Assembly (NCBI GenBank): GCA_027317945.1
Contig: DAHVQB010000003.1
Coordinates: 1-64,000, forward strand
Source of the DNA: Microcaldota archaeon
Lineage (GTDB): Archaea > Micrarchaeota > Micrarchaeia > Micrarchaeales > Micrarchaeaceae
Length of the DNA stretch: 64,000 bases
Reading direction: 5' to 3'
The notes beneath the pieces are model-generated. The model was given only the letters and a program-made list of their open reading frames with translations. It searched no databases and was not told the DNA's origin. The position numbers and the translations under genes are program-made. Positions 1-64,000 of the stretch are shown piece after piece. Position 1 is the first letter of the stretch. Each line of letters starts with the position of its first letter.

Positions 1-1032
1 CCCAACTGCGGCGCGCCGACTTCTTACACAAGAATAGGCACTATAAACACGAAGTTCTCTGGCGCGAGCGCTTTCACTGGCTCTTCATCGATAACTACGT
101 CTTTAAGCACTACATCTACTTCATCCACCTCGACTACGTCGTCCACTTCCTCCTCAACATCATCCACTACGTCAACCACAACAATATGCGTTGCCAACGA
201 TCCTACTACTGGTTATAATTCTAATTGCAATGTGTTCTTTACATCAAGCGAGAGCCTTTCTGGCAACATACTGACAAGTAGAAATATAACGATAAATTCT
301 GGAATTACGCTGACTACCGAGGGCTATGCCTTAATAGCAGGAGGCAATTTTATAAATCTTGGAGCTATAGACACCGGCCATAATTCTACTGATGGCGGAA
401 CTGCTACTGCATCTGCCGGTGCGGGCGGACCTGGCGCTTTTGGAATTTACATTCAGGGTTATAAAATAACTGCAGGGGCAATAAATGCCTCCGGACAGGC
501 AGGGTTAAATGGCGGTGGTGGTTCTAGCGGCGGCGGAGGAAACTGCGCCGCTAACGACTCGGGTGCTGGAGGCAGAACCACAGTTGCAGGTGGGGTAGTT
601 TATATATCTAGCAGCGGTTGGCCTACGCAACAAAACGGGAGCACGCCGACTCAACCAAGCATGTCAAATTCCACAATACAAATATGGCACGCGAATGGGT
701 TCATTAATTATTTGACCGGCGGAGGCGGAGGCGGCGGAAGAAATTGGAATGTAGCCGGCGGCCAAAGCGGTGCCACTAATGGGCGTGCATATACATCCTC
801 TTACGGAGGATCTGGTGGTTCCGGAGGGCAAACATGTTCACAGACAACTGACGGCGGCGGAGGAGGAGGCGGCGGCGTAGTAATCCTAGCTTATGGTAAT
901 GGCAGCCAACCATCTACAAGTAGTATCAGTGTAAATGGAAACGTAGGTGGAGGGGTAGGTGGAACTGGAGGAACAGGTGGAAAGGGTCAGATAATTCCAT
1001 ACTCATGGTCATCGCCACCGATATCGCCATAA
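1..1032 (+). CDS. Surface protein: Ser/Thr stalk plus Gly-rich C-terminal domain (5' end outside window)
   Basis: The reading frame is open from base 1, so the N-terminus lies upstream of the window. Residues about 27-62 are almost all Ser and Thr, like a glycosylated stalk. After a short Cys-containing stretch comes a domain with the motif LTTEGYALIAGG, then very Gly-rich segments, ending in SSPPISP. The same LTTEGY motif, Gly-rich pattern and PPITP ending occur in the protein at 39002-41203, so the two are paralogous at their C-termini. By analogy the missing N-terminus may carry a class III (pilin-like) signal peptide; that part is inference. Likely role: extracellular surface or adhesion protein. 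Confidence 0.8.
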   Translation, partial: PNCGAPTSYTRIGTINTKFSGASAFTGSSSITTSLSTTSTSSTSTTSSTSSSTSSTTSTTTICVANDPTTGYNSNCNVFFTSSESLSGNILTSRNITINSGITLTTEGYALIAGGNFINLGAIDTGHNSTDGGTATASAGAGGPGAFGIYIQGYKITAGAINASGQAGLNGGGGSSGGGGNCAANDSGAGGRTTVAGGVVYISSSGWPTQQNGSTPTQPSMSNSTIQIWHANGFINYLTGGGGGGGRNWNVAGGQSGATNGRAYTSSYGGSGGSGGQTCSQTTDGGGGGGGGVVILAYGNGSQPSTSSISVNGNVGGGVGGTGGTGGKGQIIPYSWSSPPISP

Positions 1033-1095
1033 CTGCCTCTGCTGGGTCGGCATATCACCTGCTAAGTGCTAAATACATTAGCAGACAAGCATAAA

Positions 1096-1713
1096 ATGGG
1101 TAGCCAAATGACCGATAATATAATAATAGTCGTAGGCATTCCAGGTTCTGGCAAATCCAGCGCTCTTGAAGGCATAGAGGCGGAGACCGGAGCGGTTTTG
1201 GTAAGCGTTGGAACAGAGATGGCGAAGAAGGCAGGAGAGCCTGACAGGGACATGCTAAGGACGGATTCCAGCGCGAAGGAGAAGGCAGAGGCCCTTAGAA
1301 GGCAGGTGCTGGAGGATGCCCTGAACTCAGAGGCTTCTACTGTAGTACTAGATACCCATGCGATAGTAAAGACCAGCGACGGCTACATAGACGGATTCAG
1401 CGAGGACGACATGAAATTGCTTGATGGGACGGTAAAAGCCATAATATACATCCACACCGATCCTGCAAAGATAATAGAACGCAGGGACGGGGACCAGAGC
1501 AGGAAGCGCGACGGGGAGAGCGAGGCGGAGCTTGATAAGCAGCAAATCGCAAGCGAGGAATTCTGCCGCAAGATGAGCGATCGGTTGGGAGCCGAACTCT
1601 ATGGGATAGACGGTACAAACGGCTCGAAGGAGGCGGTCCGGGATGAGATGCACAGGCTAATAAAGGGCGCTGCAGGCACAGAAAAATCTCGAGAAAAGCT
1701 TCGTGCGGTATAG
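1096..1713 (+). CDS. adkA: Archaeal-type adenylate kinase
   Basis: Makes 2 ADP from ATP and AMP in the cytosol. A Walker A loop (GIPGSGKS, residues 14-21), the family motif DTHAIVKT (from residue 86) followed by GYIDGF, and the RRDGDQSRKRD lid-like segment match the archaeal AdkA family rather than bacterial Adk. About 205 aa, close to the usual 190-200. Starts are possible at 1066, 1096 and 1108. I prefer 1096 because a TATA-like CTAAATAC sits about 25 nt upstream (around 1072), which suits a leaderless message; 1108 is nearly as good. Confidence 0.85.
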   Translation: MGSQMTDNIIIVVGIPGSGKSSALEGIEAETGAVLVSVGTEMAKKAGEPDRDMLRTDSSAKEKAEALRRQVLEDALNSEASTVVLDTHAIVKTSDGYIDGFSEDDMKLLDGTVKAIIYIHTDPAKIIERRDGDQSRKRDGESEAELDKQQIASEEFCRKMSDRLGAELYGIDGTNGSKEAVRDEMHRLIKGAAGTEKSREKLRAV

Positions 1714-1815
1714 TTACGGCATGCTCTGTACACGTTCTGCCTTATTTCATGTGGCATGGTAGCAAATATAAAGCCGTTATGCCAAAGAGCTACTGCAAGA
1801 AGTCGAGGGCTTAAA

Positions 1816-2688
1816 ATGCACAAAGAAATACGGATGGTCAAGGCCCAGTCGGCGATGGAGTACCTGATGACGTACGCATGGGCCATACTCATAATAGCCG
1901 TGGTATTGATAGCGCTTTTCGGGTTGGGCTTATTCAACACAAACGGAGGAAGGCTGCAACCCGGATCTTGCAGCATCTACAGGCCATACGGCCCGGGCAC
2001 CACGATAGAGATAAACACGGAAGGGGCATGCAACGGCGGATATCCGACGTATGTCGCCTCTTTCAGCGGCGCTGCAAACGTATCCATAGCAAGGAATATA
2101 ATACCGAATTCAATATCGCAATTCTCGATATCCATCTGGGCGAATCCTTCGACGCCGAGTCAGGTGGGCCAAATGGTAAGCGAGGGCACCCCAAGCAACT
2201 GCGGCTCGGGAGGGGAATTCTGCCTTGAGTATGACAACGGTGTAGTTTACTTCGGCGATTCCGGTGCAAGCGGCGCCAACACCATAAGCTTCAACAGCCT
2301 GCTTACCGCGGGTCAATGGTACAACGTAGTTGTGACTTATTCATCCGGCAACACGGTGATATACCTTGACGGGGTGCAGGCCGCTACTGGGACGCTTTCC
2401 CTCGGCGCTAACGAATCAATGAGCATAGGAAGCGGAGCGGGCAACGGCGATTTCTTCAATGGCCAGCTCTCCAATATACAGGTGTACAACACGTCGCTCT
2501 CATATAATTCCGTGGTGTCGCTCTATGATGGCGGGATGGGCGCGGTTCCGATAGACATTTACAATATAGTCGGCTGGTGGCCGCTCAACGGCAACACGAA
2601 CGATTACTCCGGCAACAACTATAACGGAAAGGGCAATTCAATAACTTTTGCCAACAATTGGGATGCGGCTTTCTCCACGCCGAAATGA
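1816..2688 (+). CDS. Pilin-like signal peptide protein with LamG/concanavalin A-type domain
   Basis: The N-terminus contains KAQSAMEYLMTYAWAILII, a class III (pilin-type) archaeal signal peptide: a Q-x-S-x-E motif followed by a hydrophobic helix. The remainder resembles the LamG/ConA-like jelly roll (FSISIWANPS, QWYNVVVTYSSG, YLDGVQAATGTL, SIGSGAGNGDFFNGQLSNIQVYN), which commonly binds sugars or surfaces. About 290 aa. It probably ends up outside the cell, held by or assembled through the pilin-like helix. The frame is open back to 1756, but the ATG at 1816 directly precedes the positively charged start of the signal peptide; a second ATG is at 1834. Family: intact relatives at 36719 and 39002, and a dead copy at 60154. 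Confidence 0.82.
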   Translation: MHKEIRMVKAQSAMEYLMTYAWAILIIAVVLIALFGLGLFNTNGGRLQPGSCSIYRPYGPGTTIEINTEGACNGGYPTYVASFSGAANVSIARNIIPNSISQFSISIWANPSTPSQVGQMVSEGTPSNCGSGGEFCLEYDNGVVYFGDSGASGANTISFNSLLTAGQWYNVVVTYSSGNTVIYLDGVQAATGTLSLGANESMSIGSGAGNGDFFNGQLSNIQVYNTSLSYNSVVSLYDGGMGAVPIDIYNIVGWWPLNGNTNDYSGNNYNGKGNSITFANNWDAAFSTPK

Positions 2689-2767
2689 TGCAGATGCACC
2701 AATGGCAGTGAGGAAACAATAAATAAATTGCTTCATATTCTAAATCAATTTGTAATCGGGGTTTCAT

Positions 2768-3010
2768 ATGAACGAGAAGATTAAACAGCTTGGCAACATA
2801 TCGGCTGTGCTGCACGATTGCATGCGGCGGCTAGACGGGATACTCAACCTGACCACGCTCTCCTACAACCTCAAAGACGATGAGGATGCGCGCCTTGATG
2901 CCGCATTGAAAAACATAACATCTGTAGTGAAGGAAGTGGACAAGCGGCTGAAGATGGAAAAGACTGCTGATCGTAAGAGTGGAAAGAAAATGCGTAAGAT
3001 GACGCGGTAA
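2768..3010 (+). CDS. Small charged helical protein, unknown function
   Basis: 80 aa, mostly helical, with a Lys/Arg-rich C-terminus. No family recognised. An AT-rich AATAAATAAATTG stretch at 2718-2730 could be its promoter, and the ATG follows a GGGG run. It ends just before the convergent ABC transporter genes. Codon use looks like that of its neighbours, which supports a real gene, but nothing shows its role. Confidence 0.55.
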   Translation: MNEKIKQLGNISAVLHDCMRRLDGILNLTTLSYNLKDDEDARLDAALKNITSVVKEVDKRLKMEKTADRKSGKKMRKMTR

Positions 3011-3016
3011 AATCCA

Positions 3017-3754
3017 CTACTTCTCACGCCAGACCGTGAAGTGACGTGCTAGGGCGAAGAACACGATGGTTTCAATCACCAGTAGCGCAGCCATCGCGTA
3101 GACAAGTCCGTAGTTTAGCGGCTTTATCAGCCCGAAGGCGCTCTGCGCCAATATCGCTGCAGGAGTCACAGGTGATATGGCGAGTGCATAGAGCGCGAAG
3201 CTTGGGAGCGCAGTGTACGGGTAGAACGTGGGAGGGAGCAGCGTCATTATTATGGACAATAAGCTTGCTATGCCCCATATGTTCCTTATATGCTTGACCA
3301 TTCCGGCCACCACGAACGCTATGGAAGATGTAGCTATGGTAACGAGCGCCATGATGCACAGGAGCACGATGAAGCTGAACGGCGTGAATATGTGGTACGC
3401 CAGGCCTATCATTATGTACAACGCTATGCCGGGGATGGAGCCGAAGAAATAGCTCAAGGTGAGGCCCATCATGTAGTCTATCCTTGTTATCTTCGTGGTG
3501 ACAAACAGGTCCTGCATCCTGAGCTGTATCCTCCAAAAGGCCGCGTCCCCCGCGCTGGAGAGGGAGTTTGACGCCACCAAGGCTATGAAGCCCCCTATTA
3601 TTGCGTAGACCACAAGGCTGCCCTGCGAAAGTATGCTTACCATGAAAAGAAGCGAGAGCGGCAGCGCAATCTCCGCTACAAGGTAGGACGGCCCCCTCGC
3701 CATGGCCGTTATGCCGTACGCATACGTCAATGAAGCTATGAACCTAATATTCAT
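3017..3754 (-). CDS. ABC-2 type transporter permease
   Basis: About 245 aa with six hydrophobic segments and the ABC-2 permease layout. It should form the membrane half of the exporter encoded with the ATPase at 3744-4619. The frame extends to an ATG at 3778, but the ATG at 3754 is preceded by a strong Shine-Dalgarno (GGAGGGTG) and overlaps the end of the ATPase gene, so translational coupling is likely. Substrate unknown; relatives export drugs, lipids or polysaccharides. Confidence 0.85.
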   Translation of the reverse strand: MNIRFIASLTYAYGITAMARGPSYLVAEIALPLSLLFMVSILSQGSLVVYAIIGGFIALVASNSLSSAGDAAFWRIQLRMQDLFVTTKITRIDYMMGLTLSYFFGSIPGIALYIMIGLAYHIFTPFSFIVLLCIMALVTIATSSIAFVVAGMVKHIRNIWGIASLLSIIMTLLPPTFYPYTALPSFALYALAISPVTPAAILAQSAFGLIKPLNYGLVYAMAALLVIETIVFFALARHFTVWREK

Positions 3755-4619
3755 CCTCGCCACCCTCCGCCTCGTCATTGAGGTTAACCCCGTGTATTAT
3801 GAAAAGATCGTCCAGCGTGATAGGACGTACGGTGCAGCCCATGGCTATGAATTCCTCCGCCTTCTTTTTGCTGACATACGAAAGCCTTGTTGTCCCTATC
3901 CTGTACTGCATCTTGATGCTGCGATTCCCTTCGGGCATCTCCACCCTGATCTTGCCTTTGAAGCTGCTTAGCAGCGAGTTCACGCTGCCACGCTCGAGCA
4001 CCTGCCCCTGGTCAACCAGCACTACCTCCTCTGCGAGCTGCTGCGCCTCTTCCATGTAGTGCGTGGTAAGTATTACGCTGCCATTCAGCTGCTTTATCGC
4101 AGACCATACCTCGAACCTGGAGAGCGGGTCCAGGCCGGTGGTGGGTTCGTCAAGGAAAACCGTGTCGGCGTTCGCCGCCAACGCCATGGCCACGAATAGC
4201 TTCCTCTTCATCCCCCCGGACAGGGTATCTGTTGGCGCGTTCCTGACCTTCCACAGTTCCAGAGCCTTCAGCGCCTTCATACCTTCCTCATCCGCACCCT
4301 TGAAGGTCATGCCCCTGGCCAGGAGGTATATGCGCATGTGCTCCAGCGGCGTGAGGAATCCGATAGGGCTTGCCTCCTGCGGTATGCTGGTTATGCGCGA
4401 CCTTATGGCATCCGTGTCCTTGAGTATGTCGTAGCCGTTTATCCTCGCGGTGCCGGAACTGGGCTCAAGCTGCGTCGATAGTATCCTTATGGTGGTGGTC
4501 TTCCCCGCGCCGTTCCTGCCTATCACCGCGGTCAGCCTCTTCTCGAGCTTCAGGTTCAAGCCTTTGAGCGCGTACGTCCCGTCAGAGTACCTCTTCTTAA
4601 GGTTTAACAGCTCTATCAT
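3744..4619 (-). CDS. ABC transporter ATP-binding protein
   Basis: Powers the adjacent permease. It has Walker A (GRNGAGKT, residues 34-41), the signature LSGGM, Walker B with VFLDEPTTGLD, and the H-loop in TTHYMEEA: a complete CcmA/DRR-type nucleotide-binding domain. The roughly 80 C-terminal residues are the extra domain usual for this subfamily. About 291 aa. First gene of a two-gene operon with the permease. The exported substrate cannot be read from the sequence. Confidence 0.92.
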   Translation of the reverse strand: MIELLNLKKRYSDGTYALKGLNLKLEKRLTAVIGRNGAGKTTTIRILSTQLEPSSGTARINGYDILKDTDAIRSRITSIPQEASPIGFLTPLEHMRIYLLARGMTFKGADEEGMKALKALELWKVRNAPTDTLSGGMKRKLFVAMALAANADTVFLDEPTTGLDPLSRFEVWSAIKQLNGSVILTTHYMEEAQQLAEEVVLVDQGQVLERGSVNSLLSSFKGKIRVEMPEGNRSIKMQYRIGTTRLSYVSKKKAEEFIAMGCTVRPITLDDLFIIHGVNLNDEAEGGEDEY

Positions 4620-4655
4620 GGGAACACCATCCGCGTAAAACGGCTCTAATGATTT

Positions 4656-5450
4656 TCATCCAAACTTCCTTATAATATAATATGCAGGCACTGATACGGC
4701 AATGGCTATGGCAAATGAGGCCACGGTCCCGGATATCACGCCGAGCTGGAGGTATAGGAACCTGACCGAGAGGCCGTAGGCGACCGATGTGAGCATGCCG
4801 CTCAGCATCATCGGCTTGGCGGCACTGCGCGCGAATTCAGGGCCGTCCGCCCGGTCCAGTATTATGAGGCTCGCTATGAAGCTTGCAGGCAGCGCGGTCA
4901 GCGCGCCGCCGATGGCAGGCCCGGCGATATGGCTCCCTAAGACTGACGCGGATACAATAGCTCCGCTGAACACGCCGCGCAGTATTAGCTGGCCGTAGGT
5001 GCTCTTGTGGTTGGCGCCCGCGGTGTGCCTCGCCTTGGGTGCGAGCGTGAACACGTAAAGCGATACGATGAACAGAAGCAGATATCCGCCCATTGCTTCC
5101 ATTATGCCGAAATGCAGCAACACTATAACGGAAGCCAGGCATACCCATGCCAGCATAGAGGATGCAAGTCCGGCTATGAAACCGCGCCTGGACGATATCG
5201 CATAATATGCCGAAAGCATGATCGCCGTTACGCCGTACACCAAAGGAAATACAGTGGTAGAGGCAACGGCCGCGGAAGTGGATTGCGATGCGGCTATGAA
5301 AGCGAACGATACTACGGTGGTTGATGGCAGCCCTATTATCAGCCCGCCCAGCCTGCTTCCCGCCCTCTCTGCAATGAGCGTTGCCGCTGCGACCCAGACT
5401 CCCCCGATCAGGAAGGCCGCCAGGAGATACTCAACGAAGATGCTTGACAT
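4656..5450 (-). CDS. Polytopic membrane protein, unknown function
   Basis: About 264 aa with roughly eight hydrophobic helices and very few charged residues. The pattern GGLIIGLPSTTVVSFAF near the N-terminus and GGALTALPASFIASLI near residue 200 looks like an internal duplication of two halves. I do not recognise a characterised family. The frame is open to an ATG at 5492, but a TATA box (TTTAAATA, 5471-5478 on the opposite strand) lies about 25 nt before the ATG at 5450. That makes 5450 the likely start of a leaderless message. Confidence 0.72.
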   Translation of the reverse strand: MSSIFVEYLLAAFLIGGVWVAAATLIAERAGSRLGGLIIGLPSTTVVSFAFIAASQSTSAAVASTTVFPLVYGVTAIMLSAYYAISSRRGFIAGLASSMLAWVCLASVIVLLHFGIMEAMGGYLLLFIVSLYVFTLAPKARHTAGANHKSTYGQLILRGVFSGAIVSASVLGSHIAGPAIGGALTALPASFIASLIILDRADGPEFARSAAKPMMLSGMLTSVAYGLSVRFLYLQLGVISGTVASFAIAIAVSVPAYYIIRKFG

Positions 5451-5470
5451 CAGGGGAAATTTGGTTCGAA

Positions 5471-5480
5471 TATTTAAAAG
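5471..5480 (-). promoter_or_regulatory. TATA box for the membrane protein gene at 4656-5450
   Basis: Reads CTTTTAAATA on the minus strand and is centred about 25 nt upstream of the ATG at 5450. It decides the start of that gene: the longer open frame beginning at 5492 would start upstream of the promoter. Confidence 0.6.
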
Positions 5481-5570
5481 ACAATGCTCCATGACCTACG
5501 GATGGGCCTACAGAAATGCGACCGCAACTCATATATTAATTAAATGCCCAAGGATTGGTTATCTGGTGTT

Positions 5571-5801
5571 ATGATGGTAAACGCGATAGTTACCGTTGCA
5601 GACAAGGAGAAGCTCATGGCAATGCCTTCGGGGGAGTTCGATTTCTCGAAAGCAGTGGGCAAGAAGGTAAGGTACTACGACAAGAACAACAAGGAATGGC
5701 CCGGCGAGATAGTCGAGGCTTCCGATCCTATGATCGTGATAAAGTTCGACGTATACCCTAGCGGACTGGGGCAGGGCCAGATAGTGGAGGTAGAGGATTA
5801 A
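5571..5801 (+). CDS. Small beta-rich protein, unknown function
   Basis: About 76 aa. The second half (VGKKVRYYDKNNKEWPGEIVEASDPMIVIKFD) reads like a small SH3-like barrel, but no named family is recognised. Starts are possible at 5544, 5571 and 5574. The tandem ATGATG at 5571 follows GGTG (5565-5568) at good spacing, so I choose it. It lies 22 nt before isocitrate dehydrogenase and may share its transcript. Confidence 0.6.
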   Translation: MMVNAIVTVADKEKLMAMPSGEFDFSKAVGKKVRYYDKNNKEWPGEIVEASDPMIVIKFDVYPSGLGQGQIVEVED

Positions 5802-5823
5802 GCGTTTTTCACGGTTGGTTTAT

Positions 5824-7029
5824 ATGGCATTGATACAGTATGATAACGGGAATATAACGGTACCAGATGATTTGGAGCTGCCGTACATAGAGGGGGATGG
5901 CATAGGCCCCGATATAACAAGGGCCACGCTCAAGGTGCTAGATGCTGCTGTCAAGAAAACCTACGGCGGCAGGAGGAGCGTGAAATGGATAAAGCTGGAT
6001 GCTGGCGAGGAGTCGTTCGCGAAGCTCGGCAATTACATACCAGACTGGACAGTAGAAGCGATAAAGCTCCATAGGGTGGCAATAAAGGGCCCTCTGACAA
6101 CTCCGGTAGGCAAGGGGATAAGGAGCATAAACGTAATGATGCGGCAGACGTTCGGGTTATACGCCAACGTAAGGCCCGTCAAGTTCTTCCCGGGATTGCC
6201 ATCACCGCTCAAAGCCCCGGAGAATGTCAACATAACTATAGTAAGGGAGAACACCGAGGATGTCTACGCGGGCATAGAGTTCGAGAAGGGCTCCGATGGG
6301 GCGAATGGAATCATAAAAATGATGAAGAGCGACTTCAAGATAGACATAGGCAGCGATGCAGGGATAGGCATCAAGGTCATAACAGAGAGCGCAAGCAAGC
6401 GCATAATGAAATACGCAATCAAGTACGCCATCGCGCACAAGAAGAACAGGATAACGATAATGCACAAGGGCAACATAATGAAGTTCACAGAAGGGGCGTT
6501 CATGAACTGGTGCTACGAAGTCGCCAGGGAGGAACTCGGCGCCAGCCTTATGGATGAGCAGGAACTGCATGAAAAATACGAAGGCAAGGTCCCTGAAGGC
6601 AGGATACTCGTGAACGACAGGATAGCAGACAACATGCTGCAGCAGATAATAACAAGGCCCGAGGATTACAGCATCATAGTGGCCCCTAACCTTAACGGCG
6701 ATTACGTGAGCGACGCGATAGCCGCAGAAGTGGGCGGGCTTGGCGTCGCTCCGGGAGGCAACATAGGAGAAGGCCACGCTATATTCGAGGCTGTGCACGG
6801 TTCCGCGCCCAAGTATGCGAACAAGAATATCGCCAATCCTACGTCCATGATACTGGCAGGCGCCATGATGTTCTCGCACATAGGGTGGAAGGAGGCGCAC
6901 GACGCAATCTACGCCGCGGTCGAAAAAACCATGAAGGATGGCTCGCTCACCCAAGACCTTGCGCGCGTTCTCGGCTCACATGCTCTGGGCACATCAGAAT
7001 TCGCTGATGCCGTGGTAAAGAACATTTGA
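5824..7029 (+). CDS. icd: Isocitrate dehydrogenase (probably NADP-dependent)
   Basis: Converts isocitrate to 2-oxoglutarate and CO2 in the oxidative branch of the TCA cycle. About 401 aa, the usual size of the bacterial/archaeal homodimeric enzyme. The substrate-site segment RSINVMMRQ (Ser and Arg ligands), VRENTEDVYAGIEF and the C-terminal GSAPKYANKNIANP are all present. The Lys-Tyr pair in APKY corresponds to E. coli Lys344/Tyr345, which contact the 2'-phosphate and so suggest NADP preference. The Tyr391 equivalent is not conserved, so cofactor choice is inferred. The open frame starts at a TTG at 5815; I choose the ATG at 5824. Confidence 0.93.
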   Translation: MALIQYDNGNITVPDDLELPYIEGDGIGPDITRATLKVLDAAVKKTYGGRRSVKWIKLDAGEESFAKLGNYIPDWTVEAIKLHRVAIKGPLTTPVGKGIRSINVMMRQTFGLYANVRPVKFFPGLPSPLKAPENVNITIVRENTEDVYAGIEFEKGSDGANGIIKMMKSDFKIDIGSDAGIGIKVITESASKRIMKYAIKYAIAHKKNRITIMHKGNIMKFTEGAFMNWCYEVAREELGASLMDEQELHEKYEGKVPEGRILVNDRIADNMLQQIITRPEDYSIIVAPNLNGDYVSDAIAAEVGGLGVAPGGNIGEGHAIFEAVHGSAPKYANKNIANPTSMILAGAMMFSHIGWKEAHDAIYAAVEKTMKDGSLTQDLARVLGSHALGTSEFADAVVKNI

Positions 7030-7055
7030 GCGGCACGGCGGCAAGGTCCGGGCGG

Positions 7056-7973
7056 TTAAGACGCACTGCCGATGAAGGATGCCGGTATTGTGAACTCCGC
7101 GCCCGATACGTTGGTAGATACGTTCACTGCCTGCAGGTACGATGTGTCGTTCACTACCCCGTTTAGGATGTCCGTTTCATTGAAATACAGCGGCAGCCCC
7201 AATCCGCTTTCTATGCAGACGTCGAATGTGTTGTAGCTAGACAGCAGGCTCGAGGTCTCATTGGATACTATGAAATTATCGCATCTCCTGCCTGCGTACG
7301 AACGCACCCCGTCATATGATACCGAGACATTGCCGAGAAGGATTGCGTTGTCTACCGCAAGATAGCCCATGTAACTCAGGTTCTTGAGCGTGAAAGGGAA
7401 CGAGGTCAGGAAAGCAGCGCCGACTCCGCCCATGCAATATGGGCTGGAGTTTACCGGCATGCCCATAGTCGTGCTGAGCTGGCACGTAACGGTGCCGCTT
7501 GTCGTGTTATAGTAATAAAGCGTCGATGTGTTCCAGTCCAGCACCTTGCCGCTTGCAGCATCCATGTACGTTATGTTGCCCAGATAAACAGACTTGATGT
7601 CACTGCCCAGCGCGTACGAAGTTATAACCTGCGTAGTCGTTTCCTTCACGGTCAGATTAGGCGATTCGACTATGGTCTGCGGCGAGCTCGGCCCGCTCAC
7701 GTAAGTGACTGCGACGGCTCCGGAAAGCGTTGCATTCGCCAGGTCACTCATGTACATGCTCTCCGTGGCGTTGAGCCCTGTAGTGTTGGAAAAATTGAAA
7801 GCTCCGTTCGCGTGGTTGTTCGGCGATACGAATGCATAGTACGCTATCGCTATCAGCGCAGCTACCAGTATTATGACCAGCAGATAAATTATCGGGTTGG
7901 TGCCTCTTTTCGGCTGCCGAGGAACCGTGCTGGGCGTGGCAGTTGTTCCGCTCCTACTAGCCATTATGACCAT
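7056..7973 (-). CDS. Membrane-anchored secreted protein, unknown function
   Basis: About 305 aa. A Pro/Lys-rich cytoplasmic N-terminus precedes a single hydrophobic helix (IIYLLVIILVAALIAIAYY, near residues 28-47). The rest is an extracellular domain with many N-x-S/T sequons and several Cys, consistent with glycosylation and disulfides outside the cell. The start at 7973 lies about 25 nt after a TATA-like TATTTAATC; an ATG at 7964 is the alternative. No family recognised. Confidence 0.72.
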   Translation of the reverse strand: MVIMASRSGTTATPSTVPRQPKRGTNPIIYLLVIILVAALIAIAYYAFVSPNNHANGAFNFSNTTGLNATESMYMSDLANATLSGAVAVTYVSGPSSPQTIVESPNLTVKETTTQVITSYALGSDIKSVYLGNITYMDAASGKVLDWNTSTLYYYNTTSGTVTCQLSTTMGMPVNSSPYCMGGVGAAFLTSFPFTLKNLSYMGYLAVDNAILLGNVSVSYDGVRSYAGRRCDNFIVSNETSSLLSSYNTFDVCIESGLGLPLYFNETDILNGVVNDTSYLQAVNVSTNVSGAEFTIPASFIGSAS

Positions 7974-8011
7974 CTTCTTAAGTATTCATATCCGCCATGA
8001 TTAAATACGGA

Positions 8012-9070
8012 TTACCTGCGTTTAGGTTTGCCACTTTTTAGTATGACATAGTCAATAACCACCTCTGCTTCAGTGGCGGAATAGGGGCGGACTATCCTGC
8101 CGCCAATGAACCTCGCGGCGTAACAATTTTTGGCTGCATGGCTTTTTATCGCAGCCTTGGCCTGCCCAAAAAGGTCTGCGGCAGGCGCGAATGTATAAAG
8201 GTGCACGACCGCCTTCTTTCCTGCTACCGCCAGCGCCTCATCCAGGAATTTCTCGCTGCTTTTCGGCATCGGCATTATTATCCTGTCCGCGAATCCCCTG
8301 AAATTCTCGGCCTCACGCCTTACATCACCCAGTACGGGTGCCACGTTATCAGTCTTGTTGAGTATTATGTTCTCCTTCATGTAATCATAGCCACGTTTGT
8401 TGAGCTCTATCGCAACTACCTTTGACTTCTTATGCGCCTTTGCGATCTCTATCGCGAAAGGGCCGACTCCGGCGAACATGACCATTACGCGCTCCTTGTC
8501 CCCCACCATATTGGAAATCCTGGTCCTCTCAAAAGCGAACCTGGAGGAGAAGAAAACCTTCCTAACGTCAAACTTGAAGACGCAGCCGTTCTCCTTGTGC
8601 AGCGCAACGAAATTCTTCTTGCCGGATACGAACCTCATCTTCCTTGTCCTGAAAATCCCGGATATCGGTCCGGCCTTTGCCAACACCGTCTTTATCCTGG
8701 GATTGGCCTGCAGCACCGCTTTCCCTACAAGCGCCTCCTTGTCTTTCAACTCCTGTGGCACGTCTATAAGCGCAATGTCGCCGAAAAGATCGAAGCCCCT
8801 GGTCAGCGCCCCGAGTTCCTTTTCAGTCAACGATCCCCTAAGGATTTCATGGTGCGTCTGCCTTTGGTCCGCTTTGCTCTTGCCCCTGTTGACCAGGCTT
8901 ACGGCCCTGCCTTCAATAAGCTTTTTAATTCTTGCATCCTTAATTATTACCGGAAAGTACACATAGCTGCCGCTATGTTGGACAATGTTATTCCTGTCCA
9001 ATACGTCAAGCCGTGACAGGTTACGCTTGACACGTTCCGCATCCTTCGCGGATGCTTTTGCATACAGCAT
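8012..9070 (-). CDS. Trm5/Taw2-family tRNA (G37) methyltransferase
   Basis: Class I SAM-dependent enzyme of the Trm5/Taw2 group, which acts on G37 next to the tRNA anticodon (m1G37, or the aminocarboxypropyl step of wyosine synthesis). The glycine loop MFAGVGPFAIEIAK, the acidic end of strand beta2 (VVAIELNKRG) and the catalytic-loop motif MPMPKSS, where the family usually has N-x-P-P/LP, are visible. About 352 aa with the family's N-terminal D1 and D2 domains. The loop begins with Met rather than Asn, so I give the family and not the exact reaction. Confidence 0.85.
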   Translation of the reverse strand: MLYAKASAKDAERVKRNLSRLDVLDRNNIVQHSGSYVYFPVIIKDARIKKLIEGRAVSLVNRGKSKADQRQTHHEILRGSLTEKELGALTRGFDLFGDIALIDVPQELKDKEALVGKAVLQANPRIKTVLAKAGPISGIFRTRKMRFVSGKKNFVALHKENGCVFKFDVRKVFFSSRFAFERTRISNMVGDKERVMVMFAGVGPFAIEIAKAHKKSKVVAIELNKRGYDYMKENIILNKTDNVAPVLGDVRREAENFRGFADRIIMPMPKSSEKFLDEALAVAGKKAVVHLYTFAPAADLFGQAKAAIKSHAAKNCYAARFIGGRIVRPYSATEAEVVIDYVILKSGKPKRR

Positions 9071-9125
9071 CGTTGATCATCGCAATGGCTTTGACTAACT
9101 AATTTATATGATATAGTTTAAATAT

Positions 9126-9611
9126 GTGAATAGAAAAATAAGTCAGAAAGTGGGTTTCGTGTATTTCGTTGTAAAAGTTACTGCAGGACAGGAAAGAATC
9201 GCAGCAAACATGCTGCAGAACAGGCTTTCGAAGGGCGACGCCCCGATATATTCGGTTATGGTGGTCGAGGGGATGCGAGGCTACATAATAGTAGAGGCGG
9301 AGGATGAGATATCAGTGCGCTCTTTCATAACAAAGGAAAGGAATATACGAGGAATACTGCCAAAGTCCCTAAGCGAGGATGAGATAAACAAGCTTGTGGA
9401 AGTGAAGAACTTATCCCAGATGATAGAGAAGGGCGACACCGTGGAGTTTACATCGGGGCCATTCAAGGGTTACAAGGCGAAGGTTATAAAAGTGGACGAG
9501 ATAAAGGATGATATCACCGTCGAGCTCATGGATGTGGTGGTGCCCATACCAATAACTACCAAGGGCAGCACTACAAGGGTTGTCCAAAAAGCATCGAAAG
9601 CAGGTGAATGA
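9126..9611 (+). CDS. spt5: Transcription elongation factor Spt5 (NusG-like)
   Basis: Archaeal Spt5 binds the RNA polymerase clamp, with Spt4, and increases processivity. The N-terminal NGN domain begins at VYFVVKVTAGQE and the KOW domain is at the C-terminus (KGDTVEFTSGPFKGYKAKV). About 150-161 aa, as usual. The open frame begins with GTG at 9126; in-frame GTGs at 9150 and 9159 are alternatives, and 9159 would give the shortest typical NGN start. AT-rich TATA-like elements lie at 9103-9124. It precedes rpl11 as in most archaea. Confidence 0.93.
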   Translation: MNRKISQKVGFVYFVVKVTAGQERIAANMLQNRLSKGDAPIYSVMVVEGMRGYIIVEAEDEISVRSFITKERNIRGILPKSLSEDEINKLVEVKNLSQMIEKGDTVEFTSGPFKGYKAKVIKVDEIKDDITVELMDVVVPIPITTKGSTTRVVQKASKAGE

Positions 9612-9629
9612 AAAGCTTATGTGATTTTT

Positions 9630-10100
9630 ATGGCAGACGTAACAATTGCTGGTTTGATAGAAGGGGGCAAGGCAACAGGCGGCGCGCCTTTCGGGCCAGC
9701 TTTGGGGCCGCTCGGAGTCAACATAAACTCGATAATAACCGAGATCAACGAGAAGACAAAGGCTTTCGAGGGCATCAAGATACCTGTCAAGGTAATAGTC
9801 AACAGCGAAACTAAACAGTTCAAGGTAGAGATAGGAGCGCCCCCGACAAGCGCACTCATACTCAGGGAAATAGGCGTGCAGCTTGGCGCGAAAATAAAGG
9901 GCGAGATAGTCGGCAACATAACCTTGGAGCAAGCCAAGAAGATCGCAGTGTCGAAAGATACATCCATATACGGCAAGGACATGGCAACCAAGGTGAACCA
10001 GATCCTCGGAACGTGCAAAAGCATGGGTGTGACGTGTGAAGGCGAGGATCCACGGGCCGTCATAGCCAAGATAAAGAGCGGGGAAGTAAAGCTAAAGTAA
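9630..10100 (+). CDS. rpl11: 50S ribosomal protein L11 (uL11)
   Basis: Part of the GTPase-associated centre of the large subunit, binding 23S rRNA next to the stalk. GGKATGGAPFGPALGPLGVN is the canonical N-terminal signature, and the C-terminal RNA-binding domain follows. About 156 aa. The ATG at 9630 follows the Shine-Dalgarno GTGAT at 9621, so the upstream GTG in frame is not the start. It is 18 nt after spt5, in the common archaeal spt5-rpl11 pair. The usual following genes (L1, L10, L12) are absent here. Confidence 0.96.
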   Translation: MADVTIAGLIEGGKATGGAPFGPALGPLGVNINSIITEINEKTKAFEGIKIPVKVIVNSETKQFKVEIGAPPTSALILREIGVQLGAKIKGEIVGNITLEQAKKIAVSKDTSIYGKDMATKVNQILGTCKSMGVTCEGEDPRAVIAKIKSGEVKLK

Positions 10101-10303
10101 GCATGACCCGCAAGTCGGCATCCATACTGTTATCCTGCACTCATTGGATCTGAAAGGCGCCTGATCAGGCCCTGCTAAATCCGTGATGCATCGAATGGCC
10201 ATGATATCCATACTAGCCTTGGCCTGCCGCATAAAGCGCTCTTGTTTCAGGAACTCCCGGCATCGGGTATTAATCCTTTCCGTGACATAATACGTTTGAT
10301 GCA

Positions 10304-11503
10304 ATGTTCGGCAGACATCCGCCAGAAATCAAGATCGACTTTGAGCAGCTGCCAAACTATCTCGATCAGTGTTTCGATGCCAAACTGAAGGATCTCGCAT
10401 CGAATGCGAGCAGGATAATGAAGGCGCTCGAAAGCGCAAAATACCAATTCGAGAAGGCCTGCGACGATTTTGAGAAAAACGAAAGCGAGCCGGATACAGA
10501 GGACACCCCCCGGCTAAGCGTGTCCTACATAAAGGGCAGCAAGGCAGCCTACATAAAATCGCTGCGTTCTGTGCTTGTCAGGCACCAGCATGCCGAGTCC
10601 GGCAGGAACATTTACTCCAGGTACAACTACGAGCAGTTGCAGGCAGAGGAAATGATAAACTCCGTGTTGAAAACGAATATGCAATTCAGCGCGGTGCTTC
10701 TGGGCTACAGCGACAGGCTGGGCGATTTCAAAAGGGCGTTCTCCACAATAGAGAAATGCAACAAGAACCTCAAGGACGAGATGGGCATGTGGTCAGCCGA
10801 AGAGGAGGAGCACGCCAGGATATCGAACGAAATAGGCAGGATCAATACGCTCACGGAGGGCCGCGCCGCGCTGAGATCGGCAATCGAAAGGATTTCAAGC
10901 CAGAAGATCCCTCATGGCATAGACCAAAAGCCGCAGGACGCCCAAATGCTGGATGAAGAAAAAGGAAGGCTCCGTGAGCTGGAGGGGCGGCGGTCATCGC
11001 TAGAAGCCGAAATAGCTTCCATGATGATGCCGCTTGAGAGGGCGGCGAGGAAATACGACCACTCGGTCGGCAAGCACTCATCTGCATCTGATTACATAAC
11101 AAAGCCGACACAGAAGATAACCGATGGCGCTTCATACTCCGAGTTCCAGAGAATAATTGGGGTCATATACAAGGAAATGGAAGCGGGGCGGCTGGAGATA
11201 AAGAACAGGGCGGCAGCCCAGCGCTCTTTCGATGCGATAATGAGCGGGGATGTGTTGAATGACATCGAGGCCGCCAGGTCTTTAGATGACCAATTAAGTG
11301 AGAAGCGCAGTATTGTCAAGGACCTTGAGCGAGTATCAGAAGAGCTGCGTGCCCATGAGTATGATGCCAAGACGATGGAGGAAGAGAAAGCTGAACTGCA
11401 GCATAATGACGAGGAGATGGCAGCGGAGCAGGAGTCTATAAGGAAGAGCATAGAGGAAGAGTTCGCTAAATTCTATAATGTTAAGGTATCTATCATAATG
11501 TAA
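10304..11503 (+). CDS. Coiled-coil protein, unknown function
   Basis: About 399 aa, almost entirely helical and highly charged, with long heptad-like stretches around residues 130-260 and 310-390. No catalytic motifs, signal peptide or membrane segment. It begins FGRHPPEIKIDFEQLPNYLDQCFDAK and then resembles an SMC-like or structural coiled coil, but without nucleotide-binding ends. The 203 nt before it (10101-10303) hold no recognisable gene. It ends 32 nt before the chosen start of gpmI. Confidence 0.7.
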   Translation: MFGRHPPEIKIDFEQLPNYLDQCFDAKLKDLASNASRIMKALESAKYQFEKACDDFEKNESEPDTEDTPRLSVSYIKGSKAAYIKSLRSVLVRHQHAESGRNIYSRYNYEQLQAEEMINSVLKTNMQFSAVLLGYSDRLGDFKRAFSTIEKCNKNLKDEMGMWSAEEEEHARISNEIGRINTLTEGRAALRSAIERISSQKIPHGIDQKPQDAQMLDEEKGRLRELEGRRSSLEAEIASMMMPLERAARKYDHSVGKHSSASDYITKPTQKITDGASYSEFQRIIGVIYKEMEAGRLEIKNRAAAQRSFDAIMSGDVLNDIEAARSLDDQLSEKRSIVKDLERVSEELRAHEYDAKTMEEEKAELQHNDEEMAAEQESIRKSIEEEFAKFYNVKVSIIM

Positions 11504-11535
11504 CATTGAAGTTGAAGTGCGGAAAAGGTCGTTGC

Positions 11536-13098
11536 GTGGATAATAAAGTGGCGCTGGTGATTCTTGATGGGTGGGGCCTAGCGCCCGATTCCAGGTACAA
11601 TGCAGTGAGCCGTGCCAGGAAGCCAAATTTTGACAGGCTTTCGAAGGAATTCGGCATGATGGAACTTTGCGCATCAGGAGATTGCGTAGGCCTTGAAAAG
11701 GGCCAAATGGGCAACTCCGAGGTCGGCCACCTTACTATAGGCGCGGGCAGGATAATCCTGCAGGACCAAACAAGGATTGATGATGACATCCGTAGCGGCA
11801 AGATGGCAAATAACCTAACATTGACTGCAGCGGTAAGGCGTGCGGTCAAGGCGAAATCAACGATACATTTCGTCGGCCTTCTCTCAGATTCAGGTGTGCA
11901 TAGCCAGATGAGGCATCTTTTCGAGCTTATCAAGATATCGATAGGATTGGGGGCAAAGAAGTTGGCCTTAGATGCGATATTGGACGGGAGGGATACCCCG
12001 CCCGAAAGCAGCATCGGCTACCTATCCGCTGCCATTCGCTTCCTGAAAGACATTGGGGCAGGCAGCATAACTACGGTGTCGGGCAGGTATTACGCGATGG
12101 ACAGGGACAACAGGTGGGAGCGCACAAGGATGGCATATGGGGCCATAGTGGACGGTGAAGGCAGCCGGTTCTCCGATCCAATTGCTGCAGTGAAATCCTC
12201 TTACAAGAAAGGAGTAACCGATGAGTTCTTCATGCCTCATGTCGCCGATGGGTATGGCGGTTTGGCGGGAGGCGACCTTGTCATATTCTTCAATTTCAGG
12301 CAGGACAGGATGAGGCAACTGGCAGGCGCGCTGAGCGGCGAGGACAGGCGCATCACAGAAGGGAATGCTACGGTTGCCAGGCCGCCACGTCCGCTTGAGA
12401 TAGTATCGATGACTGTGTACGATCCCTCGTTTAAAAAAATAAAACCGATAATAAGGCAGGAGAGCATCGGAAATACCATGAGCAGGGTGATAGCAAAGAG
12501 CGGCATAAGGCAATTCCACGTTGCAGAGACCGAGAAGTACGCGCACGTGACATATTTCTTCAACGGGCTCGTGGAGAAGCAGGAAAGGCGTGAGGACAGG
12601 CGGCTCATCCAGTCGCCCAAAGTGGACTTCTACTACAAAACGCCGGGAATGAGCGCCGGGCGCATAACCGATAGCATTGTCGAAGCAATAAATGGAGATA
12701 GATACGGTTTCATACTGGCAAATTTCGCAAACGCCGACATGGTGGGCCATACAGGTAAGCTCGGAGCTACGATAAAAGCCGTGGAAGATGAAGACATGTG
12801 CATAGGGAGGATACTAGATGCTTACGAGTCTCAGGCCGGGGCATTGTCCATGTTTATAACTGCCGACCACGGAAACGCCGAAAAGAAATTCGATGCGGTG
12901 TCGGGCCAGCCCAGCACGTCGCACACTTCCAATCCTGTCCCGCTGATACTCGTTTCGCGCGATTGGAAGCTCTCAAAGCCCAAAGGGTATAAGGCAGGTC
13001 TGCGGGACGTGGCCCCTTCGGTTCTTGAGATAATGGGGCTTAAAAAGCCAACCGTGATGACCGGAAAATCCCTGGTTGATAAACTGTCAGCGCGTTGA
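11536..13098 (+). CDS. gpmI: 2,3-bisphosphoglycerate-independent phosphoglycerate mutase, bacterial GpmI type
   Basis: Interconverts 3- and 2-phosphoglycerate in lower glycolysis/gluconeogenesis, upstream of enolase (53722-55050 here). About 520 aa with the bacterial GpmI landmarks: VILDGWG metal site, GQMGNSEVGHL with the catalytic Ser, LSDSGVHS, DGRDTPP, SGRYYAMDRD and the late ADHGNAE metal site. Archaea more often use the shorter ApgM form (about 400 aa). The frame opens at a TTG at 11506; GTG at 11536 gives the family's normal start just before ALVILDGWG. Its 3' end overlaps the convergent CYTH gene by 12 nt. Confidence 0.93.
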   Translation: MDNKVALVILDGWGLAPDSRYNAVSRARKPNFDRLSKEFGMMELCASGDCVGLEKGQMGNSEVGHLTIGAGRIILQDQTRIDDDIRSGKMANNLTLTAAVRRAVKAKSTIHFVGLLSDSGVHSQMRHLFELIKISIGLGAKKLALDAILDGRDTPPESSIGYLSAAIRFLKDIGAGSITTVSGRYYAMDRDNRWERTRMAYGAIVDGEGSRFSDPIAAVKSSYKKGVTDEFFMPHVADGYGGLAGGDLVIFFNFRQDRMRQLAGALSGEDRRITEGNATVARPPRPLEIVSMTVYDPSFKKIKPIIRQESIGNTMSRVIAKSGIRQFHVAETEKYAHVTYFFNGLVEKQERREDRRLIQSPKVDFYYKTPGMSAGRITDSIVEAINGDRYGFILANFANADMVGHTGKLGATIKAVEDEDMCIGRILDAYESQAGALSMFITADHGNAEKKFDAVSGQPSTSHTSNPVPLILVSRDWKLSKPKGYKAGLRDVAPSVLEIMGLKKPTVMTGKSLVDKLSAR

Positions 13099-13653
13099 CT
13101 TTACGATCTTGTCCAGTTTGCTCCTGTTCCTTTCGACTATCTTCATGTAGTCCTTGTCATAGTAATCCATGTACACTGCGCCGTGCGTTATGTTGCCTAT
13201 CTGCTTGCCCTTTATGCCCAGCTTCTTATAAGTGGCCCTCACTGCGCTCACGCTAGGCCCTTCTATCTCTATGTACCACGGTATCTCGGGCCATTTGTCG
13301 ATCGCTACCTGGACGCCATTGAGCATGTACTCCTCCCTTTTGTTGATCTCGTAGATCGGTGCGGACTTTATTACCTTGCAGAGTATCTTAACCGCAGTGT
13401 TGAAGTCATTGATGCCGGTCTCATACTCATCGGTCATGTCCAATCCCGTCCCTTTTCGCTCCTTGAGAGTAATGGTGGCCGACGTGCCGTCCGTCCTCAC
13501 CCTAACGTACCGCGCAGTCTTGCCGTCGCTTATGTCGAATACCACCCTCCTGAAGTCGTAACTGGCCACGTGCTTGGCCCTTAACTCGGAAAGGCGCCGC
13601 TCCGCCTGCTTCTTGTCTATCCCTATGACTTTCAGTTCTATCTCCTTGGCCAT
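13087..13653 (-). CDS. CYTH-domain protein (CyaB / thiamine-triphosphatase family)
   Basis: CYTH proteins form a tunnel fold that binds organic triphosphates or polyphosphate with metal ions; some are class IV adenylate cyclases or tripolyphosphatases. The EIELK signature (E-x-E-x-K) lies at residues 4-8. Basic and acidic tunnel residues follow (VRVRTDG, ITLKER, REEYMLNG, VAIDKWPEIPWYIEIEG). About 188 aa. The frame is open to 13749, but the ATG at 13653 gives MAKEIELK, the normal start. It follows lplA by 22 nt and is probably co-transcribed. Substrate not determinable. Confidence 0.85.
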   Translation of the reverse strand: MAKEIELKVIGIDKKQAERRLSELRAKHVASYDFRRVVFDISDGKTARYVRVRTDGTSATITLKERKGTGLDMTDEYETGINDFNTAVKILCKVIKSAPIYEINKREEYMLNGVQVAIDKWPEIPWYIEIEGPSVSAVRATYKKLGIKGKQIGNITHGAVYMDYYDKDYMKIVERNRSKLDKIVKSTR

Positions 13654-13675
13654 TAAATCAACAAGGCGATGCCGT

Positions 13676-14596
13676 TCATTCGGACGGCTCAGCCATCTTC
13701 TCGAAATCCCTGTCTTTGACCTGGCTGTACAGGCAGTACCCAAGCCCATTCTTCAGCGCGCCGTCAAGTTCCTCGCCCGGTATCGCTTCGGCCTGCTCCT
13801 TCCCGAATGCCGGATTCCTATCGCTGACCCATGGAGATCCGACATGCGTCTTGATTATCATCTTGGCTGCATCTTCAACTATGCCTTTGGAAAGCTCCCT
13901 CTTTTCATATCTGCCTTCGGTAACCTGCTTTAGTACTTCATTCGTTATCATCCTTTTCGCCATAGCGGTCTTCATACTCCTGTCCGTGGCATTTATCCTG
14001 GAATCCAGCAGCTTTTCTAGCGGCGGTATGTTCTTCAGCGCAGAATACTCAGTGTATATGTGCCTGCCTATCCTCCTCTCGTTGAGCGCGACCCTCTCCA
14101 GTATCCTGTCGACATCATAATCCTTGATTATCATTAGCCCGTGCAGCAATGCGCTCTTGACGCCCCAGAATATGGCATGGCTGGCGACCACCTTGTCGTC
14201 CACGTTTATAGTAGACGCCCTGTTGTCCACGGCGCTTACATCTATCCCGAGTTCCTGGAATGCGTCAGCTATCTTGCCCGCGTAATACTTCCTCATGTCG
14301 TCGAAATGCCTGAAGCTGCCGTCCCTGGGAACCGTAAATGAATAGGCAAGGCAGTTCGAGTCGAATTGTATGTGGGAGCCGCCGGTTATCCTCCTAGCCA
14401 GGTCGAACGACCCATCCAGCCTTTTCACAGAACCTTCAGATTCCCCATAGCCAAGCACCACTGCGTCCTTGGCCACGTTCCAGAACCTGACCGTGGCCTT
14501 GTTCTCTCTGATGGAACGGTCAAGAAGATATTCCTCAAGGGCCATGTTGGATCCTATGTTCAGGTCCTGCATCCCCCAGTACTCGTAATCGAACAT
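13676..14596 (-). CDS. lplA: Lipoate-protein ligase A family protein
   Basis: Members attach lipoate (or octanoate or biotin) to carrier lysines of 2-oxoacid dehydrogenases or GcvH. RRITGGSHIQFD is the ligand-binding loop (usually RRxSGGG), and the Lys of VDDKVVASHA fits the conserved adenylate-binding Lys. About 306 aa, so it includes extra C-terminal sequence. Its start at 14596 lies about 27 nt after a TATA box (TTAAAAG, 14619-14628), consistent with a leaderless message. No lipoylated enzyme is encoded in this window, so its partner is unknown. Confidence 0.82.
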   Translation of the reverse strand: MFDYEYWGMQDLNIGSNMALEEYLLDRSIRENKATVRFWNVAKDAVVLGYGESEGSVKRLDGSFDLARRITGGSHIQFDSNCLAYSFTVPRDGSFRHFDDMRKYYAGKIADAFQELGIDVSAVDNRASTINVDDKVVASHAIFWGVKSALLHGLMIIKDYDVDRILERVALNERRIGRHIYTEYSALKNIPPLEKLLDSRINATDRSMKTAMAKRMITNEVLKQVTEGRYEKRELSKGIVEDAAKMIIKTHVGSPWVSDRNPAFGKEQAEAIPGEELDGALKNGLGYCLYSQVKDRDFEKMAEPSE

Positions 14597-14618
14597 TGTT
14601 TAGCATTGGGATAAAAGG

Positions 14619-14628
14619 CTTTTAAGCG
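14619..14628 (-). promoter_or_regulatory. TATA box for the lplA-CYTH operon
   Basis: Reads CGCTTAAAAG on the minus strand and is centred about 27 nt before the ATG at 14596. The spacing implies a leaderless or near-leaderless transcript. Confidence 0.5.
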
Positions 14629-14676
14629 TTAATGCGCAGCGGAATCATCCCGAGGAAAAGCAGGATGGATTGCATG

Positions 14677-15195
14677 TCATTCCAGCTTGGCGCCGCATTT
14701 CTTGCAGAATTTCGCAGTTGAGATATCTTTGACACCGCAGCTGCTGCAATATATGTACGCCCCCAGCTTGTTATCCATGTCCGCAGCGGTCTCAATAGTT
14801 TCCGATCCTCCGGATATCTTCTTGTCTATGTTATCGGCCATAAGGCCCGCATCGCCGTTGTTGAGGCCGTCTATCTCGCCTTCTTCCCTGCCGTTCTTGA
14901 GCAAACCCCTGTCCCTGTCATACCCCAGCACCCTTATGAATACGGTGGATGCGATTATGCCCCTCTCCAGCCGCACGCTAGCCACGTCCTTGTACGGTAT
15001 GACCTCGTAGTCCTTCCTTATGCCGGCCGCTTCCCTGTTGACTATTATGAGCCTTTTGTTAGTGATTATTACAGATGTCGGCGCAGTGACGGAACCCCCG
15101 GGCCCTATCCTGCGCTGCCTCGCGGTAAGCTCTACAACTTCGCCAGGCCAGAGGATTTTCTGGACTACTGCAACGTCCTTCTGGTTTACGGTCAT
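14677..15195 (-). CDS. PH-like domain protein with C-terminal zinc ribbon
   Basis: About 172 aa. Residues about 15-90 (ILWPGEVVELTARQRR, TSVIITNKRLIIVNRE, VIPYKDVASVRLERG) have the pattern of the bacterial PH-like family bPH_2, usually membrane- or protein-associated. The C-terminus is a zinc ribbon of two CxxC pairs (YCSSCGVKDISTAKFCKKCGAKLE). The frame opens at 15240 inside the spacer next to tRNA-Ser; the ATG at 15195 gives a normal start. No transmembrane helix. Function unknown. Confidence 0.75.
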   Translation of the reverse strand: MTVNQKDVAVVQKILWPGEVVELTARQRRIGPGGSVTAPTSVIITNKRLIIVNREAAGIRKDYEVIPYKDVASVRLERGIIASTVFIRVLGYDRDRGLLKNGREEGEIDGLNNGDAGLMADNIDKKISGGSETIETAADMDNKLGAYIYCSSCGVKDISTAKFCKKCGAKLE

Positions 15196-15244
15196 GGCAC
15201 CACATGGCCATGCGTGTTGCGCATGGCATCGCATAAGCATTATA

Positions 15245-15366
15245 CGCCGGGGGTGGGAATTGAACCCACGGAAGCCATTTCTGGCTAAACAGCTTAGCAG
15301 GCTGCCGCCCTTTAGTGGACATCGGGCAGATCGTCCGCCAAAAGCCTACCACTAGGCGACCCCGGC
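15245..15366 (-). tRNA. tRNA-Ser(GCU) with an apparent intron before the anticodon arm
   Basis: On the minus strand the acceptor stem GCCGGGG (15360-15366) pairs with CCCCGGC (15246-15252). The D arm GCCTAGTGGTAGGC is at 15344-15357. The T arm is GTGGG-TTCAATT-CCCAC. The anticodon arm GCAGC-CTGCTAA-GCTGT (15289-15305) carries anticodon GCT (15296-15298). A long variable arm AGCCA-GAAA-TGGCT identifies a serine tRNA. About 38 nt (15306-15343) sit between D arm and anticodon stem, where one nucleotide is expected. Removing about 37 leaves a normal 85-nt tRNA-Ser, so this is probably a non-canonical intron, though I could not place a clean bulge-helix-bulge. Confidence 0.85.
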
Positions 15367-15410
15367 AAGTGAACGCTAATAGTTGACCGTAAAGCAATAA
15401 AAGCTTAAGC

Positions 15411-15678
15411 GATGTGGCAGAGGTCGGCCTTGCACTGCAAAGCCCACCGCAGTTGACCGCACATCTGCTCGGCCCTGTATCCTAAGAGCATAGCCTAAAT
15501 ATGCTTAAGGTTGCTCCTTCCGGCCTGGCCTGATTCACATACCATGCTATCACCTAGGGCAAGGCGTCTACGCTTCTGCGCGGGCTCCGGGGAGCGCTGC
15601 AACACGCAGCCGGCACTGGCCCGCCTAAAGGGATTTGCGAGCGGGAAACCCTTAGCTTCCCGGCCCATCTGCCACAGG
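15411..15678 (-). ncRNA. Signal recognition particle RNA (7S RNA)
   Basis: RNA core of the archaeal SRP, which binds SRP54 and SRP19. On the minus strand the helix 8 signature is complete: GGCCAGGCCGGAAGGAGCA, i.e. a GGAA tetraloop with the SRP54-binding internal loops. The 5' TGTGGCAGA (15668-15676) pairs perfectly with the 3' TCTGCCACA (15413-15421), forming the archaeal helix 1 that joins both ends. About 268 nt, slightly shorter than the usual 300. A TATA box lies at 15696-15703. The ends are estimated from the closing helix. Confidence 0.9.
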
Positions 15679-15694
15679 AATATTAAGCATAGAC

Positions 15695-15704
15695 ATTTTA
15701 AAAG
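15695..15704 (-). promoter_or_regulatory. TATA box for the SRP RNA gene
   Basis: The palindromic TTTTAAAA at 15696-15703 is centred about 24 nt upstream of the predicted 5' end of SRP RNA (around 15676), the expected archaeal spacing. Confidence 0.6.
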
Positions 15705-15854
15705 GCTTGTCCGGATTGGGGCTGCAACAGTAAAGAGCCATGGCGCGGCGCATGGACCCGCGAGATGCCGCTGCCGCACTAACAAATAAATAGCAGGAGC
15801 AACGCATATAAAGGTTGGCGGGGAGAATATCTCTGCGCACCTGAAGTGGTATGA

Positions 15855-16271
15855 TTGAGCGACGAGGAATACATGAAACTGCTTGACAGGGCTTTCGAAA
15901 GCAAGCCCGCTATGGCTGCTAGCACCAGCGATTTCGTAATACCGAAGGTGGATTTGCTGGTACAGGGAAACAAGACGATCATAAGGAACATGACTGCGAT
16001 AGCGGACAAGGCGCGCAGGAAGCCAGATGACATCGGCAGGTACATCAGCAAGGAACTGTCCGTGCCGATAAGCGTGGACGACCAGAGGCTTACTGTGAAC
16101 AGCAAGTTCAACGCGGCAGATCTGGACAAGATAATAAACAGGTACTTCAGCACTTATGTGATATGCAAGGAGTGCAGCAAGCCCGATACCCGCCTGGACA
16201 GCAGCGGAAGGGGCATGTTCACGCTCGTGTGCGAGGCGTGCGGAGCGCACTACAAGGTTAAGAGCTACTAG
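15855..16271 (+). CDS. Translation initiation factor aIF2 subunit beta
   Basis: Beta subunit of the heterotrimeric factor that brings initiator tRNA to the small subunit. About 138 aa, the typical length. N-terminal MKLLDRAFE helix, central alpha-beta domain (RPDDIGRYISKELSVPISVDD-like) and a C-terminal zinc ribbon with C-x2-C and C-x2-C (ICKECSKPDT, LVCEACGAHYKV). The start is TTG at 15855, preceded by GGTATGAT; the ATG at 15851 is out of frame. A TATA-like GCATATAAAGG (15804-15813) lies upstream. Confidence 0.93.
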   Translation: MSDEEYMKLLDRAFESKPAMAASTSDFVIPKVDLLVQGNKTIIRNMTAIADKARRKPDDIGRYISKELSVPISVDDQRLTVNSKFNAADLDKIINRYFSTYVICKECSKPDTRLDSSGRGMFTLVCEACGAHYKVKSY

Positions 16272-16348
16272 CGGTTGATTTTATAAATGGATATGGAAAC
16301 AGGTTCAAGAAATTCGACAAGCACGGAAGGGGACAGCCTACAGAGTAT

Positions 16349-16609
16349 GTGCTGAAGACCCCCGGGCAGGGGGAGGTAGTCGGCACAGTAATCAAGATCG
16401 CCGGCGCAACCAAGTTCATGGTAAATTGCAGCGATGGCAAGGAGCGCCTGTGCATCATACCTGGCAGGTTGAGAAGGCGTTTCTGGCTAAAGGAAAACGA
16501 TGTCGTGCTGGTCAGGCCATGGGTCGTCCAGACGGATGAGCGCGGGGACATAGTATGGCGCTACAGCATGCTCGATATAAGCAAACTCAAGGAAAGGCAC
16601 TTCTTATAA
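16349..16609 (+). CDS. Translation initiation factor aIF1A (start may lie upstream)
   Basis: An OB-fold factor that binds the ribosomal A site during initiation. GEVVGTV, CSDGKERLCIIPGRLRRRFWLKE and DVVLVRPW are family landmarks, and the C-terminus (GDIVWRY) is intact. The first canonical start in frame is GTG at 16349 (86 aa). The frame stays open upstream to the aIF2-beta stop and encodes a Gly/Lys/Arg-rich tail (NGYGNRFKKFDKHGRGQPTE), like the basic tail of other aIF1A proteins. A GGTTGATTTT element stands just before an ATA codon at 16283, so translation may begin there. It follows aIF2-beta directly. Confidence 0.88.
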   Translation: MLKTPGQGEVVGTVIKIAGATKFMVNCSDGKERLCIIPGRLRRRFWLKENDVVLVRPWVVQTDERGDIVWRYSMLDISKLKERHFL

Positions 16610-16647
16610 GCAAAGGAGCTGATTGAATAGACCGTACGAGAAGGGCA

Positions 16648-17883
16648 TTGCCGAAAGGCGTTTTTTCAAGATTCATCGGCGAACTTGACCTCTCGCGGCA
16701 GAAGGCCGCCATATTCACAACCAAGGGGCTGCGCGTATTCGCATACGCATTCCTGAGCATAATACTCCCTGTGTACCTGCTGCAGCTCGGTTATCCGATA
16801 CTGCTGGTAGGCGCGATCTCCTCCCTTGCGATAGGAAGCGCTGCAATATACAACCTTTTCATAGCAAAATACGCCGCATCTTTCGGGAGGCGGAAAATGC
16901 TCGTGCTTCTGTCCTTGCTGATGGCAGTATCGGGCGTGATATTCGCGCTTAATCTGGGTATCTACTCGCTCGTTGTGGCTGCGCTTATAGGTTCCATAAG
17001 CGCGACAGGCACGGAGACGGGGCCGTTCCTCAACATAGAGGCCGCTATGCTTAGCGGGATGTCCAGCGATGAGAACCGCACCATGGCTTTCAGCGCCTAC
17101 AACTTCGTAGGCTATGTGGCGCTTTCCTTAGGATCGCTATTCAGCGGGCTGCCGTCTGCCCTTGCCAATTCCGTTGCCGACATGCGGCTGCTTATTTACG
17201 TGTATGCCGGGATAGCCGTGCTGCTCGCGATAATATACCTGACGATGGACGCTTCGGTAGAGGCGAGGCGCAGTTTGGGCAAACCCCAAAAGTTGAGCAA
17301 GGAATCCCGCACCAAGATACTGCATCTTGCTGCACTGTTCTCGCTGGATTCGTTTGGCGGAGGGTTTGTTATCCAGACCATACTCGCCATATACTTCTAC
17401 AAGGTGTGGGGCCTGCAGCTAGGCTCACTCGCCATTGTATTCTTCGTATCCGGAATCATAACCGCGATCTCGATCTTCATGGCCGCACGGATAGCCAAAC
17501 GCATCGGCCTCCTGAAGACCATGGTGTTTACGCATGCTCCATCGTCCATCTTCCTGATAGCTATCCCGTTCGCGCCATCGGCGCTTATCGCCGTGATGCT
17601 GCTTTTCCTCAGGCAGTCCATCTCGCAGATGGACGTCCCGACAAGGCAGTCCTACACGATGGCGATAGTTGACGAGCACGAGAGGATAGCGGCCGGAAGC
17701 CTGACCAACACGCCGCGTACGATAGCGCAGGCGATAAGCCCCAGCATTGCATCCTACATGCTGCAGCTGTCCGTCGTTCAGCTCCCGTTCGTATTGGGCG
17801 GTTCATTCAAGATACTGTACGATGCGCTCGTATACATAAGATTCAGGAAGGTCAAGCCGCCGGAGGAAGCTGCAAGGCGATAG
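16648..17883 (+). CDS. Major facilitator superfamily transporter
   Basis: About 411 aa with 11-12 hydrophobic helices in two halves. The loop between helices 2 and 3 (KYAASFGRRKM) is the MFS motif, and the long central loop near residues 190-220 (SVEARRSLGKPQKLSKESR) separates the halves. Secondary transporter in the cytoplasmic membrane; substrate unknown. The only plausible start is TTG at 16648, shortly after AGAAGG. It follows aIF1A by about 40 nt. Confidence 0.82.
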   Translation: MPKGVFSRFIGELDLSRQKAAIFTTKGLRVFAYAFLSIILPVYLLQLGYPILLVGAISSLAIGSAAIYNLFIAKYAASFGRRKMLVLLSLLMAVSGVIFALNLGIYSLVVAALIGSISATGTETGPFLNIEAAMLSGMSSDENRTMAFSAYNFVGYVALSLGSLFSGLPSALANSVADMRLLIYVYAGIAVLLAIIYLTMDASVEARRSLGKPQKLSKESRTKILHLAALFSLDSFGGGFVIQTILAIYFYKVWGLQLGSLAIVFFVSGIITAISIFMAARIAKRIGLLKTMVFTHAPSSIFLIAIPFAPSALIAVMLLFLRQSISQMDVPTRQSYTMAIVDEHERIAAGSLTNTPRTIAQAISPSIASYMLQLSVVQLPFVLGGSFKILYDALVYIRFRKVKPPEEAARR

Positions 17884-17907
17884 TCTGGTAAAGGATTGTA
17901 GGAAAGG

Positions 17908-17915
17908 TTTTAAAT
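17908..17915 (+). promoter_or_regulatory. TATA box for cdc6
   Basis: TTTTAAAT is centred about 25-30 nt before the candidate starts GTG 17936 and ATG 17942, so cdc6 has its own promoter and probably a leaderless message. Confidence 0.55.
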
Positions 17916-17941
17916 CCGAATAAGCCATAGATATAGTGCTG

Positions 17942-19195
17942 ATGCTCTCGGGCAGCAGCCGCGTGGGGCTCATGCAGACTTTGAACGACCTCCTTACAGA
18001 ATCCAAAATATTCGCCGTAAGGGAGGTTCTCTCGCCTCATTACACCCCGCAGAGGCTCATATACAGGGAACGCGAAATAAACAACATAGAGAAAGCAGTG
18101 GCCCCATCGCTGAAAGGCGAGCGCGGCAGGAACCTTTTCATTTATGGCAAGACCGGCACAGGCAAGACGTCCTGCGTAAAGTACGTGATAAACGAAGTAA
18201 AGAGCATACCAAACTCCAAGACGCAGATATCGTACATCAACTGCAGGATATACAACTCCAGGTACAGGGTGCTTAGCAAGATAATAAGCGACCATCTTCC
18301 GACTTATGCGAAGCGCGGATATGGAGCTGTTGACCTTTACGAGAGGCTGACAAGCTGGATAGAGGAGGAAGGCAGGATATTAGTAGTGGCCCTGGACGAG
18401 ATAGACGTGATAAAGGACCTAGACGACCTCGTGTACACGCTCACCAGGATAAACAGCGACATAAAGACCGGCGGCGTCACCATAGTCGGGATATCGAACA
18501 AGGTCTCATTCAAGGAGGAGCTGGACCCACGCAGCCTATCTACGCTTTATGAGACGGAGCTTGTCTTCGCGCCGTACTATGCAACTGAGCTGTACGAAAT
18601 AATAAAGGACAGGGTATCCGCCGGATTCAAGAAGGACGTCGTCGACGACGAGGTGCTCAGGTTCATAGCCGCTTCGGCCGCGAAGGAGGGCGGCGACGCG
18701 AGGTTCTCGCTCAAGGTGCTTTCGAAGGCGGGCGAGATGGCAGAAGAAAGGGGCAAGACGAGGATAACGATGGAAGAGGCGATGCAGGCCTCTAAGACTA
18801 CGGAGGAGGACGTCGTGTATGAAGTCATATCAACGCTGCCTGAGCACCAGAAGCTTGTGTTGTATTCCATTGCGATACTGGCGCACAGCGGAGGCACATA
18901 CAAGAAGCTGACCGACGGCGTCGATACGTACCTATTCAGCGGGGAGGTTTACAACAGGTACAGATCCATATCGGAAAGCCTGCACAAGGAATCGAAGAGC
19001 GAAAGATGGTACAGGAAATACCTCGCCGATCTGGAGATGCAGGGCCTGATAACCGCTTTCGAATCGGGCAAGGGGATCAGGGGCCACACAAAGCTGATAA
19101 AACTTATGTACCCTTCGGATAAGACAAAGCAGGTGCTGGAGAACGACATATTCGGCCCCAACAGGAGCATGCAGAACCCACCGGAGAACCATTAG
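17942..19195 (+). CDS. cdc6: Cdc6/Orc1 replication initiator
   Basis: Binds archaeal origins and loads the MCM helicase. About 417 aa: AAA+ module with Walker A (FIYGKTGTGKTSC, about residue 67), Walker B (VVALDEIDVI), sensor 1 (VGISNKVSF), then a C-terminal winged-helix domain. Typical size. The ATG at 17942 is preferred; a GTG at 17936 is in frame. Archaeal cdc6 genes are often close to an origin, but I saw no clear array of origin recognition boxes in the short gap upstream. Confidence 0.94.
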   Translation: MLSGSSRVGLMQTLNDLLTESKIFAVREVLSPHYTPQRLIYREREINNIEKAVAPSLKGERGRNLFIYGKTGTGKTSCVKYVINEVKSIPNSKTQISYINCRIYNSRYRVLSKIISDHLPTYAKRGYGAVDLYERLTSWIEEEGRILVVALDEIDVIKDLDDLVYTLTRINSDIKTGGVTIVGISNKVSFKEELDPRSLSTLYETELVFAPYYATELYEIIKDRVSAGFKKDVVDDEVLRFIAASAAKEGGDARFSLKVLSKAGEMAEERGKTRITMEEAMQASKTTEEDVVYEVISTLPEHQKLVLYSIAILAHSGGTYKKLTDGVDTYLFSGEVYNRYRSISESLHKESKSERWYRKYLADLEMQGLITAFESGKGIRGHTKLIKLMYPSDKTKQVLENDIFGPNRSMQNPPENH

Positions 19196-19204
19196 CTATC
19201 CAGG

Positions 19205-19741
19205 TTGATCGAATTGGATTTTTATGATATTGTAGGCAGCGAGTGCGAATTCGATGAGAAGTTCGCCGCAAGGCTGGGCTACAGGCAGGTATTTGTTGCC
19301 GGCAAGGACATAGTTGTGGCTGACGCGGACAGGGAGGGCCCGTCCCATGCGGCTTATATAGCCAAGGGCGGAAACGTCAGCAGGCTCGTTTATCATGTCA
19401 AGAACGGCGCGAGGGGCGTCATCACGGAAGATTTCAATCTGGAAGCCAAACTGCTTGAGGCGATGGCGGCCTGCGGATGCGTTGCAGTGATATGCACCGA
19501 CCGCATAATAGGCGCCGCCGCGGAGTCCCGGTCGAGGATGCTTTATAAGGCCAGCAGGATGTTCTCCAACGCGAGGAAATGCGATGTGAACATTGCGCTG
19601 GTAAGCATGGCGCGATCCAGGGCGTACATGGAGTCGTACATGCAGCTTGTGGAGCTGGGAAAGCTCATAGGCGCAGATGACAGGTACGCTCGCCACATGA
19701 TATCCGGCGTAAACGGTTTTTTGGTAGGTGTGCATGATTAG
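19205..19741 (+). CDS. rnp3: RNase P protein component 3 (Rpp30)
   Basis: TIM-barrel-like protein subunit of RNase P, which trims tRNA 5' ends; it pairs with Pop5. About 178 aa, somewhat shorter than usual. The C-terminal pattern (LVSMARSRAYMESYMQLVELGKLIGAD, HMISGVNGF) fits the Rpp30 family, and its place directly before Pop5 and psmA is the conserved archaeal order. The sequence match alone is moderate. TTG at 19205 opens the frame; TTG at 19214, after GGTTGATC, is an equally good start. It overlaps the next gene by 8 nt. Confidence 0.8.
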   Translation: MIELDFYDIVGSECEFDEKFAARLGYRQVFVAGKDIVVADADREGPSHAAYIAKGGNVSRLVYHVKNGARGVITEDFNLEAKLLEAMAACGCVAVICTDRIIGAAAESRSRMLYKASRMFSNARKCDVNIALVSMARSRAYMESYMQLVELGKLIGADDRYARHMISGVNGFLVGVHD

Positions 19742-20075
19742 GGAAAAACGCAGATACATACTCATCGAAGCCAGCGAACCCCTAGACATGGATTCCGGCA
19801 GGCATGAATTTGAGCGCGATCTGCATTCCGCGCTAATGGCTGAGCTGGGCGGCATTCATTATTTCGCGGCCAATCCGAAATTCGTGCTGAAGCTGGGCAG
19901 CACCGCATTCATAATGAAATGCTCGCTCATCGGGTTCTCGGACACCGTGCGAGCCTTCGCCATGATAAGGTCGGTTGGCGGGAGGGAACTCGGGTTTTAC
20001 ACGCTGAAAAGTTCCGGCACTATACGCGCGCTGAAGGCTTCCGCGCCAATTGGCACAGGAAGCAACAAAAGTTAA
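19734..20075 (+). CDS. rnp2: RNase P protein component 2 (Pop5)
   Basis: RNase P subunit that partners Rpp30 and binds the catalytic domain of the RNA. About 113 aa. REKRRYILIEA at the N-terminus and the RSVGGRELGFYTLKSSGTIRALK C-terminus match the archaeal Pop5/Rpp14 family. The ATG at 19734 follows GGTAGGTG; the GTG at 19728 belongs to that ribosome-binding sequence. It overlaps Rpp30, so the pair is translationally coupled. Confidence 0.88.
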   Translation: MIREKRRYILIEASEPLDMDSGRHEFERDLHSALMAELGGIHYFAANPKFVLKLGSTAFIMKCSLIGFSDTVRAFAMIRSVGGRELGFYTLKSSGTIRALKASAPIGTGSNKS

Positions 20076-20180
20076 TAATTATAAATGTGTATATGTGAAT
20101 CATATAAAAGGAAGCGCTCCGCAGCCGGTTCTCAATGTGGCGCTTTACTATTATTAGTTTACGTTCGATTGGTGGAATAT

Positions 20181-20876
20181 ATGTATCCTAATGTACAGGC
20201 ATATGATAGGGGAGTGATGTTCAGCCCAGACGGGAGGTTGTTCCAGGTGGAATACGCCCGCGAAGCAGTGAGGAGAGGCGCCACGTCCGTTGGCATAGTG
20301 GCGACGGATGGCGTGGTGCTCGTCGCGCATAAGAACATAACGGATCCGCTTGCGGTGCCAAGCACCATACAGAAGATATTCAGGATAGACTCGTTCATAG
20401 GTGCGACATACAGCGGCATGGTGTCGGACGGCCTGCACATCGTAAACACGATGAGGGGCAAGACACAGACGCACAGGATGATATACGACGAAACGGAATC
20501 GATAGAGACGGTGGCAAAAGAGATATCCGAGGAGATGCAGGCCGCCACCCAGTACGGAGGCATAAGGCCATATGCAATATCCCTGCTTATCGGGGGAGTC
20601 GGATCAAAGCCTAGCCTCTTCGAGATAGAGCCGGGCGCCTCTTACCTGGGTTACAATGCCGACGCGATAGGCGCAGGGAAGAAGGTCGCGGAAGAGATGC
20701 TGGTGAAGGAGTACAAGGAGGACATCGGCATAGAAGACGCGGTATCCCTCGGAGTCAGCATAGTGAAGAAGGTCAACGAGAAGAGGCTCACCGAGGATAA
20801 CGTTGACATATCAATCATAAAGGCAGGCACTGGGTACAAAATGCTAATGCCCCAGGAGATATCAAAGTACCTCTAG
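20181..20876 (+). CDS. psmA: Proteasome subunit alpha
   Basis: Outer-ring subunit of the 20S proteasome; gates substrate entry and docks the unfoldase. YDRGVMFSPDGRLFQVEYAREAV is the classic alpha-subunit N-terminal signature (part of it at residues 9-27). About 231 aa, as expected. The open frame runs to 20085, but the ATG at 20181 after GGTGGAAT gives the normal N-terminus. It sits between Pop5 and SBDS in the exosome superoperon. The beta subunit is not in this window. Confidence 0.96.
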   Translation: MYPNVQAYDRGVMFSPDGRLFQVEYAREAVRRGATSVGIVATDGVVLVAHKNITDPLAVPSTIQKIFRIDSFIGATYSGMVSDGLHIVNTMRGKTQTHRMIYDETESIETVAKEISEEMQAATQYGGIRPYAISLLIGGVGSKPSLFEIEPGASYLGYNADAIGAGKKVAEEMLVKEYKEDIGIEDAVSLGVSIVKKVNEKRLTEDNVDISIIKAGTGYKMLMPQEISKYL

Positions 20877-20883
20877 TGGTAAG

Positions 20884-21564
20884 ATGTCTAAGACGGTAAT
20901 AGCGAAATACTCACGCAATGGAGAGGAATTCGAGATTTTCATAGACGCCGACATGGCGTATGAGTACATAACGGGAAAGCGAAGCGACCCGGTGACTGTG
21001 CTGGAGGCGGAAGAGATATTCAAGGACGCCAGAAAAGGGGAGAGACAGAGCGAGGAGAAGGTTAAGAAGGTGTTCGGAACCGCAGAGCTCGCGAAGGTCG
21101 TCACAATAATACTGAAGAACGGCGACGTGCCGATAACCACGGAACAGAGAAACAAGTTATCAGAGGAGAAGAGGAAGCAGATAGTCGAGATAATATCGAG
21201 GAATTCGATAGATCCCAGGACAAATGCCCCAAATCCGCCGCTCAGGATAGAGAATGCCATGAAGGAGGCGAGAGTAACGGTAGACCCGTTCAAAAGCGCG
21301 AACGAGCAGGTGGAGGAAGTGGTAAAGAAGATAAGCATGCTGGTGCCGATAAAGTTCACCACTGCGAAGGTCCAGGTCACTATACCGCCCGAGTTCTCCA
21401 ACAGGTGTTACGGAATACTGAAGCAATTCGGGCTGAAGTCCGAGCAATGGCTCTCCAATGGCAGTCTGCAAGCAATGCTGGAGTTCCCTGCAGGGATGCA
21501 GAACGACTTTTTCGACAGGATGAATGGGGCCACGCAGGGAAGGGCGGAGATAAAGCTTCTTTGA
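20884..21564 (+). CDS. SBDS family ribosome maturation protein
   Basis: Releases the anti-association factor aIF6 from the 60S-equivalent subunit, together with a GTPase. About 226 aa with the three SBDS domains. AKYSRNGEEFEI, DPVTVLEAEEIFKDARKGE and the RNSIDPRTNAPNPPLRIENAM segment are characteristic. It lies 7 nt after psmA and just before rrp4, the standard archaeal arrangement. Confidence 0.95.
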   Translation: MSKTVIAKYSRNGEEFEIFIDADMAYEYITGKRSDPVTVLEAEEIFKDARKGERQSEEKVKKVFGTAELAKVVTIILKNGDVPITTEQRNKLSEEKRKQIVEIISRNSIDPRTNAPNPPLRIENAMKEARVTVDPFKSANEQVEEVVKKISMLVPIKFTTAKVQVTIPPEFSNRCYGILKQFGLKSEQWLSNGSLQAMLEFPAGMQNDFFDRMNGATQGRAEIKLL

Positions 21565-21574
21565 CTTTGATGTT

Positions 21575-22207
21575 TTGATACCAGTGATTCATGTGAGGGA
21601 GATTGTTGTACCGGGCGAGGCAGTGGCTGACAGGCCCGTAAGGATGCATAACACATGCATCTGCAATGACAAGACATACGCAACGATAGTGGGGCTCTTC
21701 GACAAGGAGCACAATGAGATAATACCTTTGGAGGGCGGCTGGCTGCCCCATATAGAGGATGTAGTGGTTGGCATAGTGAAAAGCTCCAGAAACAGCGTGT
21801 ACGAGGTGGACCTGTCATACTTCAAGAGGAGCATATTGATAGCAAGCAAGTTCGAGAGGCACCCGCTAAAAGTGGGAGACATAATAGAGGCTTCGATAAA
21901 GGACATAGAGGACAGGAAGACGATAATACTTTACAGGGAAAGGGCCCTGCATGGGGGGACAATGATTGAGGTCAAGGCCTCCAAGGTGCCCAGGATAATA
22001 GGCAAGAACAGCACCATGGTCAACCAGATATCCGAGCTTACCGGTGCAAGCATAACAGTGGGCCGGAACGGGATAATATGGATGCGGGGCGGCGATGTGG
22101 GGCTTGCTACAGAAGCGATACTTAAGATAGAGGATGAGGCACACGTCGCAGGGCTGACTGAAAGGATAAGAGTAATGTTGAAAAACAGAACAAAAAATGG
22201 TGAATGA
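21575..22207 (+). CDS. rrp4: Exosome RNA-binding subunit Rrp4
   Basis: Cap protein of the archaeal exosome; recruits RNA to the Rrp41-Rrp42 ring. About 210 aa: N-terminal domain (VVPGEAVAD), S1 domain (VGDIIEASIKDI) and KH domain with IIGKNSTMVNQI. TTG at 21575 is the first plausible start; GTG at 21584 is the alternative. Overlaps rrp41 by 11 nt. Confidence 0.94.
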   Translation: MIPVIHVREIVVPGEAVADRPVRMHNTCICNDKTYATIVGLFDKEHNEIIPLEGGWLPHIEDVVVGIVKSSRNSVYEVDLSYFKRSILIASKFERHPLKVGDIIEASIKDIEDRKTIILYRERALHGGTMIEVKASKVPRIIGKNSTMVNQISELTGASITVGRNGIIWMRGGDVGLATEAILKIEDEAHVAGLTERIRVMLKNRTKNGE

Positions 22208-22958
22208 ATTGGCTTCTTTGGCTAATAAACCGGACTTGATAGTAAATGGTAAAAGAGTAGACGGCAGGGACTTCGATGAGCTAAGGCCCATAAAGATAGA
22301 GGCTGGCGTCCTGAAGAACGCAGACGGATCTGCATACCTGGAATGGGGGAACAACAAGATACTCGCAGGGGTTTACGGCCCCAAGGAGGTCTTTCCAAGG
22401 CACATGGCCGATCCCTCCAAGGCAATAATAAAGTGCAGGTATACGATGGCGCCTTTCTCGTCATTGGCCGACCACGGTAGGACAGGACCAAACAGGAGGT
22501 CCATAGAGATATCCAAGGTTACGAAGGAGGTCTTCGAGAATGTCGTGATATTGAGCGAGTTCCCGAACAGCGAGATAGACATATTCATAGAGGTGCTCCA
22601 GGGCGATGGCGGCACAAGGGCCGCAGGGATAACGGCAGCTTCGGTCGCGCTGGCGAATGCCGGAATCTATATGAAGGATCTGGTATATGCAGTGAGCGCC
22701 GGAAGGATCGAGGACAAGATAGTGCTCGACTTCAATATGATAGAGGACAATTATTCCGAGGCAGACATGCCAATTGCGGTCGCGCCCAGGAACAACGACA
22801 TACTGCTGCTTCAGATGGACGGCGGCCTGTCAAAGGAGCAGCTGAAGGAAGCCGTGGGCATGGTCCTTGAGGCCGGAAAGAAGATCAGCGTGCTGCAGAA
22901 GGCCGCCCTGAACGACAACTACAAGAAGGCGACGGAGCAGTACGGGCAGAAGCAATAG
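22197..22958 (+). CDS. rrp41: Exosome catalytic subunit Rrp41
   Basis: Phosphorolytic 3'-5' exoribonuclease subunit of the hexameric ring. About 253 aa. RVDGRDFDELRPIKIEAGVL and GSAYLEWGNNKILAGVYGP are the RNase PH signature. The phosphate/active-site stretch QGDGGTRAAGITAASVAL and catalytic Asp residues in DFNMIED and EADMPIAV are present, so the subunit should be active, unlike Rrp42. Confidence 0.96.
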   Translation: MVNELASLANKPDLIVNGKRVDGRDFDELRPIKIEAGVLKNADGSAYLEWGNNKILAGVYGPKEVFPRHMADPSKAIIKCRYTMAPFSSLADHGRTGPNRRSIEISKVTKEVFENVVILSEFPNSEIDIFIEVLQGDGGTRAAGITAASVALANAGIYMKDLVYAVSAGRIEDKIVLDFNMIEDNYSEADMPIAVAPRNNDILLLQMDGGLSKEQLKEAVGMVLEAGKKISVLQKAALNDNYKKATEQYGQKQ

Positions 22959-22967
22959 GTGATTTTG

Positions 22968-23762
22968 ATGGAGTCTATAGATATCATAAAAAGCAATTAC
23001 ATAAGAGAGCTCTTGATGGATGGCGTAAGGGAGGATTCAAGGGGCCTGAATGATTTCAGGAGCATAAAGGTGGCGCCGGGCGTCATAGAGCATGCAGAAG
23101 GCTCTGCGCAGGTCGATCTTGGTTCAACAAGGGTGCTTGCGGGAGTAAAGCTCATAATGGGAGAGCCCATGTCTGACACCCCGGACCAGGGCACCATGAG
23201 CATGGCCGCGGAACTTCTGCCGCTTGCTTCGGCCGACTATGAAACCGGGCCGCCAAGCCCTGATTCCATAGAGCTGGCCAGAGTCGTGGACAGGGGCATA
23301 CGCGCCGGCAACTGCATAGATCTGGCTGACCTGCTGGTCGCGGAAGGGAAGGCCTGGAGCGTATACGCCGACCTTTACATACTCAACTATGACGGCAATC
23401 TTTTCGATGCCGGCGAGCTTGCGGTCATGTCCGCACTGATGAACACCAAGGTACCCAAATATGAAGACGACAAGGTCATCAGAGAGGAAAGGATTAAAGA
23501 CATTAAGCTGAATAATATTGTCACGTCCGCAACGTTCGCAAAGATAGGTGACAAGATCCTGCTCGACATGAACAGGAACGAAGGGAACGCCGCGGATGCG
23601 AGGCTGACTGTCGCAACAGACGGCAGCGTAGTGCGTGCGATGCAGAAGGGGCTGAACGGAGGGATAACCGTCAAGGAAATCGATGATATGGTTGACACCG
23701 CCATGGCCAAGCACGTGGAGCTTAAGTCAATAATGGAAAAGGCGACAAAGAGGTCATTGTAA
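22968..23762 (+). CDS. rrp42: Exosome structural subunit Rrp42
   Basis: RNase PH-fold partner of Rrp41, catalytically inactive but completing the active sites and the RNA path. About 264 aa. REDSRGLNDFRSIKVAPGVI and AQVDLGSTRVLAGVKL are the signature. The GDGGTR phosphate loop of Rrp41 is not conserved, as expected. The ATG at 22968 has the Shine-Dalgarno GGTGAT at 22959-22964; the GTG inside it is not the start. Overlaps rpl37ae by one base. Confidence 0.95.
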   Translation: MESIDIIKSNYIRELLMDGVREDSRGLNDFRSIKVAPGVIEHAEGSAQVDLGSTRVLAGVKLIMGEPMSDTPDQGTMSMAAELLPLASADYETGPPSPDSIELARVVDRGIRAGNCIDLADLLVAEGKAWSVYADLYILNYDGNLFDAGELAVMSALMNTKVPKYEDDKVIREERIKDIKLNNIVTSATFAKIGDKILLDMNRNEGNAADARLTVATDGSVVRAMQKGLNGGITVKEIDDMVDTAMAKHVELKSIMEKATKRSL

Positions 23763-24001
23763 TGGCGAATCCAAGCATAAGGTACGGAGCAAGCATAAGG
23801 AAGAGGTATGCAGCGGTAAAGCGCGAAAAGCAGGCACGCTACAAGTGCGAGATATGCGGCAAGACTACCGTCAAGAGGATTAGCACCAGCATATGGAAAT
23901 GCAGGCATTGCAGCACCATCTATGCCGGCGGTGCTTACACAATGACGACCACTGCAGGAGAATCCGCAAAGTCCCTTGTCCAGGGGCTGTCGCGTAAGTG
24001 A
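23762..24001 (+). CDS. rpl37ae: 50S ribosomal protein L37Ae (eL43)
   Basis: Small zinc-ribbon protein of the large subunit. 79 aa with C-x2-C and C-x2-C (YKCEICGKTTVKRI, IWKCRHCSTIYAGGAY). The N-terminal GASIRKRYA is typical. Its place after rrp42 is conserved across archaea. Confidence 0.95.
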   Translation: MANPSIRYGASIRKRYAAVKREKQARYKCEICGKTTVKRISTSIWKCRHCSTIYAGGAYTMTTTAGESAKSLVQGLSRK

Positions 24002-24011
24002 GTGCGTTTAG

Positions 24012-24368
24012 ATGTTAAAGGTAACTTTCACGCCGATAAAGGAGCTGACCATACACGAAGTGCTGAAAGTGGACTTCGAGGATCTGCTAAGGGAGCGCAT
24101 AACCCCGGCGGGTTCCGCGCCGCTTTACTGGTGCAACGGTATACTATTCAACTTCGCATCGCTGCCATTCTCGAAAGCGGTCATAGAGGATTACATGGAA
24201 GGCAAGATCCACTGGGCAGAAGTTCATTACACCGAATTCGCCAAGTACGCCCCGGTCCTCGAGCTTAACGATGAACATTACAGCGGCCCCCAGAAGGTCA
24301 GGGCCATAGACACAAGCAGGTCTGAGCTGCACCTGGAGTTCATAAAGTGGCTCAAGAAGAATAGGTGA
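24012..24368 (+). CDS. Conserved-looking protein of unknown function within the exosome operon
   Basis: 118 aa, slightly acidic, with one Cys and several Trp, and no membrane segment. It sits 10 nt after rpl37ae and 4 nt before rpoP, so it is certainly co-transcribed with them. It does not resemble the proteins usually found here (Pcc1, Brix/Imp4 domain, prefoldin beta). Motifs visible: APLYWCNGILFNFASLPF and EGKIHWAEVHYTEFAKYAP. Function unknown; the context suggests RNA, ribosome or transcription work. Confidence 0.75.
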   Translation: MLKVTFTPIKELTIHEVLKVDFEDLLRERITPAGSAPLYWCNGILFNFASLPFSKAVIEDYMEGKIHWAEVHYTEFAKYAPVLELNDEHYSGPQKVRAIDTSRSELHLEFIKWLKKNR

Positions 24369-24372
24369 TCGT

Positions 24373-24504
24373 TTGGCGTACGCGTGCACACATTGTGGTA
24401 AGAAGATAAAGCAGCTTGAGAGCTTCATAAGATGCCCCTACTGCGGAGGCAGGATTCTTGTAAAGGAAAGGCCCAATATAGCGCGGGAAGTCACCACGGA
24501 TTGA
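24373..24504 (+). CDS. rpoP: DNA-directed RNA polymerase subunit P (Rpo12)
   Basis: 43 aa zinc-ribbon subunit of archaeal RNA polymerase, homologous to eukaryotic Rpb12. Two CxxC pairs (YACTHCGKKIKQLE, IRCPYCGGRIL) and the ending VKERP match the family well. The start is TTG at 24373 with a perfect Shine-Dalgarno GGTGATC at 24364-24370. It follows rpl37ae in many archaea, here with one unknown gene in between. Easily missed because of its size and TTG start. Confidence 0.9.
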   Translation: MAYACTHCGKKIKQLESFIRCPYCGGRILVKERPNIAREVTTD

Positions 24505-24614
24505 GCGCAATATGCCATACCAGTACGCTACCGTCCCTTATTTTATCGATAGGCGTGATTCGAAGCTTGCAGCGCCGCGGCTGGGCGTTTTAAAACCAGT
24601 TCACAGGGAAGGCA

Positions 24615-24866
24615 TCACTTCGGCGGCACGCTGCTGACTATTATTGACTGTGATACGCTCTTTACCCTCTCATACTTCACGCTGTTCTTGGCAAGCAGCT
24701 TCGCGGTGTTGTCGCTCCTTATCACGTCGTCTATTTTGGTAAGAAGCATGCTGTAGACCGCGCCCTTCTCGAAGTCTATTATTATGTCGCCTACCGTGCC
24801 CATTATCTGGCCCGAAGTGCTGATTATCTGCTTGCCATAAAGATCCGAAAGCATTACGTTTCCCAT
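24615..24866 (-). CDS. PRC-barrel domain protein
   Basis: 83 aa. MLSDLYGKQIISTSGQIMGTVGDIIIDFEKG is the PRC-barrel pattern; archaeal stand-alone PRC-barrel proteins are common, and one group is tied to cell division. The rest continues the barrel (VKYERVKSVSQSIIV). It follows the zinc-site protein on the same strand by 15 nt. Confidence 0.8.
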   Translation of the reverse strand: MGNVMLSDLYGKQIISTSGQIMGTVGDIIIDFEKGAVYSMLLTKIDDVIRSDNTAKLLAKNSVKYERVKSVSQSIIVSSVPPK

Positions 24867-24881
24867 TTCTACACCATACGC

Positions 24882-25427
24882 TCATTTTATGCTCGCTATC
24901 TTTTTGGATGACAATATTCTTATTATATAGCCCTTGAGCTCTTCCATGAAACGCTTCTTGTCCGCAGCCAGTTCGCCGAGTTCCGTTTCAGTAAAAAGGC
25001 CCCGGTTGTTATCCACAAGGTAGCCGAGATACTCGTCGGTCATGTAATAGCTCTGCGTTTTGCAGTTCTTGCATATGTATAACGGCAGCACCGGCAGCAT
25101 GCCATTGCTTTTGAACTCGTCTATATACCTGCGCAGTTCGCGCTTGCCGCACTTAGGGCACTCCCTGTCGAATTTTATCTCGCTATAATCTACATGGACC
25201 AGCTCGGCCGGGCCGATTGACTTTATGAACCGCTCCGATATGTCGCGGACCGTGCGCCTGTCGGCGCGTATAAGCGTCTGCGCCTTTATCGACCCGTCAG
25301 CATTGAATGCGGTTTCGAGGATATCCTCTTTTGTAGGCTCCCAAATCCGTATCTCCGTCCTGCCATCAGCCGCGTATTCAAGCTTTATTCTCCCATCGTT
25401 GCTTTCGGATATGAATGCCTTAGCCAG
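24882..25427 (-). CDS. Zinc-site protein of unknown function, apparent CTG start
   Basis: The frame encodes about 181 aa with uniform coding character, yet has no ATG, GTG or TTG before residue 110. The likely start is CTG at 25427 (then Ala-Lys-Ala-Phe-Ile), six bases after a perfect GGTGAT that overlaps the histone stop codon. From ATG only the last 72 aa would be made, losing one of two CxxC pairs (CPKCGKREL and YICKNCKTQ), which together look like a treble-clef or zinc-ribbon site. No family recognised. Operon: histone, this gene, PRC-barrel. Confidence 0.7.
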   Translation of the reverse strand: MAKAFISESNDGRIKLEYAADGRTEIRIWEPTKEDILETAFNADGSIKAQTLIRADRRTVRDISERFIKSIGPAELVHVDYSEIKFDRECPKCGKRELRRYIDEFKSNGMLPVLPLYICKNCKTQSYYMTDEYLGYLVDNNRGLFTETELGELAADKKRFMEELKGYIIRILSSKKIASIK

Positions 25428-25430
25428 GAT

Positions 25431-25670
25431 TCAATCACCGAACTTGAGCCGGTATGCCTCGATGTCCTCCTCCATGATGGTCTTGCGCTTCTTGTCCTTG
25501 GCCCTATCAACAGCGTACTTGGCTATCTTGTTGGCTTTCTGGTCCAGCATCTGCGATATCGCATCGGCCGCGCTATCGCTTATTATGGCGTTGAAGTTCT
25601 CCTTCACGATCTTCTTTATCGCGGCCTTCGGTATCTTCTGCATCAAATCAGCACTCAAGATCCTCATCAT
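25431..25670 (-). CDS. Archaeal histone
   Basis: 79 aa. Single histone fold (PKAAIKKIVKE, SDSAADAISQMLDQKANKIAKYAVDRAKDKKRKTIMEEDIEAY), matching the HMf/HTa-like archaeal family; it wraps DNA as dimers and longer polymers. The Lys/Arg-rich L2 loop (DKKRKTI) fits DNA contact. The first two codons are both ATG. A possible TATA (TTTTTATTTATTGG) lies around 25718-25730 on the minus strand. Confidence 0.9.
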   Translation of the reverse strand: MMRILSADLMQKIPKAAIKKIVKENFNAIISDSAADAISQMLDQKANKIAKYAVDRAKDKKRKTIMEEDIEAYRLKFGD

Positions 25671-25839
25671 AGCAAAAGCTCAGAGCGCTAAATCATCACA
25701 ATAGGCTTCTATAAGCCAATAAATAAAAAGGTTGTGCACTGGAGGCTTTGCCCGAACCGTGGATTATGCTTATAAAGTCTGAGTTGCTCATAAACTCATC
25801 TTTATAACAGTATGGTTAGGATATACGGCGTAGGGAGAC

Positions 25840-26379
25840 TCATTTCCTGAGCATGGAGCCGGATCCTCCCTTCCTTATGCCGAGCATCTCGCGCATCTCC
25901 TCCTTATCCCCTTCTGTCAGCCCAACGTCCATTATCATTATTAATGTATAGACAGTAAGCGCTGTTTTCATAGGCTTGAAAGAAATCTCGATATCTGCGA
26001 GTATCCTCTCATCCTGATCGAAGTTGCTGCTGGACTGCAGGGCCTTCCTGAGCTCATCATCAGAGGGCTTCATGCCGCCGTTTGCCAGCGTCATTGACAT
26101 TTCGAGGGAGTTAAGCTTGCTCAACGATACGTATGACAGCATTTTCACCCTGGCTGCCATCTCTGGCGGCATCGACTGCGTCACATCAGCGATCTGCTTC
26201 TGATAGCCCTGCATCACGCTTATACATGAGAGTACTTCCTTCCTATCGAAGTTGCCTAACTCGACCTTTGACAGGTCGGAGTACATGCGAGCGAGTACGT
26301 CTTCCATCGCATCGTGGTATTCCTGCATTGTAGTTATTGCCTTTGTACAGGAATAGGGAACATCCTTTGGCACCATCAA
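25840..26379 (-). CDS. Helical cytosolic protein, unknown function
   Basis: 179 aa, helical, Met-rich, with no signal peptide or membrane helix and no recognised motif. Two ATGs in tandem start it, after AAAGGTAATTTG. A TATA box ATTTAAATACT lies near 26418-26428, giving a leader of some 15-25 nt. It stands alone, divergent from thioredoxin. Confidence 0.65.
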   Translation of the reverse strand: MMVPKDVPYSCTKAITTMQEYHDAMEDVLARMYSDLSKVELGNFDRKEVLSCISVMQGYQKQIADVTQSMPPEMAARVKMLSYVSLSKLNSLEMSMTLANGGMKPSDDELRKALQSSSNFDQDERILADIEISFKPMKTALTVYTLIMIMDVGLTEGDKEEMREMLGIRKGGSGSMLRK

Positions 26380-26550
26380 ATTACCTTTTTCACCGGTTTC
26401 AATATTCTCTTCTAAAGTATTTAAATGCTATTGAGATGCCAATCTTGCGCTTGGGCGTGGGTGCGTTGCAAGTAAAAATCATCCAGAAGTCTTATAACTT
26501 GCCATAAATAGTTATAAATAATAAAACTGAGGAATAATACGCGTGATATT

Positions 26551-26871
26551 ATGGCAGTAAAAGACGTAGACGAGAAGTCATTTGATGCCGAAGTGCTGAA
26601 ATCCAAGATGCCGGTGATAGTGGACCTATGGGCACCATGGTGCGGACCGTGCAGGATATACAGCCCGATAATAGACGATGTCTCCAAGGAATACGAGAGC
26701 AAGGTCAAATTCGTAAAGGTAAACGTAGACGACAACGAAGCCCTCGCCTCCAAGTACAACGTGGAGAGCATACCGACAACGCTGTTGATACAGGACGGCA
26801 ACATAAAGGCCATGAGAGTAGGTACCGCCCCGAAGGAGGATCTCAAGAAATGGATAAACGGCTACATATAA
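26551..26871 (+). CDS. trxA: Thioredoxin
   Basis: 106 aa with the active site WAPWCGPCR (residues 27-35) and the cis-Pro loop in SIPTTLL, a standard thioredoxin. Reduces protein disulfides in the cytosol. Promoter-like ATAAATAGTTATAAATA at 26504-26520, and Shine-Dalgarno GTGATATT just before the ATG. Confidence 0.96.
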   Translation: MAVKDVDEKSFDAEVLKSKMPVIVDLWAPWCGPCRIYSPIIDDVSKEYESKVKFVKVNVDDNEALASKYNVESIPTTLLIQDGNIKAMRVGTAPKEDLKKWINGYI

Positions 26872-26940
26872 CCGGTCCTTCAGCAGTTTTAGTTTTTACG
26901 GATTCAGATGCTTTTCTAGCGCTTTCTCCTTGATGGTTTG

Positions 26941-28215
26941 ATGCCAGACATACCGTTTCCAAGAGGCATGAGGGACCTGATGCCAAACGAAGCTCTTTTC
27001 AGGAACGAGGCCATAAAGAAGATAGAGCTGGTGTTCCAGCTTTTCGGCTTCATGACAATAGACGTCCCGACCATGGAGTCGCTGGACATCCTAAAAGCGA
27101 AGAGCGCCATAGGCGAGGACACCAAACTGATATACGAGTTCAAAGACGAGAACCTCGGCCTCAGGTATGATCACACTGTATCGCTGGCCAGGTACTTCAG
27201 CATGCACAGGGACCTGCAGCTGCCGTTCAAGCGGTATTACATAGGCAAATCATGGAGGAGGGAGGAGCCCCAGAAGCTGCGCTACAGGGAGTTCACGCAG
27301 GCGGACATAGACATAATAGGCGGGGATGCGGGGGTGGTCGAGGCAGAGATAATAGCTGCGGCCAGCAAAGCTCTTGAAAGCGTGGGATTGGACCACGTAA
27401 TACGGGTAAACAACAGGAAGCTCATAGATTCCGTTCTACAAAAACTGGGCGTAGCTGCGGACGTGGTGGTCGGCGTTTACAGGGCGATAGACAAGCTCGA
27501 CAAAGTGGGCGTCGATGGCGTATCGCGAAAGCTCGAGGAGCTCGGGATAAGCGGCGAGCTGATATCGAAGATGCTGTCTTTCATATCTGCGGACGGGGAG
27601 AACGACAAAAGGCTAGAGTATGCGAAGAACTTGGTGGGTGACATAGAGCCCGTCAAGGAGATAGAACGCTTCCTCTCCGCACTTGCCCCTTATTCCATAA
27701 AAGGCGTGGTTAGGGTTGATTTCTCTTTGGTCAGGGGGATCGATTATTATACTGGCATAGTGTTTGAATTTGCAGGTGCCGGCAACGAGAAAGGGCCATC
27801 CATAGGTAGCGGGGGCAGGTATGACAAGTTGACGGAGCTTTATGGCGGCAAGCCTGAGCCCGCCGCGGGTGCGTCCATAGGCGTGGACAGGGTGCTTGAC
27901 CTCCTTGACTTTTCCGCTTCCACCAAGTCCACTTATGCGAAGGTCTTCATAGCGGAGATAAAAGGCGTGGCGCATGATTACTTGGTCCGCGTGGCCAAGG
28001 AACTCAGGGACCATGGTATAGCTGCCGACATGAATATCACATCAAGGAACTTGTCCAACCAGCTCGCATACGCCAATTCGATGAAGTTCAAGTACGTGAT
28101 AGTTGTCGGGCCCGCGGAGGAAAAAAGCAGCTCCGTGAAACTCAAGGACCTCGTAAGCGGTGATGAGATTTCGCTGAGCGTAGAGGAAGCTATAAAGTCT
28201 ATAGGTGCAGAATAA
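26941..28215 (+). CDS. hisS: Histidyl-tRNA synthetase
   Basis: Class II synthetase charging tRNA-His. About 424 aa. Starts PFPRGMRDLMP; motif 2 is YYIGKSWRREEPQKLRYREFTQ, the histidine motif is VRGIDYYTG, and motif 3 ends GASIGVDRVL. The C-terminal anticodon-binding domain is complete. An in-frame TTG precedes the ATG at 26941; I use the ATG. Confidence 0.96.
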   Translation: MPDIPFPRGMRDLMPNEALFRNEAIKKIELVFQLFGFMTIDVPTMESLDILKAKSAIGEDTKLIYEFKDENLGLRYDHTVSLARYFSMHRDLQLPFKRYYIGKSWRREEPQKLRYREFTQADIDIIGGDAGVVEAEIIAAASKALESVGLDHVIRVNNRKLIDSVLQKLGVAADVVVGVYRAIDKLDKVGVDGVSRKLEELGISGELISKMLSFISADGENDKRLEYAKNLVGDIEPVKEIERFLSALAPYSIKGVVRVDFSLVRGIDYYTGIVFEFAGAGNEKGPSIGSGGRYDKLTELYGGKPEPAAGASIGVDRVLDLLDFSASTKSTYAKVFIAEIKGVAHDYLVRVAKELRDHGIAADMNITSRNLSNQLAYANSMKFKYVIVVGPAEEKSSSVKLKDLVSGDEISLSVEEAIKSIGAE

Positions 28216-28237
28216 AGATTGTTAATTTGGTGATGAA

Positions 28238-28750
28238 ATGGCTAAATCAAGCTTAGATGAAGTGACCATGGAGAAGCTCGCGAAGGGAGGCATACTTGCA
28301 AAACTGTACTTCGACATGCAGGATCCTGACAGGGAGAAGCTGCAGCCCCTGATGGTCAACCTCATAAATGAGCACCTGCTCAAAGAGCGCGGCGTGGTAT
28401 ACTGCTATGGCTCCGTTGAAGAGCCGCTGGAGAAGGACAATGTTTTCATAACCAGCGCGATAGTTACGATGCTTTTTGATGGCCTTCCCGGTCTGGTAAA
28501 CATCGCATTCAACTACTCGCCCGCAGGGGTGGAGATACTGAAGCCTGACAAGGAGCTTCCGGTCAAGGTGAACGAGCTGCAGTCCATAATACTCGAGCTA
28601 TCGCAGATATCATTCAATTATTCAAAATACGTGCTCGAGAAGGTATTGAAGCCGGAAGAGCTTAACAACATAAAGAAACAGATGGATGCAAGGGCGGAAT
28701 TGGGCAAGAAATTCATGCAAAGCGGCAAGCCGGATGAGAAAAAGGAGTGA
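28238..28750 (+). CDS. Conserved-looking cytosolic protein, unknown function
   Basis: 170 aa, alpha/beta, with a Lys/Glu-rich C-terminal tail. No catalytic motif recognised. Perfect GGTGAT Shine-Dalgarno nine bases before the ATG, 22 nt after hisS, so it is probably co-transcribed with it. Segments RGVVYCYGSVEEPLEKDNVFITSA and MLFDGLPGLVNIAFNYSPAGVEIL suggest a folded domain. Confidence 0.7.
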   Translation: MAKSSLDEVTMEKLAKGGILAKLYFDMQDPDREKLQPLMVNLINEHLLKERGVVYCYGSVEEPLEKDNVFITSAIVTMLFDGLPGLVNIAFNYSPAGVEILKPDKELPVKVNELQSIILELSQISFNYSKYVLEKVLKPEELNNIKKQMDARAELGKKFMQSGKPDEKKE

Positions 28751-28763
28751 ATGGGCGCCGCCT

Positions 28764-30200
28764 TTAGGCGCTCAGGAACCATATGGATCCGTATTCAGTA
28801 TCTTCAAGGCTTACCCCGTACTTGTCGCGCAGTTCGTCCCTTATCCTATCGGCCTCGCCGAATTTGCCTTCCTTCCTAAGCGCATCCCTCCTCTTGACCA
28901 GGATATCCGCTTCTATCGGTATGCCTTTCTTGTACTCCTCGTTCTCCAGTATGCCGAATATCGAAGCCATCGACTTCACGGACGACACGGCATATGATTT
29001 CAGTTTGGCGCCCACGGCTTGATGAATCTCCGCGAAGTTCCTCAGCTCGTTTATCAATATTATCAGCTTTGAAAGTGCAAGAGCGGTGTTGAAGTTGTCG
29101 TTCATGGCGGATTCGAACTCTTCCATGGACGAGGCCACTGTGCTGGTCATCGCAGCGTCATCATCGCCTGGGCCCTGTGCCTCGCGCATATTATAGAATA
29201 TGCTGAACGCAGCGTTCATGTAACCCAGCCTCTTCTTTGCATCCTTCATCATGCTTTCTGAATAGTTCAGCTCGTTGCTGTAATGCGTAGAGGCGCATAG
29301 CGTGCGTAGCACTTCGGGATTGAATTTCTCAAACACCGACTTTATTGTTATGAAGTTGTGCTTGCTTTTGCTCATCTGTGCACCATTTATGTTGACTATG
29401 CCGGTATGCAGCCAGTACTTGACGAACGGTTTGACACCGAATGCGGCCTCGGCCTGCGCTATCTCATTCGTATGGTGCGGGAATATCAGCTCGCTGGCCC
29501 CGCCGTGCAAGTCATACTGCGGCCCGAATATGGAATAGGTTATGGCAGTGTCCTCTATGTGCCATCCCGGCCTCCCTACGAACTCGCTCTCCTTGCCGCT
29601 GACCTCAAGCTTTATCTTCCATGACGGCTCTCCAGGCTTTGCCGCCTTCCAGAGCGCGAAGTCATAGACGTTCCTCTTCTTCGGGTCTGGTTCTATCCTG
29701 TGGTTCTCCAAGTCGTTTATGTTCATGTGCGACAAATTTGTGTAATCCCCAAACTTGGAAACATCATAGTATACGTCGCCTTCAGCGCAGTAGGCATATC
29801 CTTTCTCTATGAGCAGCTGTATCTGCTTCTTCATGTCTTCGATGTAGTCATGCGAACGCGGGTACATGTCTACGTTTTGCTTCACGCCCAATGCCTCCAT
29901 GTCGTCAAGGAACCTCTTTTCGTAATGCCGTTCCAGCTCGAAAGGATCCATATTGCGCTCGTTCGCGCGCTTTATTATCTTGTCCTCTATGTCGGTTATG
30001 TTCTGAACATACCGGACTTCATAACCCGAGCGCCTCAGCCACCTGACTATTATGTCAAAGCTTATGAACGTCTTCGCATGACCAAGATGATCGTCGTCAT
30101 ACGGCGTAAGGCCGCATACGAACATGTTTACGTGCTTGCCGTTCAGCGGAACGAACTCCTCCTTGGACCTTGAAAGGGTGTTGTATACGAAAAGTGTCAT
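28764..30200 (-). CDS. cysS: Cysteinyl-tRNA synthetase
   Basis: Class I synthetase charging tRNA-Cys. About 478 aa with the HIGH-like motif DDHLGHAKTF, the zinc-site Cys in FVCGLTPYDDDHLG, the zinc-site His residues in IFPHHTNEIAQ, and KMSKS as MSKSKHNF. The frame is open to 30254, but the ATG at 30200, after GTGATCCG, gives the family start. Ends convergent to the gene at 28238. Confidence 0.95.
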   Translation of the reverse strand: MTLFVYNTLSRSKEEFVPLNGKHVNMFVCGLTPYDDDHLGHAKTFISFDIIVRWLRRSGYEVRYVQNITDIEDKIIKRANERNMDPFELERHYEKRFLDDMEALGVKQNVDMYPRSHDYIEDMKKQIQLLIEKGYAYCAEGDVYYDVSKFGDYTNLSHMNINDLENHRIEPDPKKRNVYDFALWKAAKPGEPSWKIKLEVSGKESEFVGRPGWHIEDTAITYSIFGPQYDLHGGASELIFPHHTNEIAQAEAAFGVKPFVKYWLHTGIVNINGAQMSKSKHNFITIKSVFEKFNPEVLRTLCASTHYSNELNYSESMMKDAKKRLGYMNAAFSIFYNMREAQGPGDDDAAMTSTVASSMEEFESAMNDNFNTALALSKLIILINELRNFAEIHQAVGAKLKSYAVSSVKSMASIFGILENEEYKKGIPIEADILVKRRDALRKEGKFGEADRIRDELRDKYGVSLEDTEYGSIWFLSA

Positions 30201-30204
30201 CGGA

Positions 30205-31323
30205 TCACGCATTCGCCAGTATCTGCTCCTTCGCACCATTGTACGCAGAGACAAGATCCGCGCTTAGCCTGTGCAGTATCTTGGAGGAGTCTATGGCACT
30301 CATATTTGCGCCCCTCACTATATCGGACATCGCCCCCACTACGTCATCGTATTGCTTCAGGTTTATCCTGTAAGGTATGCCGTCCTTGCCACCTAAATTG
30401 TACGAGTACATTACTGGGTCCCTTTTGTATATCGGCGTCTCATGTACCACAGAAGATATTATGGCCAGTGACCTCAGAGTCCTTGCCCCTATCCCTTTCA
30501 TGCCAAGCAACTCCTGATACGATGACGGCTGCATTTCGCCTGCCGCAAGAAGTGCTGCTTTCGCGTTCTTGGAAAGATCGACCTCGGGGCATATCTCATG
30601 GCGCGCCGGCATGAATAGTTTTTGTTGCGGGCCGTCCATTATCCTGCCTATCCCATCATTCACAAGGTCTAATGTCGAATCCTTGATTTCCCTGTTTCTC
30701 CCATAAGTGAGATCCATAGTCTCCCCGTTCGCGCCTGACACGACGGCATTGTTGGTCTCGTTGGTGACATCCTTCTCATCGACAGATTCTCCAAGGACCT
30801 GGAATCTGACAGCGTACTTCGACTTGTTGCCCATCATTCCCTGCTGCACTACCCCCCAATCCCCTCGTTTGGAGAATATGAATGCATGGTGATAAATGCT
30901 GACATCCTGGTAAACTAGGCCTGAATCTATCTTCGCTATGTTCTTGCTCAGCTGGATGAATCTTCCGCTTTCCCGGGATATGCCGAGATGATCTGTGCCT
31001 CCTATTATCTGGCTCGGTGTGGAAGTCCCCGTGTTGCCTTTCCCCCCAGCTATGAATATATCTGAGTTGAAGTTAAGAGCTTCCTTAAGCGCGCCCATAG
31101 TGACCGTCGTAGTGCCGCTGCTGTGCCAGTCATACCCTATGGCGCAAGAGAAGGCTTGTAACCAGTATGGATCGCACAGTCTCCTTATCAGCTCCTTCGT
31201 CCCGTACTCGTCCATTATCGCTTCTGATATGAGTCCGCCTAACTTGACCATCCTGCCGAAAAGCCATTTTGGTGCCTTGCCGCCATGCAGCGGCAGGAAA
31301 GTGACGCCCTGCATCATAAGCAC
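30205..31323 (-). CDS. DUF763 family protein
   Basis: 372 aa. PLHGGKAPKWLFGRMVKL at the N-terminus, LCDPYWLQAFSCAIGYDWHSSGTTTV and the HhH-like helix LLGMKGIGARTLRSLA near residue 270 match the DUF763 family of archaea and bacteria. Function not established; the helix-hairpin-helix suggests nucleic-acid contact. It precedes cysS by 4 nt in an operon. ATGs at 31323, 31317 and 31314 are all possible starts. Confidence 0.88.
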   Translation of the reverse strand: MLMMQGVTFLPLHGGKAPKWLFGRMVKLGGLISEAIMDEYGTKELIRRLCDPYWLQAFSCAIGYDWHSSGTTTVTMGALKEALNFNSDIFIAGGKGNTGTSTPSQIIGGTDHLGISRESGRFIQLSKNIAKIDSGLVYQDVSIYHHAFIFSKRGDWGVVQQGMMGNKSKYAVRFQVLGESVDEKDVTNETNNAVVSGANGETMDLTYGRNREIKDSTLDLVNDGIGRIMDGPQQKLFMPARHEICPEVDLSKNAKAALLAAGEMQPSSYQELLGMKGIGARTLRSLAIISSVVHETPIYKRDPVMYSYNLGGKDGIPYRINLKQYDDVVGAMSDIVRGANMSAIDSSKILHRLSADLVSAYNGAKEQILANA

Positions 31324-32390
31324 TAAGCGTTATTGTTGTTGAGCAGCACCGGCCTTATGTTGTCGGGCGGCGGGGTGTTGCTGAGCTTGAAGTCGCCCAC
31401 TGCTATGTATGTCAGCCTTTGCAGGGTATCCGCGACCACGCGAACCCTGACTGGCTTTCCTATGAAAGAAACCATTGGTATGCTAGCGTTTCTGAAATTA
31501 GACGTCGCATTTGTGCCATACATGGTGTTGTTGAACGTGTCGTATTGGGCGGTTATGTACGCCGTGTTGTTGTAAAGCACCTCCACATATAGCCCCGTGT
31601 TGTCTGCGCTGACTATCTTGAAGTTAAGGAACGGCTTCGACGCATTGAAGTAACTAGATGTTATGTTGCCCGGCGCCACGGTAAGCCCGCAAGTGAACGA
31701 AGTGGCCACATAGGTGCCAGAATATGTCGTGAGGTTCCATGGGGAACTCAGGAAGCACTCATGGGAATTGGCCCATGTCAGGTTAAGCGGCGCAGTTCCG
31801 AAGCCCGGACCGCTCTCATTCCAGCCGGTGTATTCTCCTGTTGAGAAAGCCCCGTTGAAAACGTCGTTGTATATTATGAGTGGCGCTGAGGCAGTGGTGT
31901 TGAATTTCAGTATAGCTGGGCCGCAGCTGCCGCTTTCAGTGGCACCTGTCTTAAGCCTGAACGTTATCTCTTGCGCTGGCATCGTTATTGCATGTATGAA
32001 GTTGGTGCAGTTGTAGAATGTCGAGCCATTGAAGTAAATGGTCCCGTTCGCGCCAGTAACAGTTATGAAGTTCCTGCCTGCGTTGCCGGTAGCCGACCAT
32101 AGGCCCAACGAGCCTCCCGGCCACATGCAGCGGCCGGCGATATTGGCAGAGAATGATGAGTTGGTGATCACAAGACCGCTGCACGGAGCAACGTAATTTG
32201 TAGGCACCGAAGTGGTGCTTGAAACCGAAGTCGATGTTAGTATTGAAGTTGATATGGTAGTCGCTGCGCTCGTAGTTGTGGTCGTGGTGACCTTTGGCGA
32301 TATGATATGCACGACGCTTATCAGATAGGCTATCACTATCAGGACTACGATCAGCCCTATGTACGCTACCGTGTTTTTCGAAAGCCCCAC
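31323..32390 (-). CDS. Membrane-anchored secreted glycoprotein-like protein, unknown function
   Basis: 355 aa. N-terminal membrane helix (residues about 8-31), then a Thr/Ser linker (residues about 35-62), then an extracellular domain with over fifteen N-x-S/T sequons and several Cys. This is the typical layout of a glycosylated surface protein. The second half (FLNFKIVSADNTGLYVEVLYNN, RVRVVADTLQRLTYIAVGDFKL) looks like a beta-sandwich. It overlaps the next gene by one base. Confidence 0.72.
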   Translation of the reverse strand: MGLSKNTVAYIGLIVVLIVIAYLISVVHIISPKVTTTTTTSAATTISTSILTSTSVSSTTSVPTNYVAPCSGLVITNSSFSANIAGRCMWPGGSLGLWSATGNAGRNFITVTGANGTIYFNGSTFYNCTNFIHAITMPAQEITFRLKTGATESGSCGPAILKFNTTASAPLIIYNDVFNGAFSTGEYTGWNESGPGFGTAPLNLTWANSHECFLSSPWNLTTYSGTYVATSFTCGLTVAPGNITSSYFNASKPFLNFKIVSADNTGLYVEVLYNNTAYITAQYDTFNNTMYGTNATSNFRNASIPMVSFIGKPVRVRVVADTLQRLTYIAVGDFKLSNTPPPDNIRPVLLNNNNA

Positions 32391-32420
32391 GCAACCACCG
32401 GACTATGTTTTATTATCCCA

Positions 32421-32723
32421 CTACACTTTATAAATTACTTTGCCAAATATCGTGGCGATTTTCACGGGCCCGAATGATCTGCTGTCTTCACTGATTGCAG
32501 AATTGTCACCCAACACGAAGGCAGAACCTCCGGAGAGTTGCTTGACCCGCTTTATTACGTAAATGTTTCGCGTAGGATGGCGAAGTATGACTACATCCCC
32601 GATGTGTAATTTTCTGTGGAGCCTGCTGGCCAGCACATAATCGCCCTCTTTTATCGAGGGCTCCATGCTGTGGTCAGTCACCCTGAATACCTTCAGCGGC
32701 AATCGGATTTTAAGGCCCATCAA
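32421..32723 (-). CDS. sodX: S26-family peptidase, probable Ni-SOD maturation protease
   Basis: 100 aa, a minimal signal-peptidase-like serine protease. The catalytic Ser is in DHSMEPSIKEGDYV (Ser19) and the catalytic Lys in YVIKRV (Lys58), with the GDNSAISEDSR box at the end. No membrane helix, so it acts in the cytosol. Small S26 peptidases next to nickel SOD genes (SodX) remove the SOD propeptide. Here the gene overlaps the end of sodN by 4 nt, which strongly supports that role. The assignment is by motif and context. Confidence 0.88.
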   Translation of the reverse strand: MMGLKIRLPLKVFRVTDHSMEPSIKEGDYVLASRLHRKLHIGDVVILRHPTRNIYVIKRVKQLSGGSAFVLGDNSAISEDSRSFGPVKIATIFGKVIYKV

Positions 32724-33250
32724 TAAAGTTTCGGGACTACCATCTGCCTCTTGGTAGGGTACGGTGCCTCGACTCTCTTGGATTCTATGTTCTTGGTCTT
32801 CCAGAAGGCTTCCGCGATCTGCATCACCGTCTCCAATAAGGCCTCCGCCTGTTTGACATCAAACGTCTGCTTCGCTTTCGAAGCCTGTTTCATGGCCGTA
32901 AAGACCAGGTTGTGCAGGTTGGGGTTCGCCTGGGCGTGCTCTGGCTTGAAATAGTCGCCCCACAGGACCCTAAGCTCGTGCTTGCAGACCTCGGCGTATT
33001 TCTCCTTTATCGCAGTGGCCCTTTCCAGGCTATGATGGTATTCAAGATCATCGTTCTCGCCATGCTTATCCGGATGCGTTAGCTGGGCTATAAGGTCATC
33101 CATCCTTATCACAGTGTGTGCCGCCACCTGCGCATCATATGGGTCATATATCCCGCATGGGTAGTCGCAGTGTGCATGCGCTTCGTCGAAATGCACTATT
33201 GCATCCGCCTTCGACAGCATCTTCCTTGCTAGTGTATTCATTGCATCCAT
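32720..33250 (-). CDS. sodN: Nickel-containing superoxide dismutase, precursor
   Basis: Converts superoxide to oxygen and hydrogen peroxide using Ni at the mature N-terminus. The nickel hook HCDYPCGIYDP begins at residue 27, with ligands His1, Cys2 and Cys6 of the mature form; the 26 residues before it are the propeptide. About 176 aa; the mature part (about 150) is slightly longer than typical Ni-SOD. The long helical body fits the four-helix bundle. The frame is open to 33343; ATG 33250 (or 33241) is the likely start, after TATA-like ATTTAAAATT near 33284. Confidence 0.93.
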   Translation of the reverse strand: MDAMNTLARKMLSKADAIVHFDEAHAHCDYPCGIYDPYDAQVAAHTVIRMDDLIAQLTHPDKHGENDDLEYHHSLERATAIKEKYAEVCKHELRVLWGDYFKPEHAQANPNLHNLVFTAMKQASKAKQTFDVKQAEALLETVMQIAEAFWKTKNIESKRVEAPYPTKRQMVVPKLY

Positions 33251-33441
33251 AAAACCACTGTTACCAATGGAAATTGCAATTTTAAATATGTTTATGCGGG
33301 GCAGTTGTAAGCCACTGGATATTCTGCATCTATGCATATGCATGGCAACGCCGCGCTGTAAAAAAGTTTGGGTTAGCTACAGCTCAGAACATCTTAAATA
33401 CCTTTATCAATCATATAAAGTTTGGCATAAAAGATGGGCAG

Positions 33442-34347
33442 ATGACAGTAATAGCGCAGATACCGTACAAGGACGGCGTGCTGGTGGTAGCGGATAGCAG
33501 GGCTACTGCGCAGCCGGAAGAGTATTCTAGCGTTGAGGATTTTGAAAACAAGATAGCTTACATCGATGGCTATGTCAAGACTGCCAAGTCCAAGGACGGG
33601 AACATCATAACGGCAGCCGGAGGGGATGTCAGCCTGGATGGCATTATATCCGCCACCGTAATGGAGAAGGCAAACGAACTCGAGTCGATGAAAAGCGGCG
33701 ACACGTCGCGCGGCATAGAAGCTTTGAGGGACAAGCTCAAGAATGTGGCAGGTATCATCGGGGGAAGCAAGCTCTTCGGCGAAATGTACGCCAATGTACT
33801 GTGCACCGTAAGGTGTTCCGACGGGATCGTAAGGACAATCAAGACTTCCATAAACACAGGGAAGAGCGTTGCGCCAGAAGACCGCGTGAATGTGGAACTG
33901 GTAGACCTGCGCTTGGAGATGCCCGAGGGGCTGGCCAAAGGTCCGGATTATATGGTGCAAGCCGCTTTAAGGCATTTCGTAAATTCCAATTGCCCCGATA
34001 CGGCGCACAGGACGATGGAGGACGCAGTAGCCGCCGCTTCCATGCTTGAAAATTATTATATCAACCAAAGCACCGAAACGGAGACGAGGCTAGGCAAGGC
34101 ACGCGAGAACACTGTGGGCGCACCGGTAACCATGATTGCGGTGCAGAAGGACAGGAACATAGAGCTTACGATGGGCAAAACTGAGATGAGCATAATAAAT
34201 GCAAAGAATTTCGCCCAGGTCAAGGAATTCATAAGGAACAAAATGGCAATAGAGCAAATGGAGGCGGAAGCGCGGATGGCCAGGACCGCACAGCCCGCAG
34301 CTAAGCGCGAAAACGCGCATTCCGGGTTGCTCCGGAGCACTTCTTGA
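33442..34347 (+). CDS. Proteasome-like Ntn hydrolase
   Basis: The N-terminus after Met, TVIAQIPYKDGVLVVADSRAT, aligns with proteasome beta/HslV subunits: Thr1, Asp17 and Arg19 are in register. Lys36 in KIAYID corresponds to Lys33 and AAGGDVSLDG to the following Gly-rich turn. It therefore keeps the Ntn catalytic set. At 301 aa it is far longer than PsmB (about 205) and has an unrelated helical, Ala/Arg-rich C-terminus, so it is not a standard beta subunit. Probably an ATP-independent or self-assembled peptidase. A J-domain gene follows. TATA-like CTTAAATAC at 33393-33401. Confidence 0.75.
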   Translation: MTVIAQIPYKDGVLVVADSRATAQPEEYSSVEDFENKIAYIDGYVKTAKSKDGNIITAAGGDVSLDGIISATVMEKANELESMKSGDTSRGIEALRDKLKNVAGIIGGSKLFGEMYANVLCTVRCSDGIVRTIKTSINTGKSVAPEDRVNVELVDLRLEMPEGLAKGPDYMVQAALRHFVNSNCPDTAHRTMEDAVAAASMLENYYINQSTETETRLGKARENTVGAPVTMIAVQKDRNIELTMGKTEMSIINAKNFAQVKEFIRNKMAIEQMEAEARMARTAQPAAKRENAHSGLLRSTS

Positions 34348-34403
34348 TTCCAGGCCGCGGGGAACTATTAAGTTACTGTTTTTCATTTCAATACTGATTC
34401 TGT

Positions 34404-35177
34404 ATGGTCACCGTATCTGGTATAAAGGAACGCTTGCGCAAAAATGCGGTAAGGCGCCTCATAAGGGAAACTGAGGATGCAAATAAGGTCATGACTGCCA
34501 GCCTCACCAAGCTAGGCGCAGAGCCCCATGATGATGAGGGTGCGGCGTACTTCAAGGCGTTGGGGATAAGGCCGACGGACAACAAGAAGGCCATACGCGA
34601 AGCCTATCTAAGGCAGATGAGGAAGTACCACCCTGACATAAACAAGGAAGCAGGGGCCGAGGCCAAGGCGAGGGAGATAAACGAGGCTTATACTGCCCTG
34701 ACAGGTGCGGCAGTAAGGTATAATGTGGGCGAAGCTGGTCTAATCACGGAAAAACTGCTGAACAACATCAAAAACAACTTTATCAAGGCTTACCAGGATC
34801 GCAGGCACAAAGACTACGATAAGCTGTTGACCTCTGCAGGGTACAATAGGGACAACTGGTCCATAGTAAGCGGCGAGATAAAAGAGTATGCGAACTGGAG
34901 GAAGGCTTTCGATGCCCTGGAGAAGAAGCAGTTCGGCCCCATACTGGATTGCGATATGGAGATAAAGAGGCTCTATGGAGCTAATAGCAAAATGCTGCAA
35001 CTGGAAAAAGATGCAGGAAGGCTAGGGGAACTGAAGCTGAACATAGAAAAGCTTGAGGAGATGCGGGTATTATCAGGCGCGTTCGCGAGGGCCCTGGCTT
35101 CCATAGCCAGGGAGGTAAAGGACAGGCTTGCCGAAGCGGAAGATGAGAACGCTGCGCTCATGAAGAAGAATGCATGA
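34404..35177 (+). CDS. J-domain (DnaJ-like) protein with coiled-coil tail
   Basis: 257 aa. Residues about 48-97 form a J domain with the HPD tripeptide (MRKYHPDINKEAG) and NEAYTAL; J domains stimulate Hsp70 ATPase activity. No Gly/Phe region or zinc fingers, so it is not a canonical DnaJ. The C-terminal two thirds is helical and coiled coil. It lies 56 nt after the Ntn hydrolase; the two may act together in protein quality control, which is inference from position. Confidence 0.85.
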   Translation: MVTVSGIKERLRKNAVRRLIRETEDANKVMTASLTKLGAEPHDDEGAAYFKALGIRPTDNKKAIREAYLRQMRKYHPDINKEAGAEAKAREINEAYTALTGAAVRYNVGEAGLITEKLLNNIKNNFIKAYQDRRHKDYDKLLTSAGYNRDNWSIVSGEIKEYANWRKAFDALEKKQFGPILDCDMEIKRLYGANSKMLQLEKDAGRLGELKLNIEKLEEMRVLSGAFARALASIAREVKDRLAEAEDENAALMKKNA

Positions 35178-35248
35178 TCAATATTGAAGCATGCAATCCA
35201 CTTTAGCGCTGCGCGCATACAGAATAAAGGCAGATGTGCGCAGCGAAG

Positions 35249-35866
35249 TCATAAGCCTGCTGCCGCATCCCTTGCGTTCTTAAGCGCCTTTGCAGTCCAC
35301 ATCAAGTCGTCTATGAACATTGCAAGGAAATCAGACCCCATCCCTTTTCTTAAAGGCGCGAACAAATCTGCATTGCCGATACTTTTATCCGCTGCCGCTT
35401 TCATGATGAAATCGAATGGGATGTGTATCGATCTCTTTATAGGTACCATGTTTAGCTCTATCACGACCTGCCTGAGCTGCTCTATGGACCTTGCGCCGCT
35501 CGCAGATCCGTATCCGACGAATCCCACTACCTTCCTGCTCCACTCTGGGGACAGCCAGTCAAGGGCGTTCTTAAGCGATGCAGGATAACCGTGGTTGTAC
35601 TCCGGAGTGACCATTACGTATGCATCGGCATCATTTATCTTATCCGACCATTTCTGAACTACGGGGTTCGGGTATTTCATGCCCATCATGGAAGGCGATG
35701 TCGGGGAGTCGAACATGGGCATCGGGTAATCCATCAGGTCCAGCAATTCAACGTCCACATCGTCGCGCTTCTTGAGTTCGTCAAGCACCCAATTTGCGGG
35801 CTTCTCACCGAACCTGTTGCTCCTGATGCTCCCGAGTATTATCTTTATCCTGATCTTTTCCGCCAT
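35249..35866 (-). CDS. NADPH-dependent FMN reductase family protein
   Basis: Flavodoxin-fold oxidoreductase. The FMN phosphate loop is GSIRSNRFGEK, with TPEYNHGYPASLKNALDWL as the central family motif and VGFVGYGSASGARSIEQLR after it. About 205 aa. Members reduce quinones, chromate or azo compounds with NAD(P)H. The ATG at 35866 is preceded by GGTCGATTTT; the ATG at 35878 belongs to that leader. Confidence 0.9.
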   Translation of the reverse strand: MAEKIRIKIILGSIRSNRFGEKPANWVLDELKKRDDVDVELLDLMDYPMPMFDSPTSPSMMGMKYPNPVVQKWSDKINDADAYVMVTPEYNHGYPASLKNALDWLSPEWSRKVVGFVGYGSASGARSIEQLRQVVIELNMVPIKRSIHIPFDFIMKAAADKSIGNADLFAPLRKGMGSDFLAMFIDDLMWTAKALKNARDAAAGL

Positions 35867-36005
35867 AAAATCGACCATTTTATGTATAAGACATCATATA
35901 TAATAGTTTATGTAAAAACCTGTTACAATATTGTCTCGCAATCTGAGTTGGCCATTGATGCAGTCGCAATGCCGGTATTTAGAATTTTGGCAGATAAAAC
36001 ATATC

Positions 36006-36587
36006 ATGGCGGTTATGGACGTCCCGAGGCCTGAGGATTATCTGGAAGGCATGCTTTCGAGGGCGAAAAAGCTTTGGGGAAATCCGGCGGCAATGCTTAA
36101 GAAATTGGGCATACGAAAATCCATGGCAGTGGCGGATCTGGGGTGCGGGCCCGGTTTTTTCACAATCCCGATAGCCGGCATAGTCGGATCAAAAGGCTTG
36201 GTATGCGCGGTAGATTCCAATCCAATGGCGATAGGCATGTTAACGGAAGCGGTGCATAGCAGCCATGCGACTCGCATAAAAATAGTAAAGCGCGATGTGT
36301 GCAGTACGGGATTGGACTCTTCATCTATCGATATAGCATTCTTTTCAAATGTCTTCCATGATATAAAGAACAAGGCATCTTTCTTGAAAGAGGTGCATAG
36401 GATATTGAAGCCGGGTGGAGCAGCCATAGACCTTGATTGGGATAAGGTGCGAAGGCCTACGGGGCCTCCGATTGAAATAACAGTGAGTAAGCGGGATGCC
36501 ATTCGCATGCTTTCAAAGGGCGGGTTTAGTAAAATCGATATTATGGATATAGGCAGGTATCATTACTGTCTTATCTGCAGGTCCTAA
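36006..36587 (+). CDS. SAM-dependent methyltransferase (class I)
   Basis: About 193 aa. Motif I VADLGCGPGFFTIPIA, the acidic residue in VCAVDSNPM, and LKEVHRILKPGGAAIDLDW are standard for UbiE/Methyltransf_11-like enzymes. Substrate unknown. The frame opens at 35931; ATG 36006 or 36015 (MDVPRPEDYLEGM) are the likely starts. Stands alone between the flavoprotein and the surface-protein cluster. Confidence 0.85.
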   Translation: MAVMDVPRPEDYLEGMLSRAKKLWGNPAAMLKKLGIRKSMAVADLGCGPGFFTIPIAGIVGSKGLVCAVDSNPMAIGMLTEAVHSSHATRIKIVKRDVCSTGLDSSSIDIAFFSNVFHDIKNKASFLKEVHRILKPGGAAIDLDWDKVRRPTGPPIEITVSKRDAIRMLSKGGFSKIDIMDIGRYHYCLICRS

Positions 36588-36687
36588 TCCCAATTCGGTA
36601 CGACTTATGATATTGTAGCTACTTACCAAAACCTGGCATGGCATTTGGCAACGTAGATGGGCGACGATGCGGCGTGCCAGATACGTA

Positions 36688-36695
36688 TTTATATT
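36688..36695 (+). promoter_or_regulatory. TATA box for the first giant surface-protein gene
   Basis: TTTATATT is centred about 27 nt before the TTG at 36719. This supports TTG as a leaderless start rather than the later ATG at 36746. Confidence 0.5.
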
Positions 36696-36718
36696 AAACC
36701 AGTTCCTACTGTTATTAA

Positions 36719-38989
36719 TTGGATAATGGCTATCTAGTGACTCAAATGGGCGTTGGAGAAAGCGGATCTAAGTTCACGAAGGCACAGAACACGATTGAGT
36801 ATTTAGCTGACTATGGGTGGGCCATACTTATCATTGCAATAGTCGTGGCTGTTCTTTTTGGATTGTTTTCGGGATTCGGGAAGGGGCCTAATGATTGCAT
36901 ACCTTTACAGGGCTTTATGTGCGCTTCGCCCGTCCTTACATCCAACCAATTATCATTTACATTATCCCAAACTAGCGGCCAGTATTATTATGGCGACTGG
37001 GTATTTGTAACGGCTGAAGGCGCTCCGCTGTCGGCTAACGGAATACCGTATAACCTGAGCACAGCAAACATGGTGTCATTAGGGTCACTCAATCCTGGCC
37101 AGACCATAAACGTGGCGTTCAATAGCTTCGCGGCAGGAGGCATACCGTCGAATCTTCCGGTCGGCACGCCTTTCGACGGATATATATGGCTGGGTTATTG
37201 TTCAGGTTCGCCCTGTGGCAGTTCCGGCCCTACCAATTACGCAAAAGTCGGCACCATATCTACAACCGCCACTTCAAGTACCATGGTAACGCCAAATTAC
37301 CTGCTTACGGATTATGCGTCCCCTGTATCGGGCGGCACAGTGACTCCGGGAACCGGATTTTACGCCCGGGGTGCAAAGGTCATATTGGTTGCTTCTAACT
37401 CTAGCGGCTACAAGTTTACGGGCTGGTCCTGCAGCGGCGCAGGCTGCTACAGCGGCCCGTCCAACAGCGTGGCCCTCACCATAGATAACAACATCACGGA
37501 AATTGCGGACTTCGAACTCATAGTTTCCCAATTCTCGTTCAATGTAGTAATCACGCCGTCCTTGTCAGGCACGGTATATCCGTCCAATGGCTTGCAGGAT
37601 GTCGGCAGCAATGTGTTGATATCCGCATATGCGAATTCCAATTATACGTTTAGCAACTGGGTAGGCACAGGGGTTGGCAGCTACACGGGCAGCAACAATC
37701 CTGCCACGGTGACCATGTCAGGGGATATATTCGAGACTGCGTCCTTCGCCCAAAGCGGCGGGCACACATTCCTCCTCAACATGTCCGTGAATCCCTCGGG
37801 AGGCGGAACGGTGAGCCCCGGAAACGCGCTCGAGAGCGCAAACCAGATATACACGATACTTGCAAGCCCTACAACAGGCTACGAGTTCCATGATTGGATA
37901 GGCAATGGCATAGGCAACTATACCGGGACAAGTAATCCTGCCAGCATAAGGATGAACAGCAACATGACCGAGGTAGCGAACTTCAGCTTGCAGTACATAC
38001 CTATAACGCTCACAAACGCGCAATCGACGCCCACCTCTGCAAACTTCCAGCAGATGCTGGTTATAGACAGCCACAACTACGCCGATTTCATTAGGCCGAA
38101 ATGGACCAACATAGAATTCACTACTGGGCCGCACAGCGGCACAGTGCTGCAAGCGTGGGTAGAAAGCGGAGCTACCAATGCATCCACAAGGACCGTCGTA
38201 TGGATCAATATGGGTTCAGACACCATAGCTGCAAATTCCAACACGGTAATATACATGGACTTCATGCCGGGCAATGTCATGTCCGCATCGGGGCCCACCG
38301 GAGAGGCGCCTGAGCTGACATGCACCAGCGGCCCCCCCACAAGCAACGGCTGCACCCCATACGCCACGTATGACAATGGTGCCAGCGTATTTACCAACTA
38401 TCAGAATTTTGCAGGCAGCGGTGCGGCTCCTTCGGGATGGTATTCAAGCGGCCAATCCACAGGTTGCTCGTATGTAAGCTACAATAACGGCTATGATATA
38501 GGCGCAGTAAATGGATGCGGATGGGTGTACTTTGGCTCTGACTTCCCGATAAACAGCGGCCTTGTCATGGACACGCAGCTTACGTACATACAGACTAACA
38601 CCGCTGGCAACTGGCAGGATCCGTTCATTGACAGCGCTTCCTCCAGCGGATGGTCCCCGCAGGGCGCGGCAGTCGGATGGCAGGATAACTACGCGTGTAA
38701 TGGAAACGATGAAGGCGCACCGTTTGTGCTCACATCGGGGCCGGGCGGCACGGTTATAGGGTCTGACAGCGGCGTTTACCCTCCTGGCGTGATTACCGTA
38801 ACTAACAGCGAAGTGTACTCTAACTATACTTCTGCAATAAGCGGCACCGATATCCTATCTGACAGCGGTTATGTTGTGCTTGCAAGTTATACCACCAATT
38901 ACTGCGGTTCGAGTTTCAGCGGTTACTGGGTGAGAACCAGAGAGGCGCCTCCGGGTGGGGTCATGCCTTCGGTAACTTTCGGGACATGA
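36719..38989 (+). CDS. Giant pilin-signal surface protein with InlB-type repeats and DUF2341-like C-terminus
   Basis: 756 aa. Class III signal peptide KAQNTIEYLADYGWAILII (from residue 22), a conserved N-terminal domain (C-IPLQGFMC, YYYGDWVFV, GYIWLGYC), then three repeats of about 80 aa resembling bacterial InlB B-repeats (YKFTGWSCSG, YTFSNWVGTGVGSYTGSNNPA, YEFHDWIGNGIGNYTG, each ending near TEIADF). The C-terminal 320 residues (ADFIRPKWTNIEF, WINMGSDTIAANSNTVIYMDF) look like DUF2341 followed by a jelly-roll-like domain. Probably an extracellular adhesin or sheath component. Start TTG 36719, or ATG 36746. Paralogue of the next gene. Confidence 0.82.
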   Translation: MDNGYLVTQMGVGESGSKFTKAQNTIEYLADYGWAILIIAIVVAVLFGLFSGFGKGPNDCIPLQGFMCASPVLTSNQLSFTLSQTSGQYYYGDWVFVTAEGAPLSANGIPYNLSTANMVSLGSLNPGQTINVAFNSFAAGGIPSNLPVGTPFDGYIWLGYCSGSPCGSSGPTNYAKVGTISTTATSSTMVTPNYLLTDYASPVSGGTVTPGTGFYARGAKVILVASNSSGYKFTGWSCSGAGCYSGPSNSVALTIDNNITEIADFELIVSQFSFNVVITPSLSGTVYPSNGLQDVGSNVLISAYANSNYTFSNWVGTGVGSYTGSNNPATVTMSGDIFETASFAQSGGHTFLLNMSVNPSGGGTVSPGNALESANQIYTILASPTTGYEFHDWIGNGIGNYTGTSNPASIRMNSNMTEVANFSLQYIPITLTNAQSTPTSANFQQMLVIDSHNYADFIRPKWTNIEFTTGPHSGTVLQAWVESGATNASTRTVVWINMGSDTIAANSNTVIYMDFMPGNVMSASGPTGEAPELTCTSGPPTSNGCTPYATYDNGASVFTNYQNFAGSGAAPSGWYSSGQSTGCSYVSYNNGYDIGAVNGCGWVYFGSDFPINSGLVMDTQLTYIQTNTAGNWQDPFIDSASSSGWSPQGAAVGWQDNYACNGNDEGAPFVLTSGPGGTVIGSDSGVYPPGVITVTNSEVYSNYTSAISGTDILSDSGYVVLASYTTNYCGSSFSGYWVRTREAPPGGVMPSVTFGT

Positions 38990-39001
38990 AGTGTGATTAT
39001 C

Positions 39002-41203
39002 ATGCAACGCTCAATGAATACCGCTTTCGGCGGCCAGATTGGTAGCGCAGCGCGGCGCCTGAAAGCGCAGACCGTAGTCGAATACTTGATGACCTACGGG
39101 TGGGCGGTACTCGCAATAGCTGTGGCTATAACTGCCTTGTATGCATTGGGGATTTTTAACATGGGAACAAATGCGTGCATACCGTCGTCTGGCTTCTTGT
39201 GCACGGATGCCGTTTATGGCACTGATGGAATAAGCATAAGTTTCGGGCAGCAAAGCGCTCAGATTTACTACGGCGACTGGGTATTTGTGGCACCGCAGAG
39301 TTCTGCCTTGATAAGCGGGATACCGGCGAACTTCTCGAACAACTTCCTGAACGGGGTCCAGATACCTGGCGGGGTGCTATCTCCAGGAGAGGTCGTATCG
39401 GTATTTTTCCCTACAGGCAAAGGAGGAGGGATACCGAAAGACGCGCCAGTAGGCACTCAATTTTCCGGCAGCGTTTGGTTTGGATACTGCCTGAAGCCAT
39501 GCTTCAGTCCGACCAACTTCACCCGCGCAGCTGCGCTTTCAATAGGCGAGAGCGGCACGCTGCTTTACGGACCTACTGGAAGCACTTCGTACACCGAGTA
39601 CTATCTCACGGAAGCGGCATCAACCTCTGCCGGCGGAGGCGTATATCCGGGATCCGGCTACTATCCTGCGGGATCGCCCATAAGTTTGAGGGCGACCAAC
39701 TCATCAAACTACATATTCAGCGGATGGTCGTGCCTCGGCTCAAATTGCTATAATGGGAACTCTGCCACAGGCAGCATAACCTTAAACAATAATATGACAG
39801 AGATAGCCAACTTCCAACTGATACCAGGTTATAACGGCCCTTCTTACATGCTCAATATGACGACGCGCCCTGTCGGAGGGGGAACTTTCTACCCTGCGAA
39901 CGGGTTACAGGAAGCCGATTCAATTGTAACGATATCAGCTTTCCAGAATTCTAGCTACACGTTTAATAGCTGGATTGGCACAGGAACAGGAAGCTATACA
40001 GGAAGCAACAATCCCGCCACAATAACAATGGGCAGCAACATAGTGGAAATCGCTAAATTCAACCAATCCGGGCCCCCGACCTACCCGCTCACCATGCTAG
40101 CAAGCCCGGGAGGCACGGGTTCTGTCAGCCCTGGCAACGTGATAGAGACTGCCAACCAGGTCTACAACATACTTGCAAATCCGGGCTCTGGCTACACCTT
40201 TAATAGCTGGGCAGGAACCGGCACAGGAAGCTACAGCGGGACCAGAAATCCTGCATCCATAAGCATGAATGGGCCGATAACGGAGATCGCCAATTTCGTA
40301 TATGCGCCTACCTATAACCCAACATCATGCACACAGTCTGCAGGCTGCGTCAGGGATATAGTATACTCGCAAAACACTACGCTGACTGGCGATATAGTCA
40401 CGACAGGAAGCATAACGGTAGAAAGCGGGGTGACGCTCACTACTGAAGGATACAGCATCATAGCGGGGGCATCCTTCTCAAACTCTGGCACAGTCTCTAC
40501 AGGCTCACCAGGCAATGGAGGGTCAAGCCAAGAGGGCACTGGCAATCAGGGAGGCAGTGTAATAGGGCTAGGTGGAAGCGGCGGCGGAGGAGGCGGGGGC
40601 AGCGGATACGGAGGCAGTGGATATTCTGGCGGAGCAGGCGGCACAGCGAATGCGACTGCAGGAGGGGGAGGAGGAGGCGGAACCAGCGGGAGCAGCAATG
40701 GAGGCAATGGCGCTTCGGGCAGCACGCCATCCGTGCCTTCACTCAGTAATTCTATGCTTGCCTCTTGGTTCTCCACAGGGATGGCACGGTTCCTTGAGGG
40801 TGCGGGAGGCGGGGGCGGCGGTCTCGCCTATTCTAGCGGTGCGCCAGGAGGCGCAGGAGGGCAGGGTGGTTACGGCTCTGGCGGAAGTTATGGCCTTTAT
40901 GTACAAGCGGACGCCATAATAGCAGGCACGATTAATGCCACTGGCAATAAGGGATTGGTAGGCAGCGGTGGAGAATGGTTCGGAGGCGGCGGAGGGGGAG
41001 GAGGAGGAGGCGGGGGCGGCGGGCTTGTCATACTTGCCTATAGCACCGGATCCACACCATCTACTACAGGAATAAGTGGTAGTGGAGGCGCAGGAGGGAG
41101 TGGAGGAGCTGGCACGTCAAGCGGCAATGGCGGAACCGGCGGCGGAGGAGGCAATGGCGCCGCTGTAACTTACTTATACAGTACGCCACCGATAACGCCA
41201 TAG
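39002..41203 (+). CDS. Giant pilin-signal surface protein with InlB-type repeats and Gly-rich C-terminus
   Basis: About 733 aa. Class III signal peptide KAQTVVEYLMTYGWAVLAIA, the same N-terminal domain as its neighbour (ACIPSSGFLCTD, IYYGDWVFV, GSVWFGYC), three InlB-type repeats (YIFSGWSCLG, YTFNSWIGTGTGSYTG, YTFNSWAGTGTGSYSG), then a different C-terminus: LTTEGYSIIAG and a very Gly-rich region. That C-terminus matches the truncated gene at 1-1032. It looks like a modular family that swaps C-terminal domains. The ATG at 39002 follows GTGTGAT; the GTG at 38993 lies within that sequence. Confidence 0.83.
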   Translation: MQRSMNTAFGGQIGSAARRLKAQTVVEYLMTYGWAVLAIAVAITALYALGIFNMGTNACIPSSGFLCTDAVYGTDGISISFGQQSAQIYYGDWVFVAPQSSALISGIPANFSNNFLNGVQIPGGVLSPGEVVSVFFPTGKGGGIPKDAPVGTQFSGSVWFGYCLKPCFSPTNFTRAAALSIGESGTLLYGPTGSTSYTEYYLTEAASTSAGGGVYPGSGYYPAGSPISLRATNSSNYIFSGWSCLGSNCYNGNSATGSITLNNNMTEIANFQLIPGYNGPSYMLNMTTRPVGGGTFYPANGLQEADSIVTISAFQNSSYTFNSWIGTGTGSYTGSNNPATITMGSNIVEIAKFNQSGPPTYPLTMLASPGGTGSVSPGNVIETANQVYNILANPGSGYTFNSWAGTGTGSYSGTRNPASISMNGPITEIANFVYAPTYNPTSCTQSAGCVRDIVYSQNTTLTGDIVTTGSITVESGVTLTTEGYSIIAGASFSNSGTVSTGSPGNGGSSQEGTGNQGGSVIGLGGSGGGGGGGSGYGGSGYSGGAGGTANATAGGGGGGGTSGSSNGGNGASGSTPSVPSLSNSMLASWFSTGMARFLEGAGGGGGGLAYSSGAPGGAGGQGGYGSGGSYGLYVQADAIIAGTINATGNKGLVGSGGEWFGGGGGGGGGGGGGGLVILAYSTGSTPSTTGISGSGGAGGSGGAGTSSGNGGTGGGGGNGAAVTYLYSTPPITP

Positions 41204-41238
41204 GCAGTATATTGGAATATCAGATGATGGTGTTTAAT

Positions 41239-41835
41239 ATGCGCTCCAAAACTATGCTTGTATTACTTCTTGCGGCTTATCTGATCCAGCAGGCAGCATG
41301 CGCAAGTAGCGGAACTTCGGTAGTGACGATTTCGAACAGCAGCATACATTTGACGGTAGGCAGGTATAGCGGCACTGTGATGATAATTAACTGCAGCGTA
41401 GCGTTGCAGAATGGGACTTCAGGGCGCACGGTCCTGATTTCGCCGAACCAGAAGGATCTTTTGGCTGAAGGTATAACCGTGAATGCAAGCCCAATATCAT
41501 TTTCGGATGCACCGCCGTTTCAATGCAGGATCATAATCGCGGCAAATCCCTCTGCCAAGCCCGGCAACTACTCGATTCAATTTGCAACCATTGGCGCAGA
41601 CCCTTCAATCAACAATGCAACAGTGAACGTATTTGTCTCCCCTTCACAGAGCACGACAACCCAACAGATTCCTGCCGGAACTGCCTCGGGCCCGCAGCAA
41701 ATCGGCCAACAGCCCGATTATGTTACGCAGTTATTTGTGACAATAGCAGCAATCATCGTCATTATCGCGTTGTATGTTACCATAATGAACAGGAGAAAAA
41801 GGAATTTTGATGCATTTCAAATAGAGCAAAGTTGA
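41239..41835 (+). CDS. Small secreted protein with signal peptide and C-terminal membrane anchor
   Basis: About 198 aa. Sec-type signal peptide (MRSKTMLVLLLAAYLIQQAACA), an extracellular beta-rich domain with sequons and two Cys, a Gln/Thr-rich linker, a membrane helix (LFVTIAAIIVIIALYVTIM) and a basic cytoplasmic tail. It closely follows the giant surface-protein genes and may help anchor or export them; this is inference. The open frame starts at a TTG at 41212; ATG 41239 after GGTGTTTAAT gives the clean signal peptide. Confidence 0.72.
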   Translation: MRSKTMLVLLLAAYLIQQAACASSGTSVVTISNSSIHLTVGRYSGTVMIINCSVALQNGTSGRTVLISPNQKDLLAEGITVNASPISFSDAPPFQCRIIIAANPSAKPGNYSIQFATIGADPSINNATVNVFVSPSQSTTTQQIPAGTASGPQQIGQQPDYVTQLFVTIAAIIVIIALYVTIMNRRKRNFDAFQIEQS

Positions 41836-41865
41836 AGCACGATGGATCATAATTGCAGTACCGCA

Positions 41866-43452
41866 TCAATACATGTTATTCAATCTTTTTATCCTGGCAT
41901 CTATCGGAGGATGCGATGACAACAAATCCGAGGTGTCATTCAGCAGGACACTGAGAAGCACATCCGCCGTATATAAGAATATTGCAACCGCGCAAATTAG
42001 GACCAACGAGAAAACCCATAACTGTATGGATAACCCGAAAAATAGGTAAGAGAAGAAGACGATGAGCATAATGTCCCCTCCAACTGTCTCAAGATTCCAT
42101 ACGCTGCCCCGCCGATTCATGTCCTGTCCACTGGAATGCGTATCCGAAAGGTATAGTTGAGCCGCTAAGCCCCCCATCATGCCGGTAATTGCGCCGCCCT
42201 TCCCATCAGCGTGACCCTTTATCTTACTGAGAGCGCTTGCAAGTGCGTGAGGATCCCTGGTAAGCCTTGCACCGTTCGCATCGGCCATGTACTCCCTGCT
42301 TCTGGAAACGGCAGGCCTTATCATTAGATTCAGAAGACCCGGCAATGTACCGAGGAAAAACCATAAGGAATACGCCACTACCAAGACGAACGCCATGGCA
42401 TAAAGGATGTTGGCGGGATTCTGCGTCACCACTGCGCCAGAAATCCATGGCGCCATAGCGGCAGGATATGCGGTGCTCAGTGCCCGTATCACTAAAAACA
42501 GCGATGGGGCCACGAAAAATGTAACGACTATCGCCACCAGCGACAGCACGATGAAAAATGCTGCCATATAGACCCAGCTCATAATTACAAGTAACAGCAC
42601 ACACAACAAACACAGGAGACCGAAGAAGACCAACGCTATCAGACCTATTGTGCCGCTCAACTGCATTGACATGATCCACGCAGTAACCGCCCCGAACACT
42701 ACGGATCCCAGGCCAAGGGCCATCATGGCTGGCAGGGACTCGCTAACTGATGATAAGGCCATGGCCTGTGGCTTTGTAATCAAGCTGAATATGCTCCTGA
42801 CGAATATTGCAGGCAAAGCTATGGCAGTTGCAAGCATTGTGGTTATGGTCATGAGTTGGCTGTCCCCATTGGCTATATGTGACGTTTCGTGCGCCAATAC
42901 GCCCTGAAGCTCCCTCTTATCCATGGTCTCCAGCAACGCGGAGGTAACCACTATCGCAGACTCGTTTCTTCCTCTGCTCGTGGCGAATGCATTAAGTGCT
43001 TCGGACTCCTGAATGTAAATTTTGGGCATGCGTATCTGTGTTGAAGCGGCCAGGCCCTCTACGGAAGAGTATAATGAGCGGTTCTGTGCCCTGTCCGCCG
43101 CTTTGGCACGCGACAATCGCAGTAGCATTTTATAACCTGCGAAATAGACGACCAGTACGTATGCGGCTGCCAGCACCATGCAGATAAGCAAGCCGTATGT
43201 TGTTACATAGCTGAACGTACCTGCTTGCGGGGCAGGGACTATGCCGGAACTCATGTTCATTGCATAGCCGTAGATTGAGCTGCCGCTGCTGGACAAAGCG
43301 CTTGAATCAAATGCATACGCATAGCCCACTACGATTATAAATGCAAATGTAGAGAAAACGAGGATGGCCCCTAAAATCAGTATCATTAGCAACGATTTGA
43401 CATGGTTTCTTTGTATCACGTCGAAAAAGCTGACGCCATTTGCAGTGCCCAT
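41866..43452 (-). CDS. htpX: M48 family membrane metalloprotease (HtpX-like)
   Basis: 528 aa, much longer than bacterial HtpX (about 290). Zinc site HETSH (HExxH) in GVLAHETSHIANGD near residue 190; third ligand Glu in SRSREYMADANGARL near residue 390. Hydrophobic segments at the N-terminus, several around the active site, and additional ones near residues 260-370 and at the C-terminus. Membrane-protein quality control in the cytoplasmic membrane is the usual role. Confidence 0.88.
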   Translation of the reverse strand: MGTANGVSFFDVIQRNHVKSLLMILILGAILVFSTFAFIIVVGYAYAFDSSALSSSGSSIYGYAMNMSSGIVPAPQAGTFSYVTTYGLLICMVLAAAYVLVVYFAGYKMLLRLSRAKAADRAQNRSLYSSVEGLAASTQIRMPKIYIQESEALNAFATSRGRNESAIVVTSALLETMDKRELQGVLAHETSHIANGDSQLMTITTMLATAIALPAIFVRSIFSLITKPQAMALSSVSESLPAMMALGLGSVVFGAVTAWIMSMQLSGTIGLIALVFFGLLCLLCVLLLVIMSWVYMAAFFIVLSLVAIVVTFFVAPSLFLVIRALSTAYPAAMAPWISGAVVTQNPANILYAMAFVLVVAYSLWFFLGTLPGLLNLMIRPAVSRSREYMADANGARLTRDPHALASALSKIKGHADGKGGAITGMMGGLAAQLYLSDTHSSGQDMNRRGSVWNLETVGGDIMLIVFFSYLFFGLSIQLWVFSLVLICAVAIFLYTADVLLSVLLNDTSDLLSSHPPIDARIKRLNNMY

Positions 43453-43560
43453 CGGTTAATCACGCCCCATGCAGACCATTGTGCATGCCGTGTTTTCCAA
43501 TGGCTGCTTAATTATAAAAATGTACTGCCTTGCGAAATCTGGTCCGTTACTTGTCCCATG

Positions 43561-44523
43561 TCACTTGGAGTCGCTGGTGTACCCTGATGTAGCCAGCGCC
43601 CTTTTCATCGCGCGTTTGTAAGACAGGTATGCCACCACGACTACAGTGAATATTACAAGGAAGAACCCTATCCCAAGGTTGCTAAGATTGTGTATCGTTA
43701 TGCCGGTGTTTATCCCTATATTGGCAAGCTGTGGATAAGCCAATATGGCTATGCCCCCTATTGCAAAAGCCATCCCGCCGTATTCAAGAACGTCGCTGCT
43801 TATCGTTCGCGATACGTATTGCATTCCTTTTGCGGTGAGCCTTTTTGCTTTCGTAAGCCACTTCCCGAATACTGCCCCGAATGCCACTTGCATTGTCATT
43901 GTTCCAAGGCCGAAAAGCAGGCCGGGCAGAAACCCGAAATACGCGCTAGGCATTGCAGGAACTAGGACCGTATACACTATCAAAGCGAATGCACCGAATC
44001 CGAAGCCCGCTATGATGCCATGGAAAAAGGCCAGTCTTGGAGGAACCGGCCTGAGATCTCCCTCAATACCTTCCAGTGAAGGATCCCTCTTGTGCTCCAA
44101 CTCGGCTTCCATTGTCCCTTTCGAATGACGATGTATGAAAATAGATCCAAGATTTTTCTCTATCATGTGCCAATGGAAATAAACTTCCTTCCTTTTTATG
44201 TATATCCCGGCAGCCAGCATTGCTATGCCTACAACAACGTATGTAAGGCCGAAAACAAGCGATGTCATGAATATCCCGGCCAGAGCGAAATATGCCGCCT
44301 CTGAAAGCACGGCCCTCTGCAGCGTAAAACCTGAAGAAAAGATGAGCCCCGCCTTCATCCCGCCTTTGGTGGTACCGCTTCCGACTGCATACGAGAATGT
44401 TATGGGCCACGTATGCTCATCCGGTGTGATCCCATGCATCAACCCGAGAATGTACGACAGCACCAAAGCAGTTATGGCGCCAACGTTTTCAGGATTCCAC
44501 AGATTTATTCCAAATCCAATCAT
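43561..44523 (-). CDS. Polytopic membrane protein, possible nickel/cobalt (NicO/UreH-like) transporter
   Basis: 320 aa with about seven hydrophobic segments and a His/Glu-rich cytoplasmic loop near residues 118-165. The first helix contains GLMHGITPDEHTWP, resembling the H-x4-D-H metal motif of NiCoT/UreH-type transporters (usually HAxDxDH). FFHGIIAGFGFGAFA and GLGTMTMQVAFG also resemble their helices. A nickel transporter would suit the nickel SOD 10 kb away. The motif match is imperfect, so treat the substrate as tentative. Confidence 0.55.
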   Translation of the reverse strand: MIGFGINLWNPENVGAITALVLSYILGLMHGITPDEHTWPITFSYAVGSGTTKGGMKAGLIFSSGFTLQRAVLSEAAYFALAGIFMTSLVFGLTYVVVGIAMLAAGIYIKRKEVYFHWHMIEKNLGSIFIHRHSKGTMEAELEHKRDPSLEGIEGDLRPVPPRLAFFHGIIAGFGFGAFALIVYTVLVPAMPSAYFGFLPGLLFGLGTMTMQVAFGAVFGKWLTKAKRLTAKGMQYVSRTISSDVLEYGGMAFAIGGIAILAYPQLANIGINTGITIHNLSNLGIGFFLVIFTVVVVAYLSYKRAMKRALATSGYTSDSK

Positions 44524-44721
44524 TCTGTCTACCTAATATTGCCAACAATTATAAGATTTTATGTCGGTGCAGCATTAAACTATTGGATGCGGCACCACCA
44601 ACTGCAACGCCGCAGCAATTTATGCGTTATGAACAGCTTATTGGGCTCTGCGTACTTTACTGAATCCGTGCAGTCCCGTCCGCTGTGCATTTATACATGT
44701 ATGCATACGCAGCCATACTAA

Positions 44722-45149
44722 TTAACCCTGACTGTCGCATTTAAACATCCAACGTACACCATACTTATCTGTCAGTGCACCGTATACCCCAAAAATGCCT
44801 TGAATAGCGGATCCAGGGTGGTTTTATCCGCCCCTTCAGCTAACTTACTAAAGATGGCTTTTAGCTCTTCGTAGGTACCTCCGATATACAAACATATAGT
44901 ATTGCCCTGCTTTGGCGCCCTTGTTTGGTGTAGCCAATCCGAAGCGCTAAACTCGACAACATCGCTTTTAAAATGAGCATAGAGGATCTTGTCTTGCATC
45001 TCTTTAGGCATCTGGTCTTTTACTGTAGAATCAGAAACCTTGGTGATATCCGACGTTCCGCCCAGGCACGATCCATAAAAGTTCAACGCCTCTGCACAGT
45101 TCCCATTGAAGAACAGATATGGTGTAAATTCTTTCACCACTAACACCAT
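44722..45149 (-). pseudogene. VOC/PhnB-like glyoxalase-fold gene with frameshift
   Basis: Frame one encodes 125 aa (TPYLFFNGNCAEALNFYGSCLGG, the PhnB/VOC start) and stops at 44772. Just before the stop, at the homopolymer CCCCAAAAA (44787-44795), moving to the other frame gives FGVYGALTDKYGVRWMFKC and a stop at 44722, exactly the conserved PhnB C-terminus. So one base is missing: a recent mutation, an assembly error or, less likely, a slippery site. PhnB-like proteins are cytosolic metal-binding enzymes of uncertain substrate. It borders the tRNA-Ala fragment. Confidence 0.8.
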
Positions 45150-45243
45150 GACTGAATATCATTCGGACTATAAAATACTATCAGGCGCGATTTCCAATCT
45201 GCTTCTCAGAAGTGCCAATTTTGCCTTCGGTGAAATAATTATA

Positions 45244-45298
45244 TTGACTCTGCGGGGATCGCACCAGCGACCTTCCGCTTGCAAAGCGGGCGCCCTCT
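45244..45298 (-). repeat. Copy of the 3' half of tRNA-Ala (probable att site)
   Basis: This segment repeats bases 48117-48171 of intact tRNA-Ala(UGC), from the end of the D arm through the anticodon arm, T arm and acceptor 3' strand, with only a few changes and single-base gaps. The 5' half of the tRNA is absent; the upstream sequence cannot pair with the acceptor. Direct repeats of a tRNA 3' half are the normal product of integrase-mediated insertion, so this is probably the distal att site of an element ending at 48188. Confidence 0.8.
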
Positions 45299-45331
45299 AG
45301 CTTTTTGCCATCTAGCTCTTGCCCCTTTTTA

Positions 45332-45421
45332 GCACCGTATATTTTTATTTCCGAAGACGCGGGCATCTGTGTCTTCGCACACAGATAATAGCGCGTCTAG
45401 AGATATAAAGGAATACGGTGC
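45332..45421. repeat. 90-nt imperfect palindrome (nested stem-loop)
   Basis: Three perfect blocks pair in nested order: GCACCGTAT (45332-45340) with ATACGGTGC (45413-45421); AGACGCG (45355-45361) with CGCGTCT (45392-45398); ATCTGTGT (45365-45372) with ACACAGAT (45379-45386) around the loop CTTCGC. It lies between the tRNA-Ala fragment and the 3' end of the P-type ATPase gene. It could be a terminator, a structured RNA or a protein-binding site at the element's edge. The rest of 45422-45540 holds short direct repeats of AAAAAGGTTT and no gene. Confidence 0.7.
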
Positions 45422-45540
45422 GGTTCATAGCTGTATTCGCACCAGTGTTTTCGGTCAAGCCTTTCCAAAAAGGTTTGCGCACCCAGGCTTTTTGTAAACT
45501 TTTCGTAAAAAGGTTTCATAGGTTACCAATAACTGTATTA

Positions 45541-47895
45541 CTAGGATATCCCAAAGCGACTGAACGCAGCTGTCTTTATCACATCATTTACCAGCATGAA
45601 AAAAGCAGATAAAGCCAGCACTAGAAGTATCGGCAGCGTTCCTATCTTGGGCATGAGTATCCCGAAATACGCTAGGGCTATCCCTATTGCAATGCCGGTC
45701 ACGGAGGTGACTGCAAGAGGAAAGCTCGGCATGGATTTCCAGAAGGCCCCTCTCTCCCTTATGTTTAATACCGTGAATTTGTCCGTTATATTCAACACCA
45801 GGAAGATCATTGTCTGGAGCTGCGTTAAGCTGAGTCCCAATATGACTATGCCTAACGGTATGAATGCTAGTGCCTCTGCCATAAGCACCACGCCCATGGC
45901 GCCAGAAGAGTACATGATTGACTTTATGTTCCATGCATTCGGTTTGTTTGAGTAATATACGTTGTCTGTAGAGATTGAGATGTTAACTATGTCATTAGTG
46001 AACATAAGCAATATTAGCAGGAACGGCGTTATGGGTGCAAAGCCGAATGCGATAAATGTTATCGCAACTAAACCCACTATCTGGAAGACCTTTGCTACTT
46101 TGACCATTGCATAAGTCGCCATCCTCTCGAAGATCCTCCTGCTCTCTTTCACCGCATCGACTATGACCCCAAGCCCATTCTTGGTGAGCACAAGCGCTGC
46201 AGAGCTCTTGGCTACATCTGTGGCATTGGCCACCGCAATGCCCACTTCGGCCTCCTTGAGCGCGGGGGCATCATTAACCCCATCGCCAGTCATTCCCACA
46301 ACAAATCCCTTGGCTTGCAGTGCCTTTACTATGGTATACTTGTCCTCGGGGTAGACTCCTGCGAATCCATCGGCTTTTATTATCCTCTCGTCTAGATCGC
46401 CGTGCTTTCCTTCAATCGTCAGCATTTTCTTCCCGAGCCCTATCTCACCGGCTATCTCGCTTGCCACGGCGACGCTATCGCCTGTAACCATCTTAACGGA
46501 TATGCCCAGTCCCTTAAGCTCCTCGATTAGGCGCTTCGCCTCTGGCCTGGGGGGATCATGCAACGCAACCAATCCTACTAGTTTCCAGTTGCCGCCACTC
46601 TTGCGGACAGCAACCGCGACAGCCCTGAGCCCATTGGCCGCTAGCTTCTCCATGTCTGAATTTACTTTGCTTATTGAAGCGGGACTGCTCCTGGTTAATT
46701 TCATTACTATCAAAGTGGCGCCCTTCGTAACTTCGTATTTGCCCCCATTGGCAATTTCTGCCTGAGTCCTCTTTGTGGATGGATTGAAAGGAATAAAGGA
46801 GAGCTGCCTGCCCCTCCTTATGCTCATGGCTTCAGAATACTCCAACACCGCATTGTCTATGGGGTCGTTGTCCTCCTGGCGCGACGCCTCGGCAGCGTAC
46901 CTGAGTAGCAATGCCTCATCGCAGCCATAAGGTATCAGCTCTCTGACAGTTATCGAGTTCTGGGTCAGAGTACCTGTCTTGTCCGTGCAGAGCACCTTCA
47001 TTATCGCTGTGTCCTCAATCGCTTCCAGCCTCGTGACCAGCACCGATTTCCTTGCAAGCTTCTCGGTGCCAAGCGCCATGGCGACAGTGAACGCGGCGGA
47101 CAGTGCCACCGGCACGGATGCGACTAACACCGTGAGCAGGAAAGGCAGAAGCGCCAATGCATCCGCATGAAGTACAAGCAGACCATAAACGAACATTATG
47201 GCCACTATGACTGTGTCCCCCATGATGAGATACTTCACCATTTTGAGTATTGCTTCCTCAAGATGCGATGCAGGGCCTGCAGTCTGCACCAGTTTCTCGG
47301 TGACCCCATACCTGGTATTGTAGCCCGTGTTTGTCACGATACAGGTGGCTTCCCCGCGCTTGACCACCGATCCCTGATACAGCGTGCTACCCTCATCCTT
47401 CTCGACGAAGAATGACTCACCGCTTATTATGGATTCGTCCACCTCAAGCATCTCACAGTCAACTACGCGTGCGTCGGCGGGTATTATGTCGCCTAGCCTC
47501 ATCCTTATTGTGTCTCCTGGAACGAGAAACCTTGCTGGGATTGTCTTCCATTGTCCGTCCCTCAGTACCCTTGCATGCGATGCCAGCATGCTCTTTAATG
47601 ATTCGACAGATTTGTCTGCTCTGTACTCCTCTAAGAATCCGACAACGGCGTTGAACACAAGAAGTGCTATTATTATGTATAAATCAGCCATCCTGCCTGT
47701 TGCGTATGATATGGCGGCAACGAGCCAGAGCAGTAGCTGTACTGGGCCATAGAATTTCCTGAGCAGCAACTCGTATGGATTCTTCTTCTTGGCCCTTACC
47801 TCATTATATCCATACTTTGCACGCTGCCTAGTCACTTCTCTTGATGCCAGCCCTTTCTGGGGCTTACCGGCACCTATGGCCATTCTATTAGACAT
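45541..47895 (-). CDS. P-type ATPase, plasma-membrane H+-ATPase (P3A) type
   Basis: 784 aa. SGES actuator loop, phosphorylation site CTDKTGTLTQNS, ATP-binding KGAT, and hinge MTGDGVNDAPALKEAEVGIA. Lack of a CPx motif and of N-terminal metal domains, the overall size and LEEYRADKSVESLKSMLA point to the P3A proton-pump group found in fungi, plants and some acid-tolerant archaea. It should extrude H+ from the cytosol. TATA box at 47916-47924 about 25 nt before the ATG. The gene lies between the tRNA-Ala gene and its partial copy, so it is probably imported cargo. Confidence 0.9.
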   Translation of the reverse strand: MSNRMAIGAGKPQKGLASREVTRQRAKYGYNEVRAKKKNPYELLLRKFYGPVQLLLWLVAAISYATGRMADLYIIIALLVFNAVVGFLEEYRADKSVESLKSMLASHARVLRDGQWKTIPARFLVPGDTIRMRLGDIIPADARVVDCEMLEVDESIISGESFFVEKDEGSTLYQGSVVKRGEATCIVTNTGYNTRYGVTEKLVQTAGPASHLEEAILKMVKYLIMGDTVIVAIMFVYGLLVLHADALALLPFLLTVLVASVPVALSAAFTVAMALGTEKLARKSVLVTRLEAIEDTAIMKVLCTDKTGTLTQNSITVRELIPYGCDEALLLRYAAEASRQEDNDPIDNAVLEYSEAMSIRRGRQLSFIPFNPSTKRTQAEIANGGKYEVTKGATLIVMKLTRSSPASISKVNSDMEKLAANGLRAVAVAVRKSGGNWKLVGLVALHDPPRPEAKRLIEELKGLGISVKMVTGDSVAVASEIAGEIGLGKKMLTIEGKHGDLDERIIKADGFAGVYPEDKYTIVKALQAKGFVVGMTGDGVNDAPALKEAEVGIAVANATDVAKSSAALVLTKNGLGVIVDAVKESRRIFERMATYAMVKVAKVFQIVGLVAITFIAFGFAPITPFLLILLMFTNDIVNISISTDNVYYSNKPNAWNIKSIMYSSGAMGVVLMAEALAFIPLGIVILGLSLTQLQTMIFLVLNITDKFTVLNIRERGAFWKSMPSFPLAVTSVTGIAIGIALAYFGILMPKIGTLPILLVLALSAFFMLVNDVIKTAAFSRFGIS

Positions 47896-47915
47896 AATGG
47901 ATTATCAAAAGAGAA

Positions 47916-47924
47916 GTATAAAAA
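47916..47924 (-). promoter_or_regulatory. TATA box for the P-type ATPase gene
   Basis: Reads TTTTTATAC on the minus strand, centred about 25 nt upstream of the ATG at 47895; a leaderless transcript is expected. Confidence 0.55.
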
Positions 47925-48116
47925 TCAACTCAACGAACTGCCGCATTACCATTTTTGCGAAGCTCCATCATTTCGTTCTTAGACGTGTAGGGCAATGCGG
48001 CTGCTAGTTCTGCTTTCATGTGTGCGATCTGCAGTTTTGTGTAGCCCCCAATCACCACAGTGATTTAGGTGATCATCTGCAACCGCAGCCCGGATTTGTC
48101 ATCATAAAACTGTGAT

Positions 48117-48188
48117 TGGACTCTGCGGGGATCGCACCCGCGACCTTCCGCTTGCAAAGCGGACGCTCTACTACTGAGCCAAGAGCCC
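48117..48188 (-). tRNA. tRNA-Ala(UGC)
   Basis: Full cloverleaf on the minus strand: acceptor GGGCTCT with AGAGTCC, D arm GCTC-GAGC, anticodon arm TCCGC-TTTGCAA-GCGGA with anticodon TGC (48154-48156), and T arm GCGGG-TGCGATC-CCCGC. The G3:U70 pair, the main alanine identity element, is present. 72 nt, no intron, discriminator A. Its 3' half is duplicated at 45244-45298. Confidence 0.96.
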
Positions 48189-48216
48189 GTTTAATGTTAA
48201 ATTAAAAGGAGTATAG

Positions 48217-48591
48217 CTATTTATCTTTTATTGGAGCGCTTCTTGCCGCTTGCTTTCTTGCCCTTTTGCTTGCCTTGGCACTTTTCGATTTGGCATTGGC
48301 CTTCTTCGCCTTTGATGCGGAACGTTTCGCATGCGTGGACCCTGCGGCGCCGCCCATGGTCATCCTCTCCAGCGAATCGAGGTCCCTGCGTTCCTGCGGG
48401 TTTGCAGTGGCGGATGCCGCATTGTTGAGCAGCTCGTCGATTATGTCATCGTTCACCGGCTCTGACTCCTTAGACGTGTTGGCCAGCACTGCATTCTCTA
48501 TATCTCCCATGTTCAATATCGTGCTGACGGACCTGAGCCTCTTTATCTCCTCCTGCTCCTTAGCCAGCTTGCTCTTTCTATTGTTAGACAT
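48217..48591 (-). CDS. Small protein with Lys/Ala-rich tail, unknown function
   Basis: 124 aa. The first 60 residues are charged and helical; the last 40 are almost only Lys, Ala, Ser and Arg, resembling histone H1-like or nucleic-acid-binding tails. No folded domain recognised. It lies close to tRNA-Ala on the same strand. Confidence 0.6.
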   Translation of the reverse strand: MSNNRKSKLAKEQEEIKRLRSVSTILNMGDIENAVLANTSKESEPVNDDIIDELLNNAASATANPQERRDLDSLERMTMGGAAGSTHAKRSASKAKKANAKSKSAKASKRARKQAARSAPIKDK

Positions 48592-48662
48592 CAGAATTAC
48601 GCCCTTCTACCTAAGAATGCTTTTCATATGCCTAATAAGGTATTTAACCTTTTACCTGCCCG

Positions 48663-49973
48663 TCATATCGAGAATGTCTCCCCGAGCTTAGGCACGACCG
48701 CGTTGTATTTGCGGGACAGGGCCGCCTTGAGCTGCTCTGCCTTCTCGTGCTCCCCGTGGACCACGAATATGTTCTTAACGCCGCGTATCTTCGCGGGTAT
48801 GCTCTCCAGCTGCGCCCTGTCCGCGTGCGCTGAGAGATGATACGTCTCAACCTGCAGCCGCGCCGGTATGTCGGCCCCGTTTATGTTTATCGTCTTGGCG
48901 CCCTCCTGCATTGCCCTGCCGAGCGTTCCGCTGGCCTGGTATCCCACCATTATCATCTTGTTGTCCGGGCCATTGGCTAGCTTAGACAGGTAGAACATTA
49001 TCGGGCCGCCGCTGAGCATCCCGCTGGTGGTCACTATTATGGAGCTCTCGCTTCCCGCGACTATCCTGTTGCGCTGGCTCTTGGTCTCCACTATGGTGAA
49101 GTTGGGGCTCTTGAAAGGGTCGTAATCGCTCATCAGTATCCTCTTCTGCAGCTCCTCCCTGCAGTATATGACGTTGTGCCTGTGTATCCTGAGCGCCTTG
49201 CTTATCATTCCATCGATGTAGAGCGGTACCTTGTGCAGCACCCCCGAATTCATGTAGTCGTCGAATATGAATAGTACCTCCTGCGCCCTGCCCACCGCGA
49301 AACTAGGCACCATGACCTTGCCGCCGGTCTTCAACGTCTCGTTTATGCTCTTCAGCAGCTTCTGCTCCGTGTCGTGGGTCCTGGGAAATGAGTCCTTATC
49401 AGCCCCGTACGTACTTTCTGTTATCAGCGTATCCGCCTCCAGATTCTTCAAGTCTGCACCTTCCAGCAGCCTTGTCTTCATGAGGTTTATGTCACCTGTG
49501 TAAACGACCTTGCTCTTGCCGTCGCTTATCGAGATTAGGGCGCTGCCTAGGATGTGGCCCGCCGGCTGGAACTTTATCGTGAGGTCTCGGAACAGGAACG
49601 GCTTGTTGTACTCTATTATCTTGAAGTGGCGCGACAGCTCGCCCATGCCCTCTTTAGATATGTTCGCGGGATTGGATATGCGTATGTAGTCGCCGAGCAG
49701 CACGTTGGTGAGCTCTATCGTGGGCTTTGTTGCGAACGTGTCGCCGCGGTACCCTGCGGTGTATATGTGCGGGAGGTATCCGCTGTGATCAAGGTGGGCA
49801 TGCGATATGAATATGCCGTCTACGTGCTTAAGCTGGTCGTCATCTATTATTGGGTATTCCTCCGTGCTGCCGAGTTTCACCCCTGCGTCCAGCAGTATCT
49901 TTGTCTTGTCCGTGCTTATCATTATGCAGCTTCTCCCGACTTCGTCTGCTGCACCAAAAAACGAAACTTTCAA
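48663..49973 (-). CDS. Beta-CASP metallo-beta-lactamase ribonuclease (archaeal CPSF73-like, short form)
   Basis: 436 aa. MBL motifs FISHAHLDHSGYLP (HxHxDH), GHILGSALI and VYTGDIN, then beta-CASP motifs (TLITESTYG, VPSFAVGRAQEVL, VTTSGMLSGGPIMFYL, TYHLSAHADRAQLE). It lacks the N-terminal KH domains of aCPSF1, so it belongs to the aCPSF2 group. RNA cleavage in processing or decay. Follows the coiled-coil gene by 24 nt. Confidence 0.92.
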   Translation of the reverse strand: MKVSFFGAADEVGRSCIMISTDKTKILLDAGVKLGSTEEYPIIDDDQLKHVDGIFISHAHLDHSGYLPHIYTAGYRGDTFATKPTIELTNVLLGDYIRISNPANISKEGMGELSRHFKIIEYNKPFLFRDLTIKFQPAGHILGSALISISDGKSKVVYTGDINLMKTRLLEGADLKNLEADTLITESTYGADKDSFPRTHDTEQKLLKSINETLKTGGKVMVPSFAVGRAQEVLFIFDDYMNSGVLHKVPLYIDGMISKALRIHRHNVIYCREELQKRILMSDYDPFKSPNFTIVETKSQRNRIVAGSESSIIVTTSGMLSGGPIMFYLSKLANGPDNKMIMVGYQASGTLGRAMQEGAKTININGADIPARLQVETYHLSAHADRAQLESIPAKIRGVKNIFVVHGEHEKAEQLKAALSRKYNAVVPKLGETFSI

Positions 49974-49997
49974 TTCAACACCTGATGCTGATATGGA

Positions 49998-50702
49998 TTA
50001 CTTGGGCGTCTTCTTCTTTATCACTGCGATGTCCTCGAAGTTGATCTCGGGCAACGAAGGCTGCTGCATCTTCCTCTTCTGCGTGTGCTGCCTTTCATGG
50101 CCTATGCCCAGCATCTTCCTGAGGGTCCTGTACTTGTCGTCCAGCTTGGCGTCCACCGCAGTTATCTGCTTGTCCAGCTCGCCGAGCGAAGCCTCGTAGT
50201 TCGTTATGTCGCCCTTGACGTACTCGACCTTGCGCTGCAGCCTGACTATCTTGAGCGCCTCGTTCAGCTCGTTGCTGACCTCGTTTATCTTCCTGACGAG
50301 GTCGCGCTCGGATGCCAGTGACGACGCTTCGGTTGATATCTTGAACTCCAGCTTGTTCTTCAGGTGCTTTAAGTAGCCGATGCGCTTTGACCTGGCTGTC
50401 GGATCGTCGTTCTGCTTCTCTATGGAGAGGAGCTTCCCGATAGCCACCAGTTCCGCCTCCTTGTATCCGAGCTTATGCCTCAATTCCTTCAGCTTTATTA
50501 TTATGGCGAACCTTTCTTTCTTTATCTCGTCTATCTCCTTCTTCAGGTTCTTGACTTCCTCGCTTCCGGATTCGCTGACCAGCTGCTCGATTGATTTTCT
50601 GGCGGGCTGCTCGTGCGCTGAAGCGGCAGGATTAGGGGCCTCTTGGGCCTTTTGCTGTCCTTCTTTTAAACTTTCATCCTTCTTATTCTCCTTATTATCC
50701 AT
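49998..50702 (-). CDS. Coiled-coil protein, unknown function
   Basis: 234 aa. Disordered Gln/Ala-rich N-terminus, then a long heptad-rich coiled coil (residues about 45-195) and a basic C-terminal tail with LPEINFEDIAVIKKK. No catalytic motif. It precedes the beta-CASP nuclease in the same direction and may be its partner, judged only by position. Confidence 0.7.
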   Translation of the reverse strand: MDNKENKKDESLKEGQQKAQEAPNPAASAHEQPARKSIEQLVSESGSEEVKNLKKEIDEIKKERFAIIIKLKELRHKLGYKEAELVAIGKLLSIEKQNDDPTARSKRIGYLKHLKNKLEFKISTEASSLASERDLVRKINEVSNELNEALKIVRLQRKVEYVKGDITNYEASLGELDKQITAVDAKLDDKYRTLRKMLGIGHERQHTQKRKMQQPSLPEINFEDIAVIKKKTPK

Positions 50703-50806
50703 TTATATACCTGTACACATTCTTGGTCGCCTATGCGCCATGCCATGGCACTCCAATAACTTTTTATCAAAATCTCTCATTGGTATTTTTATATATTGCC
50801 GCAATG

Positions 50807-51976
50807 TCAGGACAATGTCATAGCATCTATAGCCTTCTTGTAAGTATTAAGAAGCTTGTCGGTGGCGCGTCTGATTGAGAACTCCGCCGCCGTCTCTCGC
50901 ATTGTATTATAGGAACCTATGTTATATAAAACCTTTTCTATTTTTCTTGCACATGCGATACTGTCGCCAGGAGCGAATTTTTCGCCGTTTTCGCCGTCCT
51001 TTATCAGCTCGCCCAGCGCCAAGTAGTCCGCCCCTACCACAGGTTTGCCGCTTGCCATGGCCTCCAGCGACACTATGCCCTGCGTCTCGAATATTGACGG
51101 TATGCAAAAAACGTCAGACGATGCATAATATTTGGGCAGCTCGTCCCGCGGCACGAATCCAGTGAACCTCACATTATCAAGATGCAGCCTCTTTGCAACG
51201 GAGCGGTAATAGCGTTCCGCAGGCCCCGTGCCAACTATGACGCATTCTACGCATTTGCCCCTGAGGCGCTTCATCGCCTTAAGGAGGGTGGTGAGCTGTT
51301 TCTCCCTGCTTAGGCGGCCCACGTACAACACCATGTGCTTGTTGCCCCTGCGGAGCAACCTTCCCTTTAGTTCAGGATCTGCCATCTTTGGATTGAAACG
51401 ATTGGTGTCGACGCTGTTCGGCACCACCACCGCTTCGCCGATGCCGTTGTCTGCCAGCATGTTCTTTATGGTGGCAGTCGGCGCGGTGACCACATTGCAG
51501 CGATTGTAGAAGAACCTGGCATAGGGCCAGGCGGCCTTGTGTGCTATCCCGCCTACGAACCTGTTTGACGATATGTATTCGTTTATGACCGTCTTCTCGG
51601 TGAACATCGTGTGGAACGTGCCAACAGTGGGTATCATGTTAAGCTTGCCTGCCACCAGGGCAGATAGGCCCATGAAGAACGGCGTGTGGGCGTGTATCAC
51701 GTCCATGCTTATCTCGTTCACCTTCCTTGAATTGAAGTACGGAAATACCGCGAAATTGTATTGCGGGTATTTCTTGAACTTGATGCTCCTGACTACGAAA
51801 ACCCTGTCGTCCTCCCGCATGATCTGCCTCGTGCTCTTGTTGCCGGAGGCGAAAACGTAGACCTCATGCCCGCGGCGGTGCAACTCGGACCTGAAGTTCA
51901 GCATAGAGGAGACGACTCCGTCCTGTGCGGGTAGAAAGCTGTCTGAGTAAAAAGCGATCTTAAGCTTTTCCGACAT
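50807..51976 (-). CDS. Family 4 glycosyltransferase
   Basis: 389 aa, GT-B fold. N-terminal Rossmann half (FYSDSFLPAQDGVVSSMLNF), central VLYVGRLSREKQLTTLLKAM, and the donor-binding E-x7-E region in FCIPSIFETQGIVSLEAMASGKPVV. Members transfer sugars from nucleotide donors to lipids or glycans; a role in cell-surface glycolipid or protein glycosylation is plausible. It follows rpl15 by 10 nt, where secY usually stands. Confidence 0.9.
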   Translation of the reverse strand: MSEKLKIAFYSDSFLPAQDGVVSSMLNFRSELHRRGHEVYVFASGNKSTRQIMREDDRVFVVRSIKFKKYPQYNFAVFPYFNSRKVNEISMDVIHAHTPFFMGLSALVAGKLNMIPTVGTFHTMFTEKTVINEYISSNRFVGGIAHKAAWPYARFFYNRCNVVTAPTATIKNMLADNGIGEAVVVPNSVDTNRFNPKMADPELKGRLLRRGNKHMVLYVGRLSREKQLTTLLKAMKRLRGKCVECVIVGTGPAERYYRSVAKRLHLDNVRFTGFVPRDELPKYYASSDVFCIPSIFETQGIVSLEAMASGKPVVGADYLALGELIKDGENGEKFAPGDSIACARKIEKVLYNIGSYNTMRETAAEFSIRRATDKLLNTYKKAIDAMTLS

Positions 51977-51986
51977 TTTATCCTTT

Positions 51987-52406
51987 TCATTCTTTTGCTT
52001 TTTTGGCTTCGCGCAGGGCGACGGCAGTGCCGCCGGCGGCTTTTATCTTCTCCGCGGCCTTCTTTGAGAACCCGGCTGCCTTTATGGTTAGCGGCTTGCT
52101 GAGGCTGCCATTGCTCAGTACCTTGAAGTTGTTGAGCTCAAGCGTGTTGTCCTTTGCGGAAGCGAACATCTTGCTTATCTGGTCTAGGTTTATCTCATCA
52201 AGCTTGTGCTGGTCCCACTTAGTGAAGCCCTTCTTGTGCATCAGGTGGCGGTTGTAGACTACCATGTGGGTGAAGTTGTGCTTCCTCGCACCTGCGCCTC
52301 CGACGCCTCCGCGGTCACCCGCGCCCCTGGCATTCTTGATGTTTCCCATGCCCCACCTTCGGGTGCCGAGGTACTTCCTGCTCCTCTTCTCTTTCCTAAC
52401 TACCAT
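51987..52406 (-). CDS. rpl15: 50S ribosomal protein L15 (uL15)
   Basis: 139 aa. N-terminal Gly/Arg-rich rRNA-binding tail (RRWGMGNIKNARGAGDRGG) and a C-terminal domain with IKAAGFSKKAAEKIKAAGG. Assembly protein of the large subunit. It follows rpl30 by 3 nt, the normal end of the spc operon. Confidence 0.93.
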   Translation of the reverse strand: MVVRKEKRSRKYLGTRRWGMGNIKNARGAGDRGGVGGAGARKHNFTHMVVYNRHLMHKKGFTKWDQHKLDEINLDQISKMFASAKDNTLELNNFKVLSNGSLSKPLTIKAAGFSKKAAEKIKAAGGTAVALREAKKAKE

Positions 52407-52409
52407 TTA

Positions 52410-52832
52410 TCACACCATTCTGCTTATCAGATTGTTTATCTCGCCGCCCATATAGCCCAGCGTGCCTCCCTGCTTGTAGTTCAGCTTTATGCTTTTGTAC
52501 CCGTGGCGGGGCGGGTGCAGCCTGAATGGCATGTGCTCCTTCAGGGCGGCCAGGTCCTGCTTCCCGTCAATCAGCTCCGAAGCCTTGAAACTGAGCTCAT
52601 TCTTGGAGAGAAGCTTGTTCAGCGTATCTTCCGAAATCTCCCCGTATGCCACGTGGTTGCTCACCTTGTTGAGCATGCCCTTGTAGGAATCGCTCACCCG
52701 TATGAGCGTGCAGTTGTTAACCCTCTTGAGCGAGAGCCTTGACATGGTCTCTGCTATGTCGCTGCGCACATTGACCCTGCCGCGTACGCGGACTACCGCG
52801 ACTAGCTTGTTCTGGACGTTATTCTTAACCAT
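52410..52832 (-). CDS. rpl30: 50S ribosomal protein L30 (uL30)
   Basis: About 140 aa, the archaeal/eukaryotic L7-like long form. VAVVRVRGRVNVRSDIAETM, FRLHPPRHGYKSIKLNYKQGGTLGYMG are family landmarks. ATG 52832 gives the normal start; the frame is open to 52871. The preceding spc-operon genes (S5, L18) are not in this window, so the operon is broken here. Confidence 0.93.
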   Translation of the reverse strand: MVKNNVQNKLVAVVRVRGRVNVRSDIAETMSRLSLKRVNNCTLIRVSDSYKGMLNKVSNHVAYGEISEDTLNKLLSKNELSFKASELIDGKQDLAALKEHMPFRLHPPRHGYKSIKLNYKQGGTLGYMGGEINNLISRMV

Positions 52833-52990
52833 CAAAACACACCGTATTGCCTTGCTATTTACGATCAGCATCAGAAATGCAAATGCAAGTCATTATTGGT
52901 AACAAAACAATATAAATACTTTGGTAGCGCGTCAGTGGAACCGATATGAAGGCGCAGGGCGCCCCGGCCGCAATCAAGCGGCACGGAGCT

Positions 52991-53677
52991 TCACTTCGTG
53001 CCTATCAGCCTTGTGTAGACCAGCGCCGCTATTACGGCCCCAAGCACCGGGCCTATTATGTAGACGTACCAGTTCGCGAATTGCATGGAAACTAACGCGG
53101 GCCCGAACCACCTAGCCACGTTCATGGCTGCGCCGGTCAATGGACCCCCGACCATGGCATCGACCATCACCGTGAGGCCTATGCCGAAGCCGCCTATCTT
53201 AGGCGCCCTCGCGTCTATCGCAGTCCCGTAGACTGCCAAAACGAGGAAGAACGTCAATATCGCTTCTATGGCTATCGCCTGGAACACTCCTACGCCGGAA
53301 CCAAGGCTAGGAGTACCCCATGCCGCCGCCGCGCCTATTATCTGCGGGAAGAATAGGAACAGCAGGTACGCTCCGATCGTTGCGCCTATGAGTTGCGCTA
53401 TTATATAGTATACTGCATCCCTTGCGCTTATCTTGCCACCTGTCAGAGCGCCTATCGTCACTGCGGGATTTATGTGGCCTCCTGAAATGCCCATCGTTAT
53501 TGATATTGCCAATGCCAGTGCCAGACCGGTAGTTACTGCTATGAACGGAAGCGCCAATCCCGGAGGAAGCGCCAGGTAAGTTGCCGACACAACCGAACCT
53601 GCAGCTATGAGCACAAACATCAATGTACCGAAAAGCTCTGCAAAAAACTTGTTCTTGATCGATATCTTAGTTGCCAT
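52991..53677 (-). CDS. Aquaporin (MIP family) with variant second NPA motif
   Basis: About 228 aa and six membrane helices. The first NPA box is normal (SGGHINPAVT). The second is NVA (GAAMNVARWFGP) followed by the selectivity Arg. Family role: passive water or small-solute flow. The Pro-to-Val change in the second box is unusual but keeps the Asn that orients water. The frame runs to 53725, but a TATA box at 53701-53710 sets the start at ATG 53677. Confidence 0.92.
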   Translation of the reverse strand: MATKISIKNKFFAELFGTLMFVLIAAGSVVSATYLALPPGLALPFIAVTTGLALALAISITMGISGGHINPAVTIGALTGGKISARDAVYYIIAQLIGATIGAYLLFLFFPQIIGAAAAWGTPSLGSGVGVFQAIAIEAILTFFLVLAVYGTAIDARAPKIGGFGIGLTVMVDAMVGGPLTGAAMNVARWFGPALVSMQFANWYVYIIGPVLGAVIAALVYTRLIGTK

Positions 53678-53700
53678 GTGAAGGAATAGTGGGATAAGGG

Positions 53701-53710
53701 ATTTATACTT
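53701..53710 (-). promoter_or_regulatory. TATA box for aquaporin
   Basis: Reads AAGTATAAAT on the minus strand, about 28 nt upstream of ATG 53677. It lies inside the longer open frame and overlaps the last bases before the enolase stop, excluding the upstream start. Confidence 0.6.
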
Positions 53711-53721
53711 GTTGGTGCGCC

Positions 53722-55050
53722 TCAAGGCCTCCTGAAACGTTCGCCTGCATATTCGCAGTCATCCCCGAGCTCCTCCTCTATCCTCATCAGCTGGTTGTAT
53801 TTTGCGAGCCTGTCAGATCTGCACGGCGCGCCGGCTTTGATGTGGCCGGCCTTGAGCCCTACTACTAGGTCCGCTATGAATGCGTCCTCGGTCTCGCCGC
53901 TCCTATGGCTCACGCACACGCCCCAGCCGCTTTTCTGCGCCATCCTGCATGCCTTTATGCTTTCTGTCACCGTGCCTATCTGGTTCACCTTGAGGAGCAG
54001 CCCGTTTACTGCCTTCTTCTCTATCCCGATCCTTATCCTGTCAGGATTCGTTACCAGCAGGTCGTCCCCTATTATCTCAACGCGCTTTCCGATTTCCGAG
54101 GTCAGCGCGGAGAAGTTCCCCCAGTCGTCCTGGGCGAACGGGTCCTCGAAGAATGCTATGTCGTAATCTTCTGCGAAGCCCTTGTAAAGCTTCATCATCT
54201 CCTTGCCGGTCCTGCACTGCCTGTGCGGCTTTCTAGGGTTCTTGAAATCCAGGTCGTACCTGCCCTTTATGAAGAACTCTGATGCGGCGCTGTCCATGCC
54301 TATCTTTACTGCCCCATTGTAACCGGCGCTCTTGATTGCGGATTTAATCAGGTCGAGACCCTCCTCGCTCTTCCTTATGTTTGGCGAAAACCCGCCTTCA
54401 TCCGCTACGTTTGTGGCGTTCTGCCCGTACTTCGCGTTTATTATTTTCTTGAGAGTGTGGTATACCTCGGACGCCATGCGAACCGCATCCCTGAAAGTAT
54501 CAGCGCCAGTAGGCACGATCATGAATTCCTGCATGGCGAGATTGTTGTCCGCATGCACGCCTCCGTTTATTATGTTGAAGCTCGGAGTCGGCAAGACGAA
54601 ATCCTTGACGTCGGCCAGATCAGCTATGTGCCTGAACAGCGAGGTCCTCTTTGAAACCGCGGCTGCCTTGCAAGCCGCCATTGAAACGGAAAGTATCGCA
54701 TTTGCACCGAGCCTCCCCTTGTTCGCGGTGCCGTCCAACTCTATCATTGCCTCGTCTATGGACTTCTGGTCTAAGCAGTCCATCCCTACGACCTTCCTCG
54801 ATATTATTTCGTTTACATTCTTGACCGCCTTCAGCACCCCCTTGCCCATGTACCTTGACGCGTCGCCGTCCCTGAGCTCGAGCGCTTCGTGTATGCCTGT
54901 CGATGCCCCGCTCGGCACCATGGCCCTCACCATCCCTGCCCTTGTGAAGAGCTCCGTCTCTATTGTCGGGTTGCCCCTAGAGTCAAGTATCTCCCTAGCA
55001 TGGATTTTTAGTATCTCGGCCAAGACATCATCTGTATCCCTTAACTCCAT
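53722..55050 (-). CDS. eno: Enolase
   Basis: Interconverts 2-phosphoglycerate and phosphoenolpyruvate; follows GpmI (11536-13098) in the pathway. 442 aa. [31 protein letters not shown], metal ligands around [18 protein letters not shown] and GDDLLVTN, catalytic Lys in LLKVNQIGT, and SHRSGETED. The ATG at 55050 gives nine extra N-terminal residues; a TTG at 55023 is an alternative that would suit the AATTTATATG promoter as a leaderless start. Confidence 0.96.
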
Positions 55051-55070
55051 ATAAATTATTAATATTGAAT

Positions 55071-56501
55071 TTACTGCTCTACCCCCAGATGCTTCAAAAG
55101 CAGTTTCATCACGTAAGCGGTGTGCTGCTTTGGCACCCTCATGCTGGCGGCCTCGTTATGGCCGCCTCCGGACTCTACGTAGGGGGTCGCCGCCTTCAAC
55201 GTGTTCACTATGTCAAGTATCTTGAGCACGGAAGTGATATCCTCGCTTTCCCTTATGGATATGTAGTTGCCGTAATATACTACGGTTATCGTCTTTCCGC
55301 CGTTTGCATTTTCAAATGCAGACTGCAGCCTTGAGCTGAACCTCCCGGGCAACGGATAGCCCTTGCCCACCTCGGCTATGTAGCTGAAGTCAAGCACGTG
55401 GATATTGAAACCTGCATTGCTCCTGTAGCGCTTGGCCTTCTTCGCACCTATCTCAAGCGCTTCGTCCAGCATATTCCTCGCACAGAAAAGCGTCTCGGCA
55501 TACCTCTTCGGATTCCCAAGTATATCGGAGAATGTCTTGGGGGTCATTACCGATATGCCGTGCGCCTTGCTGCCGCTTGTCAGGAAGTCTAGCACTAATG
55601 CCATGCCCTGCGCCTTTGTGTCTCCGTAATCCGCGTACGCGCTGTAATCGCTTACCAGTGAAGCCTCCATCAGCGCTTCTGCCCCGCATTCGTGCAACAC
55701 CGTGGCGAAAACGGATGCCAATGCCCCCGCAGTGAAGTCGCTGTTCCCCCCGAAGTCCCATGGGTTTACATAAAACTTTATCCTGCCGGAAGGGAACCCA
55801 TCGTATGGTGGGTGATGGTCCAGCCATATGAGATCGCACTTGTTCTCGCTGTCGGCTATTGAAGCTTCGCTCTCGGGCGAGGTGCCGAAATCTATTATCA
55901 CGACCAGCGGCTTCACCGCCGATTTGTACTGGCTGAAATGCGTCACGTCATCGTACAACGATTCGCCGTCATACGCTATGCCGCGCTGCATCTTCCAGAT
56001 GACGCCCCTAGTATTCAACGACAGCTCGGGCTGCAGAAGGTTAACCGCATTGTAAATCGATATCGCCCCGGTCGAGCCGTCACCGTCATTGTGGAATCTC
56101 ACTACTATCGGGGCCCCTGATGCCAGGGTTCGCACGAAGATTTTTGCGCAGCCTATGAGCGCGTCTTTCATCCTCATCGCGCACGACATTATCTCTGGAT
56201 GCCTGCCGAGTATTTTCTTTAACACTGTTTCATCCCATCCGCTGGTAGCCCTTTCGCCTATCGCATCCAACAGCGACCCAATCTCGCCATCGGATGCATT
56301 CCCTACCACGGACAGCGCTTCGATGAGCGGAGGAGGTGAATCCTTACTTACAAGTTCTTCATCGAATTCGACCTTTTCGCCAATCGAGAGCAGGACGGGG
56401 CTCCTGAAGTAAACGGATTTGTCCCCTACGGCAGCGTAGATATTGTCACGTGGGTCCGGCATCGACCTTATTGAACATATCGCGCCTCTGAATGTGGTCA
56501 T
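55071..56501 (-). CDS. DHH-family phosphoesterase (RecJ-like)
   Basis: 476 aa. Motifs in order: [11 protein letters not shown] (motif I), VIIDFG (II), WLDHHPP (DHH), [11 protein letters not shown], and the DHHA1 glycine motif [13 protein letters not shown] near the end. Archaeal relatives include GAN/RecJ nucleases and oligoribonucleases. The N-terminal 90 residues look like a small OB-like or helical domain. It follows enolase on the same strand in reverse order. Substrate not determinable. Confidence 0.87.
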
Positions 56502-56521
56502 GCGTTCAACTCATATCACAT

Positions 56522-57640
56522 CTATGCATATCCGGAATAGCAGTAATCTTTCAGCGACGAGTTTGTGAGGTCGTTGCAGTATCCAGTTGCGTTAAAGTTC
56601 TTTATGTAGCCCCAAACGCACGAGTTGTAATAAGTGCTGTTTTGTATCTCGCTGCATATCGTTATATTCTTTGCCGTGATGGCGCTCTCCATCGTGCATC
56701 CGAATATAGTCAAGTTGTACAGGTATCTTGTCTCGTTTTTGGTCAGATTTTCGGCTTGGGTTAGCTTGGATAATGGCAGATTGGCACACGAGACGGACGT
56801 GTTTACTGCGGTGTTGTTCACGGCTGCCTCGATGGCATACTGCACTTGGTACTGGCAGAAATTTGCAGCATCAGGCGAAGCAAAGCTGCATATCGTTGCG
56901 TTTTTCTCCAGTATGGCCACTTGGTTATAGCAATAGTCGCGTGGAGTGAACTTCCCCAGCGCATACTCGAATACCGATCCTATGGATTGATTCGCCACGT
57001 ACTTGGACATGTTCAGCATAAGGCCGTAGTTCACGCTTGACGGGAGAGCAGCGCAAGAGCCAGCGTTGCCATAGGAGATTGCATTCCTGAAATAGTACAT
57101 GTAGCTGCATTGCGCCTCTGTGGATTTGGAGGGTATGCTCGCACATAGGGCCAGGTCGGTGAAGTTGGAAAGCTGGGCGATTGAATACAGGCATGTGCTC
57201 TCTTGCGCGCCCTGCAACAGATGGCACCCGGACGGGCTGCCCAGCGATACCGTGATGTTGTATACGCAACTGTAGTAGTACGGTGATGATGGATTTATGA
57301 TGCCGCATTCCGTCAGGTTCTTATTATGCAGCGCTATGCCAAGCACGCAATTGTATGAGTACTGCGATGGGAGATTGCTGCACATCGATGCGTTCGATGT
57401 ACTGGAAGCCAGTCCGCTTATGCACTCGTATCTCTGCTGGCTGAGTATTATGCCCTCGCAGGAAGCCAATCCCCGGGACCCGCCAGACAGCAGCAGTAAC
57501 GGCATGGCGATAATCATGAGTAGTACAACGGAATAGATTAACAGCTTCCTCTTTTGGGCCTGATTGAGGAAGGGTTTGCTGCCTCCGCCCTTTTTCAGGG
57601 CTACAGGATCATTCTTCTTATCCGCGGCTCCGAGGAACAT
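56522..57640 (-). CDS. Membrane-anchored Cys-rich repeat protein
   Basis: 372 aa. Cytoplasmic N-terminus, one membrane helix (LLIYSVVLLMIIAMPLLLL), then an extracellular part made of about eight repeats of roughly 30-35 aa. Each holds Cys-x(7-13)-Cys spacing with Tyr and Ser (e.g. QRYECISGLA, YSYNCVLGIA, YYYSCVYNI, TEAQCSYMYY), so a disulfide-stabilised helical-repeat stalk is likely. Several N-glycosylation sequons. Function unknown. Follows the KaiC-like gene by 7 nt. Confidence 0.75.
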   Translation of the reverse strand: MFLGAADKKNDPVALKKGGGSKPFLNQAQKRKLLIYSVVLLMIIAMPLLLLSGGSRGLASCEGIILSQQRYECISGLASSTSNASMCSNLPSQYSYNCVLGIALHNKNLTECGIINPSSPYYYSCVYNITVSLGSPSGCHLLQGAQESTCLYSIAQLSNFTDLALCASIPSKSTEAQCSYMYYFRNAISYGNAGSCAALPSSVNYGLMLNMSKYVANQSIGSVFEYALGKFTPRDYCYNQVAILEKNATICSFASPDAANFCQYQVQYAIEAAVNNTAVNTSVSCANLPLSKLTQAENLTKNETRYLYNLTIFGCTMESAITAKNITICSEIQNSTYYNSCVWGYIKNFNATGYCNDLTNSSLKDYCYSGYA

Positions 57641-57647
57641 CCAATCA

Positions 57648-58376
57648 TTATTCTATTTTTGCCGTGGTGAGCTTGAAGCCTCCGGACGTTATCTCGTACG
57701 GAGTGAGTGCCATACTGTGGTTTGAGCCCCTGCTCTTCACTACCTCGAGCATGTTCACCCTCCTGTCCCTTTCGCCTATCTGGTACATGTTCAGCACGCC
57801 ATCGAACATGAAGAACTCCGGGCTGAATACCAGGGTCTCCCTCTCTGTCGACTGCAGCTCGCTTGTGAACAGCGACGTGACGTTCAGCCGCCTCAGTGTC
57901 GATATCAGACCCATCATGGATTTCCTGTAAAGCGATGTCTCGCCGAGCACCAGCTTCAGCATGGAGACGGAGTCTATGACCACAATCTTGGAATTGTTCT
58001 GCTTGACAAGGGACTCTATCTCCGAAACTATGTTGCCGAACGAGTAAAGCTCAGAATCCGTGACTTCCTTGACCTTGAGCGCAGGCCCTCCCCCGTCTAT
58101 TTCTATGATGTTCTGCTTGACCAGGTCGTCCAGGTCCGTAAATGCGGGGAAAGCTTCCTTTACATTTCTTAGTATTATAGGCGTATCCTCTTCCAGCGGA
58201 ATGAACACGCTTGGTACGCCGCGCTTGGCGTTCCTATACAGTATCTCAAAGGTCAGTAGGGTCTTGCCTGCTCCCGGACCACCGGATATGAGCATCTGAT
58301 TGTTTACTGGTATGCCCCCGTAAAGCATATCATCAAGTCCTTCTATTCCAGTCGGGATTTTCTCTAGATCGGTCAT
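57648..58376 (-). CDS. KaiC-like RecA-superfamily ATPase
   Basis: 242 aa. Walker A GGPGAGKT (about residues 32-39), a Glu pair in PLEEDTP, and Walker B IVVIDSVS. A single KaiC-type domain, as in the archaeal GvpD/RadA-like signalling ATPases. The partner is unknown; such proteins often act in regulation. It shares an operon with the Cys-rich membrane protein downstream. Confidence 0.88.
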   Translation of the reverse strand: MTDLEKIPTGIEGLDDMLYGGIPVNNQMLISGGPGAGKTLLTFEILYRNAKRGVPSVFIPLEEDTPIILRNVKEAFPAFTDLDDLVKQNIIEIDGGGPALKVKEVTDSELYSFGNIVSEIESLVKQNNSKIVVIDSVSMLKLVLGETSLYRKSMMGLISTLRRLNVTSLFTSELQSTERETLVFSPEFFMFDGVLNMYQIGERDRRVNMLEVVKSRGSNHSMALTPYEITSGGFKLTTAKIE

Positions 58377-58538
58377 AAAGTGTCACCAATTACTGATAAT
58401 AGTTTCCATCAACCTTTTTTAATAACTTTGCATGTAGAGGGTGAATGCGTTGCACGCGTGGATTGCATCCTATTAAATATTTATCATGGCTTTAACTAAC
58501 AAAATCACTGCTTAGCTAAATCGTATCAGGCGCAACCG

Positions 58539-59393
58539 ATGATAAAGAAACTGATTTATATAGGAGTCGCACTTCTACTCGTAGCGCTGATAGGCGGCGT
58601 GATAGAAGGCAACCAATTCTCAAGCTCGATCAATACGCAGATAGCCGGAGACATCGTTGCCATCTCGAACGTGCAGAACATCACCGTTGCGCCAGGCAAC
58701 TTTTCATACTTCCAGCTCAACTCTTCCGGCATAAGCGGCAATTCCATATTCTCCATTGGCGCTTCCGTTTTTTCTGGAAAGGTAGACGCTTACATTTTCA
58801 ATGCGACAGGCTTCAAAGCATGGGAAGCGGATGCCCCTTCCGCGACGGAGAACGGACTGCAGGGCGCCATCGCGCTGGAAGGGAACGGGACGCTTCTGAT
58901 ATTCGAGAACGTTACCAAGGCATTTACGTATTCCGTACCTGCCGGGCCAAGCCAACTCAACCAGAGCAACTACACTTCGGTGGCATATGATTATAGGGGC
59001 ATCAACTTCTCCAATGCAGGGAGATACTATTTTGTGCTGGACAATACGAATCAGGGGACCCAACGGTTAAACGCGGCGAAAGTGCTCGTATCATTCGTGG
59101 GGCCGACAACTGAAAGCGTGCTGGCACGGAACCCGGCGATGGTCAACCTTACCGACCTTATCGGTTCTGCGCAATCCACAATCAACAACATATACATAAT
59201 ATTCGGCGGCTTGTTCATGGTGGGACTGATAGTCGCCATCGTCGGATTCATCTACACGCCGCGAAACGCAAAGGCAGCGGAAGGCCAAGCAGGGCTGTCG
59301 CGGGAGCAGGAAAAGTACATAGACAGGCTATACAATGAAGCGGGAGTGAAGGGCAGCGGAAAGCGTAAGAGGAAAGCCAGGAAGTCTGGCTGA
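58539..59393 (+). CDS. Membrane protein with two terminal helices, unknown function
   Basis: 284 aa. N-terminal helix (LIYIGVALLLVALIGGVI), extracellular domain rich in N-x-S/T, C-terminal helix (IYIIFGGLFMVGLIVAIVGFIY) and a basic cytoplasmic tail (KGSGKRKRKARKSG). Both ends are therefore inside. It lies 12 nt before the HTH regulator and is probably controlled with it; it might sense an external condition, which is speculation. Promoter-like ATTAAATATTTATC at 58472-58485. Confidence 0.72.
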   Translation: MIKKLIYIGVALLLVALIGGVIEGNQFSSSINTQIAGDIVAISNVQNITVAPGNFSYFQLNSSGISGNSIFSIGASVFSGKVDAYIFNATGFKAWEADAPSATENGLQGAIALEGNGTLLIFENVTKAFTYSVPAGPSQLNQSNYTSVAYDYRGINFSNAGRYYFVLDNTNQGTQRLNAAKVLVSFVGPTTESVLARNPAMVNLTDLIGSAQSTINNIYIIFGGLFMVGLIVAIVGFIYTPRNAKAAEGQAGLSREQEKYIDRLYNEAGVKGSGKRKRKARKSG

Positions 59394-59405
59394 TTAAGTG
59401 CTTGC

Positions 59406-60098
59406 ATGGACGATATAAAGGATAGGATAGCAGGTGAGATAACGCTCTCGGACACTCCGGGCAGCGTCATGAAGAAATGGCGCGAGCTGTTCGGGGTCAC
59501 GCAGACCGAGCTGGCAAAGTACATAAAGATATCTAATTCGACTATAAGCGACTACGAAAGCAACAGGAGGCTTAGCCCTGGCGTAGGCGTCATAAGGAGG
59601 TTTGTGGAGGCTATATTCATAATAGACGAGAGCAGGGGAGGCTCGGTCGCGCAGAGCCTTGCAAATATATCGCAAAGGAAGCCGGAGGAGGAACCGTTCT
59701 ACACGATACATGATTTCGGGTCCCCGATAGGAGGCACGGATTTCAACAGGATAATAGAAGGCAAGATAGTTGCAAATCCAGGCTACCTAGATACGATAAA
59801 GCTGTTCGGTTACACGAGGCTTGACAGCCTGAGGGTCATACTGGAAATGTCGCCTTCCGAGTACCCCAAGCTCTTCGGCGCTACCACTGAGAGGGCGTTC
59901 ATATTTGAGCGGGTGTCGACGGGCAGGTCCCCCATGGTAGTAATAAGGGTGGCGCCGATAAAGCCGAAGCTCATCGTCATGCACAACGTGACCAATGTGG
60001 ACAGGCTTGCCATAAAGATAGCACAGATAGAGAAGCTGCCGCTGCTCACCACAAAGCTTGACGCCGACGAGATTTATGCACGGCTCAACAAGATATGA
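59406..60098 (+). CDS. XRE-type HTH transcriptional regulator
   Basis: 230 aa. The helix-turn-helix (residues about 18-60: MKKWRELFGVTQTELAKYIKI, SNSTISDYESNRR) is XRE/lambda-repressor type. The C-terminal 150 residues resemble the archaeal COG1709-like regulators (DTIKLFGYTRLDSLRVILEMSP). May regulate the adjacent membrane protein. A single operon with 58539-59393. Confidence 0.87.
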   Translation: MDDIKDRIAGEITLSDTPGSVMKKWRELFGVTQTELAKYIKISNSTISDYESNRRLSPGVGVIRRFVEAIFIIDESRGGSVAQSLANISQRKPEEEPFYTIHDFGSPIGGTDFNRIIEGKIVANPGYLDTIKLFGYTRLDSLRVILEMSPSEYPKLFGATTERAFIFERVSTGRSPMVVIRVAPIKPKLIVMHNVTNVDRLAIKIAQIEKLPLLTTKLDADEIYARLNKI

Positions 60099-60153
60099 TT
60101 GCGGCGCGGGATTTCGCATATGACAGATTATTGATTGTGCAGTGTATCACGAA

Positions 60154-60374
60154 ATGAACAGAAGTGGTGCCATCAGGCGCACTAAAGCGCAAAGTGCTAT
60201 GGAGTACCTGATGACCTAGGGCGGGCGGTACTTTTTATAGCAGTTATCGTGTCACTACTATTTGCTCTCGGTCTGTTCAGCGGCAGAAGTGCGCCCGATG
60301 GATGTATGCCACAATCGGGCTTCTCATGCACCAATCCGTAGTACGGCACTAACGGGCATGCGCGAAGTGCATAA
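60154..60374 (+). pseudogene. Decayed pilin-signal (class III) surface-protein gene
   Basis: The frame from ATG 60154 encodes a basic start and KAQSAMEYLMT, then stops at once (TAG). Adding one base there restores the pilin-like helix: GRAVLFIAVIVSLLFALGLFSG and then CMPQSGFSCTNP, which matches the N-terminal domain of the protein at 39002 (ACIPSSGFLCTD). A second in-frame stop (TAG) follows, and the homology ends by about 60374. So it is a truncated, frameshifted relative of the surface proteins. The rest of 60375-60449 holds no gene. Confidence 0.82.
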
Positions 60375-60449
60375 TCTAAAACGGCGGGCCGATGGCTTGT
60401 TGCCCAAATGCATATCGTTTAGCGCACTGCGTGATCGAGTTATCCTTAT

Positions 60450-61184
60450 TCAGCCCCATACGTCTGCCTTGACATTCTGGTCGTTCACTCCAAGCGCCTT
60501 TATCGCGTCCTTCATTGAAGTTACGAAAGGCAGCGGGCCGCAGATGTAGAAAATCCTGTCTGCGTAATCGGCCGCGTACTTCTTTATCATGTCTGAGTCT
60601 ATCCTCTTGCTTTCCCCAGTCCAACCATCCTCAGGCTTGGAGCGGGTCACCGTCACGATTATCCTGGCGTGCAATGAATCGCTGTACTTGAAGAGCTCCT
60701 GCTTCCTTATTATCTCGGTCGGGTACTTGACGCTATAAAGCAGAACTATGTCGGTGCCGGCATTTGTCTTCTCTATGTGCCTAAGCATCGACATGAATGG
60801 GGCCAGGCCCGTGCCTCCTGCTATGAAGACCACCTTCTTGTCCACCGATGGCACAAACTTGAACTGGCCGTGCGGGCCCGTCATCATATACGGATCCCCG
60901 GGATTTGAGGTGAGGAAATGCGTCTTGTGCCCACCGTGCTCCTTTACTATATAGTATTCCATCTCTGGCGATGCCGGATCCGAAGCTATGGAAAATGCCC
61001 TTGAAACCTGCTGCTTCCCTTCAGCATTCAATCCTGATATCATGAAGAACATGCCCGGGTCGAAAGCTATGGGCTTGCCGTCCTCCGGCTTGAACCTTAT
61101 GAGCAGCACTTCTGGAGTTTCATCTATGAGTTCTGACACCATGTACTTCTTTTTAACCAAATTTGAATCGGGCAAAAAATTCAC
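60450..61184 (-). CDS. Ferredoxin-NADP reductase-like flavoprotein
   Basis: About 241-244 aa. FAD-binding RAFSIAS, phosphate-binding GPHGQF, nucleotide-binding GGTGLAPFMSML and the C-terminal CGPLPFV. No 2Fe-2S cysteines, so it is the plain FNR-type module that moves electrons between NAD(P)H and a partner such as ferredoxin or a flavodoxin. Starts: GTG 61184, or TTG 61175 (after GGTGAATTT), which has better spacing. TATA box TTATATATAA at 61215-61224. Confidence 0.88.
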   Translation of the reverse strand: MNFLPDSNLVKKKYMVSELIDETPEVLLIRFKPEDGKPIAFDPGMFFMISGLNAEGKQQVSRAFSIASDPASPEMEYYIVKEHGGHKTHFLTSNPGDPYMMTGPHGQFKFVPSVDKKVVFIAGGTGLAPFMSMLRHIEKTNAGTDIVLLYSVKYPTEIIRKQELFKYSDSLHARIIVTVTRSKPEDGWTGESKRIDSDMIKKYAADYADRIFYICGPLPFVTSMKDAIKALGVNDQNVKADVWG

Positions 61185-61214
61185 CTATACAATCTTATGA
61201 TATTGGTGGTATCG

Positions 61215-61224
61215 TTATATATAA
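61215..61224 (-). promoter_or_regulatory. TATA box for the ferredoxin-NADP reductase-like gene
   Basis: Strong TTATATATAA, about 35-45 nt before the candidate starts at 61184 and 61175, so a short leader with Shine-Dalgarno (GGTGAATTT) is expected. Confidence 0.5.
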
Positions 61225-61252
61225 TTGTGGGAAAGAAAAGGCGCAGGGCTCT

Positions 61253-61993
61253 TCATCCGTATGATATGAACCTCAGCAGCGCTTCCTTGGTGAGCTCGGG
61301 ATTCGTGTAATGCGGCTCGTGGCCGGCGCCCTTTATTATTTCCAGCACGCTGCCCTTTATCCCCTTATGGAGCGTGTATGCGCTCTTGAGGTCCATCAGT
61401 TTGTCGTTCTCGCCCCATATTATTAGCGTGTTCCTGCTTATAACGGAAAGCGCCTTCTCATCAAACCATGGGTTGTGGAATTCTGCGTCAAGTACGCTCC
61501 TGATTACATGCTCCTTGTTCCCGCTGTAACGCATTGCCGTCTTGAACATTAGCTCTTTGAATGCCTCTTTGCCTTCGGTGTTTTCAAGGTGGTCCATGTG
61601 GTCCTTCACGCCTGCCGCATCCTCCAGTATGAAGCCCTTGGCAGCATAGCCGTTGGCAGCGTAGAGCAGGACGGCCCAGCCTCCGTATGAGTGGCCCACC
61701 ATATAGCAGTCTGTCATCCCTAGCTTATCCACCACTTCCTTCAGGGCCTCCGTCTGCTTCTCTATCCTGTATTCTATCTCTGGCGCGCTGGAGCCCCCGT
61801 GGCCCAAAAGGTCCATCAGGTACACGTCCAAGTCGTCTGGCAACAGCGACATGAGCCTGCCCCATGCCCTCGAGTTTATCCCGAAACCATGGAGGAATAT
61901 GAGTTTCTGCTTGCTGCCATTGTGATGCTTCAGGTGTATGTTCCCGAGCGAAGTCAGCACGTTGAGATCCGTAAAATCTTTTTCATAATCCAT
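61253..61993 (-). CDS. Alpha/beta hydrolase
   Basis: About 246 aa. Oxyanion region LHGFGINSRAW, nucleophile elbow GHSYGG (Ser), acid Asp in WGENDKLMDL, and catalytic His in GAGHEPHY. Soluble esterase/lipase-type enzyme, substrate unknown. The open frame runs far upstream to 62629 across a non-coding region and the opposing nuclease gene, but the homology starts at ATG 61993 (after GGTGCAGTGCAA) or ATG 62020. TATA region 62057-62068. Confidence 0.87.
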   Translation of the reverse strand: MDYEKDFTDLNVLTSLGNIHLKHHNGSKQKLIFLHGFGINSRAWGRLMSLLPDDLDVYLMDLLGHGGSSAPEIEYRIEKQTEALKEVVDKLGMTDCYMVGHSYGGWAVLLYAANGYAAKGFILEDAAGVKDHMDHLENTEGKEAFKELMFKTAMRYSGNKEHVIRSVLDAEFHNPWFDEKALSVISRNTLIIWGENDKLMDLKSAYTLHKGIKGSVLEIIKGAGHEPHYTNPELTKEALLRFISYG

Positions 61994-62056
61994 TTGCACT
62001 GCACCATTAAAGCGCCGCATATGCGCCAATGAATTACCCCTTTGTAGAATCAATGA

Positions 62057-62068
62057 TATATATTTATA
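62057..62068. promoter_or_regulatory. Shared TATA region for hydrolase (-) and C/D box sRNA (+)
   Basis: TATATATTTATA can serve either strand. On the plus strand it lies about 25 nt before the C/D sRNA; on the minus strand about 40-65 nt before the hydrolase starts. Divergent use is an inference from spacing. Confidence 0.45.
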
Positions 62069-62085
62069 GCTTGAAGCAGTTAAAC

Positions 62086-62150
62086 CTCTGTGATGAGCGA
62101 GATGATCGCTGAGCCTCACGGCTATGACGACAAGTAGGCGGGCTGATTGT
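62086..62150 (+). ncRNA. C/D box sRNA (2'-O-methylation guide)
   Basis: All four boxes occur in order at archaeal spacing: C box GTGATGA (62090-62096), D' box CTGA (62109-62112), C' box ATGACGA (62124-62130), D box CTGA (62143-62146). The two guides are exactly 12 nt each: 62097-62108 and 62131-62142. The D'-C' spacer is 11 nt. Such sRNAs direct fibrillarin to methylate rRNA or tRNA opposite the fifth base before D or D'. I could not identify the targets. A TATA box precedes it by about 25 nt. Confidence 0.7.
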
Positions 62151-62231
62151 TTATCTTGAGGGCGTTGACTGCATGCGCCACGCGCCCATGCCGGGAGCCA
62201 CGGATGTCCCGCATATTGGTCAACAAGATAA
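62151..62231. other. Possible structured element after the sRNA
   Basis: TTATCTT (62151-62157) pairs with AAGATAA (62225-62231). Inside it GTTGAC (62164-62169) pairs with GTCAAC (62219-62224), and two small hairpins (GCATG/CATGC and CGGGA/TCCCG) fit between: a branched fold of about 81 nt. No known RNA family recognised; strand undetermined. 62232-62273 holds nothing I can identify. Confidence 0.4.
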
Positions 62232-62273
62232 AAAAAGCGCGACGAAATATGAGCGACCTGCAACAGTGGTATT

Positions 62274-62942
62274 ATGTACAGTCCGACGACTAGGAAGTTC
62301 CTATCCATAAGCAACGTAAGCATGCTTGGCATATGCGAGACCAAGGCGCTGGACTCGATGCTTGGCAAGAGGCGCGTTACGCTGGCCATGAAAGCCGGCA
62401 CGGCGGGACACGAGAGGCTTGAGGAAGCGCGGCCCAAGATGAGCAAGGAGGAGGTAGTGAAAAGGATAAGCGGCGGATTGAGCGTTGAGGTCAGAGAGCT
62501 CTCCATATTCGATGAAAAGCTGAAGATAGTAGGGAGGATAGACCAGCTCAACGTAACCGGAACGATGGAGAACGGCAAGAACACCGGCATAATAATTGAT
62601 GACAAGTATCCGAGCACGCCGCCTGGCAATTATGGGATAACTTTATACCAGAAATTGCAGCTATCGTCTTATGCGGTCGGGCTTTCGGATTCAGAGCTGT
62701 ATGGCAGGATATGCAGCGTGGTCGGGGCGAGGATAACTTACAGGGACAGGGATACCGACGCGATCATAAAAGAGCTCGACATGGACAGGCAGAGGCTGGA
62801 AACGTGCAAGGTAAATGTCCCTATTGCAGTGCAGGACGCGTGGGGAGTGTACCGCGGCGGCCAGGCACCCATACACAGGAGGTTCGACGTGGAACGGGGC
62901 GAATGGGTCCGATGCTACTGCGAGGCCAAAAGCGAGACATAA
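62274..62942 (+). CDS. PD-(D/E)XK nuclease, Cas4/RecB-like
   Basis: 222 aa. The nuclease core is visible: GTAGHE (His46, as in Cas4/RecB), RID with Asp90, IIDDKYP with Asp109/Asp110 and Lys111, then YQKLQLSSYA (Q-x3-Y motif). One early Cys (Cys21) and a C-x-C near the end might bind an Fe-S cluster as in Cas4, but the usual three C-terminal Cys are not clear. No CRISPR or cas genes nearby, so a general DNA repair role is more likely. Confidence 0.78.
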   Translation: MYSPTTRKFLSISNVSMLGICETKALDSMLGKRRVTLAMKAGTAGHERLEEARPKMSKEEVVKRISGGLSVEVRELSIFDEKLKIVGRIDQLNVTGTMENGKNTGIIIDDKYPSTPPGNYGITLYQKLQLSSYAVGLSDSELYGRICSVVGARITYRDRDTDAIIKELDMDRQRLETCKVNVPIAVQDAWGVYRGGQAPIHRRFDVERGEWVRCYCEAKSET

Positions 62943-63038
62943 ATCAATATTAATCTATATTGCTATAGGGATTGGGCATGTGTCGCGCACAAGCATTTTA
63001 CCGCGTTGTTTGATGCATGCCACTCATGGTGCTAAAAA

Positions 63039-64000
63039 ATGTTGAGCAAGGACGAGCTTAGAGGGGAATTCGCAAAAAAACCGGAGCGCTTCTACGCGAC
63101 AAAGACATTCGAAGACGAGGGGTTCATAAGAAAGAAATGCACGGAGTGCGGCAAGAACTTCTGGACAGTCGACAGCCAGAGGACCTTGTGCGGGGATTCA
63201 TCCCATGAAGCCTATTCATTCATAAAGGACAAGCCGCGCGAGATAGGCTATGAGGAATTCTGGTACAAGTTCGCTGACTTTTTCGAGAAGAACGGCCATA
63301 CCGCCATAGACAAGTATCCTGTGGTCAGCAGATGGCGCCAGGACCTCTACTTTACAATAGCGAGCATCCAGGACTTCCAGAGGATAGAGAACGGCAAGAT
63401 GAGCTTCGAGTATAGCGCCAATCCGCTCGTAGTGCCGCAGATATGCGTGAGGTTCCCAGACATACCGAACGTGGGCGTCACGGGAAGGCACTATACCGCT
63501 TTCATGATGGCAGGCCAGCACGCCTTCAACTACCCTGATGAGGGCTACTGGCGCGACCGTACGATAGAGCTAAACTACAAGTATCTGACGACTGTGTTGG
63601 GGGTAGACAAGGAGAGCCTAACTTATGTAGAGGATGTATGGGCCATGGGGGACTTCTCTGAATTCGGCCCGTCACTCGAGTTTTTCTCCAAGGGCCTGGA
63701 GCTGGGCAACAACGTCTTCACGGAGTTCGAGTCAATCAACGGGAACGTGCAGGAGCTTAAGAGCAAGGTAGTCGATGTTGGCTGGGGATTGGACGCGAGG
63801 GAGATATGGTATTACGCAGGCACCCAGACCGCATATGATGCCGCATTCAAGAACGAGATGGAGTACATAAACGGGCACAGCCCAGTGAAGCCCGACAGGC
63901 AGCTTTACGCCAAGATAGCCGGAGTTGCAGGCAAGGTGGATTTCGCCGACGTGGCGCACGGCTCGGAGACCGAGAAGAAGCTCATACGCAGCGCGGGCGT
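63039..64000 (+). CDS. alaS: Alanyl-tRNA synthetase, archaeal type (3' end outside window)
   Basis: Class II synthetase charging tRNA-Ala (gene at 48117-48188). About 320 residues visible. N-terminal zinc-site region CTECGKNFWT...LCGD, typical of archaeal AlaRS, then IGYEEFWYKFADFFEKNGHTAI, motif 2 with QDLYFTIASIQDFQ, VTGRHYTAFMMAGQHAFN and VWAMGDFSEFGPSLEFF. ATG 63039 follows GGTGCT. The frame runs off the window. Confidence 0.94.
   Translation, partial: MLSKDELRGEFAKKPERFYATKTFEDEGFIRKKCTECGKNFWTVDSQRTLCGDSSHEAYSFIKDKPREIGYEEFWYKFADFFEKNGHTAIDKYPVVSRWRQDLYFTIASIQDFQRIENGKMSFEYSANPLVVPQICVRFPDIPNVGVTGRHYTAFMMAGQHAFNYPDEGYWRDRTIELNYKYLTTVLGVDKESLTYVEDVWAMGDFSEFGPSLEFFSKGLELGNNVFTEFESINGNVQELKSKVVDVGWGLDAREIWYYAGTQTAYDAAFKNEMEYINGHSPVKPDRQLYAKIAGVAGKVDFADVAHGSETEKKLIRSAG

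Follow-up and report, generated by a model that had tools for sequence, protein, structure and literature searches.

As She et al. are said to have described in 2001 and 2004, an element can be captured after the splitting of its integrase, remain stuck in the chromosome and be reduced to useful genes. In the accessible part of PMC8371274, split integrases are presented as one archaeal lineage of single origin; these SSV-type integrases are tied to the PF16795 superfamily, with R-KxxR-Y as the motif of SSV1. According to the excerpt available of PMC4383910, Islander demands an integrase ORF within the island and a length of at least 2 kb. Our literature search (titles and beginnings of abstracts, most subscription journals being outside its scope) found no paper devoted to tRNA elements or to split integrases of Micrarchaeota.

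The present analysis of a 64,000-nucleotide stretch of micrarchaeal DNA (hereafter the window) points to a decayed split-integrase element at tRNA-Ala(UGC) carrying a captured P3A-type H+-ATPase gene, a reading to which we give a probability of about 0.87 (Table 1). It is considered as the relic of an integrative element with one captured gene because of its shared ends, its integrase vestige, the repeat-free orthologous sites and its foreign ATPase, which together uphold the original prediction of an element inserted at a tRNA gene and worn down to a single cargo gene. As predicted, the 3′ part of the tRNA-Ala gene recurs about 2.9 kb away as a direct repeat (51 nt, tRNA positions 20-70, 94% identity, start-to-start spacing of 2873 bp; blastn E 8e-17 in a database made of the window and 60 loci). 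When queried with this tRNA, the genome's own assembly (72% complete) revealed three places: the gene, the fragment and a separate tRNA-Ala(CGC) gene. Only one long ORF, that of the ATPase, separates the gene from the fragment, and the GC profile shows no clear step at the element.

Table 1. Features of the putative element and of its target gene in the window
Feature	Position	Strand	Basis
tRNA-Ala(UGC), intact; putative regenerated target (attL side)	48117..48188	-	ARAGORN; Rfam 67.6 bits
Left end with vestige of integrase 5′ part (int-C side)	47934..48116	-	Smith-Waterman, peptide match
TATA-like box of the ATPase gene, TTTTTATA, 21-29 nt upstream of ATG	47917..47924	-	sequence; putative promoter
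P3A-type proton-efflux ATPase, 784 aa, sole intact gene of the element	45541..47895	-	TIGR01647, Pfam
Conserved right-end module, 283 bp: iteron-like repeats, TATA-like box, hairpin, int-N codons, tRNA fragment	45246..45528	-	nhmmer, blastn, covariance model
Palindrome: hairpin and TATA-like box (45402-45409) within the module	45332..45421	-	arms 45332-45361/45392-45421
int-N vestige, frame open across the tRNA fragment, conserved start codon missing	45246..45327	-	frame comparison with other modules
tRNA-Ala 3′ fragment (attR)	45246..45296	-	sequence comparison, blastn

The right end is a conserved module that scores 291 bits with nhmmer (the window being one of the eight seed rows) and shares 77-88% DNA identity over 168-291 bp with right ends from G027, G004 (three), G001, G002, G066 and G063. 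The elements that share it belong to other genera and to one other family. It is present in 39 of the 164 genomes of the order, and the covariance model of the module gave 36 of 301. A separate count of modules left out L097 and L149, which are copies of L146. The large palindrome noted in the original prediction is indeed present, with arms that are 77% complementary. The four helices of the module core are paired in 95.4% of cells (25 rows), and the folding z of the whole module is -3.4. Covariation of the hairpin is moderate: double changes affect four of 22 pairs, a value equalled by 41 of 500 shuffles, and they occupy 12 cells, a number that none of the 500 shuffles reaches, two pairs holding 10 of the 12. 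A search of Rfam with positions 40000-52000 (E up to 1) returned nothing but tRNA, and the palindrome was thus rejected as a known RNA family. A coding function of the whole module was also rejected: the upstream repeats have indels that are not multiples of three (judged by eye) and therefore look like binding sites rather than codons. The position of the hairpin is that expected for the 5′ leader of the mRNA of the integrase, and it could regulate the switch.

The earlier statement that the element has no integrase stands only in part: an intact integrase gene is absent, but a vestige of the start of such a gene lies beside the tRNA gene. It amounts to about 30-40 codons (47935-48050), frameshifted and broken off ahead of the ATPase gene. 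Its Smith-Waterman scores against the left ends of the two tRNA-Ala integrase genes of G002 are 53 and 48, and no random piece of the window of the same length (n = 2853) reaches either. Against the integrase gene of G001, seven of the 2853 pieces reach the score, and against that of G004 815 do, which is not significant. At the peptide level, the vestige is 54.5% identical to the G001 integrase over 22 aa (E 5e-4 among 16 proteins). The best reading phase is not the same at both ends of the window element, so that a deletion may have fused the ends of two different elements.

A tyrosine integrase gene is found directly at tRNA-Ala in three genomes of the same genus (G001, G002 and G004). That of G004 belongs to a full element (tRNA, integrase, right-end module and fragment), behind which an integrase-less single-gene unit stands in tandem. 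Comparison with related genomes, which the original prediction had recommended, gave five genomes with an orthologous tRNA gene, none of which has a 3′ copy within the 7.9-10.4 kb examined downstream. The assembly of G003 (60% complete), which seems very near the genome of the window (equal scores for two other proteins), does not include the locus and therefore provides no empty site within the species. It should also be emphasized that many of the compared genomes are incomplete. Enolase was of little help as a control gene, as it was found in only six of 11 genomes. Matches to the G004 integrase (E up to 0.001) occur in 101 of the 164 genomes of the order. Among 30 integrase loci, the ten closest to this integrase are all located at tRNA-Ala and the other 20 at tRNA genes for Glu, Lys, Val, Pro or Leu.

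In the relatives, the integrase frame crosses the att core and a gene start is found in phase at the opposite end. At tRNA-Ala, every integrase frame (11 of 11) extends across the tRNA core, and only two phases occur; at each locus the frame that stays open longest past the tRNA was used, and that of L202 is interrupted further along. More broadly, 31 of 36 integrase frames, at tRNA genes for seven amino acids, remain open at least 43 nt into the tRNA, and five do not reach it; these 36 frames come from 38 loci, L210 and L104 (one place) having no tRNA in range. At the other end, 23 of 28 modules (hand-picked as full or nearly full out of 42) contain an ATG from which the frame stays open across the core, and in 22 of these the phase is one of those of the tRNA-Ala integrases. 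Furthermore, 15 of 18 integrase/fragment pairs, again at tRNA genes for seven amino acids, have an in-phase ATG that precedes the core end by 27-28 codons, compared to two of 36 out-of-phase control slots. This pair analysis had 26 rows, that is 25 integrase/tRNA pairs since L247 and L102 are one place; the 18 pairs exclude L230, L095, L238, L249, L248, L236 and L241, which show no fragment in the sequence examined, and L098, L100, L103, L104, L239, L242 and L246 gave no row. Neither a second L055 fragment, whose start is out of phase with its integrase and which was assigned to another unit, nor a 19-nt match in L231 was counted. These frame counts are not independent, since the rows are related and the tRNA-Ala genes are alike. 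In the window, the crossing frame is vestigial and there is no such start at the opposite end, the start codon being absent and the two ends differing in phase.

The six integrases that were scanned all match PF00589; in the scan of five of them at E up to 1, PF16795 was not listed. An HxLRH ORF is found in 29 of 30 loci, among ORFs selected by that pattern, in line with an R-HxxR-Y motif. Judging from these sequences, the elements of the relatives appear to follow the split ("suicidal") design, in integrases of the PF00589 HxxR type. A split example also seems to be present in the genome of the window itself, at tRNA-Leu (L101), which makes the split-integrase idea testable.

The gene enclosed by the repeats encodes the P3A-type H+-ATPase that had been proposed: its product reaches 733.9 bits against TIGR01647 (plasma-membrane proton-efflux ATPase; cut-off 615.5), and its best PDB relatives are fungal Pma1 and plant AHA2. 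The alignments with both proteins show the DKTGT phosphorylation motif and a transmembrane Asp aligned with that of AHA2 (ND motif) and that of Pma1, presumably the proton site; proton transport is predicted. The identity of the protein to the copies of G058 (72%) and G084 (69%) exceeds that of a neighbouring beta-CASP protein (59% and 58%, respectively). A tree of the ATPase, as the original prediction had advised, places the window copy nested among rows from another family. The ATPase of G001, from the same genus, is only 49% identical and belongs to a different clade, and the matches in G002 (92% complete) and G004 (96% complete) are weak (E no better than 8e-39), so that no copy at an unlinked, ancestral position was found in these close relatives. 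E values of this kind are at the level of other P-type ATPases. This pattern indicates a foreign affinity of the window ATPase, which probably derives from another micrarchaeal lineage. Such ATPases are common in the order, with a long match of at least 40% identity in 45 of 99 genomes, own genome included; the G061 match falls in two pieces.

A scan of 15 other ATPase loci (14 places, L198 repeating L059) revealed no clear module: L063 has a weak 22-bit match 2.4 kb from the ATPase gene, L067 and L058 match through tRNA-like parts only, and the remaining loci give 4 bits or nothing. These loci rule out the ATPase as a fixed cargo of the module family. The ATPase gene of G021 lies beyond the element end at tRNA-Leu and therefore outside that element; in G095, an integrase/tRNA pair was sought in L246 and not found. 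For its carrier, the ATPase would be of benefit in proton export or in acid.

Taken as a whole, these data are consistent with the following history. The elements would circularise through a core that is the 3′ part of tRNA-Ala, and in the circle one integrase gene would span this core, with (i) the promoter, the leader with its hairpin and the initial 27-28 codons, counting those of the core, on one side and (ii) the catalytic part on the other. Integration would rebuild the tRNA gene, leaving the catalytic part promoterless beside it (left end) and sending the promoter and first codons to the far end, next to the tRNA fragment (right end). The window element would have kept its right end well, except for the start codon; of the catalytic part, only the first 30-40 codons would have survived at the left end, and the H+-ATPase gene of another micrarchaeal lineage would have come to occupy the interval between the two ends. 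Such an element could probably no longer move itself.

A doubtful but conceivable variant of this history is that the window element is a non-autonomous cassette, one of the integrase-less units with the same right end that full integrases would move in trans and that would accrete in tandem at tRNA-Ala like gene cassettes. Small integrase-less units in tandem fit this idea (tRNA and three modules both in L146 and in L147, the latter with units of 1-2 kb), as do gene-less units of the form tRNA-end-module-fragment in L153 and L167, the identity of their ends with those of integrase-bearing elements and the 101 genomes with integrase matches; excision of integrated elements by exogenous integrases is also mentioned in the consulted part of PMC8371274. 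However, integrase sequence is kept at the left end of the window, so that loss after integration explains the locus equally well, and the gene-less L153 unit resembles a deletion between direct repeats of the two arms.

The other explanations are much less probable. In an ordinary tRNA island of the pNOB8 type, a complete integrase gene would stand beside the tRNA and the open frame through the tRNA would be accidental. Such genes do adjoin a tRNA gene on the same strand (PMC3293823, in the portion accessible), an ATG directly follows the tRNA in G002, and five of the 36 frames stop short of it, but we disfavour this as improbable given the 31 frames that enter tRNAs for seven amino acids and the 15 of 18 pairs whose other end carries an in-phase ATG at a fixed distance. 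A local tRNA-Ala duplication on either side of a native ATPase gene, already named in the original prediction as an event that could account for the repeat, would fit the nature of both copies (tRNA-Ala) and the short distance between them. We nevertheless reject it as extremely improbable: the copy comprises only the 3′ part, beginning at tRNA position 20, it is joined to about 230 bp of non-tRNA element end common across genera, the module recurs in 39 of 164 genomes, and the five orthologous sites have no copy. Decay of an integrated split-integrase element is the preferred reading.

The remains in the window appear to point to a widespread family of elements in which insertion divides the integrase gene in two. 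More tentatively, and with somewhat less than an even chance that all parts hold together, suicidal integrases of a second line, independent of the first and of the PF00589 HxxR type, could sustain an economy of tRNA-based cassettes throughout this order of Micrarchaeota: full elements would split their integrase at many tRNA genes, stripped units keeping only the promoter/leader/att end would ride in trans, and single genes (AAA/DUF4143, AbiE, PIN toxins, restriction systems and a proton pump) would be stacked behind tRNA-Ala. This suggests how very small genomes could acquire defence genes and a proton pump singly at a tRNA gene. Furthermore, split-integrase elements can be mapped from sequence alone by means of the in-phase start at the far fragment.

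Compared with known systems, the locus resembles tRNA islands of the Islander type by its tRNA gene and a displaced 3′ fragment, downstream and in the same orientation, and differs by the lack of an integrase ORF inside, where only the vestige remains. Since Islander requires this ORF and at least 2 kb, it would miss the window element and the smaller integrase-less units. A complete integrase gene outside attP, as in the pNOB8 type, is not the arrangement of most relatives, only five of 36 frames not crossing the tRNA. The islands of Mia14 ("Ca. Mancarchaeum"), as described in the available section of PMC5498576, share a related host group, acid mine water and a P-type ATPase among their genes, but this ATPase is of the copper type and the largest island (36.5 kb) is inserted in a protein gene. 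Integrons also combine a tyrosine recombinase and a structured recombination site with units of few genes arranged in tandem; here, the site is a tRNA-derived core, and the one integrase compared with the integron-integrase (IntI) model reached 24 bits (cut-off 265). The closest likeness is with SSV1, pTN3 and pT26-2 ("suicidal", type I), with an att site within the integrase gene, a tRNA target, division of this gene into int(N) and int(C) when the element integrates, and the occurrence of both stranded elements and captured genes. The present integrases differ by matching PF00589, with R-HxxR-Y, rather than PF16795 and R-KxxR-Y. If true, this second design, in DPANN integrases of another Pfam family, would mean that self-splitting on insertion has evolved repeatedly, a point relevant to the persistence of so self-defeating a system. 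Compared to the captured elements of She et al., the present one has a DPANN host, a single P3A pump as cargo and a better kept right end.

The P3A ATPase gene of the window is carried by the fossil of a tRNA-Ala integrative element that has kept a nearly whole right end, an integrase cut to its first codons and one foreign gene. The last 51 bp of the conserved end piece (hereafter the module) are a 94% copy of positions 20-70 of the tRNA-Ala, and chance is a poor account of this repeat and of the module.

Layout of the element and other features of the window
Feature	Position	Strand	Remark
tRNA-Ala(UGC)	48188-48117	minus	first feature, reading with the genes
P3A ATPase gene	47895-45541	minus	221 bp past tRNA-Ala(UGC)
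End piece, 283 bp	45528-45246	minus	12 bp past the P3A ATPase gene
Gene of a 320-aa protein	43561-44523	minus	membrane-like by eye
Two large ORFs, 756 and 736 aa	36719-41203	plus	starts resemble, by eye, class III signal peptides of pilin-like proteins
tRNA-Arg(ACG) with intron	15244-15367	minus	ARAGORN with introns allowed; absent from the default run

The module is a hallmark of a whole family of elements. The 306 bp including the end piece are 77-88% identical over 168-291 bp to right ends from other genomes, and additional matches are shorter or weaker, such as those of 69-70% in loci L093 and L108. An order-wide DNA search covering 164 genomes and 54 genera detected the module in 39 genomes and 22 genera. 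In the phylum (301 genomes, 126 genera), a covariance model used with strict filters detected it in at least 36 genomes, and the 36 detected all belong to the order of the window. Among the 42 copies present in the 32 longer loci that were fetched, 30 have a tRNA-Ala-like 3′ fragment behind them and 24 are preceded within 12 kb by an intact tRNA on the same strand, the upstream sequence of the other 18 being limited to 28 bp to 9.2 kb. According to ARAGORN, these 24 tRNAs are 22 Ala, one Cys and one Phe, the last two with an intron. The large palindrome noticed in the original prediction lies inside the module; the four helices of the core pair in 95.4% of cells (25 rows). Two gene-less units (L153, 11365-11722; L167, 7148-7483) consist of tRNA-Ala, 44 or 67 bp, module and fragment.

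The same site was compared in 13 loci, window included, where a beta-CASP gene adjoins this tRNA. A 3′ copy of the tRNA is found within the sequence examined in the window, G004 and G007, and further away in G001. The original prediction proposed comparing related genomes for an empty site; five loci (G034, G024, G009, G021 and G008) lack a 3′ copy in the 7.9-10.4 kb examined downstream. The other four have less than 2 kb of downstream sequence, which shows an integrase in G002 and a truncated module in G026. In G004, a same-genus relative, an integrase gene and three more genes come after the orthologous tRNA; behind them are two modules, each with a fragment, separated by a single AAA/DUF4143 gene. 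An integrase also adjoins this tRNA in two other such relatives, G001 (with a fragment 13.6 kb further) and G002.

The left end of the window element aligns with the first part of both tRNA-Ala integrase genes of G002 (local scores 53 and 48, equalled by none of 2853 random window pieces), whereas the scores against the G001 and G004 genes are reached by 7 and 815 of these pieces, respectively. This integrase vestige is thus G002-like; it is frameshifted and stops short of the ATPase gene. Since the two ends of the window element disagree in phase, a proximal and a distal element may have been fused by deletion.

Of 30 integrase loci, the ten whose integrases are nearest to that of G004 are all at tRNA-Ala, and the remaining 20 are at tRNA-Glu, Lys, Val, Pro or Leu. 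The frames of all 11 tRNA-Ala integrases can be followed back across the 51-nt tRNA core without meeting a stop, and two phases occur among them. At the far end, 23 of 28 modules have an ATG 81-106 nt ahead of the core end with a frame open through the core; 22 of them end in the two phases of the integrases and one is off by a base. In the window module, the frame is open although there is no ATG at the conserved start position. More generally, 31 of 36 integrase frames continue for 43 nt or more inside the tRNA (Ala, Glu, Gln, Val, Leu, Pro, Lys); the exceptions are at tRNA-Pro(CGG) (n = 3), Val (n = 1) and Glu (n = 1). The strongest test of a split gene considers both ends of one element: in 15 of 18 integrase/fragment pairs, an ATG in the phase of the integrase lies 27-28 codons ahead of the core end, rows being related so that none of the counts of pairs, modules and integrase frames represents independent events. 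The same spacing occurs in other phases in 2 of 36 slots (G001 and G021, which are two of the three failing pairs); the third failing pair (G149, tRNA-Lys) has an in-phase ATG at 45 codons. By eye, far-end peptides are similar among elements of one tRNA type. The own assembly of the window (678,297 bases, 72% complete) appears to harbor, at tRNA-Leu(UAG) on contig C3 (L101), an element with a split integrase: the integrase lies at 6503-7432(-) and the far-end start is in phase.

In the chosen set of ORFs scanned, the genes adjoining modules encode AAA_14/DUF4143 proteins (PADLOC candidate PDC-S01), AbiEi/AbiEii, PIN domains, a methylase with a BsaWI-type nuclease, GmrSD, and AlkZ-like, Exo_endo_phos, DnaJ and AN1 zinc-finger proteins; for some of these loci (L157, L155) no tRNA-Ala was seen upstream. 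Locus L147 (7860-12132) has a tRNA-Ala and, behind it, units of 1-2 kb in which three modules bracket an AAA/DUF4143 gene and two PIN genes, the latter with small partners; a profile search found no integrase there. Such stripped units may still be mobile in trans.

The ATPase of the window passes TIGR01647 and its nearest solved structures are fungal Pma1 and plant AHA2; we infer a role of this pump in acid. Its nearest named relatives (six loci) are from Micrarchaeota (n = 4), Marsarchaeota and Methanofollis (40%). Within the genus, the G001 ATPase is 49% identical (E 4e-224), and the matches in G002, G003 and G004 are no more than weak (best E 8e-39, 1e-34 and 2e-37), being other P-type ATPases judging from size and coverage. 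The closest proteins are from G058, of the same family (72%), and G084, of another family (69%), whereas the beta-CASP protein reaches only 59% and 58% with these genomes. The original prediction of a cargo gene agrees with the ATPase tree, where the window and G058 are joined (100/98) and this pair falls, at a large distance from G001, within supported sets of 8 rows (96/98) and 9 rows (100/100) that include other families. In G084, the ATPase gene is flanked by a tRNA-Arg(UCG) and an exact 29-nt repeat of the 3′ end of that tRNA (L059, 9502-9530 and 13676-13751); therefore, a pump of this kind seems to have been captured behind a second tRNA as well. On the G001 contig that carries this genome's own P3A ATPase, a truncated integrase of the tRNA-Ala type and a degenerate copy of tRNA-Ala stand at the start, at a distance of 3.5 kb from that ATPase (L058, 111-553). 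The 320-aa protein, which has no Pfam, NCBIfam or PHROG match, shares 68% identity with its G084 relative versus 44-48% with same-genus copies, and a truncated relative adjoins the ATPase in G058; its gene and the pump were perhaps transferred together.

Suicidal integrases are described in a review (PMC8371274) as having arisen once, in the PF16795 superfamily. The micrarchaeal integrases match PF00589 (six proteins scanned), and PF16795 was not listed when five of them were scanned with an E limit of 1. They display HxLR where SSV-type integrases have KxxR, but both share the same split-gene geometry.
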